A program made the position numbers and the translations under genes. The notes beneath the pieces are model-generated. The model worked only from the letters and a program-made list of their open reading frames with translations, made no database searches and had not been told where the DNA came from. Source: Psychrobacillus sp. NEAU-3TGS (GTDB taxonomy: Bacteria > Bacillota > Bacilli > Bacillales_A > Planococcaceae). Taken from it: a DNA stretch of 64,000 bases. Positions within the stretch are counted from its first letter, which is position 1. Every line of letters starts with the position of its first letter. Shown here piece after piece: positions 1-64,000 of this stretch. The stretch covers positions 129,599 through 193,598 of the forward strand of contig NZ_JAPNOZ010000004.1 of assembly GCF_029955155.1 (NCBI RefSeq), written 5' to 3'.

Positions 1-247
1 CTTTTATAGTATCAAATCTGTCTTTTTGAAGTTTTTTTCTGTAACTTTTTATTATTATTTCCCAAGGCACTCCCATAAATTCAGCACTACCGTATATCAT
101 TACCCCTACAGGATGATATTTGGAAAGCGAAAACAATTTATTAGCAGAGTTATACACTTTTTGATTAACGTCAGAACCGATTGTAACCGCACTATCTGCA
201 GCTAAAGCTACACCCATTTTGTTTAAAATACCTATTTCTGCTGTCAT
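1..247 (-). CDS. Proteasome-fold Ntn-hydrolase-like protein (N-terminal 82 codons only)
   Basis: The gene starts at an ATG preceded by a good AAAGGGG ribosome site and runs off the left edge, so only the N-terminus is visible. After Met removal the chain would begin with Thr, followed by a G-I-L-N-K strand, then ALAADSAVT and, about 15 residues on, ANKLFSL. This matches the opening of 20S proteasome beta subunits: nucleophilic Thr1, an acidic residue near 17, and a Lys in a K-[LI]-F-x-[LI] strand near 33. The next stretch (VGVMIYGSAEF) also fits the beta-subunit pattern. I infer an Ntn-hydrolase fold. Whether it is a peptidase, and whether it is a HslV, Anbu or unnamed family member, cannot be told without the C-terminus. 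Confidence 0.6.
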   Translation of the reverse strand, partial: MTAEIGILNKMGVALAADSAVTIGSDVNQKVYNSANKLFSLSKYHPVGVMIYGSAEFMGVPWEIIIKSYRKKLQKDRFDTIK

Positions 248-979
248 TTACTCTACCCCTTTATAATTAAAATACAAATAATACTATTCGACCTTTTATT
301 TTAGAATCCTTCCAAAATTAGAAAATTTATTAGTATTATTTGAGGGTTGTGTTATAAATGCAATTTTACGCAAATGCAATACATAAAAGCTTATAGTTAA
401 AAAATGAAACGCCTTTCTATCTAGAGTATAATTAAATACCTACAGGAGGAATATCAAATGCAATTATTCGCATGTTAGCCTAAGTGAAAGGTTTTACAAT
501 ATCTTTGCTCATACAAATTTACTTTACATATATTATTCCACAATCTGGCCAGATTGTTGAACACAAGTTAAGCAACACTCTTCAACTAACCTGCCGCGTT
601 AGTTCAATAAGAAAAAGAGTTACCAATGGCAACCCCATGATTTTTTACTTTACATCTTCTTTATATTCTTCTCCATCTAAGTACGCTTGTTGTTTGGGCG
701 AAGTAATGCTTAACATTTCCCTAATAGCTAGTGGTATTAGGGTAGTAGCATGCTTTATTGGATTGAAGCGGAAAGCGTCCGCCCTGCAGCGGAAATCCTA
801 GCAGATACTTCATTCAACTCACTACCGCGCAGTTTCTCTATAAGCTATATAAAGAAAGACCATTTACAACTTTTTCAATTTTTAGCGGGAAACGCTTTCA
901 AATTCTTAACTAGCTTCATAAGTTGGGGTATGATAAGATACTTCTTATGAAAAAATCAATAGTTAAAGAAGGAATGTAA
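248..979. other. Intergenic stretch with a decayed-looking leader and a short repeat copy
   Basis: No convincing gene is present. A -10-like TATAAT (427-432) and an AGGAGGA ribosome site lead to an ATG at 458, but the frame closes after six codons. It may be a decayed gene start or a leader peptide. Positions about 752-838 match the GC-rich repeat family seen at 17.1-17.6 kb. Open frames crossing this stretch have no family resemblance and I regard them as chance. Confidence 0.5.
752..838 (+). repeat. Short, internally deleted copy of the GC-rich dispersed repeat
   Basis: The segment TTTATTGGATTGAAGC, GGAAAGCGTCCGCCCTGCAG, CGGAAATCCTAGCAGA and the tail CGCAGTTTCTCTAT match the long copy at about 17375-17560 after removal of roughly 95 bases from its middle. 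The local GC content contrasts with the AT-rich surroundings. No transposase is nearby, so it resembles a REP/MITE-like dispersed element rather than an autonomous mobile element. Confidence 0.6.
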
Positions 980-2365
980 ATGGCAGTTCAAAAGAAGAAG
1001 GATTTAGGGGAAAAGTTAAGTCTATTTCATTTAACTTGGCCCATTTTTTTAGAAGTATTTTTATTTATGTTAATGGGAATTGCCGATACGTTTATGCTAA
1101 GCAGCCTATCAGATGATGCTGTATCTGGGGTAGGGGCGGCGAATCAGTATATTCATATCGCCATTTTAATATTAGAAGTAGTAGGAAATGGGGCAGCAAT
1201 CGTTGTATCTCAGTATTTAGGCTCCAAGCGATTTCTCGAAGCTTCTAAAATTTCTGGTTTGGCGGTCACGTTGAATTTAGGAGTTGGAATTGTATTAAGT
1301 ATTGGGTTTATACTGTTTTCTAAAAGTATGATGACGGCGATGAACTTGCAGGGAGACGTACTTGTTCATGCATATCAATATTTGTCCATAGTCGGAGGGG
1401 CCATTTTCCTTCAGGCAGTGATTAATGCATTGGCGGCAGTGATTAGAGTGCATGGTTACACGAAACAGACGATGCTAGTATCTTTAGGGATGAATATTAT
1501 TCATGTAGTAGGTAACTATTTGTTGATTTTTGGGAAATTCGGTTTTCCAGAGTTAGGAGTGCAAGGGGCAGCTATTTCTTCAGTACTAAGTAGAGTGGTT
1601 GCATTACTTATTTTCTTCTGGCTGTTGTATCAAGTTATGGAATACCGTGTGAAAGTACGTTATTATTTCACAATATCCAAAGAATACATTGGTAAAATAC
1701 TGCAAATAGGTCTACCATCTGCATTTGAACAGATTTTGTATCAAGGATGCCAAATCGTATTCCTTTATTACGTAACCTATTTAGGAGCAGAGTCTTTAGC
1801 GGCGAGACAATATGCAGTGAATATATCGATGTTCACTTATCTGTTTGCCATAGCAATTGGGATGGGAACGGCGATTATTGTTGGAAGACTTGTAGGAGCG
1901 AATGAGAAAGACGAGGCGTATAAGTCTGTATGGACAAGTGTGAAATGGGCGCTATTATTTACGCTAGTAATGGTTGCGATTGTTATGATATTCCGAATCC
2001 CACTGCTAAGCTTGTTTACGAGTAATGAAAAAGTTATTCAAATAGGTGCATCTGTATTAATCTTAAGTATTTTGCTAGAGACTGGGCGCACGATGAATAT
2101 TGTCATTATTAATTCATTGCGAGCGGCTGGAGATGCAAAATTCCCTGTAGCTATGGGGGCATTGTCTATGGTAATGATGAGTTTGCCACTAGGTTATTTT
2201 TTAGTCTTTGTATTAGACTTAGGTCTTGTAGGAATTTGGTTAGCCATCGCAGCGGATGAATGGACCCGAGCTACTATTATGTACTTTAGATGGAAAGGCA
2301 GAAGATGGGAAAAGTTTGCCCTAGTAAAACCGATGGAAGAAAAAGAAAGACCAAGTGAAAGCTAA
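980..2365 (+). CDS. MATE family multidrug/Na+ antiporter
   Basis: A 461-residue polytopic membrane protein with about twelve hydrophobic segments arranged as two similar halves. The N-terminal half carries FLEVFLFMLMGIADTFMLS and the second half starts near residue 240 with GLPSAFEQILYQG. This arrangement and length are typical of MATE exporters, which use a proton or sodium gradient to expel cationic drugs or metabolites. The start is ATG 980 behind a GAAGGA ribosome site. The gene stands alone and ends at a shared hairpin terminator facing the next gene. The substrate cannot be predicted. Confidence 0.9.
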   Translation: MAVQKKKDLGEKLSLFHLTWPIFLEVFLFMLMGIADTFMLSSLSDDAVSGVGAANQYIHIAILILEVVGNGAAIVVSQYLGSKRFLEASKISGLAVTLNLGVGIVLSIGFILFSKSMMTAMNLQGDVLVHAYQYLSIVGGAIFLQAVINALAAVIRVHGYTKQTMLVSLGMNIIHVVGNYLLIFGKFGFPELGVQGAAISSVLSRVVALLIFFWLLYQVMEYRVKVRYYFTISKEYIGKILQIGLPSAFEQILYQGCQIVFLYYVTYLGAESLAARQYAVNISMFTYLFAIAIGMGTAIIVGRLVGANEKDEAYKSVWTSVKWALLFTLVMVAIVMIFRIPLLSLFTSNEKVIQIGASVLILSILLETGRTMNIVIINSLRAAGDAKFPVAMGALSMVMMSLPLGYFLVFVLDLGLVGIWLAIAADEWTRATIMYFRWKGRRWEKFALVKPMEEKERPSES

Positions 2366-2389
2366 GTATACGCTTTCCTTGGTCTTTTT
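2346..2389 (+). terminator. Intrinsic terminator shared by convergent genes
   Basis: The sequence AAAGACCAAG-GAAAGC pairs with GCTTTC-CTTGGTCTTT and runs into T5. The 5' arm overlaps the last codons of the MATE gene. It lies between the MATE gene and the convergent aminotransferase and could serve both. Confidence 0.85.
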
Positions 2390-2391
2390 GT

Positions 2392-3582
2392 TCAATTATT
2401 CACTAATGTAGCACAATTTTCGAGATTTAATGTTTTTAACTGCTCTACTGCTTTTTTCAGTGTTTCAACATCTTGTACAAGCGCAACTCGTACGAAGCCA
2501 GCACCTTCTGATCCAAATACTGTGCCAGGTACAGTAACGACACCAGTTTGACGAATGACTTCAAAGGCAAATTCTTTGTCATCCATATCATAAGGATATT
2601 TAGCCCAAACGAACATACCACCATTAGAAGGTGCTACGGTCCAACCTAAATCCATTATGCCTTGCATTAACACTTGGTGGCGTTCTGCAAATAATTGTCG
2701 TAGACGATCCGTAATTTCCTCTGCGTTATTCAATGCCGTAATTCCTGCTTCTTGGATGGGACTGAAAATACCAAAGTCTAGATTAGATTTCAACTGCTTC
2801 ATAATACTGATCATTTCCGCATTCCCTACGAGATAAGCAATACGAGTACCAGCTAAGCTAAAGCTTTTAGATAAAGAATTAATCTCCATTCCAACTTCCA
2901 TTGCCCCAGGGGTAGTCAAAAAACTACTTGGTGCATCCCCAGAAAAATAAAATTCAGAATAAGCGGCATCATGCAAAATAATCACATTATACTTATTTGC
3001 AAAAGCGACTACTTTTCCGAAGAAAGCTTCATTAGGCATTGCTGGAACAGGATTCCCTGGCAGATTTAATATCATTAACTTCGCCTTATATGCGATTTCC
3101 TCAGGAATTGCATCTAAATCTGGTAAATAGCCGTTCTCTTCCGTTAGATTCATATAGTAGGGAACTGCACCTGCAAGCTTAATGCCAGCGTCATACGCAA
3201 CGTATCCAGGGTTTGTTGTGAGCACAATGTCCCCTTCGTTGCAAAATGCAATTGGAAGATGAACTAGTCCTTCTTGGGAACCCATCGTTTGTAAAATCTC
3301 AGTTTGTGGATTTAAAGTAACGTTTACTCGTCGGTTATAATAATCTGCTACTGCTTCGTTAAAACGTTTTGTTCCACTCAGCATGTAGCCATATGAATGT
3401 TCAGAGAAACTTTGTTCAGATAGAACTTTTCTTATTTTTTCATCCGGAGGTAAGTCCGGACTACCTAAACTTAAATCGTATACTTCATAACCAGCTGCTT
3501 GTTTTGCCGCGGCGGCTGCTTTTAAATCACCGAAAATAGCAGGTTCAAATATGGACATTTTTTTAGATGGTTCGATATTCAA
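2392..3582 (-). CDS. PLP-dependent class I/II aminotransferase
   Basis: A 396-residue fold-type I aminotransferase. The Schiff-base lysine is in SLSKSFSLAGTRIAYLVG (about residue 240) and the PLP-contact aspartate is in HDAAYSEF. The usual N-P-T-G-A loop reads GNPVPA here, a departure shared with a Bacillus/archaeal subgroup near the LL-diaminopimelate and MtnE-like aminotransferases. It transfers amino groups between an amino acid and a 2-oxo acid; the physiological substrate is not clear. The chosen start is TTG 3582, about 10 bases after GAGGAG. An in-frame ATG at residue 9 is the alternative. It is monocistronic. Confidence 0.85.
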   Translation of the reverse strand: MNIEPSKKMSIFEPAIFGDLKAAAAAKQAAGYEVYDLSLGSPDLPPDEKIRKVLSEQSFSEHSYGYMLSGTKRFNEAVADYYNRRVNVTLNPQTEILQTMGSQEGLVHLPIAFCNEGDIVLTTNPGYVAYDAGIKLAGAVPYYMNLTEENGYLPDLDAIPEEIAYKAKLMILNLPGNPVPAMPNEAFFGKVVAFANKYNVIILHDAAYSEFYFSGDAPSSFLTTPGAMEVGMEINSLSKSFSLAGTRIAYLVGNAEMISIMKQLKSNLDFGIFSPIQEAGITALNNAEEITDRLRQLFAERHQVLMQGIMDLGWTVAPSNGGMFVWAKYPYDMDDKEFAFEVIRQTGVVTVPGTVFGSEGAGFVRVALVQDVETLKKAVEQLKTLNLENCATLVNN

Positions 3583-3782
3583 TTAAAAGCACTCCTCGCG
3601 TAAGAAAATAATTTTATCATTCATTTTATCACAAGTTACAGCAGTATTGTGAAAAAGTTGAATGTAAATACTACCTATTTCGACTATTATGTTAATATAG
3701 TTTAGAAGTAGAGCCAAAACTAATATCCACAAGCGAGAAGTATAGATGTCTATAAGAAGAGATCAGTTTATCTTCCAATATT

Positions 3783-3831
3783 AAAAGAGCTACTAGGACT
3801 CTCAAAAGAGAGAACTAGTAGCTTTTAGTTG
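3783..3831 (-). terminator. Terminator downstream of the GMC oxidoreductase operon
   Basis: The arms AGCTACTAG and CTAGTAGCT, with an inner CTCTC/GAGAG stem, form a hairpin followed on the minus strand by a short T-rich tail. It sits 35 bases after the GMC oxidoreductase stop codon. Confidence 0.7.
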
Positions 3832-3866
3832 TTGGCTAATTCTATGAAAAATTGTTTATTGTTTTA

Positions 3867-5582
3867 TTAAACTAAAGATCCACCATTTTTTAAATATTTT
3901 TCAATACCTTCGGCAGCACGGTATGCAAGTGCTCCAACCGTTCCTGTAGGGTTCATACCTGAATTGTGAGGAAAAGCATTAGCACCAGGTACAAATACAT
4001 TTTCACAATCCCACATTTGAAGATAGTTATTTAATGCACTTGTTTCAGGGTCCGCACCCATAATAACTCCACCAGTATTATGAGTAGTTTGATATTTTGT
4101 CGTATCCCAATCACCTTGATCTCCAGGTGTGGTAATCATATCTGCACCCATTTCTTCAAGAATCTTCGTAGTTATTTCTCTTATATACTTTTGTTGATTT
4201 CGTTCATTATCTTTATAGTTAAATGTCATGCGAATTAAAGGATCTCCAAATTGATCTTTATAGGTAGGGTCTAGATCAATATAGTTTTCTTTATTTGGCA
4301 TAACGGAGCCTTGAGATCCAACTGATAAGCTTCGATTAGCCCAAAAGATAGACTCATCTTTAAATTCTTTGCCCCAGCCTGGTGTTCCTTTAGGCACAGA
4401 ATTGTTTGAGATAGGACGTTTTCCGTAATGGCCAAGTGCGATATTACCACCATGAATAAAGTTTAAATCAGTGTGATCAAAGTTATCACCATTAAAATCG
4501 TCGAGAACTCCCGCAAGTGCACCTGTGCCAGCATATAAATTGAATTCTTTGTCTTTAAAGAAACCAGTAGATGCAGCTGATGTCATTTGGTAGGCATAGT
4601 TCTTCCCAATGACTCCTGTTCCCGTTTCTGGATTATATGGACGGCCAAGTTTAGAGTTTAGCAGGATTCTAATGTTGTTAAGAACATATGCAGATACTAC
4701 CACAACGTCTGCTTCTTGAATATATTCCTCACCAGTACGTGTATCAACATATAATACTCCAGTAGCTTTGCCATTTGTGTGTAGGACTTTACGAACCACA
4801 CAGTGAGTTCTTACTTCAAAATTACCTGTTTCTTTTGCTACTGGTAGAACTGTTACTACCGGCGATGCTTTTGCCCCATACTCACAGCCAAAGCGCTCAC
4901 AGAATCCACAATATTGACATGCTCCGCGCGAAATCCCATCTGGATTTGTATAGCTTTCAGAAAGTGTAGCTGCTGGCGCAATATAAGGATGATACCCTAA
5001 GTTTTTAGAGGCTTCTCTAAACATCTTCATAGAAGGTGTTTCTTTAAGAGGGACTGTAGGATATTTAACTTCTGGAACTTCGGGATGTGGATTAGCTTCC
5101 CCCGAAATACCGGCCATAGTTTCGAACTTTTCGAAGTAGGGTACTAATTCATCATATGTGATTCCCCAATCTTGAAGGGGCATATCTGCTGGTATTTTGT
5201 CTTTCCCATAACGTTCTACCGTTTTGGTGTAAATCTCAAAATCATATGGGAAAAAACGATACGTTAAACCGTTCCAGTGTTCTCCGGAACCGCCAACACC
5301 ATCACCGATTAAGAAAGAACCGTGCTGACGATAAGGCAATGCTCTTTTTGTGCGGTCATGACGAACTGTTAATGTTTCTTTTGAAAGATCTTGCATCATT
5401 TCGTTTCTTTGCTGATATCTAAGCTCATCGTGAACCATTAAATAGTCTTCTGTTTTTCTTTCTTTTCCGCGTTCTAAACCTACTACTTTGTATCCTTTTC
5501 TAGTAAGTTCTGCAGCGATAATGCCACCTGTCCAGCCCACACCTGCCAAAACTATGTCTGTTTTCGGTAATTTTTTTGCCAT
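3867..5582 (-). CDS. GMC family FAD-dependent oxidoreductase (gluconate 2-dehydrogenase large-subunit type)
   Basis: A 571-residue GMC-family flavoprotein. An N-terminal dinucleotide fold (DIVLAGVGWTGG) binds FAD, and the C-terminal half carries the conserved PHNSGMNPTGTVG segment that holds the catalytic His and FAD contact. A cluster of cysteines (CQYCGFCERFGCEYG, near residue 220) recalls the membrane-bound sugar and gluconate dehydrogenases. The protein has no signal peptide. Its partner just upstream has a twin-arginine signal, so it is probably carried out of the cell folded, as a passenger. The likely role is oxidation of a sugar, polyol or sugar acid on the outer face of the membrane. 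No cytochrome subunit is encoded here, so the electron acceptor is unknown. Confidence 0.88.
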   Translation of the reverse strand: MAKKLPKTDIVLAGVGWTGGIIAAELTRKGYKVVGLERGKERKTEDYLMVHDELRYQQRNEMMQDLSKETLTVRHDRTKRALPYRQHGSFLIGDGVGGSGEHWNGLTYRFFPYDFEIYTKTVERYGKDKIPADMPLQDWGITYDELVPYFEKFETMAGISGEANPHPEVPEVKYPTVPLKETPSMKMFREASKNLGYHPYIAPAATLSESYTNPDGISRGACQYCGFCERFGCEYGAKASPVVTVLPVAKETGNFEVRTHCVVRKVLHTNGKATGVLYVDTRTGEEYIQEADVVVVSAYVLNNIRILLNSKLGRPYNPETGTGVIGKNYAYQMTSAASTGFFKDKEFNLYAGTGALAGVLDDFNGDNFDHTDLNFIHGGNIALGHYGKRPISNNSVPKGTPGWGKEFKDESIFWANRSLSVGSQGSVMPNKENYIDLDPTYKDQFGDPLIRMTFNYKDNERNQQKYIREITTKILEEMGADMITTPGDQGDWDTTKYQTTHNTGGVIMGADPETSALNNYLQMWDCENVFVPGANAFPHNSGMNPTGTVGALAYRAAEGIEKYLKNGGSLV

Positions 5583-5603
5583 GATTTATTTGCTTCCTCT
5601 CGA

Positions 5604-6380
5604 TTAATGATTGTGTTGTGAATTTAAGCTCATTGGATCCATTTTTACAAATTCATCTTTTTCGATGATGTTCGCATAACTCATTTGATGGCCAGGGAAG
5701 TTTTTCATTTTCCAGCCTTCCATATTTTTATTGCCTCCGTAAAGAGGATCAGCATATACGCCTTCAATAGTCGCACTTTTTAATAATCTAAAAAAGAAGC
5801 CAGATGTTACCGCTCCGTTTAAGGTTACTTCGTCTGCTTCAAAAGCGGTTAAAATAGCAATTTGGTCGTCTTCATTTAGTGCAGCAAAGTTGTTATCATA
5901 ATTCTTTTGGGCTTCCGCATTCAATGCCTCGATTCCTAAATTGAAGATTTGCTGTCTATTTAAATGCGTTTGATGACCAAACAAAGCAGTTGCTTCTGTC
6001 GGGAAGAAAGGTCCAGTCATGTATTCTTTCGCATTTAATCCCCAATTACTAGCTAGTTGGTGATCGATGAAATAAGCTACAAGTAGTTCTTTCGCACCCG
6101 GGCCTACATCTGTTTTAGGAAATATTTGTTCTGCTGCTGCTTCGATAGTATCGAATTGGGTTTTGTCAAAATACATCAATGCTTGGTTAAAGTTCACCGC
6201 AGTTGCTTCTGAGTGAACATGTGATTCAATTGTTTTAGTTTTTGTAGAATCCTTTCCTAAAAGACTACCAAGGGCACCGCCTAAAACAACCCCACCAACT
6301 GTTAATCCCGAATTTTTGATAAATGTACGTCTAGATGAGCGTTTATCTAAAATTGGAGTCTTTTTATCTTGTTCTGACAT
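5604..6380 (-). CDS. Gluconate 2-dehydrogenase subunit 3 family protein with Tat signal
   Basis: A 258-residue small subunit that pairs with the GMC dehydrogenase 21 bases downstream. The N-terminus has a twin-arginine motif SSRRTFIK (about residues 16-23) followed by a glycine-rich hydrophobic stretch (LTVGGVVLGGALGSLLG), a typical Tat signal. The rest fits the subunit 3 family, which chaperones and exports the FAD subunit (family knowledge). The signal peptide here, none on the large subunit, and a tatA gene 900 bases away together support co-export of a preassembled complex. Confidence 0.88.
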   Translation of the reverse strand: MSEQDKKTPILDKRSSRRTFIKNSGLTVGGVVLGGALGSLLGKDSTKTKTIESHVHSEATAVNFNQALMYFDKTQFDTIEAAAEQIFPKTDVGPGAKELLVAYFIDHQLASNWGLNAKEYMTGPFFPTEATALFGHQTHLNRQQIFNLGIEALNAEAQKNYDNNFAALNEDDQIAILTAFEADEVTLNGAVTSGFFFRLLKSATIEGVYADPLYGGNKNMEGWKMKNFPGHQMSYANIIEKDEFVKMDPMSLNSQHNH

Positions 6381-6459
6381 AATAAAACCTCCTAAATAAA
6401 ATGAGTAAAAAATCTAATAATGTGTTTATCTAGCTAAATATAAAAAATTGTAATTTTGA

Positions 6460-6717
6460 TTAATGAACAATTGAATGCCAATTATATACGATTGAAAATA
6501 CAACGGTAAAAACTAATAAAGAGGCAATAAAGTATGTATGTTTTTTCCCAGTCCAGCAAAGAACTATGATAGCTAGACCAATACCAAATCCTAACAATGC
6601 AAACCAAGGAAAGGGATTGTTATAGAAAAAAAGACATAGTGCAAAATCGGCTACTATAAATAGTGCAAAAAATACTTGGTTCAGCATTTTCAGTTCTTCT
6701 ATATTATATTGAGTCAC
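6460..6717 (-). CDS. Small three-helix membrane protein, first gene of the GMC dehydrogenase operon
   Basis: An 85-residue protein with about three transmembrane helices and no family I recognise. The chosen start is GTG 6717, spaced behind AAAGGAG. It lies 79 bases upstream of the Tat-exported subunit on the same strand, so it is probably co-transcribed. A role as membrane anchor or quinone-side partner for the dehydrogenase is a guess based only on position; the protein has no haem- or metal-binding residues in a recognisable pattern. Confidence 0.65.
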   Translation of the reverse strand: MTQYNIEELKMLNQVFFALFIVADFALCLFFYNNPFPWFALLGFGIGLAIIVLCWTGKKHTYFIASLLVFTVVFSIVYNWHSIVH

Positions 6718-7272
6718 ACCAGATCTCCTTTCTTCCTAATAAAAATGAGTTTATTTTTCGAAAAAGATATCCTAAGATAACGATACAAAACAACAGAACC
6801 TATTCTACTCCTCTTGTTCATAAAATGTCCATTCTTTTTTGTGTCTTTCTAGAACCTTTTTACTATTTAATTTTTCTGAAAATACCTCATTAATGCTTAT
6901 ATTCCACACTTTTAACAAAGGAGCTTAATGCTAAATAATAGATAATTATTATTGTATTAAACAAGTGATTCGCCTTTTACTGTAAACCTGAAGAATGCTA
7001 AGCAGCATAAAAAGATAATGTACCTACTGTACTGGTAGAGTTTTATTCAGAACTTTGTGAGAGGGATGGAAGTGGATGTTGAATAAGGAGAGCTAGCTCG
7101 CTGCCTGCTTTTAATTATGCAAAACAAGGAAATGGATTATGATGTATTTACAAACTTCGACAAAGGAGTATAATATGTAGTTGATACAAAACAACCATAA
7201 TTTATCAAAAAAACAACATTGCACCTAAAGCCAAGTGATTAATATATATTTAGTTATGAGGAGGAAAATACT
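6718..7272. other. Divergent intergenic region between the Tat-dehydrogenase operon and tatA
   Basis: There is no gene of supportable length. The left part should hold the minus-strand promoter of the dehydrogenase operon, although no clear -35/-10 pair stands out. The right part holds the tatA promoter at 7147-7174. Short palindromes such as GAGCTAGCTC (near 7087) are present but have no assignable role. Confidence 0.5.
7147..7174 (+). promoter_or_regulatory. Sigma-A-type promoter of tatA
   Basis: TTTACA (7147-7152) and a perfect TATAAT (7169-7174) are separated by 16 bases. This leaves a leader of roughly 90 bases before the tatA start codon. Confidence 0.65.
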
Positions 7273-7476
7273 ATGCCAAATATCGGCATACCAGGTTTGA
7301 TAATTATTTTAATAATTGCCTTAATCGTTTTTGGGCCAAAAAAATTACCTCAATTAGGTAGAGCAGTTGGACAAACTTTAAAAGAATTTAAAAATTCGAC
7401 GAAAGACATTGTGGATGATGTAACGGAAGAATTTAAATTAGATGATAAAGAAGTAGATACAAAAAAGAAAATCTAA
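7273..7476 (+). CDS. tatA: Sec-independent translocase subunit TatA
   Basis: A 67-residue TatA/TatE protein. A short N-terminal helix ([20 protein letters not shown]) ends in the conserved F-G-P hinge, and an amphipathic helix ([20 protein letters not shown]) and a charged tail follow. TatA forms the size-adjustable pore that passes folded proteins recognised by TatC. No tatC is near, so it must work with a TatC encoded elsewhere. Its position beside a Tat-signal-bearing dehydrogenase suggests it is dedicated to that cargo, as with the substrate-linked tatAC pairs known in Bacillus. The start follows GAGGAGG, and a hairpin terminator follows the stop. Confidence 0.93.
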
Positions 7477-7480
7477 TATA

Positions 7481-7516
7481 AAAAGCCAACTATTCTTTGT
7501 TAAATAGTTGGCTTTT
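7481..7516 (+). terminator. Terminator after tatA
   Basis: AAAAGCCAACTATT pairs perfectly with AATAGTTGGCTTTT, a 14-bp stem. It lies right after the tatA stop and before the convergent ribokinase end. Confidence 0.85.
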
Positions 7517-7577
7517 CGCATATTTAGTAAATGCGAAATCAGACAATGGATTGCTGATTTTTTCTCTTCAAAAAAAA

Positions 7578-8471
7578 TTAGCTTTTTACACGGAAAGAAG
7601 AGGGGATAGCAGGTTGTGCTCCCATTTGGGTAACAACGTATGCTGATATATTCGTTGCATATAAAATGCTGTCCTTTATGGAGCTCCCTTGGCATAGACC
7701 TACAGCTAAAGCGCCATTAAAAGCGTCCCCAGCACCAGTCGTATCTTTTGCAACCACTTTGTTTGCTTGAACATATCCATGCTCAAAGTGGTTCATGTAA
7801 TAAGCCCCTTTAGCGCCTAGGGTTACTACCACTGCTCCTACACCTTTTTGTAATAGTGAAGAGCAAGCTTGAAACAGTTCCTCTTCCGTTTCTGTTTTCA
7901 TCCCTGTTAGTATTGCTAATTCGGTTTCATTTGGTGTTAGTATAGAGATTTTACTCAATAATGAATCGCTAATTTGTTGAGCAGGAGCAGGATTTAAAAT
8001 AATTGGTACGCCATTTTTGGAAGCAATGTTAGCAGCAGTTTCGACTGCTGACATAGGAATCTCCAATTGTAGAAGAAGGACTTCGCTCGAGACTATTCTT
8101 TCTGCATGTTGCTCTATCTGTTCTGGTGTGACGAGAAAGTTTGCACCTGGAAAAAGAATAATCGAGTTTTCGCCCGAATCTGCCAATTGGATAATTGCTT
8201 GTCCTGTAATACCTACGTTTTGCACTGCGGCAATATTTACACCTTTGTCTTGCAAATTTTGCTTTATCTGTTCACCAAAATCATCTGCACCAACATTGCC
8301 GATGAAGTGAACCTTTGCTCCTAGTTGACCCGCAGTTACAGCTTGATTTGCTCCTTTTCCACCGAAGAACAATTCATGTTTTGTGCTATGTAATGTTTCA
8401 CCAGCTGCTACAATATGTGACACTAGATAGACAAGGTCGATATTGGTGCTTCCTACGACTGTGATGTTCAT
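7578..8471 (-). CDS. rbsK: Ribokinase (copy 1)
   Basis: A 297-residue PfkB-family sugar kinase. It shows the N-terminal ribose-binding motif (STNIDLVY), the FFGGKGANQAV motif and the C-terminal DTTGAGDAFNGAL signature with the catalytic Asp. It phosphorylates ribose to ribose 5-phosphate. The gene follows a nucleoside hydrolase by 34 bases, so the pair would turn nucleosides into free base and ribose 5-phosphate. A close paralogue lies at 18585-19478 in a larger operon with the same hydrolase partner. The copies share most residues throughout and probably arose by duplication of the pair. Confidence 0.93.
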   Translation of the reverse strand: MNITVVGSTNIDLVYLVSHIVAAGETLHSTKHELFFGGKGANQAVTAGQLGAKVHFIGNVGADDFGEQIKQNLQDKGVNIAAVQNVGITGQAIIQLADSGENSIILFPGANFLVTPEQIEQHAERIVSSEVLLLQLEIPMSAVETAANIASKNGVPIILNPAPAQQISDSLLSKISILTPNETELAILTGMKTETEEELFQACSSLLQKGVGAVVVTLGAKGAYYMNHFEHGYVQANKVVAKDTTGAGDAFNGALAVGLCQGSSIKDSILYATNISAYVVTQMGAQPAIPSSFRVKS

Positions 8472-8505
8472 GTTTTTCTATTCCTTTCATGGACTACAAG
8501 GTACT

Positions 8506-9456
8506 TTAATCCGCACTCATTTGTTTTACAGCATGGAAAAATTGCTCAACAAACTTTTCTCTATTGATTGTATGCAATACCTTCACATTATGTGGAAGTC
8601 CAGTTTGTTGGGCATAATCTACAATTGTAGTTCCAGCGGTATATTTTCCTTCTAATTCAACTGCAACGTGACAGTTGTCCCCTTCAAAAAGCTCGGGTGT
8701 TAGTACATAAGACACTGCACACAAATCATGTAAGTGTATCTGGTTTTCAAAATTAGGTGCATGAAATGCAGTTTGCTTAGCTGAATGTATGTAAAAGCGA
8801 AGCATTTGACTAACTTTTGAAGCAAAGTCAGAGCCTATTGCTTCCATTTCATTTATCTCTTCTATTGTAACGTATGCTTTATGCGTCACATCCAAACCGC
8901 TCATGACAATTGGAATCCCTGAACGGAAGACAATATCTGCTGCATGTGGATCGACGTATACGTTAAATTCTGCAGTGGGAGACATATTTCCTCCAACAGC
9001 AGCCCCACCCATGTAGGAGATATACTTAATTTTCGATTTTACCTCTGGATGTGCTAATAGTAATGCACCGACATTTGTTAAAGGACCGGTTGCGATAAGT
9101 ATTATTTGTTCATCGCTAGATAATAGAGTTTCTTTCATGGCTTCAATTGCTGGGCGATTACTTACTTGAATAGTTGGTTCTGGAAATTCGACATTGCCAA
9201 GTCCATTCTCGCCATGCACTTTATCGGCAATTTCAAGCTTGCGGAAAAATGGTTTATCGAGACCTCTTGCAATTTCTATATTTTTTTTCATATAGCTGGT
9301 AAAGGTAAGTGCATTGTGAATCGTTTTTTCTTGTGTTTGGTTGCCTGGCTCTGTTGTGATTAGTTTAATATCTAGTTCCGGATGTGCAAAAGCAAGCGTT
9401 AATGCCATTACGTCATCTATTCCTGGATCACAATCAATAATTACTGGTATTGTCAT
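8506..9456 (-). CDS. Inosine/uridine-preferring nucleoside hydrolase (copy 1)
   Basis: A 316-residue nucleoside hydrolase with the calcium-binding DCDPGIDDVMAL motif at the N-terminus, ATGPLTNVG in the middle, and the MSGLDVTHKA segment. It cleaves the N-glycosidic bond of ribonucleosides in the cytoplasm, giving base plus ribose, which the adjoining ribokinase would phosphorylate. The start is ATG 9456 behind GAGGTG. Directly upstream lies a 20-codon fossil of a LacI regulator, so this copy has lost its own repressor while the paralogue at 22.6-23.6 kb keeps one. Base specificity cannot be read from the sequence alone. Confidence 0.92.
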   Translation of the reverse strand: MTIPVIIDCDPGIDDVMALTLAFAHPELDIKLITTEPGNQTQEKTIHNALTFTSYMKKNIEIARGLDKPFFRKLEIADKVHGENGLGNVEFPEPTIQVSNRPAIEAMKETLLSSDEQIILIATGPLTNVGALLLAHPEVKSKIKYISYMGGAAVGGNMSPTAEFNVYVDPHAADIVFRSGIPIVMSGLDVTHKAYVTIEEINEMEAIGSDFASKVSQMLRFYIHSAKQTAFHAPNFENQIHLHDLCAVSYVLTPELFEGDNCHVAVELEGKYTAGTTIVDYAQQTGLPHNVKVLHTINREKFVEQFFHAVKQMSAD

Positions 9457-9469
9457 TTATCTACACCTC

Positions 9470-9532
9470 TTATTTAAAATGTTCCATGCTTTCACTGATT
9501 ATAGTATGTTTAAAGACTACTTCTTCAGAAAA
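9470..9532 (-). pseudogene. C-terminal remnant of a LacI-family regulator
   Basis: Read on the minus strand, this stretch encodes FSEEVVFKHTIISES plus five more residues and a stop. The intact LacI regulator at 23567-24571 ends with ISEGVIFEPTLIIRES plus a similar tail and stop. In both places the stop is followed within a few bases by a nucleoside hydrolase gene. The rest of the regulator is missing: about 50 bases upstream the sequence already resembles the regulator's promoter region. I conclude that an internal deletion removed almost the whole gene. Confidence 0.75.
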
Positions 9533-9586
9533 TGTGCAATTTAGGTACAACTACAGAATCAATTACTAACCTAAATATTTAGAGTA

Positions 9587-9602
9587 TTGCAGGCGATTAC
9601 GT
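9587..9602. promoter_or_regulatory. Degenerate cre-like site upstream of nucleoside module 1
   Basis: TTGCAGGCGATTACGT corresponds in position and flanks (TATTGCA..., ...TTTGTCAATT) to the cre site at 24644-24659 of the intact module, but has two departures from the CcpA consensus. It may be a decayed operator. Confidence 0.4.
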
Positions 9603-9641
9603 TTGTCAATTTATTTTCTGGTATTTTACAACCATAAAGAA

Positions 9642-9677
9642 GAACAGACCAATTCATTAAGAATTGGTCTTCTTTTT
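9642..9677. terminator. Orphan terminator-like hairpin between divergent genes
   Basis: AAGAAGA-GACCAATTC pairs with GAATTGGTCTTCTT and is followed by T residues on the plus strand. The flanking genes point away from each other, so no present gene obviously needs it. It probably belonged to a gene that has since been lost. Confidence 0.6.
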
Positions 9678-9910
9678 ATAGCTGAACATTGGAATAGATA
9701 GTTTGTTCATATGGAAAGTAAGAGTGAGGAATCCATCTGAAGTTCGCAACTACAAATACTACGCCAAAAGCTGAATTCTATATTACTAATAAAAATTTAC
9801 AAAATATTTACTTGACGTATTACTGACATATTCATTAGTTAAAGTATGTTTATCAGCAAGTTAGTTGATCTTTTTCAAAGCGTTTCAAATCTAATAAAAG
9901 GAGTGTATTC

Positions 9911-10612
9911 ATGCCTATTCATACATCATTTAATCCGAATGGTAGACAAGAACTGAAATATGGCATCACATATATAGATTATATGTTATTAAAAAATAGA
10001 CTGAAATATGTGATGAGTTTAGATACCCATTCTGGTCCAACAGGAAAATATTTAATTCGTTCGTGTTATTTTGATAACTTTGAAAACAAAGTAATGAACG
10101 AGAAAAAGGAAGGTTATTTAACTAGAGATAAATATCGTGTTCGTATTTATGGAAAAAGTGATGGGATTATTAATCTTGAACGGAAAAGTAAGCGTAATAA
10201 TCTAACTTTTAAATCTAAGTGCAATATGACGAGGTCAGAATTTGAAAAAATTCGTATCGGTGATATTCAGTGGATGGAAAAAGATAATCGCCCGTTAATT
10301 TGTGATTTGTACTCAGAAATGACTAGAAACTTAATTAAACCTATGGCAGTAGTAGATTACGAAAGAGAGGCTTACGTTTATTTATACGGAAATGTAAGAG
10401 TGACGTTTGATAGTAAAGTGCAAACAAGCATACGGAATACGGATATGTTCAATAAGCATTTACCGATGGTAGACGTACTTGATCCGACAGAGGTCATTTT
10501 AGAAGTAAAGTTTGACGAGTACTTACCGGATGTTGTGAAAATGATGCTTCAAGGTATTAATACGAAACATGAGGCTTATTCCAAATATCAGTTAAGTCGT
10601 ATGTATATATAA
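9911..10612 (+). CDS. VTC-domain (polyphosphate polymerase-like) protein
   Basis: A 233-residue protein of the VTC/CYTH-like tunnel fold. It shows R-x-E-x-K-Y near the start (RQELKYGI), basic strands such as KYRVRIYG and INLERKSKR, and an acidic strand VILEVKFDEYLP near the C-terminus. These alternating basic and acidic strands line the triphosphate tunnel in yeast Vtc4, which makes polyphosphate from ATP. It is the first gene of an operon with a DUF4956 membrane protein and a large lipoprotein, a pairing seen in many Firmicutes without a settled function. Polyphosphate synthesis is the family activity; it is not proven for this bacterial subgroup. The ribosome site is AAAGGAG. Confidence 0.85.
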   Translation: MPIHTSFNPNGRQELKYGITYIDYMLLKNRLKYVMSLDTHSGPTGKYLIRSCYFDNFENKVMNEKKEGYLTRDKYRVRIYGKSDGIINLERKSKRNNLTFKSKCNMTRSEFEKIRIGDIQWMEKDNRPLICDLYSEMTRNLIKPMAVVDYEREAYVYLYGNVRVTFDSKVQTSIRNTDMFNKHLPMVDVLDPTEVILEVKFDEYLPDVVKMMLQGINTKHEAYSKYQLSRMYI

Positions 10613-10674
10613 GGTAAATAATCAATCAGTTGGGGTTCTTCATCCCTAGCGAGATAAAATTAGGAGGAAATAAA

Positions 10675-11361
10675 ATGGCAACTTCAACAACTTTTACAGA
10701 TATTTTCAAATCAAGCTTTATAGAAAAAACAACTACCTTTTCATTAACTGATTCACTAATAGGTCTGATTTCAGCATTTCTATTGGGGATAGTTATTTAT
10801 TTAGTTTATAAGAAAACATTTAATGGAGTAATTTACTCCCATACATTCAACATCTCACTGATGATTATGACAATGGCAACATCGCTAGTCATCATGGGTA
10901 TCAGTCAAAATGTTCTATTATCACTTGGTATGGTCGGAGCGTTATCTATCGTTCGTTTCCGTACGCCGATTAAGGATCCAATGGATTTAGTCTACTTGTT
11001 TTGGTCGATAATTGTAGGGATTTTATGTGGTGCAGGTTTTATTCTGCTTGGAATTGTCGGCACAATCTTGATTAGTTTGGTTATTATCCTATTTGCAAAT
11101 AAAATTGTAGTGGAAAATCCATATTTATTAGTTGTGAAATTTGCTAATGGTGAAGCAGCAGATTCTATTGATCAACTATTAAAAAATTCAACGAAGAAAT
11201 ATGCATTAAAATCAAAATCTCATATTTTAGAATATGAAACGGAAGTAACGTATGAAATACGTGTGAAAGAAAATGATACAAAAGTAGTTTCCGATATTTC
11301 ACAAGTAAAAGGTGTTTCTTCAGCAGTAATGCTAAGCTACGATGGTAATTTTACAGCATAG
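10675..11361 (+). CDS. DUF4956 membrane protein
   Basis: A 228-residue protein with four predicted membrane helices in residues 20-150 and a soluble C-terminal domain of about 80 residues. The conserved core SLGMVGALSIVRFRTPIKDP lies between helices and is the hallmark of DUF4956. The start is ATG 10675 behind AGGAGGAAATAAA; an upstream in-frame ATG lacks a site. It follows the VTC gene by 62 bases. The arrangement suggests it is the membrane partner of the VTC enzyme, possibly a polymer export channel or anchor. That role is inference. Confidence 0.85.
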   Translation: MATSTTFTDIFKSSFIEKTTTFSLTDSLIGLISAFLLGIVIYLVYKKTFNGVIYSHTFNISLMIMTMATSLVIMGISQNVLLSLGMVGALSIVRFRTPIKDPMDLVYLFWSIIVGILCGAGFILLGIVGTILISLVIILFANKIVVENPYLLVVKFANGEAADSIDQLLKNSTKKYALKSKSHILEYETEVTYEIRVKENDTKVVSDISQVKGVSSAVMLSYDGNFTA

Positions 11362-11364
11362 TTG

Positions 11365-11402
11365 AAAACAAAGGTCTGTAAAATTACAGGCCTTTGTTTT
11401 AT
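11365..11402 (+). terminator. Intra-operon hairpin terminator/attenuator
   Basis: AAAACAAAGG-CTGTAA pairs with TTACAG-CCTTTGTTTT immediately after the DUF4956 stop and only about 15 bases before the lipoprotein start. It should reduce read-through, giving less lipoprotein mRNA than upstream mRNA, or protect the 3' end of the upstream message. Confidence 0.75.
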
Positions 11403-11415
11403 AGGAGGTAATAGG

Positions 11416-13680
11416 ATGAAGAAAAAAATAGCACTACCGTTAATATTATCGGTAGTTTTGATTGCAAGCGGATGTAATGAAAAGAGGAATACAGAGAAAT
11501 CTGTGGATACGGAAGCACTAATTTCCCAATATGTAGATTATGATACAGAAGATTACTACACTGCCTGGGAAGATGATATATTTACCAAAATAACTTTAAA
11601 TAATGAGGCAACAACATTTGACGGCTCTGGTGGCGTTATTATAAATGGGCAAAATGTAGAGATTCATACATCTGGTACTTATGTATTAGAAGGAACCCTC
11701 TCTGATGGTCAAATTAAGGTTAATACAGAGGATACTGGAAATGTACGCTTAATATTAAATGGTGTAGAGATTACTTCATCTACTAATGCAACAATTGATA
11801 TCGAGCAATCTGATAAAACGATTATCTCACTTGAAAAAGGTACAGAAAATAATTTAACGGATGCAACATCCTATGTTTATGAAGATGAAGCAAATACAGA
11901 AGTCGGGGCGGCTATTTTTAGTAAGGATGATTTAGTCATCAATGGTACTGGTACATTGACGGTTAATGGTCAATACAAAGATGGAATAACGAGCCGTGAT
12001 GATTTGATTATTACAGGTGGTACTATTAATGTAACTGCAGTCGATGATGGTGTTATCGGTCGCGATGTATTTGCAATGTCTAATGCTACGGTTAATATAA
12101 CTGCAGATGGCGATGGTGTAAAATCATCCAATGATGAGGATGAAGGTCGAGGAAATGTAGTTCTCGAAAGTGGTTATTTAACAGTGGTAGCACAGGGTGA
12201 CGGTATACAAGCCGAAAAGGAAATTATAGTAATCGATGGGGAGTATTCCATTAAAACAGGTGATGGAAGTCCAGAGGTTGTGTCTTCATCAGAATCAGGC
12301 ATGGGAATGGGCGGTGGCCCAGGTGCAGGAGCGATGCCAGAAATGGGGATGGATTTCAGTTCAATGACAGATGACGAAGTAGAGGCATTTGTTGAGAATA
12401 TGGAAAGTATGAATCTCCCGATTGATATTTCAACTGAAATTGAAGGCATGACAACAGAGGAAATTCGAGCGTATTTAACAACGACTTTAGAATCTATGAG
12501 GCCTCCAGGCGGTGGTGGAATGGATCGGCAAAACTCAGGGGGTAGTGAATTACCTGAAGATGGACAACTTCCTGATGAAAGTGCTGAACAAAATACTCCA
12601 CCAGAAAGAAATTCAGAAGATAATAACACCAGTACTTCGAGTGTTGATACTACCAGTCAAAAGGGAATAAAAGCAGGAACAAATTTAAATATTGTAGGTG
12701 GTTCAATCACAGTTGATACAGTGGAGGATGCACTGCATAGTAATGGAGATTTAACCATTCGAGGTGGAGAAGAAAATCTTTCAACGGGTGATGATGCTAT
12801 ACATGCAGACGGTAAGGTATTTATTGCTGGTGGTGATATTACAATATTAAAAAGCCTAGAGGGTATAGAAGGTACTAATATTGAGATTTCGGATGGTTCC
12901 ATTCATCTTAAGGCAGCAGATGATGGTGTCAATGTAAATGGTGGTAGTAGTATGAATGAGATGTTTGGGGCTTTTGATCGAACCTCCACTACAACAGAGA
13001 CTGAGGAAATAGAAGAAGATGACTCTTCAATAGAGAATGGCCAGCTTACGATTTCTGGAGGATATCTATACGTCGATGCAGATGGTGATGGATTAGATTC
13101 TAATACAAATATTACGATGACGGGTGGAACCGCTATCGTTTATGGTCCAACCGAGAATATGAATGGGACATTAGATTATGATGGAACATTTTTAATGCAA
13201 GGCGGAACATTAATAGCTTCTGGTAGTGCAGGAATGCCGTTAGGTGTATCTGATGGATCAACACAAAATACGATTATGATGACATTCGATGAGTCACTTA
13301 AAGCAAACACACCTGTTACTGTAACAAACAGTAATGGTGAACCGATTATCACGGTCGCACCTGAAAAAAATTATCAAATGATCGTAATTAGTTCTCCAGA
13401 CTTAGAGCTAAATGAAGAAACAACTTTAAGTCACGGGGGTACTATAACAGGTGAAATTATTGATGGGGTCTATACAAACGCCACTACCACAGATCCAACA
13501 GGTAGTGTGACCTATTCTCCTACAACAGTCATGACTTATTTAAATAGTAGTGGAGTGACAGAAGAAGGCTCTTCTACGATGGGCGGTGGAATGAGAGGTA
13601 ATATGCAAGGTGGAGGGGGTTTTGGTAGAGGCCAAGAGCGACAACAACCTGACAAAACGGAGGATGCTACAAATGAGTAG
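11416..13680 (+). CDS. Large carbohydrate-binding beta-helix lipoprotein (Cthe_2159-like)
   Basis: A 754-residue exported protein with a lysine-rich start, a hydrophobic segment and a lipobox LIASGC, so it should be lipid-anchored outside the membrane. The body is made of short repeats such as GTINVTAVDDGVIGRD, YVDADGDGLDSN and AADDGVNVNGG, typical of a right-handed parallel beta-helix with calcium-binding Asp turns, as in the Cthe_2159 polygalacturonate-binding family. It is interrupted near residues 295-410 by a Met/Gly/Pro-rich then acidic low-complexity stretch, and it ends in a second Met/Gly-rich tail. The start is ATG 11416 behind ATAGGAGG. Operon context with VTC and DUF4956 suggests it binds or organises a surface polymer; this is inference. 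Confidence 0.85.
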   Translation: MKKKIALPLILSVVLIASGCNEKRNTEKSVDTEALISQYVDYDTEDYYTAWEDDIFTKITLNNEATTFDGSGGVIINGQNVEIHTSGTYVLEGTLSDGQIKVNTEDTGNVRLILNGVEITSSTNATIDIEQSDKTIISLEKGTENNLTDATSYVYEDEANTEVGAAIFSKDDLVINGTGTLTVNGQYKDGITSRDDLIITGGTINVTAVDDGVIGRDVFAMSNATVNITADGDGVKSSNDEDEGRGNVVLESGYLTVVAQGDGIQAEKEIIVIDGEYSIKTGDGSPEVVSSSESGMGMGGGPGAGAMPEMGMDFSSMTDDEVEAFVENMESMNLPIDISTEIEGMTTEEIRAYLTTTLESMRPPGGGGMDRQNSGGSELPEDGQLPDESAEQNTPPERNSEDNNTSTSSVDTTSQKGIKAGTNLNIVGGSITVDTVEDALHSNGDLTIRGGEENLSTGDDAIHADGKVFIAGGDITILKSLEGIEGTNIEISDGSIHLKAADDGVNVNGGSSMNEMFGAFDRTSTTTETEEIEEDDSSIENGQLTISGGYLYVDADGDGLDSNTNITMTGGTAIVYGPTENMNGTLDYDGTFLMQGGTLIASGSAGMPLGVSDGSTQNTIMMTFDESLKANTPVTVTNSNGEPIITVAPEKNYQMIVISSPDLELNEETTLSHGGTITGEIIDGVYTNATTTDPTGSVTYSPTTVMTYLNSSGVTEEGSSTMGGGMRGNMQGGGGFGRGQERQQPDKTEDATNE

Positions 13681-13736
13681 TTCAATGTAGGCTCAATTAT
13701 GTAGATATAACGAAGTATACGAATGACTTCATGAGA

Positions 13737-13784
13737 AAACAGCCTTCCAAGTCGAAAACTTCGATTTGGGGGCTTTTCTTTTTA
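13737..13784 (+). terminator. Terminator ending the VTC-lipoprotein operon
   Basis: AGCCTTCCAA-TCGAA pairs with TTCGA-TTGGGGGCT and is followed by TTTTCTTTTT. It separates the lipoprotein gene from the response regulator. Confidence 0.8.
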
Positions 13785-13917
13785 AGCTGCCAACATACGG
13801 AATTCAATGTATGTAAATCATTTAATTTGGTGAGATTCCGGCCGACATTTCTCTGACTTAAATAGGTGGTATAATGTAAGAAATTTAGAAACTCTCAGGT
13901 AAGGGTGTGCTAGGCGG

Positions 13918-14598
13918 ATGAAAAAAATATTAATAGTCGAAGATGAGTTTGCCATTAGCCAAGTACTGAAAGCGTATTTAACGAAACAAAATTATGAAGT
14001 AGTACAGTGCTACACTGGGGGAGAAGCAATAGAGGTATTTGAAAAGGAATGTCCTGATCTAGTATTGTTAGATATAATGCTTCCTGGGAAAAACGGCTGG
14101 GTTATTTTAAAAGAAATTCGTTCTCTAGGGAGTTGCCCAGTTATTATGTTAACTGCATTAGGAGATGTTAACTATCGCCTAGAAGGCTTTGGCGAAGGTG
14201 CAGATGATTATATTACAAAACCATTTATTGCTGATGAAGTTGTCGCAAGAGTAAAGGCGGTATTGCGAAGGGTATCTAGTGAAGAACCATCAACTATCAA
14301 CTTTGGTAAGCTTCATATAGATTTTATTGGTCATTCTGTATGGCTAGATGGAAAAGAAATATTTCTTACACCAAGGGATTTGTCAGTATTACTATTTTTG
14401 GCTAAGCAACCGAACCAAACATTTACTAGAGATCAGTTAATTGAACATATTTGGGGATGGGATTACGACGGAAGTGACCGAGCAGTTGATTTATCTATAA
14501 AGCGTCTGAGAAAAGCACTCGCTGATTGGTCGGAAGATGAAGGCGAGATTAGAACATTACGAGGATTGGGGTATCAATTCAATGTTAGACAAAAATAA
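13918..14598 (+). CDS. OmpR/PhoB-family response regulator
   Basis: A 226-residue two-domain regulator. The receiver domain has the acidic pocket (VEDE at residues 7-10), phospho-acceptor Asp52 in LLDIMLP, Thr in MLTALG and Lys in YITKPF. The C-terminal winged helix contains LTPRDLSVLLFLAK, the transactivation loop and the recognition-helix region DRAVDLSIKRLRKAL. The partner kinase overlaps its 3' end. It sits directly after the VTC/DUF4956/lipoprotein operon, which suggests that those genes are its targets or that it senses a related surface signal. A -10-like TATAAT lies at 13870-13875. Confidence 0.93.
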   Translation: MKKILIVEDEFAISQVLKAYLTKQNYEVVQCYTGGEAIEVFEKECPDLVLLDIMLPGKNGWVILKEIRSLGSCPVIMLTALGDVNYRLEGFGEGADDYITKPFIADEVVARVKAVLRRVSSEEPSTINFGKLHIDFIGHSVWLDGKEIFLTPRDLSVLLFLAKQPNQTFTRDQLIEHIWGWDYDGSDRAVDLSIKRLRKALADWSEDEGEIRTLRGLGYQFNVRQK

Positions 14599-15994
14599 GA
14601 GAGTGACTCTGTTGTCGTATTGGACAAGTAGATATTTATTAACATTAATAATAGGATTGTTAATAATCTCTTTTATTTCAGCACTATGGATACGACATAC
14701 GACACTCGAAAATCGTTTAGAAATGATGGAGTTTATGGCAGAAGAGATGGTGAATCGGATTACTGATGTAAGTATGCCTGGAATTCCTCCAAATGAAAGA
14801 GTGCCAGATTTTGCTGAAGATCGGTTTAGGATGCAAAATATTAACCCATCCATGTACATAGTCAATACGGATGGAGAAGTAATATCAAGTAATTTTCCAT
14901 TAAAACAAGGGGAGCAAAGGACATTTAGTCAATTAATAAGTGGAAAAGATGAAATTGAAACATTTATTTCTCCCGAAAACAATAAAAAATATTATTCGGT
15001 AAAAAGGAAAATTGAGATAGATGATGAGCTTGTTGGCTGGATATTGATGGTTGAGTCAAAAGAAAAATTAACGATGGTTAAACAAGAGTATGGCCAGCTA
15101 GCTATATTGATAGTTGGACTTGCATTGCTTGGCTGGTGGGCTATATATTTTCTGTCGAGGAGATTAGCGCATCCGATAAAACAAGTAGCAGAAGCAGCTA
15201 AGCAAGTGCAAAGTGGTAACTATGAAATCAATTTATCGGACCATATTAAGGAAAAAGAAGTATACGAGCTTGTTTCTTCATTTAAACAAATGGCAGGACG
15301 GTTAGAGCAATTAGAAAAAACAAGAACTGAATTATTAGCAGGTGTGACACATGAACTAAAAACGCCAGTAACGTCGATTAGTGGATTATTGCAAGCGGTA
15401 AATGATGATGTCGTCACTGGACAAGAAGCAGAAGAGTTTATTCGAATGGCGCTTGTTGAAACGACCAAGATGAAAACAATGGTCGGTGATTTACTAGCGT
15501 TCAATTCCTTTGCAGTAGGCGCGGTACCTGTGGAAATTTCTCGTCTAGATATTGATAACTTTATGAAAGAATTAACTACTCAGTGGAAAGCGATACAGGA
15601 GCAATCAAATGTAGTGGTGAACCTACAATTACTTCATAAAAAAGTAATGATTTCTGCTGATTTAGTTCGTTTACAACAAATCATGACCAATTTATTAACA
15701 AACGCAGAACAAGCAATATCCGGGATAGGTGAAATAACAATCTCGCTTTCTGAAAAAGGACAGTATGTATCTGTCCTCGTTAAAGATTCAGGATCAGGAA
15801 TACAAATTGGAGAGCAAGCTTTTATCTTCGAGCGGTTCTTTAGAGGAGAAAATAAAAAGTACGGTATTCGCGGGCTTGGTCTAGGATTGCCTCTGAGTAA
15901 AATGATGGCACAATCGATTAAAGGTGATTTACATTTAGTTGAAAGTACAGAAAAAGGCACATGCTTTGAATTGCTACTATTAAAAGAAGGCTAA
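14582..15994 (+). CDS. Membrane sensor histidine kinase
   Basis: A 470-residue sensor kinase. Helix 1 (about residues 17-36), an extracellular sensor region of about 135 residues, and helix 2 (about 172-191) are followed by a HAMP linker (SRRLAHPIKQVAEAAKQV). The dimerisation/phosphoacceptor helix has His257 in GVTHELKTPVTS, and the ATP-binding domain shows LLTNAEQAI (N box), DSGSGI (G1) and RGLGLGLPLSK (G2). The start chosen is ATG 14582, which overlaps the response regulator by 17 bases; a longer frame upstream would overlap by 62 bases. The extracellular region is unlike any sensor domain I recognise. Confidence 0.9.
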   Translation: MLDKNKRVTLLSYWTSRYLLTLIIGLLIISFISALWIRHTTLENRLEMMEFMAEEMVNRITDVSMPGIPPNERVPDFAEDRFRMQNINPSMYIVNTDGEVISSNFPLKQGEQRTFSQLISGKDEIETFISPENNKKYYSVKRKIEIDDELVGWILMVESKEKLTMVKQEYGQLAILIVGLALLGWWAIYFLSRRLAHPIKQVAEAAKQVQSGNYEINLSDHIKEKEVYELVSSFKQMAGRLEQLEKTRTELLAGVTHELKTPVTSISGLLQAVNDDVVTGQEAEEFIRMALVETTKMKTMVGDLLAFNSFAVGAVPVEISRLDIDNFMKELTTQWKAIQEQSNVVVNLQLLHKKVMISADLVRLQQIMTNLLTNAEQAISGIGEITISLSEKGQYVSVLVKDSGSGIQIGEQAFIFERFFRGENKKYGIRGLGLGLPLSKMMAQSIKGDLHLVESTEKGTCFELLLLKEG

Positions 15995-16015
15995 CGAGAT
16001 TCCGTAGCCTTCTTT
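15983..16015 (+). terminator. Terminator after the two-component system
   Basis: AAAGAAGGCTA (15983-15993) pairs perfectly with TAGCCTTCTTT (16005-16015). The 5' arm includes the stop codon region of the kinase gene. Confidence 0.85.
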
Positions 16016-16114
16016 CTTCATATTTACTTTTTTAATTTACATAATAATACATCAACCATTTAAAAAAACAAAACAGAAATCAGGAGAGAATAGTGCAAAA
16101 GGGGAGAAATATGG

Positions 16115-16142
16115 TATGATAAAATTAGTAACTGGTACTAAT
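16115..16142 (+). promoter_or_regulatory. fabI promoter -10 and FapR operator
   Basis: A -10-like TATGAT (16115-16120) is followed by ATTAGTAACTGGTACTAAT (16124-16142). This is a 19-base near-perfect inverted repeat matching the FapR box (TTAGTACCTnnTACTAA type). FapR represses fatty-acid synthesis genes until malonyl-CoA releases it. The placement just after the -10 fits repression at the fabI promoter. Confidence 0.85.
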
Positions 16143-16182
16143 AATAGGTATAGTATATTAGCATAATAAAATGGAGGTTCAT

Positions 16183-16962
16183 ATGAAAGACTTAATCCAA
16201 TTGAAAGATAAGAATATTGTAGTTATGGGAGTTGCCAACGAGCGTAGTATTGCATGGGGAGTAGCAAAATCTCTATTTGATGTTGGAGCAAATGTTATTT
16301 TCACGTACCGTAAAGAACGTTCTTTAGGAAAACTTGAGAAAGCATTAGCGAATAATAACTTTGAAGCAAAGTTAATCGTGGAATGTGATGTTAATAGCGA
16401 TGAAAGCATTAAAACTGCTTTCGAAAAAATTGGAAACGAAGTAGGGGTAATTCACGGAGTTGTCCATTCTGTTGCGTTTGCCCATGCTGAAGATTTGAAA
16501 AATGATTTCCTTCAAACAACGAGAGATGGTTATGCATTTGCTCAAGATACAAGTGCTTACTCTCTAATCGCAGCAGCTCGTGAAGCAGCGCCATTTATGA
16601 CAGAAGGTGGCTCTATTGTAACGATGACTTACTTAGGAGCAGAGCGCGTATTAGAGGGCTATAACGTAATGGGAATTGCGAAAGCATCATTAGAAGCATC
16701 TGTTAGATATTTGGCACTTGATCTAGGGAAACATAATATTCGCGTGAATGCTGTTTCAGCGGGAGCAGTACGCACACTAGCAGCAAAAGGAGTTTCTTCT
16801 TTTAATACAATCTTGCATAAAATCGAAGAAACTTCACCACTTAAACGAAATGTAACGGCGGAAGAAGTTGGCGACATGACAGTTGGACTTCTAGGAAACT
16901 TATCTCGTGGAGTAACAGGGGAAGTCGTTTACGTCGATTCCGGTTACAATATTATGGGATAA
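16183..16962 (+). CDS. fabI: Enoyl-[acyl-carrier-protein] reductase (NADH)
   Basis: A 259-residue short-chain dehydrogenase of the FabI type. The N-terminal VMGVANERSIAWG is the FabI-specific nucleotide motif. Tyr150 and Tyr160 with Lys167 give the FabI Tyr-x6-Lys catalytic arrangement in YNVMGIAKASLE, and SAGAVRTLAAKG forms the substrate loop. It reduces trans-2-enoyl-ACP in the last step of each fatty-acid elongation cycle. The start is ATG 16183 behind TGGAGG; an in-frame ATG four codons upstream lacks a spaced site. A FapR operator controls the promoter, and a hairpin follows the gene. Confidence 0.95.
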   Translation: MKDLIQLKDKNIVVMGVANERSIAWGVAKSLFDVGANVIFTYRKERSLGKLEKALANNNFEAKLIVECDVNSDESIKTAFEKIGNEVGVIHGVVHSVAFAHAEDLKNDFLQTTRDGYAFAQDTSAYSLIAAAREAAPFMTEGGSIVTMTYLGAERVLEGYNVMGIAKASLEASVRYLALDLGKHNIRVNAVSAGAVRTLAAKGVSSFNTILHKIEETSPLKRNVTAEEVGDMTVGLLGNLSRGVTGEVVYVDSGYNIMG

Positions 16963-16990
16963 CCATTAGAAATCTTTTATAGTTGAACTA

Positions 16991-17031
16991 CCCCGTAAAG
17001 TTAGAAATTAATCTAATATTTACGGGGTTTT
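16991..17031 (+). terminator. Terminator after fabI
   Basis: CCCCGTAAA pairs with TTTACGGGG and is followed by TTTTAT, about 30 bases after the fabI stop. Confidence 0.8.
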
Positions 17032-17110
17032 ATGCTTTATAAAAATTATATAATTCTATAAAAAAAGTGGTTAACTTTTTAAATGTAACACAAGTAAGTT
17101 ATGTCATTTT

Positions 17111-17310
17111 TTGATCGAGCGTAGTATAGAGAAACTGCGTCGTAAAAATCCTATAATACGTCCGCTAAGATTTCCGCTCTGGGCGGACGCTTACCGCGGG
17201 GCGGGCGGTGAGCCTCCTCGTCGCTAATGCTCCTGCGGGGTCTCACCTGTCCCGCTGATCCCGCAGGTGTCGCCGCCCTGCGCTTCAATCAATTGAACTT
17301 GCTGACTAAT
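17111..17310 (-). repeat. Long GC-rich dispersed repeat, inverted copy
   Basis: Read on the minus strand this holds ATTGAAGCGCAGGGCGGCGA, GCGGGACAGGTGAGACCCCG, GGAGGCTCACCGCCCGCCCC and GCGTCCGCCCAGAGCGGAAA. It ends in ACGACGCAGTTTCTCTAT. The elements and order match the copy at 17375-17560 on the opposite strand. It is strongly GC-rich against an AT-rich background and encodes nothing. Confidence 0.75.
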
Positions 17311-17374
17311 CAAAGGTTTTCACCCATAGAATATGCAACATAGTACTAGATTTAGTGCATCTATACAGAGTAAA

Positions 17375-17560
17375 TAGTAAACTCTATTGGATTGTAGCGA
17401 AAGGGCGGCGACTCCAGCGGGAAAAGCGTCAGCCGAAGACCCTGGACTGAGCGTAGCGAGGGAAGCGGCTGAGGCAACGCCCGCGGAAAGCGTCCGCCCT
17501 TGCAGTGGAAATCCCAGCAGACACTTCATTCCACTCTCTACGACGCATTTTCTCTATTAA
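17375..17560 (+). repeat. Long GC-rich dispersed repeat, direct copy
   Basis: It begins with TCTATTGGATTGTAGCG and continues AAGGGCGGCGACTCCAGCGG, GCGTCAGCCGAAGACCCTGG, GCGTAGCGAGGGAAGCGGCT and GGAAAGCGTCCGCCC. It ends ACGACGCATTTTCTCTAT. Together with the inverted copy at 17111-17310 it forms a large imperfect palindrome with a spacer of about 65 bases between fabI and the EamA gene. No transposase is associated. Confidence 0.75.
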
Positions 17561-17697
17561 GTGCGGCACCCTATTAATATTTATCATAGGAAGAGATGGG
17601 TGCTTTAGCGCTTTGTTCTGGCTTAATTTATAGTGATTAAGAAAGAAGTATTAGTATTTATAAAGAAATAGTTGGCTTTTAATTTATAAGGTATATT

Positions 17698-18585
17698 CTA
17701 TTTAATCAGTGGAACATCTCTTTTAAATATATGAATATTCATGAGCAGTAAGCTTAAAATCATCAATGGCAACCCAATTACTATTCCTAAATGAAAGGGT
17801 TCCTGTAAAAAGAAAATACCTAAAGCGATTGTGATAAAAGGACTGACAAACGTAACCATTGATGCAAGAATAGGTCCTCCAATTGAAATAATTTGATAAA
17901 AAATAACATAGCCAAGCCCAGCGCAAAGACAACCTAATACGAGAAGTGGTAATATTGTTTCCCATGTTCCTAAGTGTTTATATGCATACGGTTCCATAAA
18001 GGCACTAATAATCCCATTTACAATGGTTGAAATTAAAAGTGTCCAAAAACCTAGTAGAATTGTAGGGATGCTTGTATAATACTTTTTTATCCATATAGAA
18101 TTTAATGCGTATGCCATTGTAACAGCGAACATAAGAAAAGCGTGGAAAATGGAAAACTGAACGCCAGTAGATTGACTAGAAAAAAGTATTAACACGGTAA
18201 CTGCCACAAATCCTATTAACAGGCTGATTGTTTGGTTCCAAGAAGGCTTTGTTTTCAGAATAACTATGGAAAATAATAAAGCAAATAAAGGTGTAGTGGC
18301 ATTTAATATTCCGCTTAAACTTGTATCAATTCCTTGAAGAGAGAAGGCCATAATATTCCAAGGGATGGCAGCACCTAAAGCTAGCACGAATACAAAAAAT
18401 GGACGAATTTTCAGATGCATTCGATTTTTTTTGAGTAATATAAATGGTAAAAGAGCAACTAAACCAAATAAGCAACGAAAAAAAACAATAGTAGGGGGCT
18501 TAAAAACATCTAAAAGCTCTTTTGTCCACATGAATGCAGACCCCCATAAAAAACTGAGAACGATTAAATAGATGATCGACTTCAT
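17698..18585 (-). CDS. EamA/DMT-family transporter
   Basis: A 295-residue protein with about ten transmembrane helices in two EamA repeats, starting IYLIVLSFLWGSAFMWTKEL and with PPTIVFFRCLFGLVAL in the second helix region. Members export amino acids, bases, nucleosides or other metabolites. It is the last gene of the nucleoside salvage operon and its start codon overlaps the ribokinase stop (TAATG), so it is translationally coupled. Export of surplus bases released by the nucleoside hydrolase would make sense, but this is inference from context. Confidence 0.85.
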   Translation of the reverse strand: MKSIIYLIVLSFLWGSAFMWTKELLDVFKPPTIVFFRCLFGLVALLPFILLKKNRMHLKIRPFFVFVLALGAAIPWNIMAFSLQGIDTSLSGILNATTPLFALLFSIVILKTKPSWNQTISLLIGFVAVTVLILFSSQSTGVQFSIFHAFLMFAVTMAYALNSIWIKKYYTSIPTILLGFWTLLISTIVNGIISAFMEPYAYKHLGTWETILPLLVLGCLCAGLGYVIFYQIISIGGPILASMVTFVSPFITIALGIFFLQEPFHLGIVIGLPLMILSLLLMNIHIFKRDVPLIK

Positions 18586-19478
18586 TATTTGTTTACTCGA
18601 AAAGAATGGGGAATAGTAGGTTGTGCACCCATTTGTGTAACAACAAATCCTGCAACTTTTGATGCATATAAAATGCTTTCTCGTAATGAGTTTCCTTGAC
18701 GTAAACCTACTGCTAATGCACCGTTAAACGCATCACCCGCGCCTGTTGTATCTTTTACTTCTACTTGATTTGCTTGTACATATCCATGTTCATTGATATT
18801 CATATAATAGGAACCTTTTTCTCCTAATGTCACGACAACTGCCCCTACTCCTTTATGAATCAATAGAGAACAAGCTTGGAACAGACCCTCTTCTGTGTTA
18901 GTTTTTAACCCAGTTAGCATCTCTAACTCGGTTTCATTTGGTGTTAGTATGGAAATTTTACCTAGTAATGAATCACTTATTTGTTGGGCAGGTGCTGGAT
19001 TTAAAATAATATGTATCCCTTTTTGTGAAGCGATGTCTGCAGCAGCCTCGACCACAGGTATAGGAATTTCCAATTGTAAGAGAAGAACGTCACTTGCTTC
19101 TATTTTGTCTTTTGCTGCGGATATTTGTTCTCTTGTAACAAGAAAATTTGCACCAGGAAATAGTACGATAGAATTTTCTCCTGAATCCGCTACTTGAATA
19201 ATGGCTTGACCAGTCAATCCGATTTTTTGTACAGCCTCGGTCTTTACCCCTTTTACTTGTAAGTTTTGCTTTACTTGTTCCCCAAAATCATCTGCTCCGA
19301 CGTTACCTATAAATTCGACATTAGCCCCTAATTGACTAGCAGTTACCGCTTGATTGGCACCTTTTCCTCCGAAAAACAGTTCATGTTCTGTGCTGTGTAA
19401 TGTTTCTCCGGCTTTCACGATATGTGGTACCGTGTATACAAGGTCTATATTTGTACTGCCTACAACAGTAATGTTCAC
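18585..19478 (-). CDS. rbsK: Ribokinase (copy 2)
   Basis: A 297-residue PfkB-family kinase with FFGGKGANQAV, ILTPNETEL and DTTGAGDAFNGAL in the usual places; it makes ribose 5-phosphate from ribose. It is the closest visible relative of copy 1 at 7578-8471, with the same length and long identical blocks. It lies 17 bases after the second ECF ATPase gene and overlaps the EamA gene at its end, so it belongs to the ECF transporter operon and completes a route from imported nucleoside to ribose 5-phosphate. Confidence 0.94.
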   Translation of the reverse strand: MNITVVGSTNIDLVYTVPHIVKAGETLHSTEHELFFGGKGANQAVTASQLGANVEFIGNVGADDFGEQVKQNLQVKGVKTEAVQKIGLTGQAIIQVADSGENSIVLFPGANFLVTREQISAAKDKIEASDVLLLQLEIPIPVVEAAADIASQKGIHIILNPAPAQQISDSLLGKISILTPNETELEMLTGLKTNTEEGLFQACSLLIHKGVGAVVVTLGEKGSYYMNINEHGYVQANQVEVKDTTGAGDAFNGALAVGLRQGNSLRESILYASKVAGFVVTQMGAQPTIPHSFRVNK

Positions 19479-19495
19479 GTATTATTTCGCTCCTT

Positions 19496-20308
19496 TCATA
19501 AACTGTGCTGTGCTAAAATTGCTTCGATTAATTGCTGCTTTGATAAAATGCCTGGAGAGAAATCAAGTAATTTTGCCATTTGGGCAACAGCGGGAGGTTT
19601 TAACATACTTTTTTCTAAAACTTCCGTATTATAAAAGACTTTTTGTGCATTGTCATCGGCTACTAATTGTCGGTTTGCCATTACAATAATGCGTGTAAAA
19701 TAGTCTGTTACAAACTCCATATCGTGCGTAATTGTAATAACAGATTTCTGCTTTTCTTCTAACACTTGAAGTAGATTCCCTAAAACTTGTAAACCAATTT
19801 TATCTTGTCCAGCAGTAGGTTCATCCAAAATGATAATATCTGAATCCATAGCTAATACCGATGCTATTGTTACAAACTTTCTAACAGAGTAGGGTAAGTT
19901 ATAAGGATTTTCTTCTGCGAACTCAGAGATTCCACATAATTTCATCGCCCAATCAGTAAGTTCATTTACTCGTTCAGGTTCAAATCCCATGTTTTTGGGA
20001 CCAAAACGAACTTCAGATTCTACATCATTATGGAATATTTGATCATCCGGATTTTGGAAAACATAGCCTACTTTTCTCGAAACTTGTGCTGTTGTGTGAT
20101 TTTTTGTATCCCAATCTCCTACTAGAACAGAGCCTTCTGTAGGTTTTAATAATCCATTCATTAACTTGACTGCTGTCGTTTTTCCTGCCCCATTTTGTCC
20201 TACAATGGCTACACGTTCTCCAGATGTGACAGAGAGTGTAAGGTTTTCTAGCGCCTTTGTTCCATCTGGATATGAAAAGCTAACATTAGTTAGATGAAGT
20301 TCAGTCAT
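19496..20308 (-). CDS. ecfA2: ECF transporter ATPase with degenerate signature motif (EcfA2-like)
   Basis: A 270-residue ABC ATPase. Walker A is GQNGAGKTT, the Q-loop is VFQNPDDQIF (the ECF-type sequence), and Walker B is DIIILDEPTAGQD. The LSGGQ signature is replaced by LPYSVRKFVTIAS, so one of the two composite ATP sites of the ECF heterodimer would carry a non-canonical signature. Its partner ATPase next door has a normal one. The start ATG overlaps the end of the partner gene by 8 bases. Together with EcfT and the S-component it should power uptake of the substrate bound by the S-component. Confidence 0.88.
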   Translation of the reverse strand: MTELHLTNVSFSYPDGTKALENLTLSVTSGERVAIVGQNGAGKTTAVKLMNGLLKPTEGSVLVGDWDTKNHTTAQVSRKVGYVFQNPDDQIFHNDVESEVRFGPKNMGFEPERVNELTDWAMKLCGISEFAEENPYNLPYSVRKFVTIASVLAMDSDIIILDEPTAGQDKIGLQVLGNLLQVLEEKQKSVITITHDMEFVTDYFTRIIVMANRQLVADDNAQKVFYNTEVLEKSMLKPPAVAQMAKLLDFSPGILSKQQLIEAILAQHSL

Positions 20309-21161
20309 GTGCAGCTACCTCCGTTCTATTTAAAGCATCGGCTAGTTCTTCATCACGAATTGGTAGGAAAGTAAGGGGGATACCTGATTGCTGTAATTGA
20401 AGAGCAATTTCTGTAACATGTGGATATTGAATTTGATATTTTTCAAACTCAGGATCCGCAAATACTTCACGAACAGGACCTTGCATAACAAGTTCTCCTT
20501 TGTGCATAACAAGTAGATCATCCGCATATTCTGCGATCAGATCCATCTTATGTTCTACTAAAACAATTGTCTTTCCACGCTCTTTCATCAGCCGTATAAT
20601 TTCAAATATTTGTTGTGTACCAATAGGATCGAGTTGAGAAGTTGGTTCATCTATTACTAAAATTTCTGGATCCATTACAATAATAGACGCAAGGGCTACT
20701 CTTTGCCTTTGCCCACCTGAAAGTTCAAATGGATTTTTGTCTCGTAAATATTCGATTTTGACAAGTTTTAGTACTTCTTCTACTCGAACTTTAATTTCTT
20801 CGACCGGAATGCCTAGGTTTTCTAAACCGTACGCTACTTCTTCAAATACATTGTCTTTTACTCCCGACACTTGAATGAATGGATTTTGAAATACATATCC
20901 TACTTTTTCTCCAAGTTGCCCTAATTGGTAATCTGTTATTTTTGTTTGATCGATTATTACTTCTCCATCTAATTCTCCCTTATAAAAGTGGGGGACAAAG
21001 CCTCGTATTGTATTACATAATGTTGTTTTTCCAGAGCCATTATTGCCGATAATTGCAGTGAATTTTCCTTTTTCAATTGAAAATGAAATATTTTTTAACA
21101 CGGAGTCATCGCTGACTGGATAGCGGTAAGATACATTTTTTAAATCAATCATAGCTGTCAT
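20301..21161 (-). CDS. ecfA1: ECF transporter ATPase, canonical (EcfA1-like)
   Basis: A 286-residue ABC ATPase with Walker A GNNGSGKTTL, Q-loop VFQNPFIQVSG, signature LSGGQRQRVALAS, Walker B ILVIDEPTSQLDP and switch His in VLVEHKMD. The start ATG (21161) follows GGAGG by eight bases and overlaps the ecfT stop codon as ATGA; an upstream in-frame ATG is embedded in the ribosome site and is less likely. It pairs with the degenerate ATPase encoded immediately downstream. Confidence 0.9.
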   Translation of the reverse strand: MTAMIDLKNVSYRYPVSDDSVLKNISFSIEKGKFTAIIGNNGSGKTTLCNTIRGFVPHFYKGELDGEVIIDQTKITDYQLGQLGEKVGYVFQNPFIQVSGVKDNVFEEVAYGLENLGIPVEEIKVRVEEVLKLVKIEYLRDKNPFELSGGQRQRVALASIIVMDPEILVIDEPTSQLDPIGTQQIFEIIRLMKERGKTIVLVEHKMDLIAEYADDLLVMHKGELVMQGPVREVFADPEFEKYQIQYPHVTEIALQLQQSGIPLTFLPIRDEELADALNRTEVAAHD

Positions 21162-21901
21162 AAGAAAAACCTCCATACAATTAGACCAATAACAACCAAT
21201 GCAAAGACAATTGGAAGAGCTCGGTCCATGTTACTTTTCGATAGTTGGTGTAAGCTTGTTTTTTTGACGGGAGCAGAAAATGCCCTAGATTCCAATGTAA
21301 TTGCTCTCTCTTCTGTTCCTGCGATAGAAGATAATATAAGCGGAGTTAGCGTTGGTATAAAAGCTTTAGCACGTACAAATATGGAACCTTCCGTTTCGAC
21401 ACCACGTGTTTTTTGCGCTTCCATAATGGTATTTGCTTGGCGACGCATTTCTGGAATGATTTGAAGGGTTGATAATACGACATATGCTCCCATCGGTGGC
21501 AATCCTATATCTTCTAATGATTTCACGAAATCACGTACTTCTGTCATTCGGAAAAATAGAATAAAAGCAGATCCAATTGCAAGAATCCGGGATGTGAGTA
21601 ATAGACCATATTTTATTCCTTCTTGTTTTATTTCAAAGATGCCCCATTCCCAAAGCACATTTTCCCCAGGATAGAAAAACATTTGCATAATGAAGATGAA
21701 GATTAAAACAGTAACCAAAGCTTTAATAACGATATTGAGGAACTCTTTTGCAACACCGGCAAGCATTGCTATTAGTATTAAAATAGGGAAGATGGCAAAA
21801 GAAAATATATATCCAGGCGATATGAGCACTACCGCAAAGATAAAGAGAGTGAAAAAGAACTTTGTCATTGGATGAAGTTGAAGTAATATATTTTGTTTCA
21901 A
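21158..21901 (-). CDS. ecfT: ECF transporter transmembrane coupling protein EcfT
   Basis: A 247-residue membrane protein of the CbiQ/EcfT family: a hydrophobic N-terminal half with several helices, then a long cytoplasmic coupling region with the short Ala-Arg motifs (FVRAKAFIP and TLESRAF) that dock on the two ATPases. It links ATP hydrolysis to toppling of the S-component. Its stop codon overlaps the start of the next gene, indicating translational coupling. Because one S-component gene lies just upstream in the same operon, this looks like a dedicated (group I) ECF transporter. Confidence 0.9.
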   Translation of the reverse strand: MKQNILLQLHPMTKFFFTLFIFAVVLISPGYIFSFAIFPILILIAMLAGVAKEFLNIVIKALVTVLIFIFIMQMFFYPGENVLWEWGIFEIKQEGIKYGLLLTSRILAIGSAFILFFRMTEVRDFVKSLEDIGLPPMGAYVVLSTLQIIPEMRRQANTIMEAQKTRGVETEGSIFVRAKAFIPTLTPLILSSIAGTEERAITLESRAFSAPVKKTSLHQLSKSNMDRALPIVFALVVIGLIVWRFFL

Positions 21902-21973
21902 GTTACATACGCCCCTTATAAAAATAATTTCTTCCCGTTCAAGAAATGAATAGTTAAACGGGAAGAATAAGAA

Positions 21974-22576
21974 TTATTTTCTGTTATTTCGTTTCATGTA
22001 CAAGTCCCCATAATTCATCTTGGATAAATAACGATCTGACATGGCTTTTACGATAAAGTAAACGATTAAAACAGAAACAACTTTGTCTGCAACCTCTGTG
22101 ATAAAGCTAGAAGAGAAGACTGCGGACCATAATTCCTGTCCTGACGCTAAGAAAGCTGCAGTAATAAGGGATGAAGTATTTCCTGTTACTCCACCAAAGA
22201 CAAACACCGTGATAGGTGCTGAAACAATAACTGCTATAAAAGTAATAATGATTCCAGAAATAATTGTTTTTGGTACACTTTTGAAAAAACCGTATTTAGA
22301 AAGGTAACCTGCACCAACCCCAATTGCTATAGAAGTTAATGCGTAAGGAAAATAAACAGGATTAAAAATACCGTTAATTAAATTTGTAATAAGTCCTGTA
22401 AGTAGAGCAACCCAAGGGCCTGCAATAACCCCAACTATAATTGTGCCAATCGTATCTAAGAATATTGGTAAGCGAAGTACATTAGCTAACTGAAATCCTA
22501 CTAGGTTCACTGCTACTGCAATCGGAATTAACAGCATTGCCATCATATTAAAATCATCTTTAAAGCTGCGTTTCAT
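21974..22576 (-). CDS. ECF transporter substrate-binding S-component, probably for nucleosides
   Basis: A 200-residue protein with about six membrane helices. It includes the LRLPIFLDTIGTIIVGVIAG stretch and GPWVALLTGLITNLINGIFN, typical of S-components of ECF vitamin transporters. It lies 22 bases downstream of a nucleoside hydrolase and upstream of ecfT-ecfA-ecfA' and ribokinase. That context points to uptake of a ribonucleoside (inosine, uridine or similar) or possibly ribose. The family assignment is firm; the substrate is inferred from neighbours only. Confidence 0.82.
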   Translation of the reverse strand: MKRSFKDDFNMMAMLLIPIAVAVNLVGFQLANVLRLPIFLDTIGTIIVGVIAGPWVALLTGLITNLINGIFNPVYFPYALTSIAIGVGAGYLSKYGFFKSVPKTIISGIIITFIAVIVSAPITVFVFGGVTGNTSSLITAAFLASGQELWSAVFSSSFITEVADKVVSVLIVYFIVKAMSDRYLSKMNYGDLYMKRNNRK

Positions 22577-22598
22577 GAATTTTCCCCCTTTGCTTTTT

Positions 22599-23555
22599 TT
22601 AGCCGATTTGTCGGCTCATTGTTTGAACGGCACTCAGAAATTGTTCAACAAACTTCTCTCTATGAACCGTATGTAATACTTTCACATTATGCGGAAGCCC
22701 AGTTCGTTGTGCATAATCTACAACAGTTGTTCCGGCTGTCAACTTGCCTTCTAGCTCGATTGCCACATAACAGTCATCGCCTTCAAATAATTCAGGTGTT
22801 AATACATAAGACACTGCGCATAGATCATGTAAACGTATATGACTTTCAAAACCCTCCTCATGAAATGCTGTCTGTTTAGCTGTGTGTACATAAAAACGAA
22901 GCATCTGAACAACCTTATGTGCAAAATCAGTACCAATTGCTTCGATTTGGTTTAATTCTTCTTTTGTAACGTATGCTTTATGGGTTACGTCTAATCCGCT
23001 CATGATGATTGGAATGCCAGAACGAAAGACAATGTCTGCAGCGTGTGGATCGACATATACGTTAAATTCTGAAGTAGGAGTCATATTTCCACCTACTGCA
23101 GCCCCACCCATATAAGAGATATATTTAATTTTTGATTTTACTTCTGGGTGCGCCAGTAGAAGGGCACCGACATTTGTCAAAGGTCCTGTCGCAATGAGTA
23201 CGATTTGTTCGTCACTAGATAAGAGTGTTTCTTTCATTGCTTCTATTGCGGTTCTATTACTTAATTGGATAGTTGGTTCTGGAAAATGGACATCCCCAAG
23301 TCCATTGTCTCCATGTACTTCATCGGCGATTTCAAGCTGACGGAAAAAAGGATTATCTAAACCTCTAGCAATCTCGATATCTTTTTTCATATAACTAGTA
23401 AAAGCAAGTGCGTTGTGAATTGTTTTTGCTTGTGTTTGGTTTCCTGGTTCTGTTGTGATGAGTCTGATGTCTAGTTCGGGATGAGCAAAGGCGAGTGTTA
23501 GCGCCATTACGTCATCTATTCCTGGATCACAATCGATAATTACTGGTACTGTCAT
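22599..23555 (-). CDS. Inosine/uridine-preferring nucleoside hydrolase (copy 2)
   Basis: A 318-residue nucleoside hydrolase with DCDPGIDDVMAL, ATGPLTNVG and MSGLDVTHKA, closely similar over its whole length to copy 1. It releases the base and ribose from imported nucleosides. The start is ATG 23555 behind GAGGTG; a longer frame upstream would overlap the regulator stop and has no ribosome site. It is the first enzyme gene after the lacI regulator and is followed by the ECF S-component gene 22 bases on. Confidence 0.93.
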   Translation of the reverse strand: MTVPVIIDCDPGIDDVMALTLAFAHPELDIRLITTEPGNQTQAKTIHNALAFTSYMKKDIEIARGLDNPFFRQLEIADEVHGDNGLGDVHFPEPTIQLSNRTAIEAMKETLLSSDEQIVLIATGPLTNVGALLLAHPEVKSKIKYISYMGGAAVGGNMTPTSEFNVYVDPHAADIVFRSGIPIIMSGLDVTHKAYVTKEELNQIEAIGTDFAHKVVQMLRFYVHTAKQTAFHEEGFESHIRLHDLCAVSYVLTPELFEGDDCYVAIELEGKLTAGTTVVDYAQRTGLPHNVKVLHTVHREKFVEQFLSAVQTMSRQIG

Positions 23556-23566
23556 GTGTTTACACC

Positions 23567-24571
23567 TCATTGTAATTTTTTTGTGCTTTCTCTGATTATT
23601 AAAGTAGGTTCAAATATTACACCTTCCGAAATCTCACCTTCTATTTTGTTAATAAGTAGGTCTATTGCTTTTCTTCCCATTTCATAAGTATCTTGTCTAA
23701 CCGTAGTTAACTTTGGGATTAATGCGGTTACTAATGGAATATCATCAAAACCAACGATGGATAGTTGATCAGGTATTTGAATTCCCATTTCATGTGCAGC
23801 TTGGTAGATTCCACAGGCCATTAAGTCATTACTAGCAAAAATAGCGGTCACCGTATTATCCCGTAGAAACTTTTTTGCTACACGATAAGCAGTATCCATT
23901 TGAAAGTCGCCAACTAAAATGGAGGATGCAGGAAGATCTACAGTAGCTTCCTTTAGAGCTCGTTGAAACCCAGAAAGTCTTTGTTTGGAATTTTGAATTT
24001 CTCTTGGTCCCGTCATACAGGCAATTTGAAAGTGACCTAAATCTGTCAGGTGTTTCCCTGCTAGGTAACCACCTTTTTCATTGTCTAAAAAGACACCTGA
24101 ATAATCGGTTCCATCTTCTCCACGGTCAAATAGTACATAAGGAATTTTGCCATTTTGTAACTGATTTTTACTAGTCTTTGATAAACGATCCTTACTAGAA
24201 AGTAATATGCCATCTACTTGTTGTTCTTTTAACAAGCGTATATAATTTTCTTCTTTCCCGGATTGATCGTCTGAATTACAAATAATGAGACTATATTGCC
24301 TATTGTTTGCTTCATCTTCTGCACCCCTACAAAGTTCAGGAAAGTAGGGATTGGTAATATTTGGGACTATTAATCCGAGCATATTGGAGCGTTTTGTTAC
24401 TAAACCACGAGCTAACTTATTTGGTTGGTAATTTAGCTCTTTCATTACTTTCAGGACTTTCTCCCGAGTTTTTTGGGTCATTCCATCTTCCTTATTGTTT
24501 AATACTCGTGAAACTGTTGTGATTGAAACACCTGCCTCCCTAGCTATATCCTTGATTGTTAACTTTTCCAT
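23567..24571 (-). CDS. LacI-family transcriptional regulator of the nucleoside/ribose operon
   Basis: A 334-residue regulator. The N-terminal helix-turn-helix with hinge (TIKDIAREAGVSITTVSRVL ... YQPNKLARGL) is followed by a periplasmic-binding-protein-like effector domain (VGFDDIPL near the C-terminus). It resembles RbsR/PurR-type repressors, so ribose, a nucleoside or a base is the likely effector. It is the first gene of the operon, 11 bases before the hydrolase start, and is preceded by palindromes of the LacI type, so it probably autoregulates. A fossil of a paralogue lies at 9470-9532. Confidence 0.9.
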   Translation of the reverse strand: MEKLTIKDIAREAGVSITTVSRVLNNKEDGMTQKTREKVLKVMKELNYQPNKLARGLVTKRSNMLGLIVPNITNPYFPELCRGAEDEANNRQYSLIICNSDDQSGKEENYIRLLKEQQVDGILLSSKDRLSKTSKNQLQNGKIPYVLFDRGEDGTDYSGVFLDNEKGGYLAGKHLTDLGHFQIACMTGPREIQNSKQRLSGFQRALKEATVDLPASSILVGDFQMDTAYRVAKKFLRDNTVTAIFASNDLMACGIYQAAHEMGIQIPDQLSIVGFDDIPLVTALIPKLTTVRQDTYEMGRKAIDLLINKIEGEISEGVIFEPTLIIRESTKKLQ

Positions 24572-24599
24572 CTATAATCACCTGTTCCTACTTGTTAGG

Positions 24600-24623
24600 A
24601 AAACGTTTTACGAAAACGTTTTC
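24600..24623. promoter_or_regulatory. Two LacI-type operators before the nucleoside operon
   Basis: AAAACGTTTT (24600-24609) and a perfect 12-base palindrome GAAAACGTTTTC (24612-24623) lie just upstream of the lacI start, with centres 13 bases apart. They have the central CG and A/T-rich arms expected of LacI-family operators and are the best candidates for autoregulation by the adjacent repressor. Confidence 0.7.
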
Positions 24624-24643
24624 TCTAATTGTTATTCAGAATA

Positions 24644-24659
24644 TTGCAAACGGTTTCAT
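24644..24659. promoter_or_regulatory. CcpA catabolite-responsive element (cre)
   Basis: TTGCAAACGGTTTCAT fits every position of the consensus WTGNNARCGNWWWCAW. It lies about 75 bases upstream of the lacI start, so the nucleoside operon is probably repressed when preferred sugars are present. It could also be a third site for the local LacI protein. Confidence 0.7.
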
Positions 24660-24780
24660 TTGTCAATTGAATTTTCGAAAATATTAAAATAAAACAATCT
24701 ATTGTATTAGATAAAGGCAGTTTCTAATGATAGAAATAGTATCTTAGCATAATAAAAAATAGATCAAAATCAAGAGTACA

Positions 24781-24850
24781 TTATGAAAGGGGAGTTCCGT
24801 TGTAACGATGACTTACTTAGGGAATGCAATAATGTAGGGGAATGCAAATA
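24781..24850 (+). pseudogene. Fragment resembling fabI
   Basis: A 22-base stretch starting at 24800 (TTGTAACGATGACTTACTTA plus GG) is identical to part of the fabI gene at about 16615-16637. In the fabI frame it reads SVVTMTYLG and then degenerates to N-A-I-M-stop, where intact FabI continues toward YNVMG. Flanking bases (TTATGA before, GTAGGGGAATGC after) also align with fabI once small deletions are allowed. It is probably a fossil of a second fabI copy. Confidence 0.45.
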
Positions 24851-24886
24851 AGCTATCTCCGGAAATTTTTTCACGGAAATAGCTTT
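24850..24886 (-). terminator. Hairpin downstream of the acyl-CoA dehydrogenase gene
   Basis: AAGCTAT-TCCG pairs with CGGA-ATAGCTT around a T-rich loop. It lies about 45 bases past the acyl-CoA dehydrogenase stop on the minus strand. The tail is only moderately T-rich. Confidence 0.55.
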
Positions 24887-24931
24887 AGAGTATGCAAATT
24901 CTTTTCTTTTTTATTATATTCTTTCCTCTAA

Positions 24932-26104
24932 TTATTTTACTAGATTTCTATTTTGATCTTCTTCCAGTGCAGATTGCGCTAGCTTTTTTATCGTCATATC
25001 ATCCATTGGTGGATTATGTAATCCAGCTCGAACGTCTCGGTAATAGCGCTGTAATGGATTTGTTCGTTGCAAACTTTTTGCTCCTACTAGGCGCATTGCT
25101 TTATCAACAATTGTGATAGCTGAGTTGGTTACGATATGCTTTGCAACGGAGATTTCATTAGATATAAGATCTCGTGAGGATACATTGTCATATGCGGAAG
25201 CGGCTCCGTAAATAACAAATCGTGCTTTCGTAAGCTCCAAATCAATTTCACCGATTAGCTGTTGGACGTTTGGTAGCTGAGCAATTGTTCCATTTAAACT
25301 ATTAGGAGAATGCGTGTTGGCAAAATGAACAGCATAATCACGAGCTGCTTGTGCCACACCTAAATAAGTAGCAGGAATATGGAGTAACCAGCCGTTCACT
25401 TTACCGCCACTTACTAATTCAGGAAGCTCCACTAAATCAGTCTCATGCACGACTACATTTGTAAGTACTAGATCATTACTACTTGTGCCGCGCATAGAAA
25501 TAACATCCCATGTTTCTTCTATGGAAACTCCTTCTATATCACGGTGAATAAGAAAAAATCCAACTTTTTCTTTTTCTTCAATCCATGCAGAAGTTAAAAA
25601 GTAAGTGAGTACTGGAGAAGCTGTCGTGAAAATTTTACGTCCATTCAGTACCCAAGTGTCCCCATTTTTTACAGCTGTAGTTCCTGGACGTCCACCACGT
25701 GTTGGGCTTCCCATTTGTGCTTCGCTAACAGATCGGTTTATGAGCGCGCCATTCAAAATTTCTTTAGAAAAGAAATCCAACTTTTCTTTAGTCCAAAGCT
25801 TTTTCTCAAAAAGGTCACCGACTACACCCAAGCTCCAGCCAATTGATAATGCAGTGTTTGCATCATAGCTTGCTAACGTCTCTTGTAGAAGCACCATATC
25901 ATACACAGAAAGTCCCTCGCCGCCAAATTCTTTAGGCAATGTTATGCTCGTATAACCAAGCTTCCTTAAATCTTCTATATTTTCTTTTGGGAAAATGGAA
26001 AGTTCGTCAATTTCAGCTGCTTTACTTGTGAAATTTTCTTCTAATCTTGCCAAATTATTGAGCCAATCTTGTTGTTTCTTATTTTGCACAAACAACCTTT
26101 TCAT
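24932..26104 (-). CDS. Acyl-CoA dehydrogenase family flavoprotein
   Basis: A 390-residue protein of the acyl-CoA dehydrogenase fold. The N-terminal helical domain contains LPKEFGGEGLSVYDMVLLQE, the middle beta-domain has SEAQMGSPTRGG and WVLNGRKIFTTAS (FAD contact), and the C-terminal helical domain has AMRLVGAKSLQRTNPLQRYYRD. It resembles B. subtilis YdbM. Whether it oxidises an acyl-CoA or acts as a flavin-dependent monooxygenase of the DszC type is not clear; the usual catalytic Glu cannot be placed with certainty. It is monocistronic and divergent from the catalase gene. Confidence 0.85.
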   Translation of the reverse strand: MKRLFVQNKKQQDWLNNLARLEENFTSKAAEIDELSIFPKENIEDLRKLGYTSITLPKEFGGEGLSVYDMVLLQETLASYDANTALSIGWSLGVVGDLFEKKLWTKEKLDFFSKEILNGALINRSVSEAQMGSPTRGGRPGTTAVKNGDTWVLNGRKIFTTASPVLTYFLTSAWIEEKEKVGFFLIHRDIEGVSIEETWDVISMRGTSSNDLVLTNVVVHETDLVELPELVSGGKVNGWLLHIPATYLGVAQAARDYAVHFANTHSPNSLNGTIAQLPNVQQLIGEIDLELTKARFVIYGAASAYDNVSSRDLISNEISVAKHIVTNSAITIVDKAMRLVGAKSLQRTNPLQRYYRDVRAGLHNPPMDDMTIKKLAQSALEEDQNRNLVK

Positions 26105-26315
26105 AATTGCTAATCTCCTTTTAAATTTAATCCTATTTATGTATGTATTAAACTTATCGATTACATTGAAATGAGTCTACCTTTATCAGAAAAAGAAGTC
26201 AATTATAATACTTATTATTTTAGTAGGATTTATATGATATGTGAAACCTTTTGCAGATATTACCTCGCATTTTCACCTAATTTTCTATAAATCTCTCACT
26301 TTTTAGTCGAAAAAT

Positions 26316-26340
26316 GTTTTTAAAAAGAGCCATAGGGTAG
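26316..26340 (+). promoter_or_regulatory. Sigma-B-like promoter of the catalase gene
   Basis: GTTTTT (26316-26321) and GGGTAG (26335-26340) are separated by 13 bases, close to the sigma-B consensus GTTTAA-N12-15-GGGTAT. General-stress control is usual for large catalases of this type in Bacillus. Confidence 0.6.
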
Positions 26341-26384
26341 TAGTAATACAGAGGATTAGTAGCAAATAAAGAGGAGGAACCAGC

Positions 26385-28421
26385 TTGGATAAAAAAGTGA
26401 ATGCAAACAGCAAAAATGAACAATTAGAACAGTTTCGTGTGGATGATAAAGACAAAGCAATGACTACGAATCAAGGTCTAAAAGTTTCAGAGGATGAATT
26501 TTCTTTAAAAAACGGTGAACGAGGTCCTACTCTCTTAGAGGATTTTCATTTTCGTGAAAAAATGACCCATTTTGACCATGAACGTATTCCGGAACGAGTA
26601 GTACATGCACGAGGATATGCTGCTCATGGAGAATTTGAATTATATGAATCAATGCAAGCTTATACAAAAGCGAAATTCTTGCAAAGCCCAGGAACGAAAA
26701 CACCGGTTTTTGTAAGGTTTTCAACCGTAATGGGTTCACGTGGATCTGGGGAGCTCGCACGTGATGCACGTGGATTTGCGACAAAGTTTTATACGGAAGA
26801 AGGTAACTACGATTTAGTAGGAAATAATATTCCCGTTTTTTTCATACAAGATGGTATTAAGTTTCCAGATTTAGTCCATGCAATGAAACCAGAGCCACAC
26901 AATGAAATTCCACAAGCTGCAACCGCACATGATACTTTTTGGGACTTCATAGCTAACAATCAAGAATCTGCCCATATGATCATGTGGGCAATGTCTGATC
27001 GGGCAATTCCAAGGAGCTTTCGAATGATGGAAGGATTCGGGGTTAATACTTTCCGATTCGTTAATGCAGAAGGTAAGTCTCATTTTGTAAAGTTTCATTG
27101 GAAGCCTGTTTTAGGCGTACACTCAGTTGTTTGGGATGAAGCACAAAAATTAAATGGTAAAAATCCTGATTTCCATAGACAGGACTTATACGAGGCTATA
27201 GCAGGCGGAAATTTTCCGGAGTTTGAATTAGGTGTTCAAATGATTGAGGAAAAAGATGAATTTCAATTTGATTTTGATATTTTAGACGCTACGAAACTAT
27301 GGCCAGAGGAAGAAGTCCCAGTAAAAATTATTGGAAAAATGACATTGAATAGAAATGTAGACAATGTTTTTGCTGAAACGGAACAAGTGGCATTTCATCC
27401 AGGAAACGTAGTCCCAGGTATTGATTTTTCAAATGATCCACTACTACAGGGCAGATTGTTCTCTTATACAGACACACAGCTAATTCGACTTGGAGGTCCA
27501 AACTTCCATGAGCTACCGATCAACCGACCAGTGTGCCCATTCCATAACAATCAACGAGATGGATATGGCAGACAAACGATAAATGTTGGACAAGTCAGCT
27601 ACCACAAAAACTCACTTGCGGGTAATACACCGACTCCGGTTAGTGAGGAAGAAGGTGGTTATGTACATTATCAGGAGAAAGTCGATGGTCACAAGGTTCG
27701 TGCCCGAAGCGAAAGCTTTAAGGATCATTTCTCCCAAGCGACAATGTTCTGGAACAGTATGAGTAATCCCGAGAAGCTGCATATTATCAATGCCTTCAGT
27801 TTCGAGCTTGGGAAATGTAAGGAAAAGAGCGTGCGCGAGCAAGTTGTAGAAATGCTTTTGAATATAGATGTAGATTTAGCAAATAAGGTAGCTAAAAACT
27901 TAGGTATTACTGTGCAGGCTACTAATACACCAACTAATAGCAAGGTCTCTCCAGCATTAAGCCAATTAAATTCAGCTAAGAAACCAGATACACGCAAAAT
28001 TGCTGTACTCGTTTCGGAAGGATTTGATGGAGAACTGATCGCTATGTTAGATGCCCTAAAGGCGAAAGGGACAATGATTGAGACAGTAAGTGATCATCTA
28101 GGGGCGATTAAAGGTGCTGACGGAACCTTATTGGAAGCAAACCATACGTTCTCTACTGCAGATTCCGTATTATTTGACGCAGTGTATGTTGTAAGCCCAC
28201 AAGGTACAACACCGACATATCAAAAAGAAGCCGCGTATTTTGTGAAAGAAGCATATGCTCATTTCAAGCCGATTGCTGCTTCGTTTCATGGAGACCAATT
28301 GCTGGATGAGCTCGGGTTTACAGGGCAAGCCGGTGTAGTAACAAAAGAGACAGGAAACAGCTTTGTAGAAAGTTTTACTAATGCAATTGCTGAGCATCGT
28401 TTTTGGAATAGAGTAGTATAA
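26385..28421 (+). CDS. katE: Large-subunit (clade 2, HPII/KatE-type) catalase
   Basis: A 678-residue haem catalase. The distal His lies in [12 protein letters not shown], the Asn region in [12 protein letters not shown], and the proximal haem Tyr in [22 protein letters not shown]-terminal flavodoxin/DJ-1-like domain (from about residue 535, [12 protein letters not shown]) marks it as a large-subunit catalase. It decomposes hydrogen peroxide in the cytoplasm. The start is TTG 26385 behind GAGGAGG. A sigma-B-like promoter is present about 45 bases upstream and a strong terminator follows. Confidence 0.95.
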
Positions 28422-28428
28422 AATAGTT

Positions 28429-28464
28429 AAAAGGGATGCCCCTTCACGCAGGGGCATCCCTTTT
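28429..28464. terminator. Bidirectional terminator between catalase and membrane protein
   Basis: AAAAGGGATGCCCCT pairs perfectly with AGGGGCATCCCTTTT, giving A and T tracts on both sides, between convergent genes. Confidence 0.9.
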
Positions 28465-29005
28465 ACTTAGTTTTTGAGAGTCGTGGCCATATAAAGTAAG
28501 AAATGGAGATGACAAAGTCAATTCCAAGAATCAGTCCCCAAAGTTTTAATGTTCCCCATAAAACCTCAGATTTTGAGGTGTCATCCATGATGTAAATTAA
28601 AATGAGTAATATGATTCCCCCAATGATGTAAGCAAGTAAATGCTGAAAAGATCCTTTTAATGACTCTCGTGCAAACTCCATTCCCGTTTTACGTACAGGT
28701 TTAGTGCCTTCTTTTTGAACATAATATCGAAACCGTACATCTGCCCAGCGAATCATGCTCTTTCCAAAGGCAATCGAAGAACCGAGATAGACAGCTGCGA
28801 TAGCATGTGCAAGCGTTGCAGTTGCCCCGTTATATAAATCTATAGATGTAATTGCAAGTAAAATTAGATCGATCACTGGCGTTAATGCAAGAAAAAATAA
28901 ACCAAGACGTTCTTTTTTTAATATATATCTAGTTATGAGGCCTAGTAAAATAACTACCCAAAAGCCAACTTCACAAGCGATTATCGTCCATGCAATAAAA
29001 TTCAA
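28463..29005 (-). CDS. Integral membrane protein, YmcC-like
   Basis: A 180-residue protein with five or so membrane helices. It starts AWTIIACEVGFWVVILLGL, followed by a conserved loop with GKSMIRWADVRFRYYV. The pattern resembles B. subtilis YmcC, a membrane protein of unknown function. Its ribosome site is AAAGGGG. It lies downstream of the MarR gene on the same strand with a gap of 53 bases, so the two may be co-transcribed. I can assign no activity. Confidence 0.65.
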   Translation of the reverse strand: MNFIAWTIIACEVGFWVVILLGLITRYILKKERLGLFFLALTPVIDLILLAITSIDLYNGATATLAHAIAAVYLGSSIAFGKSMIRWADVRFRYYVQKEGTKPVRKTGMEFARESLKGSFQHLLAYIIGGIILLILIYIMDDTSKSEVLWGTLKLWGLILGIDFVISISYFIWPRLSKTK

Positions 29006-29058
29006 AACAACACCCCTTTCAAGGAAAAATTGCTATTTATTAAGTTTTTCAAAAACAG

Positions 29059-29505
29059 TCATCCTACTTCAGGCTCTAGTAAAGAGGTCAACTTCTTAAA
29101 CATTAAAAAGTCCTCATTCGAAAAATCATCTAGCTTAGTTAAAAGCTTCTCATACTCCACTGAGTCCAATTTTTTGTGATATTCATAAACTATTTTTCCC
29201 TTTTCCGATAGTTCGAGGATGACTTCTCGATTATCTTTAGGGTTTTTATTTTTAATAATCATCCCTTTTTTGGTTAATTTATCTACCATTTGAGAGATTG
29301 CACCTTTTGTTTTTTTAGTGAGTTCTGTAAGTTCTGTGGAAGTGGTTTGTATTTTGTTCCCAATCAGATTAATTGTATGTGCTTCTACCATATAAAGTTC
29401 ATCTTCCGTACCGTACTTCCTAGGCACGCTTTCATACGAAGCAATTTTCCTAGAAATCTCATAAAGTGATTCCATTAGTTCACTGAACACTTCTTCTCTA
29501 GACAT
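29059..29505 (-). CDS. MarR-family transcriptional regulator
   Basis: A 148-residue winged-helix regulator. The DNA-binding region reads STELTELTKKTKGAISQMVDKLTKKGMI and is followed by the wing KDNREVILELSEKG. MarR proteins repress nearby genes and release DNA on binding small phenolic or electrophilic ligands. It is divergent from the PatB/permease/AhpD-like operon with 208 bases between the starts, so that operon is a likely target, as is the membrane protein downstream. Confidence 0.9.
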   Translation of the reverse strand: MSREEVFSELMESLYEISRKIASYESVPRKYGTEDELYMVEAHTINLIGNKIQTTSTELTELTKKTKGAISQMVDKLTKKGMIIKNKNPKDNREVILELSEKGKIVYEYHKKLDSVEYEKLLTKLDDFSNEDFLMFKKLTSLLEPEVG

Positions 29506-29631
29506 TTTTTCCCCTCCCCAAGATTTTCGAAATTACCCTGTAACGTATTATGGCTATTGTAACATGAGAGTAATTTAACAAGTAGGTTAGATACGACAAA
29601 AATAAATTATCTGATTAGTTAAAAAATATAA

Positions 29632-29660
29632 TTGACGTTATATTGTTTAGGTGCTAAACT
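29632..29660 (+). promoter_or_regulatory. Promoter of the PatB-like operon
   Basis: TTGACG (29632-29637) and TAAACT (29655-29660) are separated by 17 bases. This leaves a leader of about 45 bases before the gene at 29714. Confidence 0.6.
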
Positions 29661-29713
29661 ACTTTTAAGTCAGTGACTGTTAGCAATATTAGGATAAGAA
29701 AGGGGTAATTGAA

Positions 29714-30934
29714 GTGAGATATAACTTTGATGAAATCGTAAACCGAAGAGGAACTTACTCTCTTAAATGGGATGGAGGCGAAATGATTAAGGAAATGGGA
29801 TTGACTGAAAGATACGATGAGAAAACAATTCCTTTATTCACTGCAGACATGGATCTACCGGTACCACAACCCTTAATAGATGCCCTGCACAAAACGGTTG
29901 ATCATAAAATATTTGGTTACTCTGTACTCCCAAATAAGTATTATGAATCGATTCAGCATTGGTTCAAAAAGAGACATGACTGGGAGATAAAAAAAGAGGA
30001 AATCGTTTATAGTCCAGGCACTGTTCATGCTTTAAATGTTGCTGTGAAAGCGTTTACTAATCCAGGGGATGGTGTTATCATTCAACGTCCAGTGTATCCG
30101 CCGTTTACTTCAGCGATAGAGGGAAATGGAAGAAAAGTTGTGAATAACGCGTTAAAATGCGACGAGGAAGGTTATTATTCCATTGATTTTAAGGATTTTG
30201 AAGCGAAAGCAAAGGAAGAAAATACGAAGCTATTCATCTTATGTAACCCTCATAATCCAGCAGGAAGAGTTTTTAATAGAGAAGAGCTTCAAAAACTTTC
30301 TGTTATATGTGCAGAAAATAATGTGTTAATAATCGCAGACGAGATTCATGGAGATTTAATGAGACGTGATCAAACATTTCTACCAATAGCAAAAGTAGTT
30401 GAGGATGTAGGTCATATTATTACATGTACCGCTATTAACAAAACATTTAACGTAGCAGGGCTTCATTGTACTAATGTGATTATTTCAAATCCAGAGCTTC
30501 GAAACACATTTAGTGAAGTAATGGGCTTTCAACTTGCATCGCCATTTACGATAGCTGCACTTATAGCGGTATATAACGAGGGAGAAGATTGGTTAGAGCA
30601 ATTGAAAGAGTATATCGATGAGACAATCGAGTGGGTAGTCAATTTCTTAGCTGAAAAAATGCCGCAAGTAAAAGTGAGAATTCCAGAAGGTACGTATGTT
30701 ATGTGGATGGACTTTAGCTCTTACGGACTTTCGCCGAAAGAAGTGCATGATCGAATTTACAATAGGGCTAATGTACTTCTAGAGGATGGAAGTATGTTCG
30801 GAGAAGAAGGTTTATCGTATCAAAGAATTTGTCTTCCGTCGCCAAGGTCAGTTATTAAAGAAGCATTTGAAAGAATTGCAAAGGAATTTGAGGATGTTCA
30901 TGTAGATGTGAGAGTGAAAAGTGTAATCTCTTAA
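29714..30934 (+). CDS. patB: PatB/MalY-type aminotransferase-like cystathionine beta-lyase
   Basis: A 406-residue PLP enzyme of the MalY/PatB branch. It shows NRRGTYSLKWDGG at the start, the MDLPVPQP segment, CNPHNPAGRVF, IADEIHGDLM and the Schiff-base Lys in AINKTFNVAGL. These enzymes cleave carbon-sulfur bonds of cystathionine or cysteine conjugates to give pyruvate, ammonia and a thiol. The next gene is an amino acid permease, which suggests uptake and beta-elimination of a sulfur amino acid or conjugate. GTG 29714 follows AAAGGGG. Confidence 0.88.
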   Translation: MRYNFDEIVNRRGTYSLKWDGGEMIKEMGLTERYDEKTIPLFTADMDLPVPQPLIDALHKTVDHKIFGYSVLPNKYYESIQHWFKKRHDWEIKKEEIVYSPGTVHALNVAVKAFTNPGDGVIIQRPVYPPFTSAIEGNGRKVVNNALKCDEEGYYSIDFKDFEAKAKEENTKLFILCNPHNPAGRVFNREELQKLSVICAENNVLIIADEIHGDLMRRDQTFLPIAKVVEDVGHIITCTAINKTFNVAGLHCTNVIISNPELRNTFSEVMGFQLASPFTIAALIAVYNEGEDWLEQLKEYIDETIEWVVNFLAEKMPQVKVRIPEGTYVMWMDFSSYGLSPKEVHDRIYNRANVLLEDGSMFGEEGLSYQRICLPSPRSVIKEAFERIAKEFEDVHVDVRVKSVIS

Positions 30935-30984
30935 AATACAAAGTTAAAACTATAAAATGCAGCTTTCACAAAGGGGTGTAATAT

Positions 30985-32423
30985 ATGGCGAATCAAGAGG
31001 CAAATTTAAAGAAGGTACTAGGTCTAGGAGATGTAATGAGTATCGGTGCAGGACAAATTATCGGTGCTGGAGTCATGGCGTTAACAGGTATTGCAATAGG
31101 AATGACAGGTAGCGGGGTAACTTTAGCGTTTGTTATTTCTTCAGTCTTTACGTTATTTATGGTGTTACCAATAGCTGTTATGGGTCAGCTATTCCAACAA
31201 CAGGGGGATTATATAGGTATACTAGCAGACTTTTATCTCCTAAAATAGGATTCTTTTGGCTAACGTTATTTATACTTGCGCAACTTACACTTGCGATGTA
31301 TTCCATATCATTTGCAGAATACGTTCAAGGCTTGGTTCCGTCTGCTCCACTTAAGTTAGTGGCATTTACACTTCTTACTGTGTTTTTTATAGCGAATCTG
31401 GTAGGAGTAAAATTTGCAGCACTTGTAGAAAAATTTATGGTAATTATTTTGCTTCTCGCATTAATAGTTTTTGTTGTATGGGGTATGCCAGAAGTAAATT
31501 ATGCTGTTTTTAATACGGGAGAAATGTTCTCGGGTGGATTTGTAGGATTCTTTATGGCGGTAGGTTTACTTTCATTTGCTACAGGCGGTGCACAAGTTGT
31601 AGCGGAGCTTGGTGGAGAAATGAAGAACCCAGGAAGAGATATACCGTTAACCATTATTGTAACTACATTGGCTATAGGGTTGTTATACGCATTTATGGCT
31701 ACTATTGCAGTAGGTGTATTACCTATTGCGGATGTCGCTAATATGCCTTTAACAGATGTTGCAAGAACAATACTCCCAGGGCCACTATTCATTTTCTTTA
31801 TGGTTGGTGGAGCTATGTTTGCACTAGCAACGACCTTAAATGCGACGCTTTCATGGGTTACGAAAGGGATAATGATTGCATGTGAAGATGGATGGTTACC
31901 AAAATCATTAGGAAAAGTGAATAAAAGATTTGGGACACCACACTGGTTGTTAACTCTATTTTATATTATTGGTGTTATACCAATAGTTACTGGGTTATCC
32001 CTTGGATTAATATCCGCATTAGGCACCGGAGTTTTTCTACTTTCCAATATTATTCCTGTATTTGCAGCAACTAAATTACCGAAGAAATATCCAGAACTTT
32101 ATAAAAGGGCGCCATTTAAATTATCGCCTCTGGTTTTAAATACAATTGTATATATCGGAGTAGCTTTGTTATTATTCCAAGGATATTTATTAATGTCTTC
32201 CCTCTCTTACAAGATTATTATTGGAGCAGTCGTTTATATGGCTGCGGCAGCGATTTATGTAACTATTGTTGGAAATAGTCCGAAGTATGGACTTAATAAA
32301 ACGCTTCATTTTGAAAACGCTTCGGACAGTAATGTTGGAAATGATTCGAATGTTAAGCTAGAGACAGCTGCAACTTTAGGAGAAGCTATTCCAATAGCAA
32401 AGCCTAATACACAACTGGATTAA
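30985..32423 (+). pseudogene. APC-family amino acid permease, interrupted by a frameshift
   Basis: Two frames together make one permease of about 479 residues. The first (30985-31248) carries GDVMSIGAGQIIGAGVMALTG, the canonical APC first helix. The second is open from about 31203 and encodes YRYTSRLLSPKIGFFWL and the remaining helices. The join falls in a run of five G at 31203-31207; six G would give QGGLYRYTSRL, which fits APC permeases. The downstream part contains its own ATG at 31296 but would lack the first two or three helices. It could be a real mutation, a phase-variable tract or a consensus error. The family imports amino acids by proton symport or exchange. Confidence 0.85.
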
Positions 32424-32463
32424 TAATGTATGATTTGCAAATCTAAATAATGGAGGCTATAAA

Positions 32464-33120
32464 ATGACAATGGATAGTTTATATGTAAAATCTAATGCTA
32501 AACGATTAACAGAATTAGGAAAGCACGCTCCAGATACATTTAAAGCATTTGTAGCATTCGACCAATTAGCTTTAGCAGAAGGACTTATTCCAAAAAGAAC
32601 GAAGGAATTAATTGCTATTGCAGTTGCTCATGTGACAGGCTGCCCTTACTGTATCGAAGCTCATGTAACTGCAGCAAAAAAATTAGAAGCATCTAAAGAA
32701 GAGATACTAGAAGCGGTGATGGTTGCTACTGCATTAAAAGCTGGTTCCGCACTCGCTCATGGATTGAATGGACTAAATGCGTTTGACGGTACACACGATG
32801 ATGAACTTTACAAAAGATCGAATATGGTAAGATTTAAAGAATTGGGTGGAGCCAACCCAGACGCTTTCAAAGCATTCAATAAATTTGATATGGAAGCGAT
32901 GAAACCTGGATTAATAAGTCAAAAAGATAAAGAACTAATGGCTATTGCCGTGGCACATGTAACAGGTTGTGCGTACTGCATTGAAGCGCATACGCAAAAA
33001 GCAAAACAATTAGGCATCTCTTTAGAAGAAATCACAGAATCTATTTTTGTAGCAACAGCTTTAAAGGCAGGATCGGCCTTGGCTCATAGTGTAAATGCTT
33101 TAAATGCATATGAAGGGTGA
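32464..33120 (+). CDS. Tandem carboxymuconolactone decarboxylase/AhpD-like protein
   Basis: A 218-residue protein built of two similar AhpD-like domains. Each has a redox or proton-relay motif: CPYCIEAH (Cys60, Cys63, His67) and CAYCIEAH (Cys169, Cys172, His176). Each is preceded by ELIAIAVAHVTG or ELMAIAVAHVTG and followed by VATALKAGSALAH. Most family members are single-domain and oligomerise, so this is a fused duplication. CxxC members act as thiol peroxidase partners. It is the third gene in a run with the C-S lyase and permease, 40 bases after the permease, which suggests thiol or peroxide handling tied to sulfur amino acid breakdown. Confidence 0.88.
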   Translation: MTMDSLYVKSNAKRLTELGKHAPDTFKAFVAFDQLALAEGLIPKRTKELIAIAVAHVTGCPYCIEAHVTAAKKLEASKEEILEAVMVATALKAGSALAHGLNGLNAFDGTHDDELYKRSNMVRFKELGGANPDAFKAFNKFDMEAMKPGLISQKDKELMAIAVAHVTGCAYCIEAHTQKAKQLGISLEEITESIFVATALKAGSALAHSVNALNAYEG

Positions 33121-33269
33121 AAATAATTCGTCTGGAAAAAGCTCTGTCCTTCTGTGTTAGTTGTAAAATTCGTTTTAATTGGAAATCGTAACTTTTGTAG
33201 TGATTTCGTTGTTGACTATTTAAAACTTTTTGCATATACTAAACAAAATAATTTATGAAGCGTTAACAA

Positions 33270-33523
33270 GCGAAGAAAAGGACATGAATCATTATCATTT
33301 CTTATTAGAGAATAGGGTCAACGGCTGAGAGCCCTTAAGAAAAACGAATGATTTACCACCTTGGAGCTATTGCGGGGAAAGCAAAAGCAAACTATGCGAT
33401 TATCCACAATCGGGAAAACCGTTATCTATTTATGAGCGCAATACAATTCTTTGTGTTGCAAAATTAGGGTGGAACCACGACCACACTCGTCCCTTTACCG
33501 GGGGATGGGTGTGTTTTTTTTGT
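33270..33523 (+). promoter_or_regulatory. Threonine T-box riboswitch 1, with terminator
   Basis: This leader has the conserved T-box AGGGTGGAACCACG (33466-33479) and a stem I with a distal GGCTGAGAGCCC loop. The specifier is read as ACC (33355-33357, in GATTTACCACC), a Thr codon. The terminator is CACACTCGTCCC pairing with GGATGGGTGTG followed by T8 (33482-33523). Uncharged tRNA-Thr would stabilise the antiterminator and allow read-through. It is the first of two nearly identical units. Confidence 0.93.
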
Positions 33524-33539
33524 ATTCAAAATTAAATAA

Positions 33540-33790
33540 TTTGGCTGAGAAAAGGACATGAATCATTATCATTTCTTATTAGAGAATAGGGTCATAGGCT
33601 GGGAGCCCTTAAGAAAAACGAATGATTTACCACCTTGGAGCTATTGTGGGGAAAGCAACTTTGCAATTATCCACAATCGGGAGAACCGTTATCTTTTTAT
33701 GAGCGTAGTACAATTTTTAGTGCTACAAAATTAGGGTGGAACCACGACCACACTCGTCCCTTACCAGGGATGGGTGTGGTCTTTTTTTAT
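33540..33790 (+). promoter_or_regulatory. Threonine T-box riboswitch 2, with terminator
   Basis: This is a second complete unit, nearly identical to the first. The specifier is ACC at 33629-33631, the T-box sequence is at 33733-33746, and the terminator is CCACACTCGTCCC with GGGATGGGTGTGG followed by a T tract (33748-33788). It sits directly before the ribosome site of the threonyl-tRNA synthetase gene. Two units in series should give a steeper response to threonine starvation, as in the multi-T-box leader of B. subtilis thrZ. Confidence 0.93.
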
Positions 33791-33818
33791 TTCATTTTTA
33801 AAATTAGGAGGAATTTAC

Positions 33819-35012
33819 ATGTCAATTAAAGCAAAAGAAAGAATAAGTCATCAGAAGTTAGGTCAACAATTGGAGCTATTTATGTCCAGTGAAGAGGCAC
33901 CAGGTATGCCGTTTTATTTACCAAAGGGAATGGTATTACGAAATGAACTGGAGAACCTTTGGAAAGTAAAGCACCAACGAGCGGGTTACCAGGAGATTAA
34001 AACACCTATCATGATGAAGCAAGAGCTTTGGGAGCAGTCAGGCCACTGGGATCATTATCATGAAAATATGTATTTTGCTAATGTGGATGAACAAAAGTAT
34101 GCGATAAAACCGATGAGTTGTCCGGGGGCAGTACTTATCTTCAACAGCAAAAAGAGAAGTTACAGAGAACTTCCGATTCGCTACGCTGAGCTCGGGTTAG
34201 TTCACCGTCACGAGTTATCAGGTTCCTTAAATGGACTTTTACGAGTTCGAGCATTTACACAAGATGATGCCCATTTATTCGTACGAGAAGATCAAATAGA
34301 AATGGAAATCGAGAAAGTGCTCGATTTGGTGGATGAATTTTATTCTGAGTTTGGTTTTAGTTATAAAATCGAATTGTCAACTCGTCCGGAAGATTTTATG
34401 GGTTCTGTTGAAGCTTGGGACCAAGCAGAAGATGCGCTTGAAGCAGTGTTAAAGAAAAAACAAGTAGCATATCAAGTAAATGAGGGAGATGGAGCATTCT
34501 ATGGTCCGAAAATCGATTTTCATATTTTAGATTCTCTTGGCCGCAGCTGGCAATGTGGAACAGTACAACTTGATTTCCAAATGCCAGAAAAATTTGACTG
34601 CAAGTATATCGATGAGGACAATCAGCTTAGACAACCAATAATGATTCACCGTGCAATTTATGGTTCTATCGAGCGCTTTATAGCTATTCTTCTAGAGCAT
34701 TTTCAAGGTAGCTTTCCACTTTGGTTAGCACCTGTTCAAGTGAAGATTTTACCAATAGCAGACGCTCATGTTTCATATGCAGAAGATGTGAAGCAACAAC
34801 TTGAACAAGAAGGTTACCGTGTGGAAATCGATGATCGTGTGGAAAAAATAGGACTAAAAATCCGAGAAGCGGCCTTACAAAAACATCCATATATGCTTAT
34901 TGTGGGTGATCAAGAAATAGAGGATGGCAAGCTCTCCGTAAGAAAGCATAAAGTTGGAGTTATTGGTGAAATGAGTATGGATGAATTGCTGGAGCAATTA
35001 AAAAGCGAGTGA
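33819..35012 (+). CDS. thrS: Short threonyl-tRNA synthetase lacking the TGS and editing domains
   Basis: A 397-residue protein that starts where the catalytic domain of normal ThrRS (about 640 residues) begins. Motif 1 is present, motif 2 is HRHELSGSLNGLLRVRAFTQ, and the zinc ligands are Cys in MSCPGAV, His in DDAHLF and His in IHRAIYGS. A C-terminal anticodon-binding domain follows (LAPVQVKILPI onward). The N1 (TGS) and N2 (editing) domains are absent, so misacylated Ser-tRNA-Thr could not be cleared in cis. The start is ATG 33819 behind AGGAGG. Two threonine T-boxes control it, so it is probably a starvation-induced second enzyme beside a full-length ThrRS elsewhere. Confidence 0.93.
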   Translation: MSIKAKERISHQKLGQQLELFMSSEEAPGMPFYLPKGMVLRNELENLWKVKHQRAGYQEIKTPIMMKQELWEQSGHWDHYHENMYFANVDEQKYAIKPMSCPGAVLIFNSKKRSYRELPIRYAELGLVHRHELSGSLNGLLRVRAFTQDDAHLFVREDQIEMEIEKVLDLVDEFYSEFGFSYKIELSTRPEDFMGSVEAWDQAEDALEAVLKKKQVAYQVNEGDGAFYGPKIDFHILDSLGRSWQCGTVQLDFQMPEKFDCKYIDEDNQLRQPIMIHRAIYGSIERFIAILLEHFQGSFPLWLAPVQVKILPIADAHVSYAEDVKQQLEQEGYRVEIDDRVEKIGLKIREAALQKHPYMLIVGDQEIEDGKLSVRKHKVGVIGEMSMDELLEQLKSE

Positions 35013-35087
35013 TAACTGCATAACAAACCCTTCCTACAAAGGATTTTCGACTATTCTTCACGAATAAATCTTGTAGGAGGGGATTCT

Positions 35088-35651
35088 ATGAAAACTTTAA
35101 ATGATTTTCCGTATTTAGAAACAGAACGTTTTATATTGCGACCAATAGAAGTGAAGGATGCCGAGGAAGTATTCCATTATTTCTCGCAAGATGAAGTGAC
35201 AAGATATTATGATTTGGATACATTTCAGGATAGCAAAGAAGCGATTCAGTTAATTAAAAACTGGCAAAAGCGATTTGCAGATAACGAGGGTATCCGATGG
35301 GGAATTGCGACGAAGGATAACGATAAAGTAATCGGTAGCTGTGGTTATCATAATTGGGAAAAAGAGCACTTCAAAGCGGAAGTGGGATTTGAAGTGACAC
35401 CGGAGTATTGGCAAAAAGGAGTCATGACGGAAGTACTAAAGCATGTACTGCAATACGGCTTTGAGAAAATGGGACTCTTCCGAATTGAAGCCCTTTATGA
35501 CCCTGAAAATACAGCTTCTAAAAATACGCTTGAAAAAGCTGGATTTATATATGAGGGGATATTACGAAAATCATCCTTTGAAAAAGGACGGTTTTGCGAT
35601 GCCGCTATATGTTCTATTTTGAAGGAAGAGTATATGGATAAGGAGCTATGA
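35088..35651 (+). CDS. GNAT N-acetyltransferase, RimJ/RimL type
   Basis: A 187-residue acetyltransferase starting TERFILRPIEVKDAEEV, with the acetyl-CoA loop region EVTPEYWQKGVMTEVLKHVL and the C-terminal NTASKNTLEKAGF typical of RimJ/RimL ribosomal-protein acetyltransferases and their relatives. It acetylates an amino group on a protein or small molecule; the target is unknown. The ribosome site is TAGGAGGGG. Its stop codon overlaps the start of the next gene (ATGA), so the two are translationally coupled. Confidence 0.88.
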   Translation: MKTLNDFPYLETERFILRPIEVKDAEEVFHYFSQDEVTRYYDLDTFQDSKEAIQLIKNWQKRFADNEGIRWGIATKDNDKVIGSCGYHNWEKEHFKAEVGFEVTPEYWQKGVMTEVLKHVLQYGFEKMGLFRIEALYDPENTASKNTLEKAGFIYEGILRKSSFEKGRFCDAAICSILKEEYMDKEL

Positions 35652-36466
35652 TTGTGGGTAGTCAAATGCCGAGGCATGTTCAAAGTTTTATGCAGAACTA
35701 TGTAGAGCTGTTAAATAAGCACTTACCTTCGGACTTAGTAGAAGGCGTATACATATACGGATCGATTGCTCTCGGGGCATTCGATGAAGCGAAGAGTGAT
35801 ATAGATTTTATTGTTTTATTGAGAAGGGCAGTAAATGAACAAGAACTTGCGATGCTTCAAGATATTCATGTACAGATGAACAAATACGCATTTGGAAAAA
35901 GAATGGATGGGTTATACACCCAGGCTAGTATGATAGGCAAAACAAATGAAGAATTACTTGCGTATCCATATTGTACAGACGGAATAGTAGAAGTAGGTTA
36001 TTGGGATGTTAATCATATTACTTGGTGGGTTTTAAAGGAGCATGGTATTACATTGCAAGGCATACCAATTGGAGACTTAAATATTCCTACAAAGTGGGAC
36101 GATGTTTTAAAAACATTGGCATACAATATGAACAATTATTGGTTTAATAAATCGAAAAAGACCTATTTATTTTTATCTGACAGAATGGTCGAGTTTGCAG
36201 CTTGTACAATCAGCAGGATAATTTGTTCGCTTGAGCTAAGAGCTATTTTATCAAAGGACGAGGCAGTTAGGCTATGTATAGACTTGCTACCAGAAAGATG
36301 GCATCTCCTTTTAAAGGAAGGTTCTCGTATTCGGTTAAAAGCAAATACAAAATCATTGTACAAAAGCAAATTAAAAAGAGCCAAGGGTTGTAGAGATTTC
36401 ATATTATATACACATCAATTATGCAATGAAAAATTTTTTATAAGGGGAGCAAGGAATGGAAATTAA
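35648..36466 (+). CDS. AadA-like nucleotidyltransferase (DUF4111 C-terminal domain)
   Basis: A 272-residue protein of the aminoglycoside nucleotidyltransferase fold. The catalytic motif is GSIALGAFDEAKSDIDFIV (G-S followed by D-x-D), and the C-terminal half resembles the helical domain of AadA/ANT(9)-type enzymes (WWVLKEHGITLQG). Such enzymes adenylylate aminoglycosides, but chromosomal relatives often have unknown substrates. It overlaps the GNAT upstream by 4 bases and the GNAT downstream by 11 bases. The three form a compact group of putative modifying enzymes. Resistance activity is inference only. Confidence 0.82.
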   Translation: MIVGSQMPRHVQSFMQNYVELLNKHLPSDLVEGVYIYGSIALGAFDEAKSDIDFIVLLRRAVNEQELAMLQDIHVQMNKYAFGKRMDGLYTQASMIGKTNEELLAYPYCTDGIVEVGYWDVNHITWWVLKEHGITLQGIPIGDLNIPTKWDDVLKTLAYNMNNYWFNKSKKTYLFLSDRMVEFAACTISRIICSLELRAILSKDEAVRLCIDLLPERWHLLLKEGSRIRLKANTKSLYKSKLKRAKGCRDFILYTHQLCNEKFFIRGARNGN

Positions 36467-36962
36467 ATTATTAACGCCAATTGATGCAAGTGCATACTGG
36501 GAATTGAGGCTAGAAGCATTACAGCAAAGCCCGGAAGCATTTGCAACAAGTTACGAGGAAGCGATACAAAGAACCAATCCAATTGAACAAGTAGAAAAAA
36601 ATCTACAAACAGAAGGCAACTACACTTTAGGGGCATTTCAGCAGGGTAAGCTAGTTGGGATGGTTACACTGTCTCAAGAAAGCTACCTTAAAATGAAGCA
36701 CAGAGCAAATATTTTTGCGATGTATGTGAGCCCACAAGCTCGTGGATTAGGAGCAGGAAAAGCGTTGCTTATAGAAGCAATTGATAAAGCGAAATCCATA
36801 GAAAAAATCGAAAAGATAAATTTGTCTGTCGTGTCAACAAATGAGACAGCAAAGAACCTATATAGCCAATTGGGATTTAAAGTTTTTGGTATAGAGGAAA
36901 AAGCATTGAAAGTTGCTGATACATATTACGATGAAGATCATATGGTACTTAGTTTGAAGTAG
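36456..36962 (+). CDS. GNAT N-acetyltransferase
   Basis: A 168-residue acetyltransferase. Its fold core is EIKLLTPIDASAYWELRLEA at the start, FAMYVSPQARGLGAGKALLI (acetyl-CoA P-loop R-G-x-G-x-G/A variant RGLGAGKA) and NETAKNLYSQLGFKVFG at the C-terminus. The substrate is unknown. The start ATG at 36456 lies behind GGGGAGCAAGGA and overlaps the nucleotidyltransferase end by 11 bases, so it is the third gene of the same short operon. Confidence 0.88.
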   Translation: MEIKLLTPIDASAYWELRLEALQQSPEAFATSYEEAIQRTNPIEQVEKNLQTEGNYTLGAFQQGKLVGMVTLSQESYLKMKHRANIFAMYVSPQARGLGAGKALLIEAIDKAKSIEKIEKINLSVVSTNETAKNLYSQLGFKVFGIEEKALKVADTYYDEDHMVLSLK

Positions 36963-37022
36963 AAGGATATACGTGAGAAGTGTCGAAGTAGTTATGGAAT
37001 TATACAAAGGAGGTAAAAGGCT

Positions 37023-37421
37023 ATAGAAACAGATAAGTTAGTTGATAGCTCAAATGTAAATGATAAGCAAGTGGTCTACCATTCTCCTATTCGGTCTATA
37101 TTCGATAAATTCTCTCGCACCAAAGATGCTTCATTGGTTTATGGAGAGCCGATTGAACTCGAAGATAAACGCATACTCCCCGTTGCAAAAGTTAATTATT
37201 ATGTTGGGGGTGGCGGTGGTTACTCCGATGCGAGTGAAAATACCGCTACTGCCCAAGGTGAAGGTGGAGGGGGCCATTTTGCTATTAAACCAATAGGAGT
37301 CTTTGAAATCACACCTGAAAAAGTGAAGTTTAAACCAGTCATTAATATTTATTTCATTTTAACGATTTTTAGTGTGGTTACGCTTGGACTTGGGTTTTTA
37401 TTGAAAAGATCTCGAAAATAA
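37023..37421 (+). CDS. GerW/YtfJ-family protein with C-terminal membrane anchor; start codon unclear
   Basis: A protein of 116 to 132 residues of the GerW/YtfJ family. It has SIFDKFSRTKDASLVYGEPI, ILPVAKVNYYVGGGGGY and GGHFAIKPIGVFEI, the family's conserved core, plus a C-terminal hydrophobic helix followed by KRSRK. YtfJ contributes to spore germination in Bacillus; membrane-anchored relatives are uncharacterised. A strong AAAGGAGG site (about 37006-37013) is spaced for a start at 37023, where the codon is ATA instead of ATG. The first usable codon downstream is GTG 37071, which lacks a ribosome site. The start may be mutated, or AUA may be used weakly. Confidence 0.7.
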   Translation: METDKLVDSSNVNDKQVVYHSPIRSIFDKFSRTKDASLVYGEPIELEDKRILPVAKVNYYVGGGGGYSDASENTATAQGEGGGGHFAIKPIGVFEITPEKVKFKPVINIYFILTIFSVVTLGLGFLLKRSRK

Positions 37422-37448
37422 ATAATAGAAAGAACATCCGCTGAAGAA

Positions 37449-37919
37449 CTAAGATTTAGCGGATTTTCTTCGTTTTCTTCTGACGTAAGTTAATAAAAGA
37501 AGTGCGGTAATGGCGCCAGCAGTATCCAGTATTACATCTTGAGCAGAAGCCGTGCGTCCACTTGTAAAAGATTGATGCAGCTCATCCGCTACTGCAAAGA
37601 GCATTGTGAGAACAATAGCTGTAATTGTTCGAAATTTACGAGTAGGTAAAGCAGCAAAGATTGCAAGTGCAATCACACCGAAATATAAGAAATGCGTCCC
37701 TTTTCGAATCAAAAACTCGACGAATGCATAGTATCCTCGTTCTTCAATGGAAACTAGAATGCCCCAGTAAGGGATTTGAAATAAGGATAGAAAAGACTCC
37801 AAAGGTTTACCTGGTAACCATTTCTCAAGCACTGGAATGAGAGATTGCTGCTCGGCTGTTTGTCCAGACGAAATGAAAACAACGATAAGTAAAAAAAGTA
37901 AAGGAATAATTTTTTTCAT
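37449..37919 (-). CDS. VanZ-family membrane protein
   Basis: A 156-residue protein with a signal-like first helix, then helices separated by the VanZ core: FLIRKGTHFLYFGVIALAIF, LFAVADELHQSFTSGRTAS and QDVILDTAGAITALLLL. VanZ of enterococci gives low-level teicoplanin resistance; most relatives have no known function but probably act at the cell envelope. The start chosen is ATG 37919; a start eight codons upstream is possible and neither has a strong ribosome site. It is convergent with the GerW-like gene and monocistronic. Confidence 0.85.
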   Translation of the reverse strand: MKKIIPLLFLLIVVFISSGQTAEQQSLIPVLEKWLPGKPLESFLSLFQIPYWGILVSIEERGYYAFVEFLIRKGTHFLYFGVIALAIFAALPTRKFRTITAIVLTMLFAVADELHQSFTSGRTASAQDVILDTAGAITALLLLTYVRRKRRKSAKS

Positions 37920-38015
37920 ACCAAAACAGTAACATAAAAACAAGAAGTTTTCATAGGCCTGTTTAAATAAGCTATAGTAATTAGAGAAAAATAAAAACTG
38001 GAGGTATGGAACGAC

Positions 38016-38411
38016 ATGTCTAAACTTACACCATTTCTAATGTTCGAAGGTCGAGCAGAAGAAGCGATTAATTTTTACACATCCGTTTTCAAGGAATCGA
38101 AGATCATTCGTTTAGCTCATTACGGAGCGGAAGGACCAGGAGAAGAAGGAGAAGTATCGCAAGCGGTATTTTCCATTAATGGACAAGAATTTCTTTGTCA
38201 TGATAGCTCTATTCAACACCAATTCACGTTTACACCTTCTATTTCATTATTTGTAGAATGTGATTCTGAGGAAGAACTCGATCATGCATATGCGCAGCTT
38301 TTGGAAGGTGGACAAGCCTTAATGCCGATTAACAATTATGGCTTCAGCAAAAAGTTCGGCTGGGTGCAAGATAAGTTTGGAGTTTCATGGCAATTAAATT
38401 TATCAAATTAA
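38016..38411 (+). CDS. VOC/PhnB-like (3-demethylubiquinone methyltransferase-fold) protein
   Basis: A 131-residue glyoxalase-fold protein: LTPFLMFEGRAEEAINFYTS at the N-terminus, SINGQEFLCHDSS in the middle, and FGWVQDKFGVSWQL at the C-terminus, typical of the PhnB-like branch of the vicinal oxygen chelate superfamily. Despite the database name, these are not methyltransferases. Function is unknown, often linked to small-molecule or drug modification. The ribosome site is TGGAGG. It is convergent with the AraC-type regulator. Confidence 0.85.
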   Translation: MSKLTPFLMFEGRAEEAINFYTSVFKESKIIRLAHYGAEGPGEEGEVSQAVFSINGQEFLCHDSSIQHQFTFTPSISLFVECDSEEELDHAYAQLLEGGQALMPINNYGFSKKFGWVQDKFGVSWQLNLSN

Positions 38412-38422
38412 AGCATTTAAAA

Positions 38423-38460
38423 AAACCCGAAGAGCAACGAAATGCTCTTCGGGTTTCCTT
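38423..38460. terminator. Bidirectional terminator
   Basis: AAACCCGAAGAGCA pairs perfectly with TGCTCTTCGGGTTT between the convergent VOC and AraC-type genes; A and T runs flank it. Confidence 0.88.
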
Positions 38461-39333
38461 TTACTTAATCGGTATCCAGATTTCTGAATAATAATCCTCG
38501 CTCGAAGCATTCCCATTTGAATACACTTCTAACTCAGGAGTTCCAGCAGGGACATACGGATTAGAAGGGAACCATTCGGAATAGATTTGTTTCCATGTAT
38601 CCTGCATCGCATGGGGCATGGCGCCGTGTACTTCAAAAATAACCCATTTTGAAGCAGGAATTTCTAATGATGATAAATTTTCTGGAACATCTCCCACATG
38701 CGCAGAAGCAATCCAGTAGTCCATTAGGCCGCTATCTTTCCGACTCTCATCCACAACACATACACCGAGTACGCCTTCAATTACCCCATTGTTTAATTGG
38801 AAAAGCAGGTCATCTGTGCCGTTTGTGTTTACCTCATCCCAAAATAGCGGGATATTTTTCAAATTTTCACCTGTTTTACAGTTATACGTTCTTTTTACTC
38901 CAACAACTTGGAAACTTTCTTTTTCCACAATCTTATACTTCATTGGTTCTGCTCCTTTCAACCTCACCTGGATGACCAGGCGATTGTATGATTGTAAATT
39001 ACCTAGTTTCTTTCGTGCATCACTCGGCGTCACGCCATGCTGCTTTCGAAAGGCCTTCGTAAAGGCTTCGGGAGTGTCGTAGCCATATTTATAGGATAGG
39101 TCGATGATTTTACTATCGCTATTTATTAATTCCTGCGCTGCTAATGTCAATCTTCTACGACGAATATAATCGGCGATAGACATATCAGTTAAAATGGAAA
39201 ACGTTCGTTGAAAATGAAAGACCGATGAATTTGCCACTTTAGCAATTTGTTCCATCGTCAACTCATCCAGTAAGTTTGCTTCTATATAATTGATTGTTCT
39301 TTGTATCGATTCAACCCATCCTATGACCCTCAC
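38461..39333 (-). CDS. AraC-family regulator with GyrI-like ligand-binding domain
   Basis: A 290-residue regulator. Two helix-turn-helix motifs occupy residues 1-110 (TMEQIAKVANSSVFHFQRTF and IIDLSYKYGYDTPEAFTKAF), and a GyrI-like domain follows (EKESFQVVGVKRTYNCKTGE ... IPASKWVIFEV). This is the Rob/BmrR-like layout, in which the GyrI domain binds drugs or other amphipathic ligands. The start is uncertain. GTG 39333 is in frame but lies inside the GAGGTGAGG ribosome site, and the codon at the right distance (39324) is ATA. Its target is unknown. Confidence 0.85.
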   Translation of the reverse strand: MRVIGWVESIQRTINYIEANLLDELTMEQIAKVANSSVFHFQRTFSILTDMSIADYIRRRRLTLAAQELINSDSKIIDLSYKYGYDTPEAFTKAFRKQHGVTPSDARKKLGNLQSYNRLVIQVRLKGAEPMKYKIVEKESFQVVGVKRTYNCKTGENLKNIPLFWDEVNTNGTDDLLFQLNNGVIEGVLGVCVVDESRKDSGLMDYWIASAHVGDVPENLSSLEIPASKWVIFEVHGAMPHAMQDTWKQIYSEWFPSNPYVPAGTPELEVYSNGNASSEDYYSEIWIPIK

Positions 39334-39399
39334 CTCTTATACATCATAAATAATAACTGCTACAGAATCCTGTCATCAAATGCTCACTTTGGACAGTTT

Positions 39400-39795
39400 T
39401 CATTTAGCTAAAAGATGATCCACAATCACTTTTGGGCGAACATCTAATGAAGGGAGATCATCCATATCAACCCAGATTGGTTCATATAGCCCTCTTTGAA
39501 CAGAAGTGTGAGAGTATTCTTCGCCTGTACCCGTTCCAAATTTGCCACCAATAATATCAGCAAGGAAAAAGTGCTGCCTTCCGTTATACTCTAATACTTT
39601 AAAAGGACGTTGAATACGTACATGTACCCCTAGCTCTTCATACGTTTCTCGGATTGCCGCTTCCTCTGGTGTTTCCCCATCCTCAATACCTCCGCCTGGA
39701 AATACATAATAGGTTTTATGTGGTTTCGTTCTTTTGATCAAGGCAATTCGACCATTTTCAATAATGACAGTTGCTCCTCTGTTTCTTATATAAAT
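39400..39795 (-). CDS. Nudix hydrolase; start codon not canonical
   Basis: The Nudix box reads GGGIEDGETPEEAAIRETYE followed by ELGV, matching GX5EX7REUXEEXGU. The enzyme hydrolyses a nucleoside diphosphate linked to another group; the substrate is unknown. The conserved first strand, YIRNRGATVIIENGRIALIKR, is encoded upstream of the first usable start (TTG 39741), so that start would remove the beginning of the fold. Upstream in frame, a stop (TAG) comes before any ATG, GTG or TTG. The best candidate is ATT 39795 after GGAAGGTG, giving 131 residues, normal for the family. AUU initiation is known for infC, so this is possible but unproven. Confidence 0.8.
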   Translation of the reverse strand: MYIRNRGATVIIENGRIALIKRTKPHKTYYVFPGGGIEDGETPEEAAIRETYEELGVHVRIQRPFKVLEYNGRQHFFLADIIGGKFGTGTGEEYSHTSVQRGLYEPIWVDMDDLPSLDVRPKVIVDHLLAK

Positions 39796-39880
39796 ACACC
39801 TTCCAATCTAATGATAGTAGACAGAACATTCGAACTCATACTAGTATTATTATATATCAAACTAAAGGGTGAGAGTTAAT

Positions 39881-40336
39881 ATGGAGATATTCGAAATTCA
39901 ACAAAGGCCTGAATTCTTTAATGAAGCTGTGAAAGTATTTTGGGAACAATGGGGAAATGAAAGTAACTATAAATTTTACGAAGATTGTATGATTCATTCA
40001 GGTAAAGCACCCAATTCTCTGCCGAGATTTTATGTGGCGATCGAAAATGATGCCATTATTGGTACCTATGCATTGCTTCGAAATGATATTAATAGTCGCC
40101 AAGATTTGTTTCCATGGTTGGCCTGTCTATATGTAAATCCAGCTTTTAGAGGGAATTCTATAGGTGAACAGCTTTTAGAACATGGACTACAAGTGACTGC
40201 GAGGCTAGGGCATGAAAAACTATATTTATCCAGTGACTTAGAGGGATATTATGAGCAATATGGTTGGACAAATTCTACCAAAACCTATGGTCCTTTTGGT
40301 GGCTCGATCAAGGTGTATGAAAAAGTGGCTGACTAA
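39881..40336 (+). CDS. GNAT N-acetyltransferase
   Basis: A 151-residue acetyltransferase with FYVAIENDAIIGTYALLRND, LACLYVNPAFRGNSIGEQLLEHG (acetyl-CoA loop R-G-N-S-I-G) and YLSSDLEGYYEQYGW. The substrate is unknown. The start is ATG 39881 after AAAGGGTGAGAG; an upstream in-frame GTG lies within that ribosome site. It is followed 15 bases later by a phosphatase gene on the same strand. Confidence 0.87.
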   Translation: MEIFEIQQRPEFFNEAVKVFWEQWGNESNYKFYEDCMIHSGKAPNSLPRFYVAIENDAIIGTYALLRNDINSRQDLFPWLACLYVNPAFRGNSIGEQLLEHGLQVTARLGHEKLYLSSDLEGYYEQYGWTNSTKTYGPFGGSIKVYEKVAD

Positions 40337-40351
40337 GATAGGAGGATGAAA

Positions 40352-40825
40352 ATGATTCACGTATTATTTGTTTGTCTAGGGAACATTTGTCGATCTCCTA
40401 TGGCGGAGGCAGTTTTTAGAAAACTAATAGAGAAAGAGAAGTTAAGTGATCAAATTAAAGTGGACTCTGCTGCGACGAGTGCTTGGCACATAGGAGACCC
40501 GCCTCATCGAGGAACAATTACGAAGCTGGAGGAATATAATATTTCTACGGAAGGAATGACTGGACGACAATTACAAAAAGAGGACTTTCAGAAATTTGAT
40601 TATATTATAGGGATGGATCACAGTAATGTAACCAATATTCGACAAATACTTGGACAGCCAGATCATCCAAAAGTTATGCGTTTCTTAGATTTAACTGAAC
40701 ATGAAAAAGATGTGCCAGACCCTTACTATACAGGAGATTTTCAAGAGACATATGATCTTGTAATAGAAGGTTGCCAAGCATTATTAGACAAAGTGAAAAG
40801 AGAACATAAAGAGCTGTCAAGATGA
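40352..40825 (+). CDS. Low-molecular-weight protein-tyrosine phosphatase
   Basis: A 157-residue phosphatase with the N-terminal P-loop VCLGNICRSP (nucleophile Cys8, Arg14) and the general-acid Asp in VPDPYY near residue 126. It resembles B. subtilis YfkJ, which removes phosphate or phosphoarginine/phosphotyrosine from proteins under stress. The start is ATG 40352: the AGGAGG ribosome site abuts an earlier in-frame ATG, which is therefore too close. It lies 15 bases after a GNAT gene. Confidence 0.92.
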   Translation: MIHVLFVCLGNICRSPMAEAVFRKLIEKEKLSDQIKVDSAATSAWHIGDPPHRGTITKLEEYNISTEGMTGRQLQKEDFQKFDYIIGMDHSNVTNIRQILGQPDHPKVMRFLDLTEHEKDVPDPYYTGDFQETYDLVIEGCQALLDKVKREHKELSR

Positions 40826-40834
40826 TGGCTCTTT
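40807..40834 (+). terminator. Weak terminator after the tyrosine phosphatase
   Basis: AAAGAGC pairs with GCTCTTT followed by TT; the stop codon of the phosphatase lies in the loop. Confidence 0.55.
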
Positions 40835-40901
40835 TTCATTAATGAAATTGTCTCATACAAGTTAGAAAGTGTTGAAAATGCGAGAGTGAGGAGACATTGA
40901 A

Positions 40902-41558
40902 TTGAACTTATTTGTCATTGGGGATGTGCATGGCTGTTATGTAACATTTTTGAAGATGATAGATCGATGGGATAAAGAAACGGAAATACTGATTCAGCTG
41001 GGAGATTTAATAGACCGAGGAAACGGATCCCCGGAAGTTGTAAAACTGGCAAGGCACTTAAAGAAAACATACAGAGACCAAGCAGTTTTTATAAAAGGTA
41101 ACCATGAATATGAGATGATAGAACATATAACAAATCCTCCAAATAATAATTGGTTAAAGCAAGGTGGTTCGGAAACATTGCACCAATACTTGGCGACTGG
41201 CCAAGACATTAAAGATGACGTAAGCTGGTTGCGGACTATGCCTTTGTATTGGGGGAATGATCACGTCTTTATAAGCCATGCGGGTATTTCTGAAACAGCA
41301 AATAATCCATTCAATGAAACGAGTGAATACGGTATTTTGTGGAATAGAGGTCCATTGAAAAATATACAAAAACTGCAGATTATCGGCCATACCCCAGGTG
41401 ATTGGCCTATATATGATAGGCAAAGTAATTCTTGGAATATTGACACAGCCGCCGTCTTTGGCAATCAGTTAACTGGAATGAAATTAAAGCAATCTGGGGA
41501 ATTAATTGATTGGATACACATTAATACAGACAAGAGGGATATGAGGAAAAGGAGATAA
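40902..41558 (+). CDS. PPP-type serine/threonine or diadenosine metallophosphatase
   Basis: A 218-residue calcineurin-like phosphoesterase. It shows the full set of metal-ligand motifs: GDVHG, GDLIDRG, GNHE, then ISHAG and IGHTP. It resembles bacterial PrpA/PrpE-type phosphatases (protein Ser/Thr or Ap4A hydrolases). The start is TTG 40902 after a GAGGAG site. The following SRPBCC gene starts 16 bases after its stop. Substrate choice cannot be made from the sequence. Confidence 0.9.
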   Translation: MNLFVIGDVHGCYVTFLKMIDRWDKETEILIQLGDLIDRGNGSPEVVKLARHLKKTYRDQAVFIKGNHEYEMIEHITNPPNNNWLKQGGSETLHQYLATGQDIKDDVSWLRTMPLYWGNDHVFISHAGISETANNPFNETSEYGILWNRGPLKNIQKLQIIGHTPGDWPIYDRQSNSWNIDTAAVFGNQLTGMKLKQSGELIDWIHINTDKRDMRKRR

Positions 41559-41573
41559 AAGGGGACAAGGGAG

Positions 41574-42041
41574 ATGCCTAAAATTATTCATGAAACATAT
41601 ATGGAGGCGCCAATAGTAAAATGTTTTGACCTTGCTCGCAGCGTGGAAACACATATAGAAACAACTTCAAATACAAACGAAAAAGCAGTTGCAGGGGTCA
41701 CAACAGGACTATTGCAACTAGGAGATAGTGTTACGTGGGAAGCAATTCATTTTGGTGTAAAACTAAAACTAACGGCAAAAATCGTAGCTATGGATGCACC
41801 GCAAACTTTTACGGATGTAATGGTTCGAGGGGCTTTTCATTCTTTTACGCATATCCATATATTTACTGAAAGTAAGGAAGGGACACTTATGAAAGACGTA
41901 TTTACGTATAGAGCCCCTTTCGGAGTGTTAGGAAAGATAGCAGATTATTTATTTTTAGAAAAATACATGGAGAATTTTATTGTTTCTAGAGCTAGCGAAT
42001 TAAAGAAAATAGCAGAAAAGAATATAGAAGAAACCTTTTAA
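41574..42041 (+). CDS. SRPBCC (START/polyketide-cyclase-like) protein
   Basis: A 155-residue helix-grip protein: PKIIHETYMEAPIVKCFDLA at the start, GDSVTWEAIHFGVKLKLTAK in the sheet, and a C-terminal helix (YLFLEKYMENFIVSRASELK). It matches Bacillus ligand-binding or cell-division-inhibitor-annotated SRPBCC proteins of unknown function. It follows the metallophosphatase by 16 bases and precedes a GNAT by 15 bases, so the three could be one transcript. No catalytic residues are evident. Confidence 0.8.
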   Translation: MPKIIHETYMEAPIVKCFDLARSVETHIETTSNTNEKAVAGVTTGLLQLGDSVTWEAIHFGVKLKLTAKIVAMDAPQTFTDVMVRGAFHSFTHIHIFTESKEGTLMKDVFTYRAPFGVLGKIADYLFLEKYMENFIVSRASELKKIAEKNIEETF

Positions 42042-42055
42042 AGGAGAACAAATAG

Positions 42056-42493
42056 ATGGTATATATATATTATCAAGAGATACCGAAGACTCATGTACTT
42101 AATGGTATTATGGAACTTCATAAGCATGTTTTTGAAGGGGCAGAGCTAAAATTAGAAGAACTAACTGATAAGAAGAACCTATTAATATTTGTAGCAGTAG
42201 ACAGTAATCGCATCGTGGGGTTCAAAATCGGATATGAGTATAATGAACAAACGTTTTATAGCTGGCTAGGAGGGGTACATTCAGACTATCGAGGGAAACG
42301 CATTGCATCTGAACTTATGCGACAGCAACATGAGAAAGTAAAATCTCTTGGCTTTTCTAAGGTTCGAACTATATCTCGAAACAAAAGGCGAGCTATGTTA
42401 TTGCTAAACATTAAATTTGGCTTCGATATAGTAGAAACGTTTATGAGTGAAAAAGGGACACATAAAATTGTATTAGAGAAAGAACTTTCTTAA
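42056..42493 (+). CDS. GNAT N-acetyltransferase
   Basis: A 145-residue acetyltransferase. The acetyl-CoA loop is SDYRGKRIASELMRQQH (R-G-K-x-I-A), and the C-terminal part KVRTISRNKRRAMLLLNIKFGF fits the last strands of the fold. The substrate is unknown. The ribosome site is AAAGGAG. It is the last gene of the phosphatase-SRPBCC-GNAT run. Confidence 0.85.
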   Translation: MVYIYYQEIPKTHVLNGIMELHKHVFEGAELKLEELTDKKNLLIFVAVDSNRIVGFKIGYEYNEQTFYSWLGGVHSDYRGKRIASELMRQQHEKVKSLGFSKVRTISRNKRRAMLLLNIKFGFDIVETFMSEKGTHKIVLEKELS

Positions 42494-42645
42494 TGAAGAG
42501 GCGTTCTGTAGGAGTCAGAGAGCCTCTGTATATATTTTACAAAAGATGAAAAGAGTTTTAATAACACATTGAAAGAAATACTGTATAATGATTTGAACAC
42601 TCGACGAAAGCCACGGTATTACGTTAGAAAGAGGTGGAAGTAAAT

Positions 42646-43155
42646 ATGGAGATCATATTGCTTATTATTGTTATTAATGTTGTATATATGACATTAACTA
42701 CTTTACGTTTGATATTAGTTATTAAAGGTTACAGAGTAGTAGCATCGTTCTTGTCTATGGCAGAAGTGTTTGTCTATTTAATGGGATTAACGATGGTTCT
42801 TGATAATCTGGACGAGCCTTTAAATATTGTTGCTTATTGTGCTGGATGGGGTCTTGGCGTGTATTGTGGAAGTATTATTGAAAATCGATTAGCACTAGGC
42901 TATGTCGTATTTGACGTAATCGTCGACTCATTAGAAATAGAAATTCCAATTCAAGTTCGTGCAAAAGGCTATGGTGTCACATCGTGGGTGGCGGATGGAA
43001 AAGACGGAAAACGTCTTTGTATGAAAGTACTAGCTAAGAGAAAAAACGAATTAAAGCTAAGAGACTACATTCTGTCGTTATCGCCGAAAGCGTTTATCAT
43101 TTCATATGAACCAACTAGATTTAACGGTGGTTTCTTAATCAGACCATCTAAATAG
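42646..43155 (+). CDS. UPF0316/DUF5698 membrane protein (YebE-like, DUF2179 domain)
   Basis: A 169-residue protein with three N-terminal membrane helices (MEIILLIIVINVVYMTLTTL onward), then a DUF2179-type cytoplasmic domain with VRAKGYGVTSWVADGKDGKR and LKLRDYILSLSPKAFIISYE. This matches UPF0316 proteins such as B. subtilis YebE, whose function is unknown; the DUF2179 domain is thought to bind a small regulatory ligand. The start is ATG 42646 after AGAGGTGG, with an upstream in-frame GTG inside the site. A hairpin terminator follows. Confidence 0.88.
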   Translation: MEIILLIIVINVVYMTLTTLRLILVIKGYRVVASFLSMAEVFVYLMGLTMVLDNLDEPLNIVAYCAGWGLGVYCGSIIENRLALGYVVFDVIVDSLEIEIPIQVRAKGYGVTSWVADGKDGKRLCMKVLAKRKNELKLRDYILSLSPKAFIISYEPTRFNGGFLIRPSK

Positions 43156-43159
43156 AAAA

Positions 43160-43202
43160 AGAACGAGCTATTTTTCGAGGAATCGAGAAAGGCTCGTTTT
43201 TA
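43160..43202 (+). terminator. Terminator after the UPF0316 gene
   Basis: AACGAGC pairs with GCTCGTT, with an inner CTCGA-like stem, and is followed by T4. Confidence 0.7.
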
Positions 43203-43273
43203 GTAATAAAGAAATTCGTCAATAATGTTAATTGCCTGTAAAATAAGAGTAATATGCTAAAGGGGATGTTAAC

Positions 43274-43699
43274 ATGGCGAAATACGAAGCAAAGATGAAA
43301 GAAACAGAAAGCAGTGTCATTGAATTTATTGAAACTGTGGATAGTCCTAAAAAGAGGGAAGATGCCTATAAGTTGCTAGAAATTTTCAGTGAAGCAACTG
43401 GCTATGAGGCGAAAATGTGGGGACCAAGTATTATTGGTTTTGGATCGTATCATTATAAATATGCGACAGGTCATGAAGGAGATGCGCCGCTTGTTGGTTT
43501 CTCTCCCCGTAAAGCAAAAATCAGTTTGTATTTCGCGACTGGGGATACGGAACGTGAAATTATCCTAGAGAGATTTGGCAAGCATACGACTGGAAAAGCA
43601 TGCGTGTATATTAATAAAGTAGCGGATATTGATGTAGAGGTGTTAAAAGAATTAATCAACAGATCTATTACGTTTTTGCAAGAAACATATGGAAGTTAA
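43274..43699 (+). CDS. DUF1801 (YdhG/YdeI-like) protein
   Basis: A 141-residue protein with the DUF1801 pattern: an N-terminal helix (SSVIEFIETVDSPKKREDAY), then GYEAKMWGPSIIGFGSYHYK and VGFSPRKAKISLYF, and a C-terminal lone helix. The relatives YdhG and YdeI are small cytoplasmic proteins of uncertain role, one reported as an iron chaperone relative and others linked to peptide resistance. The ribosome site is AAGGGGATG. It is monocistronic. Confidence 0.85.
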   Translation: MAKYEAKMKETESSVIEFIETVDSPKKREDAYKLLEIFSEATGYEAKMWGPSIIGFGSYHYKYATGHEGDAPLVGFSPRKAKISLYFATGDTEREIILERFGKHTTGKACVYINKVADIDVEVLKELINRSITFLQETYGS

Positions 43700-43779
43700 T
43701 GTATTTATTTTGCTAAGGGATAAACAATTAATGTATAATACTTAAAGTAGGAAAATGAATCGAAAGAGAGTGGGACTTT

Positions 43780-44500
43780 ATGGGTCGTAAATGGAATAAT
43801 ATTAAAGAAAAAAAAAGCTTCCAAAGACGCGAATACTAGCCGTATCTATGCAAAATTTGGACGTGAAATATACGTAGCTGCAAGACAAGGTGAACCTGAT
43901 CCTACTTCTAACCAAGCATTAAAAGTAGTATTAGAACGTGCGAAAACATACAGTGTGCCAAAGCATATTATTGATAAAGCAATTGAAAAAGCAAAAGGCG
44001 GATCGGAAGAAAGCTATGACGAGCTTCGTTACGAAGGTTTCGGTCCAAACGGTTCAATGGTAATCGTCGATGCGTTAACTAACAACGTAAACCGAACAGC
44101 ATCCGATGTGCGCGCAGCATTCGGTAAAAATGGTGGGAACATGGGTGTCAGTGGTTCGGTTGCGTATATGTTTGATGCAACTGCTGTCATTGGGATCGAA
44201 GGCAAGACAGCTGACGAAGTATTGGAGCTTTTGATGGAAGCAGATGTAGACGCTCGTGATATTATAGAAGAAGAGGATTCTGTTATCGTTTATGCTGAAC
44301 CAGATCAATTCCATGCAGTGCAAGAAGCATTAAGAGCGGCTGGAATCGAAGAGTTTACAGTTGCAGAGCTATCAATGCTTGCACAAAACGACATTTCCTT
44401 GGAAGCAGATGCACAAGTACAATTCGAAAAAATGATCGATGCAATAGAAGATTTAGAAGACGTTCAACAAGTTTACCATAACGTAGATTTAGGAGAATAA
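43780..44500 (+). pseudogene. yebC: YebC/PmpR-family translation/transcription factor, frameshifted
   Basis: The gene starts at ATG 43780 with [11 protein letters not shown], the invariant YebC opening. It then shifts frame at a run of nine A (43808-43816); eight A would continue [20 protein letters not shown]. After the run the rest is open to 44500 and well conserved ([34 protein letters not shown]). The intact form would be about 239 residues, normal for the family. YebC proteins help ribosomes through proline stretches and regulate transcription. The indel may be a consensus error, a true mutation, or a site where polymerase slippage on A9 restores the frame. A start at ATG 43955 would lose the N-terminal domain. 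Confidence 0.9.
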
Positions 44501-44504
44501 TAGA

Positions 44505-44556
44505 GAAAAAGGTTGTCTCATCAGTAGTTATACTACTAATGAGGCAACCTTTTTCT
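44505..44556 (+). terminator. Terminator after yebC
   Basis: AAAAAGGTTG-CTCAT-AGTAGT pairs with ACTACT-ATGAG-CAACCTTTTT, a long stem followed by more T. Confidence 0.9.
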
Positions 44557-44588
44557 TTTTTTAGAATTGGAAAAGTGAAATTTTGAGT

Positions 44589-44662
44589 TTAGTTGGAAAA
44601 ATAACAAATTTAGTTGGAATAATAGCAGGTTTAGTTGGAAAATTGAACTGCTTAGTTGGAAT
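44589..44662. repeat. Array A: four TTAGTTGGAA cores at an exact 21-base period
   Basis: TTAGTTGGAA occurs at 44589, 44610, 44631 and 44652, each start exactly 21 bases after the last, with 11-base AT-rich variable spacers. A related TTGGAA lies at 44567 out of phase. It is between the yebC terminator and a small lipoprotein gene. Twenty-one bases equals two turns of DNA (all cores on one face) and also seven codons. Confidence 0.85.
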
Positions 44663-44711
44663 AGCAATATTCAAGGAGGAACTTTCGACGTGAATAAAGG
44701 GGGGATTAATA

Positions 44712-45020
44712 ATGAAAAAATGGCCTCTATTTCTTGTAAGCATTTTCGTTTGTATATTAATGGGCTGTAGTGAGAATGAAAGGGAAGAAGTAGGAAAACT
44801 AACAAGAGTTGATGTTTTTAAAGTTAATGATGAGGTAATGATTATCGCAGACCAGGATAACATTGATGTATTAAGTCAGGTATTTGAAGAGATTAAATGG
44901 GAACAAAATGTAAAAGCAGAAATGTCGAGAAAAGAAGATGGTAAAGTTGTTTTGTTCATGGAAATAGATAAGAATATGCCAGAGCGTTTGAATACTTTAT
45001 CCCGCATTAACGGGCAGTAA
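44712..45020 (+). CDS. Small lipoprotein of unknown function, 3' end formed by a repeat
   Basis: A 102-residue secreted lipoprotein: KKWPLFLVSIFVCILMGC ends in a lipobox Cys at residue 19. The mature part is short, charged and unlike any family I know. The last residues (T-L-S-R-I-N-G-Q) and the stop codon lie in the dispersed repeat that starts at about 44994, so the original C-terminus has probably been replaced. The ribosome site is AAGGGGGG. Its position after repeat array A is noted. Confidence 0.7.
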   Translation: MKKWPLFLVSIFVCILMGCSENEREEVGKLTRVDVFKVNDEVMIIADQDNIDVLSQVFEEIKWEQNVKAEMSRKEDGKVVLFMEIDKNMPERLNTLSRINGQ

Positions 45021-45315
45021 GACTCTTACTTCAAGATGTAAGAAAAGCGAAAAGATAAGTGGGAGATCAACTGCTGGCATGCGCCCGATTGAATGATCGC
45101 AGACTAAGTACGCAACATCGTGTTGCTCCTGCGCAAAGCTCGTCGCAAAATAAAAGAGCGTTTGCAACATCTGTGTGACCCACATCGTGTGGGGCTCAAC
45201 TAACAATCAGTGGGGGATGACGGGGACTAAAAGCGCGACGTCCATGTTGCAACATCCTCACTAGCACGTCCTGTGCGTCGAAAACCCCCACTGATTGAAG
45301 TTTCACTTTATCTGG
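44994..45315. repeat. Dispersed hairpin repeat, long copy
   Basis: It starts ACTTTATCCCGCATTAACGG and ends CCCACTGATTGAAGTTTCAC, matching both ends of the short copy at 55077-55229. The middle carries an extra block of about 170 bases with pairs such as CCCACATCGTGTGGG, CGCAACATCGTGTTGC and TGCAACAT. Short hairpins pair GGGCAGT-type and AAGTGGGA-type arms. No open frame or transposase is visible. It looks like a MITE or REP-type element. Confidence 0.75.
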
Positions 45316-45422
45316 TTTGAAGGAAATGGAACAGCCATTATTTATGAACAGGAACGAAAACTCTCTTGCAAAACTAGAGGAAAAAAGCACCAACATATTA
45401 AAGAGTAATATTAACTTTGAGT

Positions 45423-45456
45423 AAAACAGCCAAACTGAAAATCAGTAGGCTGTTTT
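45423..45456. terminator. Terminator downstream of the DUF4395 gene
   Basis: AAAACAGCC-ACTGA pairs with TCAGT-GGCTGTTTT; it serves the minus-strand DUF4395 gene and any transcript leaving the repeat. Confidence 0.82.
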
Positions 45457-45460
45457 ATTA

Positions 45461-45880
45461 TTATGTTGCTGATTTTTTCCGACGATAATTCCATTGCTGA
45501 TATTGAAAACGTACAAAGCAACCAATACAAAAACCAAGAATTGCAATGAGTGCAGCTAAACCAACCATGATTGTAGCTACATTAAATAATATAGACCAAT
45601 TGAATAAAAAACTGACAGTTGCAATGAATAAGAAGCCTACTGCTAGCCACTGGTTAAACCTTAGTTGGGCATAATCTTCTTGAATATATTCATTTAAAGG
45701 TTTAGATAAAAACCGTTTTACAATTACTAAAATAGGATGAAACCCAGTTAATAAGCTAGAGAGATTTGCAATTAGAGGGAGGAATAGGATCCATGCTGAT
45801 TGTGTAATAAGCGCAATGATTACGGACAAAACAATTGTCCATTGATTTACCATGACTAGAGGTTTTGGAATTGTTTTCAT
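45461..45880 (-). CDS. DUF4395 membrane protein
   Basis: A 139-residue protein with four membrane helices: MVNQWTIVLSVIIALITQSA, ILFLPLIANLSSLLTGFHPI, and two more including LAALIAILGFCIGCFVRFQY. The CxxC-like FCIGCFVR near the C-terminus and the helix pattern match DUF4395. Family members often sit near thioredoxin-like genes, but none is here. Function is unknown. It is monocistronic. Confidence 0.82.
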   Translation of the reverse strand: MKTIPKPLVMVNQWTIVLSVIIALITQSAWILFLPLIANLSSLLTGFHPILVIVKRFLSKPLNEYIQEDYAQLRFNQWLAVGFLFIATVSFLFNWSILFNVATIMVGLAALIAILGFCIGCFVRFQYQQWNYRRKKSAT

Positions 45881-45989
45881 CTTAAAACCTACTTTACATA
45901 TTGGATTTATTATATTATATGTTAGGTTTAGTTAAATGTAAATACAAATAAACTAATTACAGGTAGTAGAAAAATCGAAGGGGCTATCC

Positions 45990-46190
45990 CGGATTAGCTT
46001 GAAAGTGCTAGATAGTGAAGCGTGGCAATAAGAGAAGGAGGTATTCATAAACAGTAATAAGCCTTACTCAATTAAGAGTGAGGCTTATTACTGTAGACAA
46101 ATTGGTCAAATGTATATGAGAAAAGTGAGGGGAGAGAATTCTTTGACACTTCTTGAGAGCAATTGTTGCGATCTCAAGATTTTTTTTCAA
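45990..46190 (+). other. Plus-strand hairpins and orphan ribosome site without a gene
   Basis: GAGAAGGAGG (46031-46040) is followed by no start codon (ATA instead). CAGTAATAAGCCT-ACTC pairs with GAGT-AGGCTTATTACTG (46051-46094). CTTGAGA pairs with TCTCAAG followed by T8 (46147-46187), a good plus-strand terminator that overlaps the 3' end of the opposite HxlR gene. This could be a small RNA or the fossil of a lost gene. Confidence 0.45.
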
Positions 46191-46518
46191 ATTCACAAAT
46201 ATCAATCCATTTCTGTAAAGAAACAATCACTTCCTTGAAGGCAAAACCTTTTGCAGTAAGCTCATATTCTACTTTTTTGGTAGAGGATTCAAGTAGTTTT
46301 TTATTGACTAAGTTGGCATCAACTAAATCATTTAGTCTTTCAGAAAGTAATCGGTCAGAAATACCGGGGATGCTTGAAAGAATTTCGTTATAACGTTTTG
46401 ATCCCGATAGCAATGTGTAAATAATCATCCCCATCCAACGTTTACCGATAAATTCAATGGCCTGATGATAGTTACTACAATAGCTATTATTTATATTGGT
46501 ATCATTCGTTTTATCCAA
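46174..46518 (-). CDS. HxlR-family (YodB/HypR-like) redox-sensing regulator
   Basis: A 114-residue winged-helix regulator with IEFIGKRWMGMIIYTLLSGS, KRYNEILSSIPGISDRLLSERL (recognition helix) and the wing STKKVEYELTAKG. A Cys near the N-terminus (SYCSNYHQAI) corresponds to the redox Cys of YodB/HypR. The start chosen is TTG 46518, eight bases after GGAGG; an upstream ATG lies before that site. It is divergent from a nitroreductase gene, just as B. subtilis yodB is divergent from yodC. Two palindromes between them are the probable operators. It should sense quinones, diamide or hypochlorite. Confidence 0.88.
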   Translation of the reverse strand: MDKTNDTNINNSYCSNYHQAIEFIGKRWMGMIIYTLLSGSKRYNEILSSIPGISDRLLSERLNDLVDANLVNKKLLESSTKKVEYELTAKGFAFKEVIVSLQKWIDICEFEKKS

Positions 46519-46589
46519 TAACAAAACCTCCATTAAATCATTCGTTTTCTTTTATTGTAGCATATAGTTCTTTTTTATTGACGAATAAA

Positions 46590-46637
46590 CTTACTAATGG
46601 TAAGCTCTTTTAGTACAAAAACTTACTAATAGTAAGT
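46590..46637. promoter_or_regulatory. Two HxlR-type operators between regulator and nitroreductase
   Basis: CTTACTAATGGTAAG (46590-46604) and ACTTACTAATAGTAAGT (46621-46637) are near-identical inverted repeats of the YodB/HypR type (TTACT-N-AGTAA), with centres about 32 bases apart (three helical turns). TTGACG at 46578-46583 could be the -35 for the nitroreductase; the operators cover the probable -10 and start region. Confidence 0.78.
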
Positions 46638-46653
46638 TTCGGGAGGAAATAAT

Positions 46654-47283
46654 ATGTCGACAGAAAAAGATTCAAATCTATATACAATTATGCATGCTAG
46701 AAAATCAGTTAGAGTTTACGATCCCAATTTTAAAGTTTCACAACATGCGTTAGAGGAAATTATTAAAGAAGCAACCTCTGCACCGTCTTCGAGTAATCTT
46801 CAAGCTTGGAAATTCCTTGTCATTCAAGATGACAAAACAAAAGTAGAACTTCGCGCTATAGCGAATAACCAAGAACAAGTAGAAACTTCATCGGCAGTTA
46901 TTGCAGTATTAGGAAATGCTGAAATGTATAAAAATGTCGAACAAATATATACACAAAATGTAGCTGAAGGCTATATGGATGAGGCTACAAAGGATTTAAT
47001 GATTAACAATACAAATCGTACTTATCCTTTTGCTTCATTGGAAACGAGAAAAAATATTGCTACTTTTGATGCTGGTCTTATTGCAATGCAATTGATGTTA
47101 GTTGCAAAAGAAAAAGGATTAGATACGGTGACAATGGGTGGATTCGATAAAGTGAAGTTTGCAGAAAGATTCCAATTACCTGAGCATATTTTCCCTATTG
47201 TACTCATTGCCATTGGTAAAGCAGCTGCACCAGCATACGGGTCATCCCGTCTACCACTAAGTGAAATTGTTCAATTTACTTAA
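46654..47283 (+). CDS. Nitroreductase family FMN oxidoreductase (YodC-like)
   Basis: A 209-residue nitroreductase: the FMN-binding start MHARKSVRVYDPNF, EATSAPSSSNLQAWKFLVIQ, the central DAGLIAMQLMLVAKEKGLDT, and the C-terminal PIVLIAIGKAAAPAYGSSR. It reduces quinones or nitroaromatics with NAD(P)H. The divergent HxlR regulator and its operators suggest induction by electrophiles and quinones. The ribosome site is GGGAGG. A hairpin terminator follows. Confidence 0.92.
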   Translation: MSTEKDSNLYTIMHARKSVRVYDPNFKVSQHALEEIIKEATSAPSSSNLQAWKFLVIQDDKTKVELRAIANNQEQVETSSAVIAVLGNAEMYKNVEQIYTQNVAEGYMDEATKDLMINNTNRTYPFASLETRKNIATFDAGLIAMQLMLVAKEKGLDTVTMGGFDKVKFAERFQLPEHIFPIVLIAIGKAAAPAYGSSRLPLSEIVQFT

Positions 47284-47340
47284 TGTATCCAATTAACCTT
47301 TACATCTATTTTGTAGACTATTTTTTGTAGGATTTATAGG

Positions 47341-47382
47341 CTGTATACCAAACGATTAAACAGGTTGGTATACAGTTTTTTT
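47341..47382 (+). terminator. Terminator after the nitroreductase gene
   Basis: CTGTATACCAA pairs perfectly with TTGGTATACAG and is followed by T8. Confidence 0.9.
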
Positions 47383-47516
47383 TGTATGAGAAGCAGAATC
47401 CGACATAGAAATGTGTTATCTATATAAAAACATATAGTAATATTTTATAAGGCATACGACAGATGTCATTCATATATTTCCTGGGAAATTGACAAAAATC
47501 GATGCTTTACTACAAG

Positions 47517-47547
47517 TATGTTACTGGTGCAAGGCACCAGTAACATA
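47517..47547 (-). terminator. Hairpin after the ABC-F gene
   Basis: TATGTTACTGGTGC pairs with GCACCAGTAACATA, a perfect 14-bp stem with a 3-base loop, just past the ABC-F stop. It lacks a T run, so it may act as an mRNA-stabilising hairpin rather than a terminator. Confidence 0.65.
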
Positions 47548-47554
47548 TCTGTAA

Positions 47555-49210
47555 TCATTTTTTCTTTAGTTCATTGATTTGTTTAGTTAATGCTATAAAC
47601 TGTTGATCCAACTCGTTATATTTGGCATCTTTTTTCTGCAAGTAGCTTAATTGTCCTAGCACTGCTTGTCGTTCGGTTTCTAATTTTAATAACTCTTTTT
47701 CACGTACAGATTCATTCTTTTTATGCATCCACTCGCTATAGCCCATTTCTACTTTCCGAATCGTTTTATTTTCAAAGACGAGTAGTTTATTCGTTAGCTT
47801 TTCTAAAAAATAACGGTCATGTGTGACTAATAAAATTGTTCCAGGATAAGACGACAAGGTTTTCTCGAGTTGTTCACGGGATGGAAGATCCAAATGATTT
47901 GTTGGTTCATCTAATAGTAAAACGTCTTTTTGGTCTAATATGAATTCCATTAGCTTTAATTTTACTCTTTCTCCCATACTCATTGTGCTAATCGGACGGA
48001 ACCAGTGATCCTTCGAAAACCCTAAATTCATCATGAGGGTTTGGATTTGGCCACGTGTTTCAAAATCTGTAGGTCCAAAAAACTCAAATGGTGTTTTTTC
48101 TTCCGGTAAATCAAATACAGTTTGACGTAGGTAGCCTATATTCATCGCTTCTGACTTCCAAAGTTCTCCTTGGCCGTTTTCTTCGCCTAACAATATGCGG
48201 AAAAATGTCGACTTTCCACTCCCATTAGAGCCTAAAATGCCAATTCTTTCTTGAGATTGGACGGTAAAAGTGGCATTTTGGAACAACAATTGATCTTCAA
48301 TTGTTTTACTCAAGCGTTTGGCTTCTATTACTCGCTTTCCTTTTTTCTTATTTCCTTCAATAGAGAAGGTCACATCTTTTTCTGCCTCCGGTTGATCGAT
48401 AGTGTTTTTAGAAAGCTCGAGTTCTAAGCGTTTCTTTTTAGAGCGAATTTGCACATCCATTTTCTTTGCTTTCACTCGGTAATATTCTTTATTGAATTCA
48501 TGTTTAGTTGAATCTGCATGTGCTTTAGCTGACCAGTTTTGTAGCGCAGCCATTTGCTTTTCCACTTGTTTGATCTTTGATTGTTGAGCATCATACATTC
48601 GCTGCTTTGTGAGTCTCATTTCTTCTTTCTTTTGACGAAAAGATGTATAGTTACCTGCGTAAACTATTAACTTTTTATTTTCCACTTCCCAAATCCAATT
48701 GGCTACTTCGTCTAAAAAATAACGATCATGAGATACTAAAATAATTGTTCCGTGGTAGGACTGAATCTGTTGTTTTAAGAAAGACAAGCTTTCTTGGTCT
48801 AAATGATTCGTCGGCTCATCCAATAATAGAAGCTGCGAATTTTCCGCAAATACTCGGGAAAGTCGTCTTTTCATCTTTTCTCCTCCACTTAAATCGTCAT
48901 ACTCTCTATGCACGGGGACAGACCATTTACTGAAATATGACTGCTCCTCATCTGCAAAATCATCGTTCTTAAATTGATCCTCCTCTTGTTTAAAATAGCT
49001 GATAGTAGGTGTAGCTCCAAACCATTCTATAGATCCACTGGATGGAATCGTTTCTTTTGCCACCACAGAAAGTAGGGAAGATTTCCCTTCTCCATTCCTT
49101 CCTACTATGCCAATAACAGCACCTGTTGGAAGGTCTGCTGTAATATTTTCCAAAATAATCTTTTCCCCAAATGTGATACTAATATTCATTAATTTACCGT
49201 GTAATGTCAT
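47555..49210 (-). CDS. ABC-F ribosome-protection protein (Vga/VmlR type)
   Basis: A 551-residue protein with two ABC ATPase domains and no membrane helices. NBD1 has GRNGEGKSS, LSGGEKMKRRLS and LLLLDEPTNHLD; NBD2 has GSNGSGKST, MSMGERVKLKLM and VLLLDEPTNHLD. A charged linker of about 80 residues (RLTKQRMYDAQQSKIKQVEK onward) and a coiled-coil C-terminus fit antibiotic-resistance ABC-F proteins. These displace lincosamides, streptogramins A or pleuromutilins from the ribosome. The start is ATG 49210 after AAAGGAG. The leader holds an ORF and a terminator/antiterminator, typical of drug-induced attenuation. The substrate spectrum is not predictable. Confidence 0.9.
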   Translation of the reverse strand: MTLHGKLMNISITFGEKIILENITADLPTGAVIGIVGRNGEGKSSLLSVVAKETIPSSGSIEWFGATPTISYFKQEEDQFKNDDFADEEQSYFSKWSVPVHREYDDLSGGEKMKRRLSRVFAENSQLLLLDEPTNHLDQESLSFLKQQIQSYHGTIILVSHDRYFLDEVANWIWEVENKKLIVYAGNYTSFRQKKEEMRLTKQRMYDAQQSKIKQVEKQMAALQNWSAKAHADSTKHEFNKEYYRVKAKKMDVQIRSKKKRLELELSKNTIDQPEAEKDVTFSIEGNKKKGKRVIEAKRLSKTIEDQLLFQNATFTVQSQERIGILGSNGSGKSTFFRILLGEENGQGELWKSEAMNIGYLRQTVFDLPEEKTPFEFFGPTDFETRGQIQTLMMNLGFSKDHWFRPISTMSMGERVKLKLMEFILDQKDVLLLDEPTNHLDLPSREQLEKTLSSYPGTILLVTHDRYFLEKLTNKLLVFENKTIRKVEMGYSEWMHKKNESVREKELLKLETERQAVLGQLSYLQKKDAKYNELDQQFIALTKQINELKKK

Positions 49211-49233
49211 ATAATCCGCTCCTTTTGGAGGAA

Positions 49234-49373
49234 CAAAAAAATCCCTCCGAATATGAATCGGAAGGACTCGTTGCCTTTTAAAAAATACGCAAAAAACCAC
49301 TACAAAAATAGAGTGTTGTAGAGAATCTTTCGTATTTGATTGAAAAATGGGCAGACTAATCCTATTTCCGATT
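49234..49373 (-). promoter_or_regulatory. Transcription attenuator in the ABC-F leader
   Basis: On the minus strand, TCCTTCCGA pairs with TCGGAGGGA followed by T7 (49234-49267), an intrinsic terminator ending about 25 bases before the start codon. Upstream, AATCGGAA (49366-49373) can pair with the TTCCGATT of that terminator. The adjacent CACTACAAAA can alternatively pair with TTTTGTAGTG located between them. These are mutually exclusive folds of the kind that control vmlR and other ABC-F genes. Confidence 0.7.
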
Positions 49374-49390
49374 TTGTAGTGTTTATTTTG

Positions 49391-49441
49391 TTAAACCTCT
49401 ACGTAAGAAATAAGATTAAATATCCATTGTCCACCCATCAT
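49391..49441 (-). CDS. Candidate leader peptide of the ABC-F attenuator
   Basis: A 16-codon ORF (MMGGQWIFNLISYVEV) begins at tandem ATG codons next to GAGAGG and ends 18 bases before the antiterminator arm. An extended -10 (TGCTATAAT, TATAAT at 49464-49469) lies just upstream. A drug-stalled ribosome on this ORF could expose or mask the antiterminator. The role is inferred from layout; the ribosome site is close to the first ATG. Confidence 0.5.
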   Translation of the reverse strand: MMGGQWIFNLISYVEV

Positions 49442-49463
49442 CCTCTCAAAAATAGTTGTCTTC

Positions 49464-49472
49464 ATTATAGCA
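49464..49472 (-). promoter_or_regulatory. Extended -10 promoter for the ABC-F leader
   Basis: TGCTATAAT on the minus strand is a perfect extended -10. It begins right after the true stop of the upstream ABC permease. No strong -35 is seen, as is common for extended -10 promoters. Confidence 0.6.
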
Positions 49473-49476
49473 TATT

Positions 49477-50177
49477 CTAACTTTCTTTTTTTAAAAACAA
49501 TTTCACTAATGCAGAAAAGGCGATAATTGAGTATATGATAGCAATGATGAAAAAATCCAAAATTCTTTTCCAAAATAATTTAAGTCGTCCGGTTCAAAAA
49601 AATTAATAACATTTACTACTGGAGGAAAGATTAATAATAGCCACTTTAAGAATGACAGCTTTTCCACTATGCCCTCGTAAGAAAGGGTAATTGCAATAAT
49701 AAGAACTGCAGAAAGCCAAGTATATCTCTTTGGGATAAAGGAAGTGATGGATGAGAAAGAACCAACTAAAATACCGAATATAGCAAATAAAAGATGTATG
49801 AAAATGGAGAGCCCCAAATGTATTGGTTGAACTGCTTCTTTGAAGCTGCCCAATAGTAAAGGATAGAAAATCGAAAACAATGTCAACGCTAGCGCAATAA
49901 GAAAGCTAATCATCCATTTGCCGAGTAAATAATTAACTTTCCCGACTTGAACAAACAGCATATTTTTTTCTGCTTCCTCTTCAATAGAAAATAAGTTCAT
50001 TGCTATCCATGTTGTCACGATATACAAGACAATACTTGAAACGGCGTAACTGCTTAATATTTCCACTCCACTATAATGATATAAGACAACTATCCATATT
50101 AAAAAGGTTGCAGCTGGGGGAATTATTTTGAAGGAGCGTATATAGCTTTTGAATTGGTATTTTATAAATCCCTGCAT
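49477..50177 (-). pseudogene. ABC-2-type permease subunit with a C-terminal frameshift
   Basis: A membrane protein of about 233 residues with six helices, partner of the ATPase upstream. As read, the frame ends at 49506 with an unlikely tail (SSLLSYTQLSPFLH). One base more in the run of six A/T at 49550-49555 gives FFIIAIIYSIIAFSALVKLF and a short charged end stopping at 49477-49479, a normal last helix. I regard this as a single-base deletion in a homopolymer. The complex is probably an exporter of unknown substrate. The gene starts 2 bases after the ATPase stop. Confidence 0.8.
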
Positions 50178-50179
50178 CG

Positions 50180-50992
50180 TTAAATCCTTTCCCTGACATC
50201 AAGCACAGAACAATTGTTATTTAAAAGCTTTCTCAACAGATCATCACTTTTGTCTCTAGATATGGTGATGATAGCTATGTCCTCCTCCATATGCAATTCG
50301 TTAAATTCAAGTCCTAACAATACGTTTTTGTTTGGAAATCTCACTTTTATTACACGTTGGGAGCTTTTATTTTCTGTCTGAACTAACACGCGTCCATCTT
50401 TTACATAAAATATTTGATCTGCAATGTTCTCTACTAACAGGTCTTCATGGGTTGTAAAAATAATGGTCATTTTTGTTTTTAGTTTTTCTAACATAGCCAT
50501 AAGGTTTTGTTGGGAGCTCGTGTCTAAACCAGTTAAAGGTTCATCTAACAAAAGAATGTCAGGTTTGATAAGAAGTGCTTGAAGGATGCCTACTTTTTGT
50601 TTTGTACCCTTTGAACATTTTTTTAGGGGGGTGTTTGTAAAAGACTCTATTTCAAACAAACCGATATATTCAGATAGCTCTGCTTCTATATCCTTCTTAG
50701 TCATACCTTGGAAGGTCGCTACTAATGTTAAATATTCCTTTAGTTTGAATCGAAGGTTTTCTGGAAAATGTTCAGGGACATACCCGATTCTTTTTGCATT
50801 TCGTACTAACTTTCCGCTTGTTGGGTCATAAATCCCTGCAAGTAGCTTCAATAAGGTGCTTTTACCGGAGCCATTTGATCCTCGAATCGCAATCGATGCA
50901 TGTTCCTCAATTTGAAAGGAGACATGCTGTAAAATCTCTTTCCCATCAATTTCTTTCTTTAAATCCAATGCTTTTAAAATGACTTTTCCCAC
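50180..50992 (-). CDS. ABC transporter ATP-binding protein
   Basis: A 270-residue ATPase. Walker A is GSNGSGKSTL, the Q-loop region is IGYVPEHFP, the signature is CSKGTKQKVGILQ (a variant of LSGGQ), Walker B is ILLLDEPLTGLD, and the switch His is in IIFTTHEDL. A regulatory-like C-terminal extension of about 60 residues follows. The start is GTG 50992, seven bases after GGAGG. It pairs with the adjoining ABC-2-type permease. The variant signature (SKGTKQK) is common in exporters of the CcmA/EcsA kind. Confidence 0.88.
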   Translation of the reverse strand: MGKVILKALDLKKEIDGKEILQHVSFQIEEHASIAIRGSNGSGKSTLLKLLAGIYDPTSGKLVRNAKRIGYVPEHFPENLRFKLKEYLTLVATFQGMTKKDIEAELSEYIGLFEIESFTNTPLKKCSKGTKQKVGILQALLIKPDILLLDEPLTGLDTSSQQNLMAMLEKLKTKMTIIFTTHEDLLVENIADQIFYVKDGRVLVQTENKSSQRVIKVRFPNKNVLLGLEFNELHMEEDIAIITISRDKSDDLLRKLLNNNCSVLDVRERI

Positions 50993-51189
50993 TAAACCAC
51001 CTCCGCTTCGTATATAGTTTAACATGTTTCAGTCTACTTTGATAATTCAATAAGTTATCCTGCTAATATCGACTTTTCTATTTTGTGATGTATTTTTCTT
51101 CAATTAAATATCAAAAAATGTATTTAATTTCGTGAAATTTTATGAAAATTCCTGTACAATTACAACATGTTTTTAAGGAGGTATGGAAA

Positions 51190-51903
51190 ATGCAACAATT
51201 AGATGCGTATGAAATTATTTCGTACATACAAAATTCAAAAAAGTCGACACAGGTAAAGGTATATGTAAAAGGGAAAGATATCGACAAACTTTCTTTTGGA
51301 GAAAATACAAAGGTATTTGGAGAAGGTAACTCACTCGTATTGTTTGGAGAATGGGCTGAGATTGAAGTAGCGCTTAATGATTATGCAGACCTAATAGAAG
51401 ATATCGTTGTAGAAAATGATAGCAGAAATTCTGCCATCCCTCTATTAGATTTAAAGGGCATCAATGCGCGTATCGAACCAGGTGCTATTATTCGCGATCA
51501 AGTAAGTATTGGAGATAATGCTATTATTATGCTAGGAGCCGTTATTAACATAGGAGCGGTAATCGGGGAAGGCTCGATGATTGATATGGGAGCGATTCTT
51601 GGTGGACGTGCAACAGTCGGGAAGAACTGTCATATTGGAGCAGGAGCGGTGCTTGCAGGTGTAATTGAACCACCTTCTGCGACTCCAGTTATTGTAGAGG
51701 ATGATGTATTAATAGGCGCCAATGCAGTTGTCTTAGAAGGCTGCAGAGTAGGAAAAGGAGCTGTTGTAGCAGCGGGAGCAGTCGTAACGAAGGATGTTCC
51801 TCCATATTCAGTAGTTGCTGGAACGCCAGCAAGAGTTATAAAAGAAATCGATGATCAAACGCGTTCTAAAACAGAAATTATGCAAGAACTACGTCAACTA
51901 TAA
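51190..51903 (+). CDS. dapH: 2,3,4,5-tetrahydropyridine-2,6-dicarboxylate N-acetyltransferase
   Basis: A 237-residue left-handed beta-helix acetyltransferase with many hexapeptide repeats ([54 protein letters not shown]). It acetylates tetrahydrodipicolinate in the lysine/diaminopimelate pathway, using acetyl-CoA. The start is ATG 51190 after AAGGAGG. It is followed 10 bases later by the deacetylase gene, the same dapH-dapL pairing (ykuQ-ykuR) as in B. subtilis. I see no lysine riboswitch in the 160 bases upstream. Confidence 0.95.
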
Positions 51904-51913
51904 GAGGGATCAG

Positions 51914-53041
51914 ATGAAAACCTTAATTGAAATTCGACGTGATTTACACCGTATTCCGGAGCTTGGTTTCCAAGAAGTAAAAACGCAAAACTATCTATTA
52001 GAACAAATTTCGGCACTTCCACAGGAAAGGTTAACAATCATTCAGTGGAAAACTGGCATTGTTGTAAAGATTAAAGGTATGCAGGGAAAAAAGACCGTCG
52101 GCTGGCGTACAGACATCGATGGATTGCCAATAACGGAGGCTACAGATCTACCATTTCAATCGGAGCATAAGGAAAAGATGCATGCATGTGGACATGATGT
52201 GCATATGACGGTCGCTTTAGGTTTGCTAAGAAAGCTTGTGGATGACCCGATAAATGATCACGCAGTTATTATTTTTCAACCAGCCGAAGAAGGTCCAGGT
52301 GGGGCCTTACCGATGAGAGAATGGTTGAAAAAGGAATATCCAGAGCTTGTACCCGAGCAAATTTATGCATTTCATATAGCGCCAGAATATCCAGTGGGTA
52401 CAGTGGCTACTCGCCCGGGTCTGCTTTTTGCTAACACTTCCGAACTATTTATCGATTTAGTTGGGAAGGAGGGGCACGCAGCTTTTCCACATCAAGCAAA
52501 GGATATGTCCATTGCCGCCGCTACATTGTTACTACAACTTCAAACGATTGTAAGTAGATCCGTTAACCCGATGGATCCTGCAGTTTTAACTATCGGGAAG
52601 ATGTCTTCTGGTACTGTTCAGAATATCATCTCTGGTCAAGCACGATTAGAAGGAACGATTCGAACGATGGATGCAGCTACAATGACGACTATTAAACAAA
52701 AAATAGAATCCTTCTGCCAAGCTGCAGAAATAGCGTTTGATTGCGTCATTCGAATCGATTATGGTTCATCCTATTATCAAGTGAAAAACGACGAGACCTT
52801 AGCAAATGATTTTATATCATTCGCTAAGCAAGATCCTATGACTACTACAATCGTTTGTGATGCTGCTATGACTGGAGAGGATTTCGGTTACTTTCTACAA
52901 GAAATCCCAGGTGTTTTATTTTGGGCAGGAGTAGAATCACCATTTGGATTGCATCATGCAAAACTGAATCCAAATGAAGCGGTCATTGATTATCTTGTTC
53001 CATTTATAGATTCCTATTTTCGAGCGCTTTCAAATAAATGA
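51914..53041 (+). CDS. N-acetyldiaminopimelate deacetylase (M20 family)
   Basis: A 375-residue M20 peptidase-family amidohydrolase: LIEIRRDLHRIPELGFQEVK at the start, metal ligands in HACGHDVH and EEGPGGALP, and a dimerisation domain in the middle. The final ligand is the His in FGLHHAKLNP. It removes the acetyl group from N-acetyl-LL-diaminopimelate, as B. subtilis YkuR does. The start is ATG 51914 after AGAGGG, 10 bases after dapH. A hairpin terminator follows at about 53043-53083. Confidence 0.93.
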   Translation: MKTLIEIRRDLHRIPELGFQEVKTQNYLLEQISALPQERLTIIQWKTGIVVKIKGMQGKKTVGWRTDIDGLPITEATDLPFQSEHKEKMHACGHDVHMTVALGLLRKLVDDPINDHAVIIFQPAEEGPGGALPMREWLKKEYPELVPEQIYAFHIAPEYPVGTVATRPGLLFANTSELFIDLVGKEGHAAFPHQAKDMSIAAATLLLQLQTIVSRSVNPMDPAVLTIGKMSSGTVQNIISGQARLEGTIRTMDAATMTTIKQKIESFCQAAEIAFDCVIRIDYGSSYYQVKNDETLANDFISFAKQDPMTTTIVCDAAMTGEDFGYFLQEIPGVLFWAGVESPFGLHHAKLNPNEAVIDYLVPFIDSYFRALSNK

Positions 53042-53042
53042 A

Positions 53043-53083
53043 AAGTGGAGCCACCTTATATAAAGGTAGCTCCTTCTTTTGTC
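53043..53083 (+). terminator. Terminator after the dap pair
   Basis: AAGTGGAGC-ACCTT pairs with AAGGT-GCTCC-CTTTT, two bases after the deacetylase stop. Confidence 0.75.
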
Positions 53084-53158
53084 AGAATAAGCCTTAACAA
53101 GACAATTCTTTAGAGAATGATAAAAAGTTTACCAAGAGTGTTCGCTATTCTTTTTTAT

Positions 53159-55003
53159 TTAATCCACAAGCTGCACATTGTAATCTTTAAACCAAATATG
53201 CAATTGTACTAAATAAGCTAATAATTGAGGTCCAGACATTAATTGACCAAACCAAGGAACCTTAAAGGCATCCCCATTAGATTCGATTAGATCGGAAAGA
53301 CGATTCGCATGGAATAGCTCATGAAGAATTGAATTTTTATCCTGTAATTGATCTTTAAGCATGTTCCCGACAAGCTCACTGTAAACAGGATTATGAGTTT
53401 TTGGATAAGGACTTTTTTTCCTGTAAAGCACGTCATATGGGAGATTTCCTTGAAATGCTTTTCTTAAAATTCCTTTTTCTTGATTACCGACCATTTTAAA
53501 ATCCCACGGAATATTCCATGCATACTCGACTAATCGATGATCCGCAAATGGTACCCTTACTTCTAGGCTGGCACCCATACTCATACGGTCTTTTCGTTCC
53601 AATAAGGTCGTCATAAACCAAGTCATATTCAGATAAAATAGCTCGCGTCGTTTGGATTCAATAGGAGCTTCTCCATCTAAACGAGGTGTTTCAGCAATTG
53701 TTGTATCGTATGCGTGTTGAACATATTCACTAATCGTAAGTTTTTTCTTCCAGCTATCGTTTAGTAAATTATATCGCTCATTGGTAGAGCGAATCCAAGG
53801 AAATCCTTTTTCTGCATTTGCGACTTGATGAAACCAAGGATAACCTCCGAAAATTTCATCGGCACATTCGCCCGACAATCCTACTGTAAAGTCTCGTTTT
53901 ATTTCCCGACAAAACCAAAGTAGGGAAGAGTCGATATCGGCCATTCCAGGAAGATCGCGTACATGGACAGCTTCCGTTAAGTATTCCGCCAATTCCTTTT
54001 GACTAATAACGGAGTGATGGTGATTTGTATTCAAAGTACTGGATACTTTTCGAATCCAAGGCTGATCGTCTGATGGTTGAAAGGTATTTCCCTTGAAGTG
54101 TTTACTATTGTTTTCATAGTCGATGGAGAATGTGTGGAGCTTTCCTTTTGCATCACGAGCAAAAGCACTCGAAGCAATAGCCGTAATGACGCTGGAATCT
54201 AAGCCACCTGAAAGAAATGTGCAAAGGGGAACATCCGATACGAGCTGTCGTTCTACCGCGTCGGTAACTAAATCTCGAACTTTTTCTGCAGTTTCATCTA
54301 ATGAATCGGTATGCACTGCACTTTGGACATTCCAATAGCGCCAAATGTGAAGCCCGTTTCGAGAAAAGGTGAGTGCATGTGCAGGGCGTAATTCATGGAT
54401 TCCTTTATAAACTCCAGAACCAGGAGTACGAGAGGGGCCTAACCCTATTATTTCTGCTAACCCTTCTCGATTAATGATTGGAGATACATCTGGATGTGCA
54501 AGAAGTGCTTTTAATTCGGAACCGAAAAGAAAGCCTTCAGCTCTTTCTGCATAAAAAAGTGGTTTAACCCCAAGACAATCTCTTGCGATAAAAACCTTTT
54601 GCTCTTGTTCATCCCAAATGGCAAAAGCGAAAATACCATTGAAATGATCTACACAATTTTCTTTCCATTCGATATAAGAGGTTAATAACACTTCCGTATC
54701 AGAATGCCCGGAAAAAGAATGTCCTCGCTTCAATAGTTCCTTCCGAAGGTCTTCTGTATTGTACAATTCGCCGTTATAACAAAGCGTATATCGATTAGAC
54801 TCATAGGTTTTAACCATGGGCTGTTTTCCACCAATAGGATCAACCACTGTTAATCGGCGGTGCCCCAGTAATGCATGAGTTGTACCCCAAATATTATAAT
54901 CATCAGGTCCTCTTTTACTAAGTGTCCCTGTCATCTTTTCAACGATTAATTCCTTGTTTCGCAAATCCCTCTTAAAATGAATCCAACCTGTAATCCCGCA
55001 CAT
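53159..55003 (-). CDS. asnO: Asparagine synthase (glutamine-hydrolysing), AsnO/AsnB type
   Basis: A 614-residue enzyme. The N-terminal glutaminase domain begins CGITGW, with Cys2 as nucleophile, and contains HRRLTVVDP and CYNGELYN. The C-terminal synthetase domain has the pyrophosphate loop FLSGGLDSSVI and GLSGECADEIFGGY. It makes asparagine from aspartate, glutamine and ATP. The length equals that of B. subtilis AsnO (YisO), which is needed for sporulation; AsnB relatives can also amidate cell-wall precursors. It is monocistronic. Confidence 0.93.
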   Translation of the reverse strand: MCGITGWIHFKRDLRNKELIVEKMTGTLSKRGPDDYNIWGTTHALLGHRRLTVVDPIGGKQPMVKTYESNRYTLCYNGELYNTEDLRKELLKRGHSFSGHSDTEVLLTSYIEWKENCVDHFNGIFAFAIWDEQEQKVFIARDCLGVKPLFYAERAEGFLFGSELKALLAHPDVSPIINREGLAEIIGLGPSRTPGSGVYKGIHELRPAHALTFSRNGLHIWRYWNVQSAVHTDSLDETAEKVRDLVTDAVERQLVSDVPLCTFLSGGLDSSVITAIASSAFARDAKGKLHTFSIDYENNSKHFKGNTFQPSDDQPWIRKVSSTLNTNHHHSVISQKELAEYLTEAVHVRDLPGMADIDSSLLWFCREIKRDFTVGLSGECADEIFGGYPWFHQVANAEKGFPWIRSTNERYNLLNDSWKKKLTISEYVQHAYDTTIAETPRLDGEAPIESKRRELFYLNMTWFMTTLLERKDRMSMGASLEVRVPFADHRLVEYAWNIPWDFKMVGNQEKGILRKAFQGNLPYDVLYRKKSPYPKTHNPVYSELVGNMLKDQLQDKNSILHELFHANRLSDLIESNGDAFKVPWFGQLMSGPQLLAYLVQLHIWFKDYNVQLVD

Positions 55004-55076
55004 ATAACCGCATCCTTTCTTTCATGACCTATTTTATGCAAGAAACTACCAAATTTGTGCCTGTGAATGATTAAAG

Positions 55077-55229
55077 CACTTTATCCCGCATTAACGGGCA
55101 GTAAGACTCCCACTTCAAGATTTTAGAAAAGCGAAAAGATAAGTGGGAGACCAACTGCCCGTAAAAGCCCGATTGATTCAACTATCAGCGGGGGATGAAG
55201 ACCCCCGACTGATTGAAGTTTCACTTTAT
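55077..55229. repeat. Dispersed hairpin repeat, short copy
   Basis: It starts CACTTTATCCCGCATTAACG and ends CTGATTGAAGTTTCACTTTA, matching the long copy at 44994-45315. It folds into two hairpins: ACGGGCAGT-TCCCACTT with AAGTGGGA-ACTGCCCGT (55094-55162), and TCAG-GGGGG with CCCCC-CTGA (55185-55212). It is non-coding and lies between asnO and the ABC permease gene. Confidence 0.8.
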
Positions 55230-55238
55230 AACAAACGT

Positions 55239-55280
55239 AAAAAACCATCGTAAAAGTTTCCACTTTCACAATGGTTTTAA
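55239..55280 (-). terminator. Terminator after the Nat-type ABC operon
   Basis: On the minus strand, AAAACCAT-GTGAAAG pairs with CTTTTAC-ATGGTTTT and ends in a T run, 20 bases past the permease stop. Confidence 0.82.
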
Positions 55281-55298
55281 AAGGACTTGTAAGTATTA

Positions 55299-56536
55299 TT
55301 AAGTAGTTACTTTGAGTACGGTTTTAATTTTTTGGATAATCCCACCTGAGCTATACGTTAATACACTTCGTTTATAGAATGATAGGCTTACTAGGAACAT
55401 AAGTATAACGGTTCCTATTAATACGAGCATTGCTATAATTGGTTCAATCGAGCTAATATCAGTTGCTCCAATTCGAAGTGGCATAACCATTCCTGATGTG
55501 AACGGAATGTAGGAAAATACTTTTATAAGCATTGTATCTGGACTAGCCATACCAGAAATTAACACATAAAAACCGATAATTCCAATCATCATCGCTGGCA
55601 TCATTGCTTGACTAGATTCTTCCACTTTAGAAACAAGGGAACCAAGGAGAGCTCCTAATATTAAGTATAAAATAATCGTTAATAGGAGAAATGAAACAGC
55701 GTATCCAATATAGCTAAGGATAACTCATTTGCAATATCTACGACCATATCCCATTTCGAGCCACCGTCGATCAACATAAATAACAAGCCTTGCACAACTA
55801 AAAGTGCGCCAATTTGAGTTAAAGCAAGTAAAAATGTTCCTGTAAGCTTTGCCATGAAGTGAGTAGATGGCTTAATGCTTGCAAGCAACACTTCTAGAAC
55901 ACGCGAACCTTTTTCAGATGCAACATCTGTTGTAATCATCGATAAAAATGACATTACGAACGAATAGATAAGGAAGCCCACTAAGAAAGAAGCTCCGATA
56001 CCAGCCGCTTTTTCGTCCTCACTTTTACCTGATGCTGACTCGATATTTAAATTTTTGGCAGAGATAATCGTTTCGGATTCAAGAATTTTTTCCGCTTGCT
56101 CGGCTGTTAAATTTAATTGTTGTACTTCATATATTTTTCCAGCGTATTGCAAGGTAGAGGAAATGCTTTGTTGATCATTAAAAGTAAGTGGTTCGAACGT
56201 TGCAATTTCCGCTGCTAAAGAGTTGTCTTGATCTTTCACAAAGACAGCTGCATCGTATTCACTGTCGATCACTTGCTGCTCCACTTTTGCAGTTTCTTCT
56301 TTAGGAAACGAAAACTCGATATCACTTGTTGATTTAAAAAAGCTTTCCATTTCCGCCTCTGTTTCGTTCAAAATAGCGACTTGCAAAGGTTCGCTCTGGA
56401 AAAAAGCTTCTTTAATATCTGACCAGAACATGACACCACTAATGACGGCAACATAAAGGACGATTGAAAAAATAAAAGATTTGGCTTTTACTTTTTGCGT
56501 ATATAATTGCTTTACAAGCAACCAAAACTTAGACAT
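55299..56536 (-). pseudogene. natB: NatB-like ABC-2 permease, frameshifted
   Basis: Two frames make one permease of about 412 residues. The first part (from ATG 56536) has an N-terminal helix, a large extracytoplasmic domain, and DVASEKGSRVLEVLLASIKP. It breaks near 55716-55721, where one missing base in TCCTT shifts the frame. The second frame continues YIGYAVSFLLLTIILYLILG and then the helices ending at 55299. This layout is that of NatB, the membrane half of the NatAB sodium/drug exporter. The start ATG overlaps the natA-like stop. The shift may be a true mutation or a consensus error. Confidence 0.85.
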
Positions 56537-57428
56537 TCGGTCCACCAACCTTATCTTTGAAGATTTCATCTAACGTTAAATAATCTAAACTGAACTTCTC
56601 AATATATTTGCCGTTCGATACAAAGTCAAAAATAGATTGTGCATGTGATTCATCTTCTAATGTTAAGATGAATTGGTCTTTTCCAACCTGAATATCTTTC
56701 ACACCATCTAACTTTCCAAGTACTTCTTTTGGTACATCCGTACGAATCGTCAATTTTGTTTTTCCATATTGCTTCTTCAAGTCTAATAAACTACCAGAAA
56801 ATAAAGAAACTCCTCGTTTTAACAGGCATAGATGATCACAAAGCTCTTCTACATTATCCATTTGGTGACTGGAGAACAGGATGGTCGTACCATTATTCTT
56901 TAAATGTAAAATAGCGCTTTTTAAAAGATCTTTATTTACCGGATCTAATCCGCTAAATGGTTCATCTAAAATTAGGAACTCTGGTTGGTGTATAAAGCTT
57001 GCTATTAACTGTACTTTTTGTTGGTTTCCTTTTGATAACGTTTCTGCTTTCGATTTTCGTTTGTCCTCTAATTCGAAACGTTCAATCCAATACTCGACTT
57101 CTTTACGCAATTCTTTACGATTCTTTCCTCTAAGCTCTCCAAAGAAATAAAGCTGATCTTCGACCGTCATAGAAGGAAAAATCCCTCGTTCCTCTGGTAA
57201 ATAACCTAAAAGGTCTCGATTAATCGAATTAATTGGTGTTCCGTTCCACATAATCGTTCCTTCTGTTGTTTCTTGAAGGTCAAGAATCATACGAAACGTC
57301 GTTGTTTTTCCAGCACCGTTTTGTCCAATCAATCCAAAAATCTCCCCTTTTTCAATTGTAAAGGTTAGATTATCGACGGCTACAAAGTTTTGGTATCTCT
57401 TTGTTACTTGGTTAATAGATAATGTCAT
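56529..57428 (-). CDS. natA: NatA-like ABC transporter ATP-binding protein
   Basis: A 299-residue ATPase: Walker A GQNGAGKTTT, GYLPEERGIFP in the Q-loop region, signature LSKGNQQKVQLIA, Walker B FLILDEPFSGLDP, and switch His in FSSHQMD. The C-terminal domain resembles NatA/YhaQ. The LPEERG element is typical of NatA-type exporters. The start is ATG 57428, seven bases after AGGAG; an ATG two codons upstream is too close to the site. It overlaps the permease gene by 8 bases. Confidence 0.9.
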   Translation of the reverse strand: MTLSINQVTKRYQNFVAVDNLTFTIEKGEIFGLIGQNGAGKTTTFRMILDLQETTEGTIMWNGTPINSINRDLLGYLPEERGIFPSMTVEDQLYFFGELRGKNRKELRKEVEYWIERFELEDKRKSKAETLSKGNQQKVQLIASFIHQPEFLILDEPFSGLDPVNKDLLKSAILHLKNNGTTILFSSHQMDNVEELCDHLCLLKRGVSLFSGSLLDLKKQYGKTKLTIRTDVPKEVLGKLDGVKDIQVGKDQFILTLEDESHAQSIFDFVSNGKYIEKFSLDYLTLDEIFKDKVGGPNV

Positions 57429-57563
57429 ATGCATGCTCCTATCTAGTATTCTTTCTATTTACCATATACGTAAAGGATAAAAGAATGTTTCATTTTTTTG
57501 TAACGTTTTCCTTGGTTGGTCGTCAAATCCAATGAAATGAATGGAAAGAAAAGGAGCGAGACG

Positions 57564-58991
57564 ATGAAAAAACTAGGTATATTTGCAGCAGCGATCCTTG
57601 TGGCAGGATTTGTTTTTCAACAGCCTATTGCAAACGCGCAAAGTGAGGAAGAAACGACGGTGGAGCAAAATGACACATCTAACTTTATGATGTCTACTGG
57701 AGTAATCAAAGAAATTGAAACGAAGAATGACGTAGTAACACTGACAGTGGAAACAGAAGAAAAAGAACCACAAACGACCATTTTCACAATCAATAACGAG
57801 ACACTTGCATTTAACAGCGGAACAACAAAAGCAATTCAAAAAGAAGCATTCCAAAAGGGGCAACGCATAGACGCATACTATGATAAAAACAAGCCAATGA
57901 TTATGATATATCCAGCACAAATATCGCCAGAACTAGTAATTGTCCATGACGATGAAAAGATGGGTTCTGTTAAAGTATCTAAGTTTGATGATGAGTTTTT
58001 AAGTTTAGATAATGAACTAAAGTTAAACATTGGAGAAGAAACACTTTTAGTAAATGAAAAAGGCGAGGAGCTTGAACAAGCCGATTTAAATGGAAAAGAG
58101 CTAGTTGTTTTTTATACGATTTCAACTAGAAGTATTCCTGCTCAAACGACACCAAGTAAGATCATAGCAATTGGCGATCTTTCAACACAGGACACAACGA
58201 ATTTCATGAAATCCTCTGGGAAGATAAAAGATGTGGCTTCAAAAGATGGGAAAGTAACGCTCACAGTAGAAACGGAAGAAAAAGAACCACAAACGACTAT
58301 TTTCACAATCAATAACGAAACACTCGCATTTAACAGCGGAACAACAAAAGCAGTTCAAAAAGAATCATTTCAAAAAGGGCAACGCATAGACGCATACTAT
58401 GATAAAAACAAGCCAATGATATTAATTTATCCTGCACAAATTACTCCGGAGTTAGTAATTGTCCATGACGAAGATAAGATGGGTTCTGTCAAAGTATCTA
58501 AGTTTGACGATGAGTTTTTAAGTTTAGATAACGAACTAAAGCTAAACATTGGAGAAGAAACAATTTTAGTTAATGAAAAAGGCGAGGAAATTGAACAAGC
58601 TGATTTAAAGGGAAAAGAGCTAGTTGTATTTTATACAATTACAACAATGAGTATTCCAGCACAAACGCCACCAACTAAAATTATTGCAATCAATAGTCTT
58701 TCACCAGAAATGAAAGAAATTCAAACTATTATTGAAAACGACAATTTTATACAAAATGGAACAAAAATGATTCCATTGCAAAAAGTAGCAGAGCAACTTG
58801 GCTATGAAGTGCTAACTTATTCAAAGCGTTATGGCACTTTCTTAAAACTAGGGAATAGTTCCCTAATCATTACAGTCGGTGATAAAACGTACAGCTATAA
58901 TCGTAGTTTACGACAATTTGCAGAAAACCCAGTATTAAAAAACGATAAAACCTATGTATCAGAAGACATTTTAGAAGTGTTGAATCCTTAA
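57564..58991 (+). CDS. Secreted protein with two 173-residue repeats and a copper-amine-oxidase-type stalk domain
   Basis: A 475-residue exported protein. The signal peptide is KKLGIFAAAILVAGFVFQQP with probable cleavage after ANA. Residues about 40-212 and 213-385 are a direct duplication (NFMMSTGVIKEI... and NFMKSSGKIKDV...). The C-terminal 90 residues (MIPLQKVAEQLGYEVLTYSK) match the copper amine oxidase N-domain, a common surface stalk module of Bacillales. The two repeats are almost identical over about 160 bases at the DNA level. The start is ATG 57564 after AAAGGAG. Function is unknown; it is probably associated with the cell surface. Confidence 0.85.
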   Translation: MKKLGIFAAAILVAGFVFQQPIANAQSEEETTVEQNDTSNFMMSTGVIKEIETKNDVVTLTVETEEKEPQTTIFTINNETLAFNSGTTKAIQKEAFQKGQRIDAYYDKNKPMIMIYPAQISPELVIVHDDEKMGSVKVSKFDDEFLSLDNELKLNIGEETLLVNEKGEELEQADLNGKELVVFYTISTRSIPAQTTPSKIIAIGDLSTQDTTNFMKSSGKIKDVASKDGKVTLTVETEEKEPQTTIFTINNETLAFNSGTTKAVQKESFQKGQRIDAYYDKNKPMILIYPAQITPELVIVHDEDKMGSVKVSKFDDEFLSLDNELKLNIGEETILVNEKGEEIEQADLKGKELVVFYTITTMSIPAQTPPTKIIAINSLSPEMKEIQTIIENDNFIQNGTKMIPLQKVAEQLGYEVLTYSKRYGTFLKLGNSSLIITVGDKTYSYNRSLRQFAENPVLKNDKTYVSEDILEVLNP

Positions 58992-59009
58992 ATTGTCATT
59001 TAACTTCAA

Positions 59010-59043
59010 CGGAGCGCCCCTTTTTATAAAAGGGGCGTTTTAT
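59010..59043. terminator. Bidirectional terminator between the stalk protein gene and alkA
   Basis: CGCCCCTTTT pairs with AAAAGGGGCG, followed by TTTTATT; it lies between convergent genes. Confidence 0.85.
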
Positions 59044-59044
59044 T

Positions 59045-59959
59045 TCAATATAAAAATCTCCATAAATAGAAAGTCGCATACGCTTCCCAGCCTTTCCAAG
59101 GTAATGCTAATTGTTGTATTACATCCTTTGTAGGCTTTTGATCCGAACCGATCACATGCTTGATTGCATTATGGAGACCCACATCATCTATCGGAAAGGC
59201 ATCCGGAAATCTTAAACAGCGCATTAATACATAGTTGGCTGTCCATGGTCCGATTCCTCGTATTTTCGTTAATATTTTTTCTGCTTTTTTCACATCATTT
59301 GTTTCTAACAACATTTCTTTCGTAAGTAATTCTCTGTCTATTTGAGTAGCTACGTCTATTAAATATTCACATTTTTTTACGGTCATTTTTAATTCTACTA
59401 ATTCTTCTACAGTAAGCTTCGCAAGATCCCGCGCTGTCGGAAATAGCCAGTACATTTCGCCCTCAAATTCCATTGAATGCCCAAACTTTTCAACGAGGCG
59501 TCTTTTCAGTGTGTATGCATAAGTCAAATTAATCTGTTGACCTAACACCCCCCAAGCTATTGCTTCAAACAAATCTGGAATACCCATGATACGTAATCCT
59601 CTAAATTGTAAAACTGCTTGGTTAAGCATTGAATCCTTCGTGGCTATCTCATAAAAGGGGCTTATATTTGTTTCTAGATCAAACCATTCAATGATGTATG
59701 CGACAACTTGCTCACGAACTCTCTTGCTTGAGGGTCTTGTATTACCTAAAAACTCAATGAGTAATGTATGTTCAGCCTGTTCCCCAATCTCTACTAGTAT
59801 TATATATTCATCGATAGTAATAGCTTTTCTTATTTTATTATCATGAATTCGAAATAGGCATTCATTTGTAGAGCGAGAGAGGTAGTTAAGATTTTGCATA
59901 AAACTAAACTCTGCGGGAGTATTTAATAAAATTACTTCCTCTTTTTCTTCCCATAACAT
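59045..59959 (-). CDS. alkA: DNA-3-methyladenine glycosylase II (AlkA)
   Basis: A 304-residue HhH-GPD glycosylase. An N-terminal beta domain is followed by AWGVLGQQINLTYAYTLKRR and the helix-hairpin-helix IRGIGPWTANYVLMRCLRFP, with the catalytic Asp in FPIDDVGL. It removes alkylated purines from DNA. It is divergent from adaA-adaB with 125 bases between starts, and would complete the adaptive response. The start is ATG 59959 after AGGGGTG. Confidence 0.92.
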   Translation of the reverse strand: MLWEEKEEVILLNTPAEFSFMQNLNYLSRSTNECLFRIHDNKIRKAITIDEYIILVEIGEQAEHTLLIEFLGNTRPSSKRVREQVVAYIIEWFDLETNISPFYEIATKDSMLNQAVLQFRGLRIMGIPDLFEAIAWGVLGQQINLTYAYTLKRRLVEKFGHSMEFEGEMYWLFPTARDLAKLTVEELVELKMTVKKCEYLIDVATQIDRELLTKEMLLETNDVKKAEKILTKIRGIGPWTANYVLMRCLRFPDAFPIDDVGLHNAIKHVIGSDQKPTKDVIQQLALPWKGWEAYATFYLWRFLY

Positions 59960-60084
59960 GCGCCAACACCCCTTTGTTTCTTTATTATAAACATAAAAAA
60001 CTTCGTTATCTTGCTATTACGTTTCAAAAACTGCAATTAATTTGTAAATAAAAGTATACTTAAATAAAAGGGAGGGGTGGCACA

Positions 60085-60636
60085 GTGAACAATGAACAAT
60101 GGCAAGCAATCATTCAAAACGATAAAAACTATGATGGTTTGTTTTATTACGCCGTAAAATCTACTGGAATATTTTGTAGACCTTCTTGTAAATCACGACC
60201 GCCCAAAAAAGAAAATGTCCGAATTTATTCGGAAGTGAAGGAAGCGTTACAGGAGGGGTTTCGACCATGTAAACGATGTAAACCAACTGGATTACGATTA
60301 CCTGACGAAGAATGGATCACACAAATTAAAGCATATATAGATAATCACTATAACGAGTCGCTCACACTGCATACACTAGCAGATATAGGTCATGGAAGTC
60401 CCTATCATCTGCAAAGAACGTTTAAGAAAGTTTTAGGTATATCGCCTATGGAGTACATGCAACAGATTCGGATAAATAAAGCAAAAGAATATCTGGTTAC
60501 TACAAACAAGCCACTGGTGGAAATAAGTGGGGCCATTGGTATGTCAAATATACCTTACTTCATCACAGTTTTTAAAAAGGTAACTGGATTAACGCCGTTT
60601 CAATACAGAAAAAAGGAGAGTTCTCCCAATGAATAA
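60085..60636 (+). CDS. adaA: Methylphosphotriester-DNA methyltransferase / AraC activator (AdaA)
   Basis: A 183-residue protein. The Ada zinc domain has Cys31 and Cys35 (IFCRPSCKSR) and Cys62 and Cys65 (RPCKRCKP), which hold Zn and accept the methyl group. An AraC-type helix-turn-helix pair follows (LHTLADIGHGSPYHLQRTFK ... ISGAIGMSNIPYFITVFK). Methylation turns it into the activator of the adaptive response. The start is GTG 60085 after GGAGGGG. Its end overlaps adaB by 8 bases, as in the B. subtilis adaA-adaB operon. Confidence 0.95.
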   Translation: MNNEQWQAIIQNDKNYDGLFYYAVKSTGIFCRPSCKSRPPKKENVRIYSEVKEALQEGFRPCKRCKPTGLRLPDEEWITQIKAYIDNHYNESLTLHTLADIGHGSPYHLQRTFKKVLGISPMEYMQQIRINKAKEYLVTTNKPLVEISGAIGMSNIPYFITVFKKVTGLTPFQYRKKESSPNE

Positions 60637-61135
60637 AATATATTGGACACTTTTCATTCATAACGAATGGAGACTTTATATGGCTGCAACAGAAAATGGA
60701 TTAAGCTACATAGGTTCGCAAGGTAAACCTTATGAAGAAATGGAAGCGTGGTTGGCAAAGCGTTCTCCAAAATTGGAATTAGTGGAGGACGAAAAAGCTT
60801 TAACTCCCTATATGAACGAATTGAAAGAGTATCTTGATGGTAGTCGCCGTGAATTTGCAATGCCAGTCGATTTAAAAGGGACAGCATTCCAATTAGCCAT
60901 ATGGGATGCACTTACGAAAATACCATACGGTGAAAAGAAATCTTATTCCCAAATTGCGGAACTCATAAATAATCCAGCAGCCGTTCGAGCGGTTGGAGCT
61001 GCGATCGGTGCAAATCCTATACTTATCACCATTCCATGTCACCGTGTAGTAGCAAAGAGCGGTGCGTTAACCGGTTACCGTGGGGGACTAGAAATGAAAG
61101 AAAAACTATTAACATTAGAAATGGGAGAAAGATAA
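60629..61135 (+). CDS. adaB: Methylated-DNA-[protein]-cysteine S-methyltransferase (AdaB/Ogt)
   Basis: A 168-residue O6-methylguanine-DNA methyltransferase. The acceptor Cys137 is in IPCHRVVA, preceded by AVRAVGAAIGANP (helix-turn-helix with the Arg finger) and followed by GYRGGLEMKEKLLTLE. It transfers the methyl group from O6-methylguanine to itself. It overlaps adaA, so the pair is co-translated, and it is followed one base later by a GNAT gene. Confidence 0.95.
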   Translation: MNKIYWTLFIHNEWRLYMAATENGLSYIGSQGKPYEEMEAWLAKRSPKLELVEDEKALTPYMNELKEYLDGSRREFAMPVDLKGTAFQLAIWDALTKIPYGEKKSYSQIAELINNPAAVRAVGAAIGANPILITIPCHRVVAKSGALTGYRGGLEMKEKLLTLEMGER

Positions 61136-61136
61136 A

Positions 61137-61583
61137 TTGATAACGAAGCTAATCAAAGAAGCGTATCCAATGGATTTATTGCTCCTCGCAGACCCTTCTG
61201 AAAAACTTGTAAAGCAGTATGTAGGAAGGGGAGAATGCTATATTGCGCAGATCAATGAAGAAACAGTAGGCGTGTATGTCCTACTACCAACAAGGCCTGA
61301 CACAGTAGAGCTTGTAAATATTGCAGTTGCAGAACATTATCACGGGCAAGGAATCGGCAAGACACTTGTACGAGATGCCATTCAAAAAGCAAAGCAATAT
61401 GGTTATAAAATAATCGAAGTAGGGACAGGCAACTCAAGCATTGGTCAGCTTGCATTGTATCAAAAATGTGGATTTAGAATCACCGGTGTGGATAGAGACT
61501 TTTTCAAAATACATTACGATGAAGAGATTGTAGAAAACGGAATAGTTTGTGTCGATATGATCCGACTGGCGCAGCAGCTATAA
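61137..61583 (+). CDS. GNAT N-acetyltransferase in the ada operon
   Basis: A 148-residue acetyltransferase: VYVLLPTRPDTVELVNIAVA, HYHGQGIGKTLVRDAIQKAK (acetyl-CoA loop Q-G-I-G-K) and ALYQKCGFRITGVDRDFF. TTG 61137 starts one base after the adaB stop, with GGGAGAAAG as ribosome site, so it should be co-induced with alkylation repair. The substrate is unknown; acetylation of a toxic alkylating agent is a possible but unsupported role. Confidence 0.87.
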   Translation: MITKLIKEAYPMDLLLLADPSEKLVKQYVGRGECYIAQINEETVGVYVLLPTRPDTVELVNIAVAEHYHGQGIGKTLVRDAIQKAKQYGYKIIEVGTGNSSIGQLALYQKCGFRITGVDRDFFKIHYDEEIVENGIVCVDMIRLAQQL

Positions 61584-61619
61584 AAATACCAAGGAAATCA
61601 AGCTTTCCTTGGTATTTTC
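61583..61619 (+). terminator. Terminator after the ada-GNAT operon
   Basis: AAAATACCAAGGAAA pairs perfectly with TTTCCTTGGTATTTT (15 bp). Confidence 0.9.
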
Positions 61620-61626
61620 ATTGAAC

Positions 61627-61698
61627 TGGACAATCGCTTAAAAGAGTTGGACAATCTCCACGAAAACCTGGACAATCTGTCTCCAAGTTTGGACAATC
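61627..61698. repeat. Array B: four TGGACAATC cores at an exact 21-base period
   Basis: TGGACAATC starts at 61627, 61648, 61669 and 61690, each 21 bases apart, separated by 12-base variable spacers. It lies between the GNAT terminator and the convergent aroD gene. It has the same period, copy number and setting as array A (44589-44662), but a different core; only TTGGA/TGGA is shared. Read in frame it would give L-D-N heptads on one strand and D-C-P heptads on the other. Confidence 0.85.
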
Positions 61699-61712
61699 TC
61701 TTCTTTAATCAA

Positions 61713-62465
61713 TTAATTGGTATGTAAAACCTCTATCATTTTTCTTAACTCCTCAGCGGGTATTTGACCGGGAGCGGATGCTTCCAATCCAGAACCAAAT
61801 GTTGCGTCAGAGCCAAAGACTTGTCCTGCTATTCGACTGACGACTCCTGTAGAAGCCATGGACATCGTAATAATTGGCCGATCTGCATGGAGTGTTTTCA
61901 TTGTGTAGGTGGCATCGAGTAAAGTTAGAACATCCGTTGGAATCTTAGGCATCACGGCAATTTTCGGGATATGCGCACCGAGCTCTTGCATTCTTCGAAG
62001 ACGCCATACTATTTCTTCTTTAGCTGGGGTTTTTTCGAAGTCATGATTGGACATTACGACATAAATATTATTAGCATAGGCTGCTTTCACGATTTCACTT
62101 ACATTAGAAGAAAATAGTTCTACATCTATTAAATCGATTGCTTTTGTTCGAATAACATTTTCAAGAAGCTCTTTATAATAAGCATCTTCTATTATTTTAT
62201 TTCCACCTTCCCGATGACTTCTAAAGGTGAATAAAAGGGGAATAGGGAATAATGCATCGCGAATAGTGGAAGCTGTCTTTATCACTACCTCTAAATTTTC
62301 AATTTCCTCTAGCATGTCCGCGCGCCATTCCACAATATCTGGGGCTGCTTGCTTGATCGTTTTTATTTCTAAAAGAAGCTGTTCTTCATTTCTTCCCATA
62401 AGTGGCACAATAATTTTCGGAACACCTTCACCGATATGAGTATCTCGAATAGAAACAATTTTCAT
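61713..62465 (-). CDS. aroD: Type I 3-dehydroquinate dehydratase
   Basis: A 250-residue class I dehydroquinase: PKIIVPLMGRNEEQLLLEIK, DIVEWRADMLE, FTFRSHREGG, the catalytic His in VVMSNHDFEKTP, the Schiff-base Lys in PKIAVMPK, and FGSGLEASAPGQIP. It converts 3-dehydroquinate to 3-dehydroshikimate in aromatic amino acid synthesis. It is monocistronic and divergent from a GNAT gene. Confidence 0.95.
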   Translation of the reverse strand: MKIVSIRDTHIGEGVPKIIVPLMGRNEEQLLLEIKTIKQAAPDIVEWRADMLEEIENLEVVIKTASTIRDALFPIPLLFTFRSHREGGNKIIEDAYYKELLENVIRTKAIDLIDVELFSSNVSEIVKAAYANNIYVVMSNHDFEKTPAKEEIVWRLRRMQELGAHIPKIAVMPKIPTDVLTLLDATYTMKTLHADRPIITMSMASTGVVSRIAGQVFGSDATFGSGLEASAPGQIPAEELRKMIEVLHTN

Positions 62466-62534
62466 AAAATAGTCTCCCCTTCAATCGTATTTTACGTTAT
62501 ATTAACATACAAAGGTGAAGAGGAGGAGAGTAAG

Positions 62535-63386
62535 TTGAAATTTCAGAGATATGAAAATGCACAAGATTTTGCAAGAGTAGCCAACCCTTTTTTAGAAAAA
62601 AACGAAGATAAGTTCAGCTTATTTCTAGGAGTACTACAAGCGATAAAAGAAGGAAAATACGAGGATCCATACATGGCCACGATTGAAGAAGAAGGCGAAT
62701 TACTGGCTATTTTCCAGATGACTCCGCCACATCCAATCAATATCATTTTCATCAATGAAAATCGAATGAAAGAATGTATCGATCTTAGTATTGATGAGCT
62801 AATCCGGCAATCTATTTCTATCAACTCTATTATTAGTGTAAAAGAATGGGCATATGCTTTTGTGCAAAGTTGGAAAGAAAAAACAGGAGAAAGCTTTTCC
62901 GTTTTAATGGATCAAGGACTTTACCGTTTAGACCAAATAGATGAATCGCTTGAAACGAGCCCAGGTACATGGCGTTACGCGACAAATGAAGACGCACTGC
63001 TTATTGAAAAATGGTATGGCCAATTCGAAGAGGATACAAAACTTCCAAAAACTGCACCAGTGGAAATAAAAAAACGCGTAAAAGTGATGCTAGACGCAAA
63101 GGAAGTATTCTTATGGGAAAATGAAGGACAAATTGTATCTATGATGAAAAAAGCAAGACCAACTGCAAATGGTGTCACCGTTTCTCTCGTATTCACACCA
63201 AAAGAGGAGCGGAAAAAAGGATATGCCCGGACAATGGTAGCAGCCGGAAGCAAGGAACTACTAAAAGAATTTCAATTTTGCGTGCTCTACACAGATATGC
63301 TGAATCCAACGTCGAACAAGATTTATCAAGAGATTGGCTATAAAAAATTGATAGATTCTGTGCATCTGGGATTTGAACCACAATAA
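62535..63386 (+). CDS. GNAT-family acetyltransferase, two-domain type
   Basis: A 283-residue protein. The C-terminal half is a clear GNAT domain: GVTVSLVFTPKEERKKGYAR holds the acetyl-CoA loop, and LYTDMLNPTSNKIYQEIGYK is the C-terminal element. The N-terminal half (FQRYENAQDFARVANPFLEK onward) fits a degenerate GNAT-like or FR47-associated domain. The start is TTG 62535, four bases after AGGAGGAGAG; in-frame starts farther upstream have no site. The substrate is unknown. Confidence 0.85.
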   Translation: MKFQRYENAQDFARVANPFLEKNEDKFSLFLGVLQAIKEGKYEDPYMATIEEEGELLAIFQMTPPHPINIIFINENRMKECIDLSIDELIRQSISINSIISVKEWAYAFVQSWKEKTGESFSVLMDQGLYRLDQIDESLETSPGTWRYATNEDALLIEKWYGQFEEDTKLPKTAPVEIKKRVKVMLDAKEVFLWENEGQIVSMMKKARPTANGVTVSLVFTPKEERKKGYARTMVAAGSKELLKEFQFCVLYTDMLNPTSNKIYQEIGYKKLIDSVHLGFEPQ

Positions 63387-63416
63387 AAAATACACCCTGA
63401 ATTTTGGAGGAAACTT

Positions 63417-63453
63417 GAAATAGCCCTTTGCTAGAGCAAAGAGCTATTTTTTC
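63417..63453. terminator. Bidirectional terminator
   Basis: AAATAGC-CTTTGCT pairs with AGCAAAG-GCTATTT followed by T5, between the convergent GNAT and DUF4097 genes. Confidence 0.85.
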
Positions 63454-64000
63454 AAATCATACTTTTATTCGCGACAGTAATTTTCCCATTATCAGAAGAA
63501 AGTCGAACTGTATTTGCTCCATTCCCAAACACCGTACGAGAATTCTTTTCACCAAATACACTAACTCGCCCGTGATCTGTTTTAGCGTGTATCGATACAT
63601 CAGTTGGCTTGTTCTCTGTTTCCACTAAGATGCTACCATTATCTGTTTCTAATTGAATCATGCGGTCAAGAGTTGATGTTAGAAGTGTAATACGTCCATT
63701 GTCTGTTTTACCAATAATATGTCCGTTTACATAATCCATGATGATACGCCCGTTATCTGTTTCTGTAATAACTTTTTCTGCATCTACATTGCGTAATTCA
63801 ATTCGTCCGTTATCTGTTTGAGTGGAAAGCTTATCGACCTGTATTTTATCAATTTCAATACGTCCATTATCTGTTTCTACTTCTAAAACTGTAGCGGCAA
63901 ATTCTTTTAAACCAATGCTGCCATTATCGGATGTAGCTTTAATCGCTTTACCAAGCAGTTTTTCTGCTCGAATACGACCATTGTCAGTTTTCATGGTGAT
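63452..64000 (-). CDS. DUF4097 beta-helix protein, N-terminus beyond the window
   Basis: At least 182 residues, open to the right edge. It is built of about eight short repeats with the core TDNGRI or SDNGSI (for example ETDNGRIEIDKIQVDKL and KTDNGRITLLTS), spaced about 20 residues apart. This is the DUF4097 right-handed beta-helix seen in YvlB-like proteins, often linked to membrane-stress systems. The start codon is not visible. The ATG at 63994 is probably internal, since the frame stays open upstream. There are no membrane helices in the visible part. Confidence 0.85.
   Translation of the reverse strand: MTMKTDNGRIRAEKLLGKAIKATSDNGSIGLKEFAATVLEVETDNGRIEIDKIQVDKLSTQTDNGRIELRNVDAEKVITETDNGRIIMDYVNGHIIGKTDNGRITLLTSTLDRMIQLETDNGSILVETENKPTDVSIHAKTDHGRVSVFGEKNSRTVFGNGANTVRLSSDNGKITVANKSMI

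Follow-up and report, generated by a model that had tools for sequence, protein, structure and literature searches.

In the window (the whole 64,000-nucleotide stretch of Psychrobacillus sp. NEAU-3TGS DNA analysed), a VTC-domain protein and a DUF4956 membrane protein are encoded in a regulated locus whose third gene occupies an exchangeable slot. The reading we prefer, at a probability of roughly 0.4, is that this locus is a self-contained, inducible envelope module that makes, moves and receives polyphosphate. Neither bacterial VTC-domain proteins nor DUF4956 have, to our knowledge, an established function, and the literature accessible to us yielded no functional study of either beyond deletions in Streptococcus intermedius.

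Gene order, proteins and predicted transcripts

The preliminary description had placed a VTC protein, a DUF4956 protein, a beta-helix lipoprotein and a sensor pair in line on one strand, and all five genes are indeed present at 9911–15994 on the plus strand. The VTC-domain (triphosphate tunnel) protein of 233 residues (9911–10612; PF09359, 1.8e-37) is followed by the DUF4956 membrane protein (10630–11361; PF16316, 4.4e-10), for which ATG 10675 is the likely true start, and by a Cthe_2159-family beta-helix lipoprotein with a Gly/Met/acidic insert (11362–13680; PF14262, 6.8e-89). The lipoprotein probably starts at ATG 11416, giving 754 residues with a lipobox-like IASGC. An OmpR/PhoB-type response regulator of 226 residues (13918–14598; Pfam Response_reg and Trans_reg_C) and a sensor histidine kinase (14537–15994; HAMP, HisKA and HATPase_c, with a predicted alpha/beta sensor between transmembrane helices) complete the stretch. 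A promoter is predicted ahead of the VTC gene at 9813–9845, with a TGAC-N7-TGAC box (9813–9827) and a -10 element TAAAGT (9840–9845) that are conserved in relatives. We considered a single five-gene operon but prefer a pair of co-regulated transcripts, because the stretch is split by a terminator-like hairpin in the gap between the lipoprotein and regulator genes (13744–13772; 13 pairs, then a T-rich tail) and by a separate predicted regulator promoter at 13843–13875 (box CGAC-N7-TGAC, 13843–13857; -10 TATAAT, 13870–13875).

The VTC protein scores 129.6 bits against PF09359 (cut-off 23) and covers profile positions 2–229 of 235; the Pfam scan found in it no second domain, no SPX, no fused transmembrane part and no recognised export part. 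A profile built from 12 VTC relatives matches yeast Vtc4 structures among the PDB chains, and these score from 1.4e-14 to 5.6e-9, better than the single Vtc2 and single Vtc3 chain listed. The aligned VTC residues keep Vtc4 K200, R264, R266, E279, K281, K294, R361, R373, E426 and K428, which correspond to K16, R76, R78, E90, K92, K101, R152, R163, E198 and K200 of the window protein; two further tunnel positions differ (R253 to K65 and K256 to G68). We take the Vtc4 list to comprise the basic tunnel residues and the metal-binding glutamate. Loss of the conserved tunnel residues had been named beforehand as an outcome that would refute the proposed surface system; the key residues are kept, including R264, R266 and E426, whose replacement inactivates Vtc4 (PMC9911596).

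The DUF4956 protein matches PF16316 at 40 bits (cut-off 30.6) and MgtC at 2.4e-4, under the curated cut-off. Its structure model (pLDDT 85.3) consists of hydrophobic helices, of ambiguous transmembrane topology, and a C-terminal ACT/ferredoxin-like domain. In a structure search this domain resembles NikR, ACT and MgtC C-terminal domains (the MgtC-type match being 2lqj), although the fold matches are weak, restricted to the C-terminal domain and none below E 0.001 (best 1.4e-3). A DUF4956 profile run against the PDB found no Vtc chain. An R-F-R motif is invariant in DUF4956.

The core pair and its exchangeable partner

DUF4956 accompanies VTC in 70 of 70 VTC loci, found in 60 of 150 related genomes (a count that excludes a VTC fragment below the cut-off, with a stop, in G066 and the second half of the split G027 locus), and no DUF4956 match occurs away from VTC loci in those 150 genomes. 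The two are likewise found in the same 25 of 199 genomes of a phylum sample, and VTC is present in 76/76 named DUF4956 loci whose upstream flank spans 900 bp or more, these being 76 of the best 80 of 581 loci found through DUF4956. The named loci were annotated on all open frames, as a greedy choice of the longest frame misses VTC or DUF4956 in several. VTC and DUF4956 are therefore an obligate pair in the Bacillota samples searched. The pairing is not absolute, because the profile built here detects no VTC in the roughly 6 kb around DUF4956 of Hymenobacter and Sinorhizobium. Given the constancy of the pair and the recurrence of regulator and kinase genes beside VTC loci, the locus is not a chance assembly.

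VTC as a replacement for PPK was rejected, since the same Psychrobacillus genome also encodes PPK1 and, across the 150 genomes, the presence of VTC is independent of that of PPK1 (45/60 versus 56/90, p 0.11).

The third position in the locus is interchangeable, taken by a CotH-type kinase or a Cthe_2159 lipoprotein. Among the related genomes CotH is found in 30/70 VTC loci, Cthe_2159 in 24/70 and both in 0/70; the corresponding counts for the named loci are 38/52, 12/52 and 0/52, after short-flank loci had been removed (52 of the 80 kept; the same filter keeps 67 of the 70). The two were exchanged at least 9 times on the locus tree, a minimum on that one tree, which was built with FastTree only from 147 of 152 loci and carried long-branch warnings. 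An exported-type partner thus lies near the pair in 54/70 loci, including one remote spore-type CotH, and in 50/52 named loci, while 16 of the 70 have neither CotH nor Cthe_2159 within 6 kb. The spore-type gene, one of the 30 CotH, lies 3.7 kb from VTC. Almost every Cthe_2159 gene in the 150 genomes is VTC-linked (24/25), and the sole CotH match in the host genome is a 367-residue open frame on another contig. The neighbourhood survey proposed in the preliminary description hence bears out the association of VTC with DUF4956, but not the lipoprotein as a fixed member. Its phrase "carbohydrate-binding repeats" is a family label, the window lipoprotein matching PF14262 and 4PEU (see below). Other members of the Cthe_2159 family bind cellulose as well as polygalacturonic acid, the latter being an acid polymer (PMC6712302), a point in favour of the polymer model set out below.

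The two-component system and its predicted promoter box

In 21/24 Cthe_2159 loci and 17/18 non-pel CotH loci, at least two genes of regulator/kinase clusters are found no further than 6.5 kb away, and the window regulator is 68–75% identical to CotH-type regulators among the 20 of 74 regulators listed. The regulator reached the cut-off of none of the 25 NCBIfam models listed, of 99; the kinase model (pTM 0.44) resembles the folds of ordinary sensor kinases, WalK among them. OmpR/PhoB-type regulators bind direct-repeat boxes with a period of about 11 bp, a spacing that the candidate boxes fit when loci are compared. TGAC-N7-TGAC precedes the VTC gene, the regulator gene or both in 23/23 loci with an orthologous regulator and in 0/52 with another. 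The regulators, though on a separate predicted transcript, are thus tied to the VTC operon through a common predicted box.

The full site (box plus -10 element) occurs exactly twice in the 4.42-Mb genome, before the VTC and regulator genes, against one site for the reversed-pattern control. A looser box pattern is meaningless on its own, since its 6 sites equal the 6 of its reversed control, and specificity is seen only with the -10 element. As these two promoters were among the sites used to define the full pattern, the genome count tests scarcity elsewhere and is not an independent discovery. In relatives, 18 of 20 box sites outside the locus were considered (all but G085 C4 and C67), and genes behind such sites include those for PrsA-like foldases, a membrane acyltransferase and a DUF3500 lipoprotein. 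In two congeners (L212 and L213) a PrsA-like foldase behind a box adjoins the locus itself; the host genome has no close counterpart of it (best 33% identity). That the genes form one regulated system, as had been proposed, is well supported by the obligate pairing, the conserved regulator neighbours and the restriction of the full box to these two promoters.

Proposed mechanism, alternatives and known systems

In the module that we propose, the sensor kinase would detect an extracytoplasmic signal and the regulator, judging from comparative footprints, would bind TGAC-N7-TGAC just upstream of the -10 element and so activate the VTC operon as well as the regulator gene itself. Judging from homology and the kept tunnel residues, the VTC protein would work in the cytosol, building polyphosphate from ATP. 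DUF4956 may replace the transmembrane and regulatory parts that yeast Vtc4 carries on one chain, its helices drawing the growing polyanion off the enzyme and bringing it to the membrane or through it, while the ACT-like domain would sense a cytosolic ligand. The exported partner, the Cthe_2159 lipoprotein here and a CotH-type kinase elsewhere, would receive or use the polymer or its phosphate at the surface. In a model supported for yeast, the Vtc transmembrane region clears the growing chain out of the catalytic centre (PMC9911596), which would explain why a membrane partner is obligatory. It is more speculative, and rather unlikely, that the locus is a split bacterial counterpart of VTC in which a soluble polymerase and a membrane-ACT protein make and export polyphosphate, CotH-type kinases use it as donor where ATP is absent, Cthe_2159 lipoproteins display it and all of this is under a two-component system of its own. 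Counted against the best model are the S. intermedius VTC deletion, for which no change is reported (SIR_1593; PMC12345266), PPK1 in the genome and its distribution independent of VTC, the 16 loci lacking a surface partner and the remote spore-type CotH, the Hymenobacter and Sinorhizobium DUF4956 with no VTC nearby, the absence of the box from the 52 loci with another regulator, and the weak fold matches and ambiguous topology of DUF4956.

The pair could instead make or control an intracellular polyphosphate pool for storage, chaperoning or signalling, the surface proteins being just co-regulated and nothing being exported. The MgtC family is regulatory, so the likeness of DUF4956 to MgtC would fit such a pool, as would the lack of a recognised export part in VTC and the loci lacking a surface partner; yet PPK1 is already present, an exported-type partner accompanies the pair in most loci, and in one locus (L057) a CotH fused to the exporter PelG adjoins VTC, which points to a role outside the membrane. 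We consider this pool unlikely. We hold it just as unlikely that the product is not polyphosphate and that the VTC fold transfers phosphate from ATP to an acceptor, in the membrane or a glycan, which DUF4956 handles and the surface protein then binds or modifies. The reactions of the triphosphate-tunnel family are diverse (PMC4641920), and the pair is found in polysaccharide contexts such as pel-type loci, loci with dehydratase/aminotransferase and UDP-sugar dehydrogenase genes (L034 and L040) or an acyltransferase (L051), and a Pseudobutyrivibrio plasmid polysaccharide cluster, but the best matches are to Vtc4 and the residues replaced to inactivate the polymerase are kept.

Least probable of the readings weighed is that the exported protein simply serves as an adhesin or matrix component of the usual kind, VTC–DUF4956 aiding assembly of a varying surface polysaccharide with no polyphosphate–calcium bridge. 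The binding of plant polysaccharides by Cthe_2159 proteins (PMC6712302) and the other genes behind relatives' boxes are consistent with it. Against it, the full box stands at just two promoters in the genome, and the ten other window proteins scanned include no polysaccharide synthase and, as sole possible exporter, a MATE protein (980–2365) about 7.5 kb away.

VTC–DUF4956 looks like a widespread envelope system, and three handles are gained: a core of two proteins never found apart in either Bacillota sample, a surface partner that can be swapped, and a box whose predicted regulon is very small. If the envelope polyphosphate model is true, the locus would be a PPK1-independent bacterial route to make and export an anionic polymer, and might explain the phosphate source of the extracytoplasmic CotH-type kinase; if polyphosphate is wrong, the inducible locus, two-gene core and third-gene swap would still lead to the real product.

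With the yeast VTC complex, the bacterial protein shares a homologous tunnel catalytic domain and its key residues, and in both the enzyme is tied to membrane helices (PMC9911596); it differs in having neither SPX nor a fused transmembrane part, and the DUF4956 profile matches no Vtc chain. DUF4956 resembles MgtC/SapB in a weak sequence match and a similar C-terminal ACT-like fold, but lies under the curated cut-offs and is obligately VTC-paired in the samples here. Residues 71–301 of the lipoprotein align with the Cthe_2159 structure 4PEU/4PHB (4peu_A, phmmer, 8e-35), although the window protein is a 754-residue lipoprotein with a Gly/Met-rich insert, encoded in a VTC operon.

The nearest known system is the accessory cassette of VTC, DUF4956 and CotH in Gram-positive pel exopolysaccharide clusters (PMC7112168; PMC12345266), which in S. 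intermedius is SIR_1592–1594. According to the available text of PMC12345266, deletion of its VTC gene retained aggregation and Pel with no change reported, unlike the DUF4956 and CotH mutants, which were changed. Both systems have the same VTC–DUF4956 pair and an exported third protein, and 10 of the 70 loci here are of the pel type; the window locus has a two-component system instead of pelDEADAFG beside it, and a Cthe_2159 lipoprotein in the place of CotH. Profiles built from this family, which divergent pel genes could escape, found no PelF/PelG-like gene in the 6 kb around the window locus, 22 Cthe_2159 loci or 19 other CotH loci. The non-pel VTC–DUF4956–CotH loci appear to contradict PMC12345266, whose analyses reportedly did not detect the three genes together except beside pel. 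The earlier view of the system as undescribed thus falls for VTC–DUF4956–CotH, known beside pel, and stands for the free-standing, regulated form with Cthe_2159 in the CotH slot, which is new with respect to the pel-linked cassette.

VTC and its DUF4956 partner

The VTC gene of the window (triphosphate-tunnel protein PF09359; 9911-10612, + strand) is followed on the same strand by genes for a DUF4956 membrane protein (PF16316; 10630-11361) and a Cthe_2159 beta-helix lipoprotein (PF14262; 11362-13680). A terminator-like hairpin (13744-13772) separates these from two further genes on the + strand, at 13918-14598 (OmpR-type regulator) and 14537-15994 (HAMP sensor kinase); a second such hairpin was seen by eye 3' of the kinase gene. 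Around the locus lie a ribokinase-like gene pair (7578-8471 and 18585-19478; proteins 78% identical) and a further paralogue pair (8506-9456 and 22599-23570; 86%), all named by eye; 7578-9456 and 18585-23570 resemble the two copies of a segment duplicated around the VTC locus. Elsewhere, two tandem Bacillaceae-1 RNAs lie at 45088-45277, a T-box leader at 33538-33764 and an ncr1575 sRNA at 49235-49459.

Within the samples searched, pairing of VTC with DUF4956 is obligate, and their recurrence together in Firmicutes, asserted in the preliminary description, is borne out. In the order sample of 150 genomes (all the listed ones are from one family), VTC occurs in 60, at 70 loci after one fragment under the cut-off was dropped and one split gene merged; DUF4956 occurs in the identical 60, also at 70 loci, immediately 3' of VTC on the same strand in 70/70, and no match to it was found outside VTC loci in these 150 genomes. 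In the phylum sample both are present in the identical 25 of 199 genomes (confirmed by script), lying at most 0.4 kb apart on one strand in 29 of 31 loci (lists read by eye), the remaining two having a 2 kb gap or being divided between contig ends; in a few loci DUF4956 precedes VTC. Both were matched in the same three of 14 named control genomes (Bacteroides ihuae, Corynebacterium glutamicum and Methanosarcina acetivorans), and a Nonomuraea record carries VTC, DUF4956 and CotH consecutively. For DUF4956 of Hymenobacter and Sinorhizobium, a profile search found no VTC within ~6 kb. Two collected loci (L034, L040) represent a second subtype of the pair, with neither CotH nor Cthe_2159 nearby, adjoining surface-sugar genes (dehydratase, aminotransferase, UDP-sugar dehydrogenase).

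A VTC profile built from 12 relatives matched yeast Vtc4 structures (best 1.4e-14). Loss of tunnel residues, named in the preliminary description as a refutation of the surface-system reading, was looked for in the window VTC; the key residues are kept, namely those aligned to Vtc4 K200, R264, R266, E279, K281, K294, R361, R373, E426 and K428, with K replacing R253 and G replacing K256. This numbering presumes an offset of 185, anchored on the names of the Vtc4 residues. The predicted DUF4956 structure (mean pLDDT 85.3, 37 sequences) has modelled helices at 24-48, 56-76, 80-94, 102-119 and 123-143, of which four or five may be transmembrane (TM) segments, and then a putative ferredoxin/ACT-like domain; R94, F95 and R96, where the short third helix ends, are the same in all 37 sequences. 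Foldseek ranked NikR, ACT and MgtC C-terminal domains highest, with no match below E 0.001. PMC9911596 confirms R264/R266/E426 as the catalytic triple mutant of Vtc4; because synthesis by yeast VTC is coupled to a basic TM channel, according to the same paper, an enforced membrane partner of bacterial VTC would be expected.

An exchangeable surface protein

The third gene position of the system is exchangeable. At the 70 order loci, the partner within 6 kb of VTC is CotH in 30 (one a spore-type CotH 3.7 kb away, G124 C1), Cthe_2159 in 24, neither in 16 and both in none; the 52 named loci, those with enough flank among the best 80 of 581, give 38, 12, 2 and 0. On a FastTree tree of VTC plus DUF4956 (147 of 152 loci) the CotH/Cthe_2159 label switches at least nine times, and the ten pel-type loci, which carry PelF/PelG-like exopolysaccharide genes, all fall on the same side of one supported branch. 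Of the 25 Cthe_2159 genes found across the 150 genomes, 24 lie near a VTC pair. Both named partnerless loci have a MATE-family transporter gene 3' of the pair (L135:5028-6392, L166:11377-12819).

A Gly/Met-rich stretch (40 residues, at least 35%) is found in 33/43 Cthe_2159 partners and 49/65 non-pel CotH partners, in 0/10 pel-type CotH, 0/1 VTC-unlinked Cthe_2159 and 1/4 CotH of unclassed loci, and in 11/380 other open frames (380 aa or longer) from the same loci. Three acidic positions are invariant across 73 aligned CotH from VTC loci, including the spore-type CotH of L039. In one pel-type locus a single 1071-aa protein (L057:7683-10898) joins a PelG exporter to a CotH kinase domain beside VTC-DUF4956, with PelF upstream; length suggests the same fusion in seven more of the ten, and in L063 and L078 the two genes are separate.

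Predicted control of the system

Judged from comparative evidence, the regulators belong to the VTC system, which is regulated as a unit. VTC has at least two genes of the regulator/kinase cluster within 6.5 kb in 21/24 Cthe_2159 loci and 17/18 non-pel CotH loci (the sole miss being the spore-type case), in 0/10 pel-type loci and in 1/18 loci without a typed partner, two divergent-CotH loci being typed as none; at the 52 named loci, a pair within 5 kb accompanies 9/12 Cthe_2159, 21/38 CotH and 1/2 partnerless cases. Among the matches listed, the window regulator is 68-75% identical to CotH-type regulators of its own group and 35-39% identical to those beside Cthe_2159 loci of other genera; one control module therefore serves both types of surface protein, and recruitment has drawn on more than one lineage of regulators.

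The predicted regulator box, TGAC-N7-TGAC, stands 5' of VTC, of the regulator gene or of both in 23/23 loci whose regulator shares at least 60% identity with that of the window, in 0/52 with another adjacent regulator and in 2/72 without a typed regulator nearby: L088, a congener with no regulators within 7 kb, and L108, where the regulator gene is farther away and likewise has a box. The background is 32 sites elsewhere in the same loci (2.17 Mb). A TAnAnT -10 follows at constant distance. This full pattern has exactly two predicted sites in the 4.42 Mb genome (reversed control, 1), at 9813-9845 (5' of VTC) and 13843-13875 (5' of the regulator gene); the looser box pattern is unspecific (6 versus 6 in the reversed control). 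The 21 genomes with the system hold 59 sites (control, 6), of which 39, representing 21/21 genomes, lie within 8 kb of VTC.

Eighteen of the 20 out-of-locus sites were fetched, plus two near-locus sites (G085, G059), each 5' of a PrsA-like foldase gene. Seven of the 18, from seven genomes of one genus (L196-L202), precede a membrane acyltransferase (Acyl_transf_3) far from VTC, one protein having been scanned with Pfam and the others being 75-92% identical to it. One precedes a PrsA-like foldase, one a DUF3500 lipoprotein with a Gly/Pro/Met-rich start and two secreted-looking proteins of 224 and 73 aa; the remaining seven are unclear or chance. Sorted in this way, the sites make the predicted regulon look small and envelope-directed. 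Behind one box site, the protein encoded by L206:1897-2571 looks secreted and is built of helical repeats (LDEATKEKVKAIMEQ..), and similar helices were seen by eye inside some Cthe_2159 inserts (e.g. L055).

Proposed function and comparison with known systems

The VTC system is real and conserved; its chemistry we infer. In the best single reading, to which we give a probability of roughly 0.4, VTC would make polyphosphate, which DUF4956 would hand to the surface protein. VTC may instead perform other tunnel chemistry. The pair, present also at loci lacking either surface protein, may have an intracellular role. The system may also serve a polysaccharide matrix: PMC6712302 states that cellulose and polygalacturonic acid are ligands of Cthe_2159 proteins. 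In Streptococcus intermedius, according to PMC12345266, deletion of SIR_1592 (TM plus ACT; assigned four TM segments) or SIR_1594 (CotH) brings aggregation in one medium to less than half and moves Pel amounts in opposite directions, and aggregation and Pel production persist on deletion of SIR_1593, the polyphosphate polymerase.

Full-text literature searches, by the titles, abstract openings and passages they gave, showed no study of the free-standing system, subscription papers and preprints being mostly outside their coverage. PMC2879425 lists VTC and CotH genes at a Clostridium perfringens locus, and the adjoining 'tubulin/FtsZ' genes are, from size and place, probably DUF4956. CotH, polyphosphate polymerase and DUF4956 adjoin pel in streptococci, clostridia and bifidobacteria, according to PMC7112168. 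The S. intermedius study did not find the three-gene arrangement outside pel (PMC12345266); the present loci, with Pel profiles of one family used, appear to contradict that absence.
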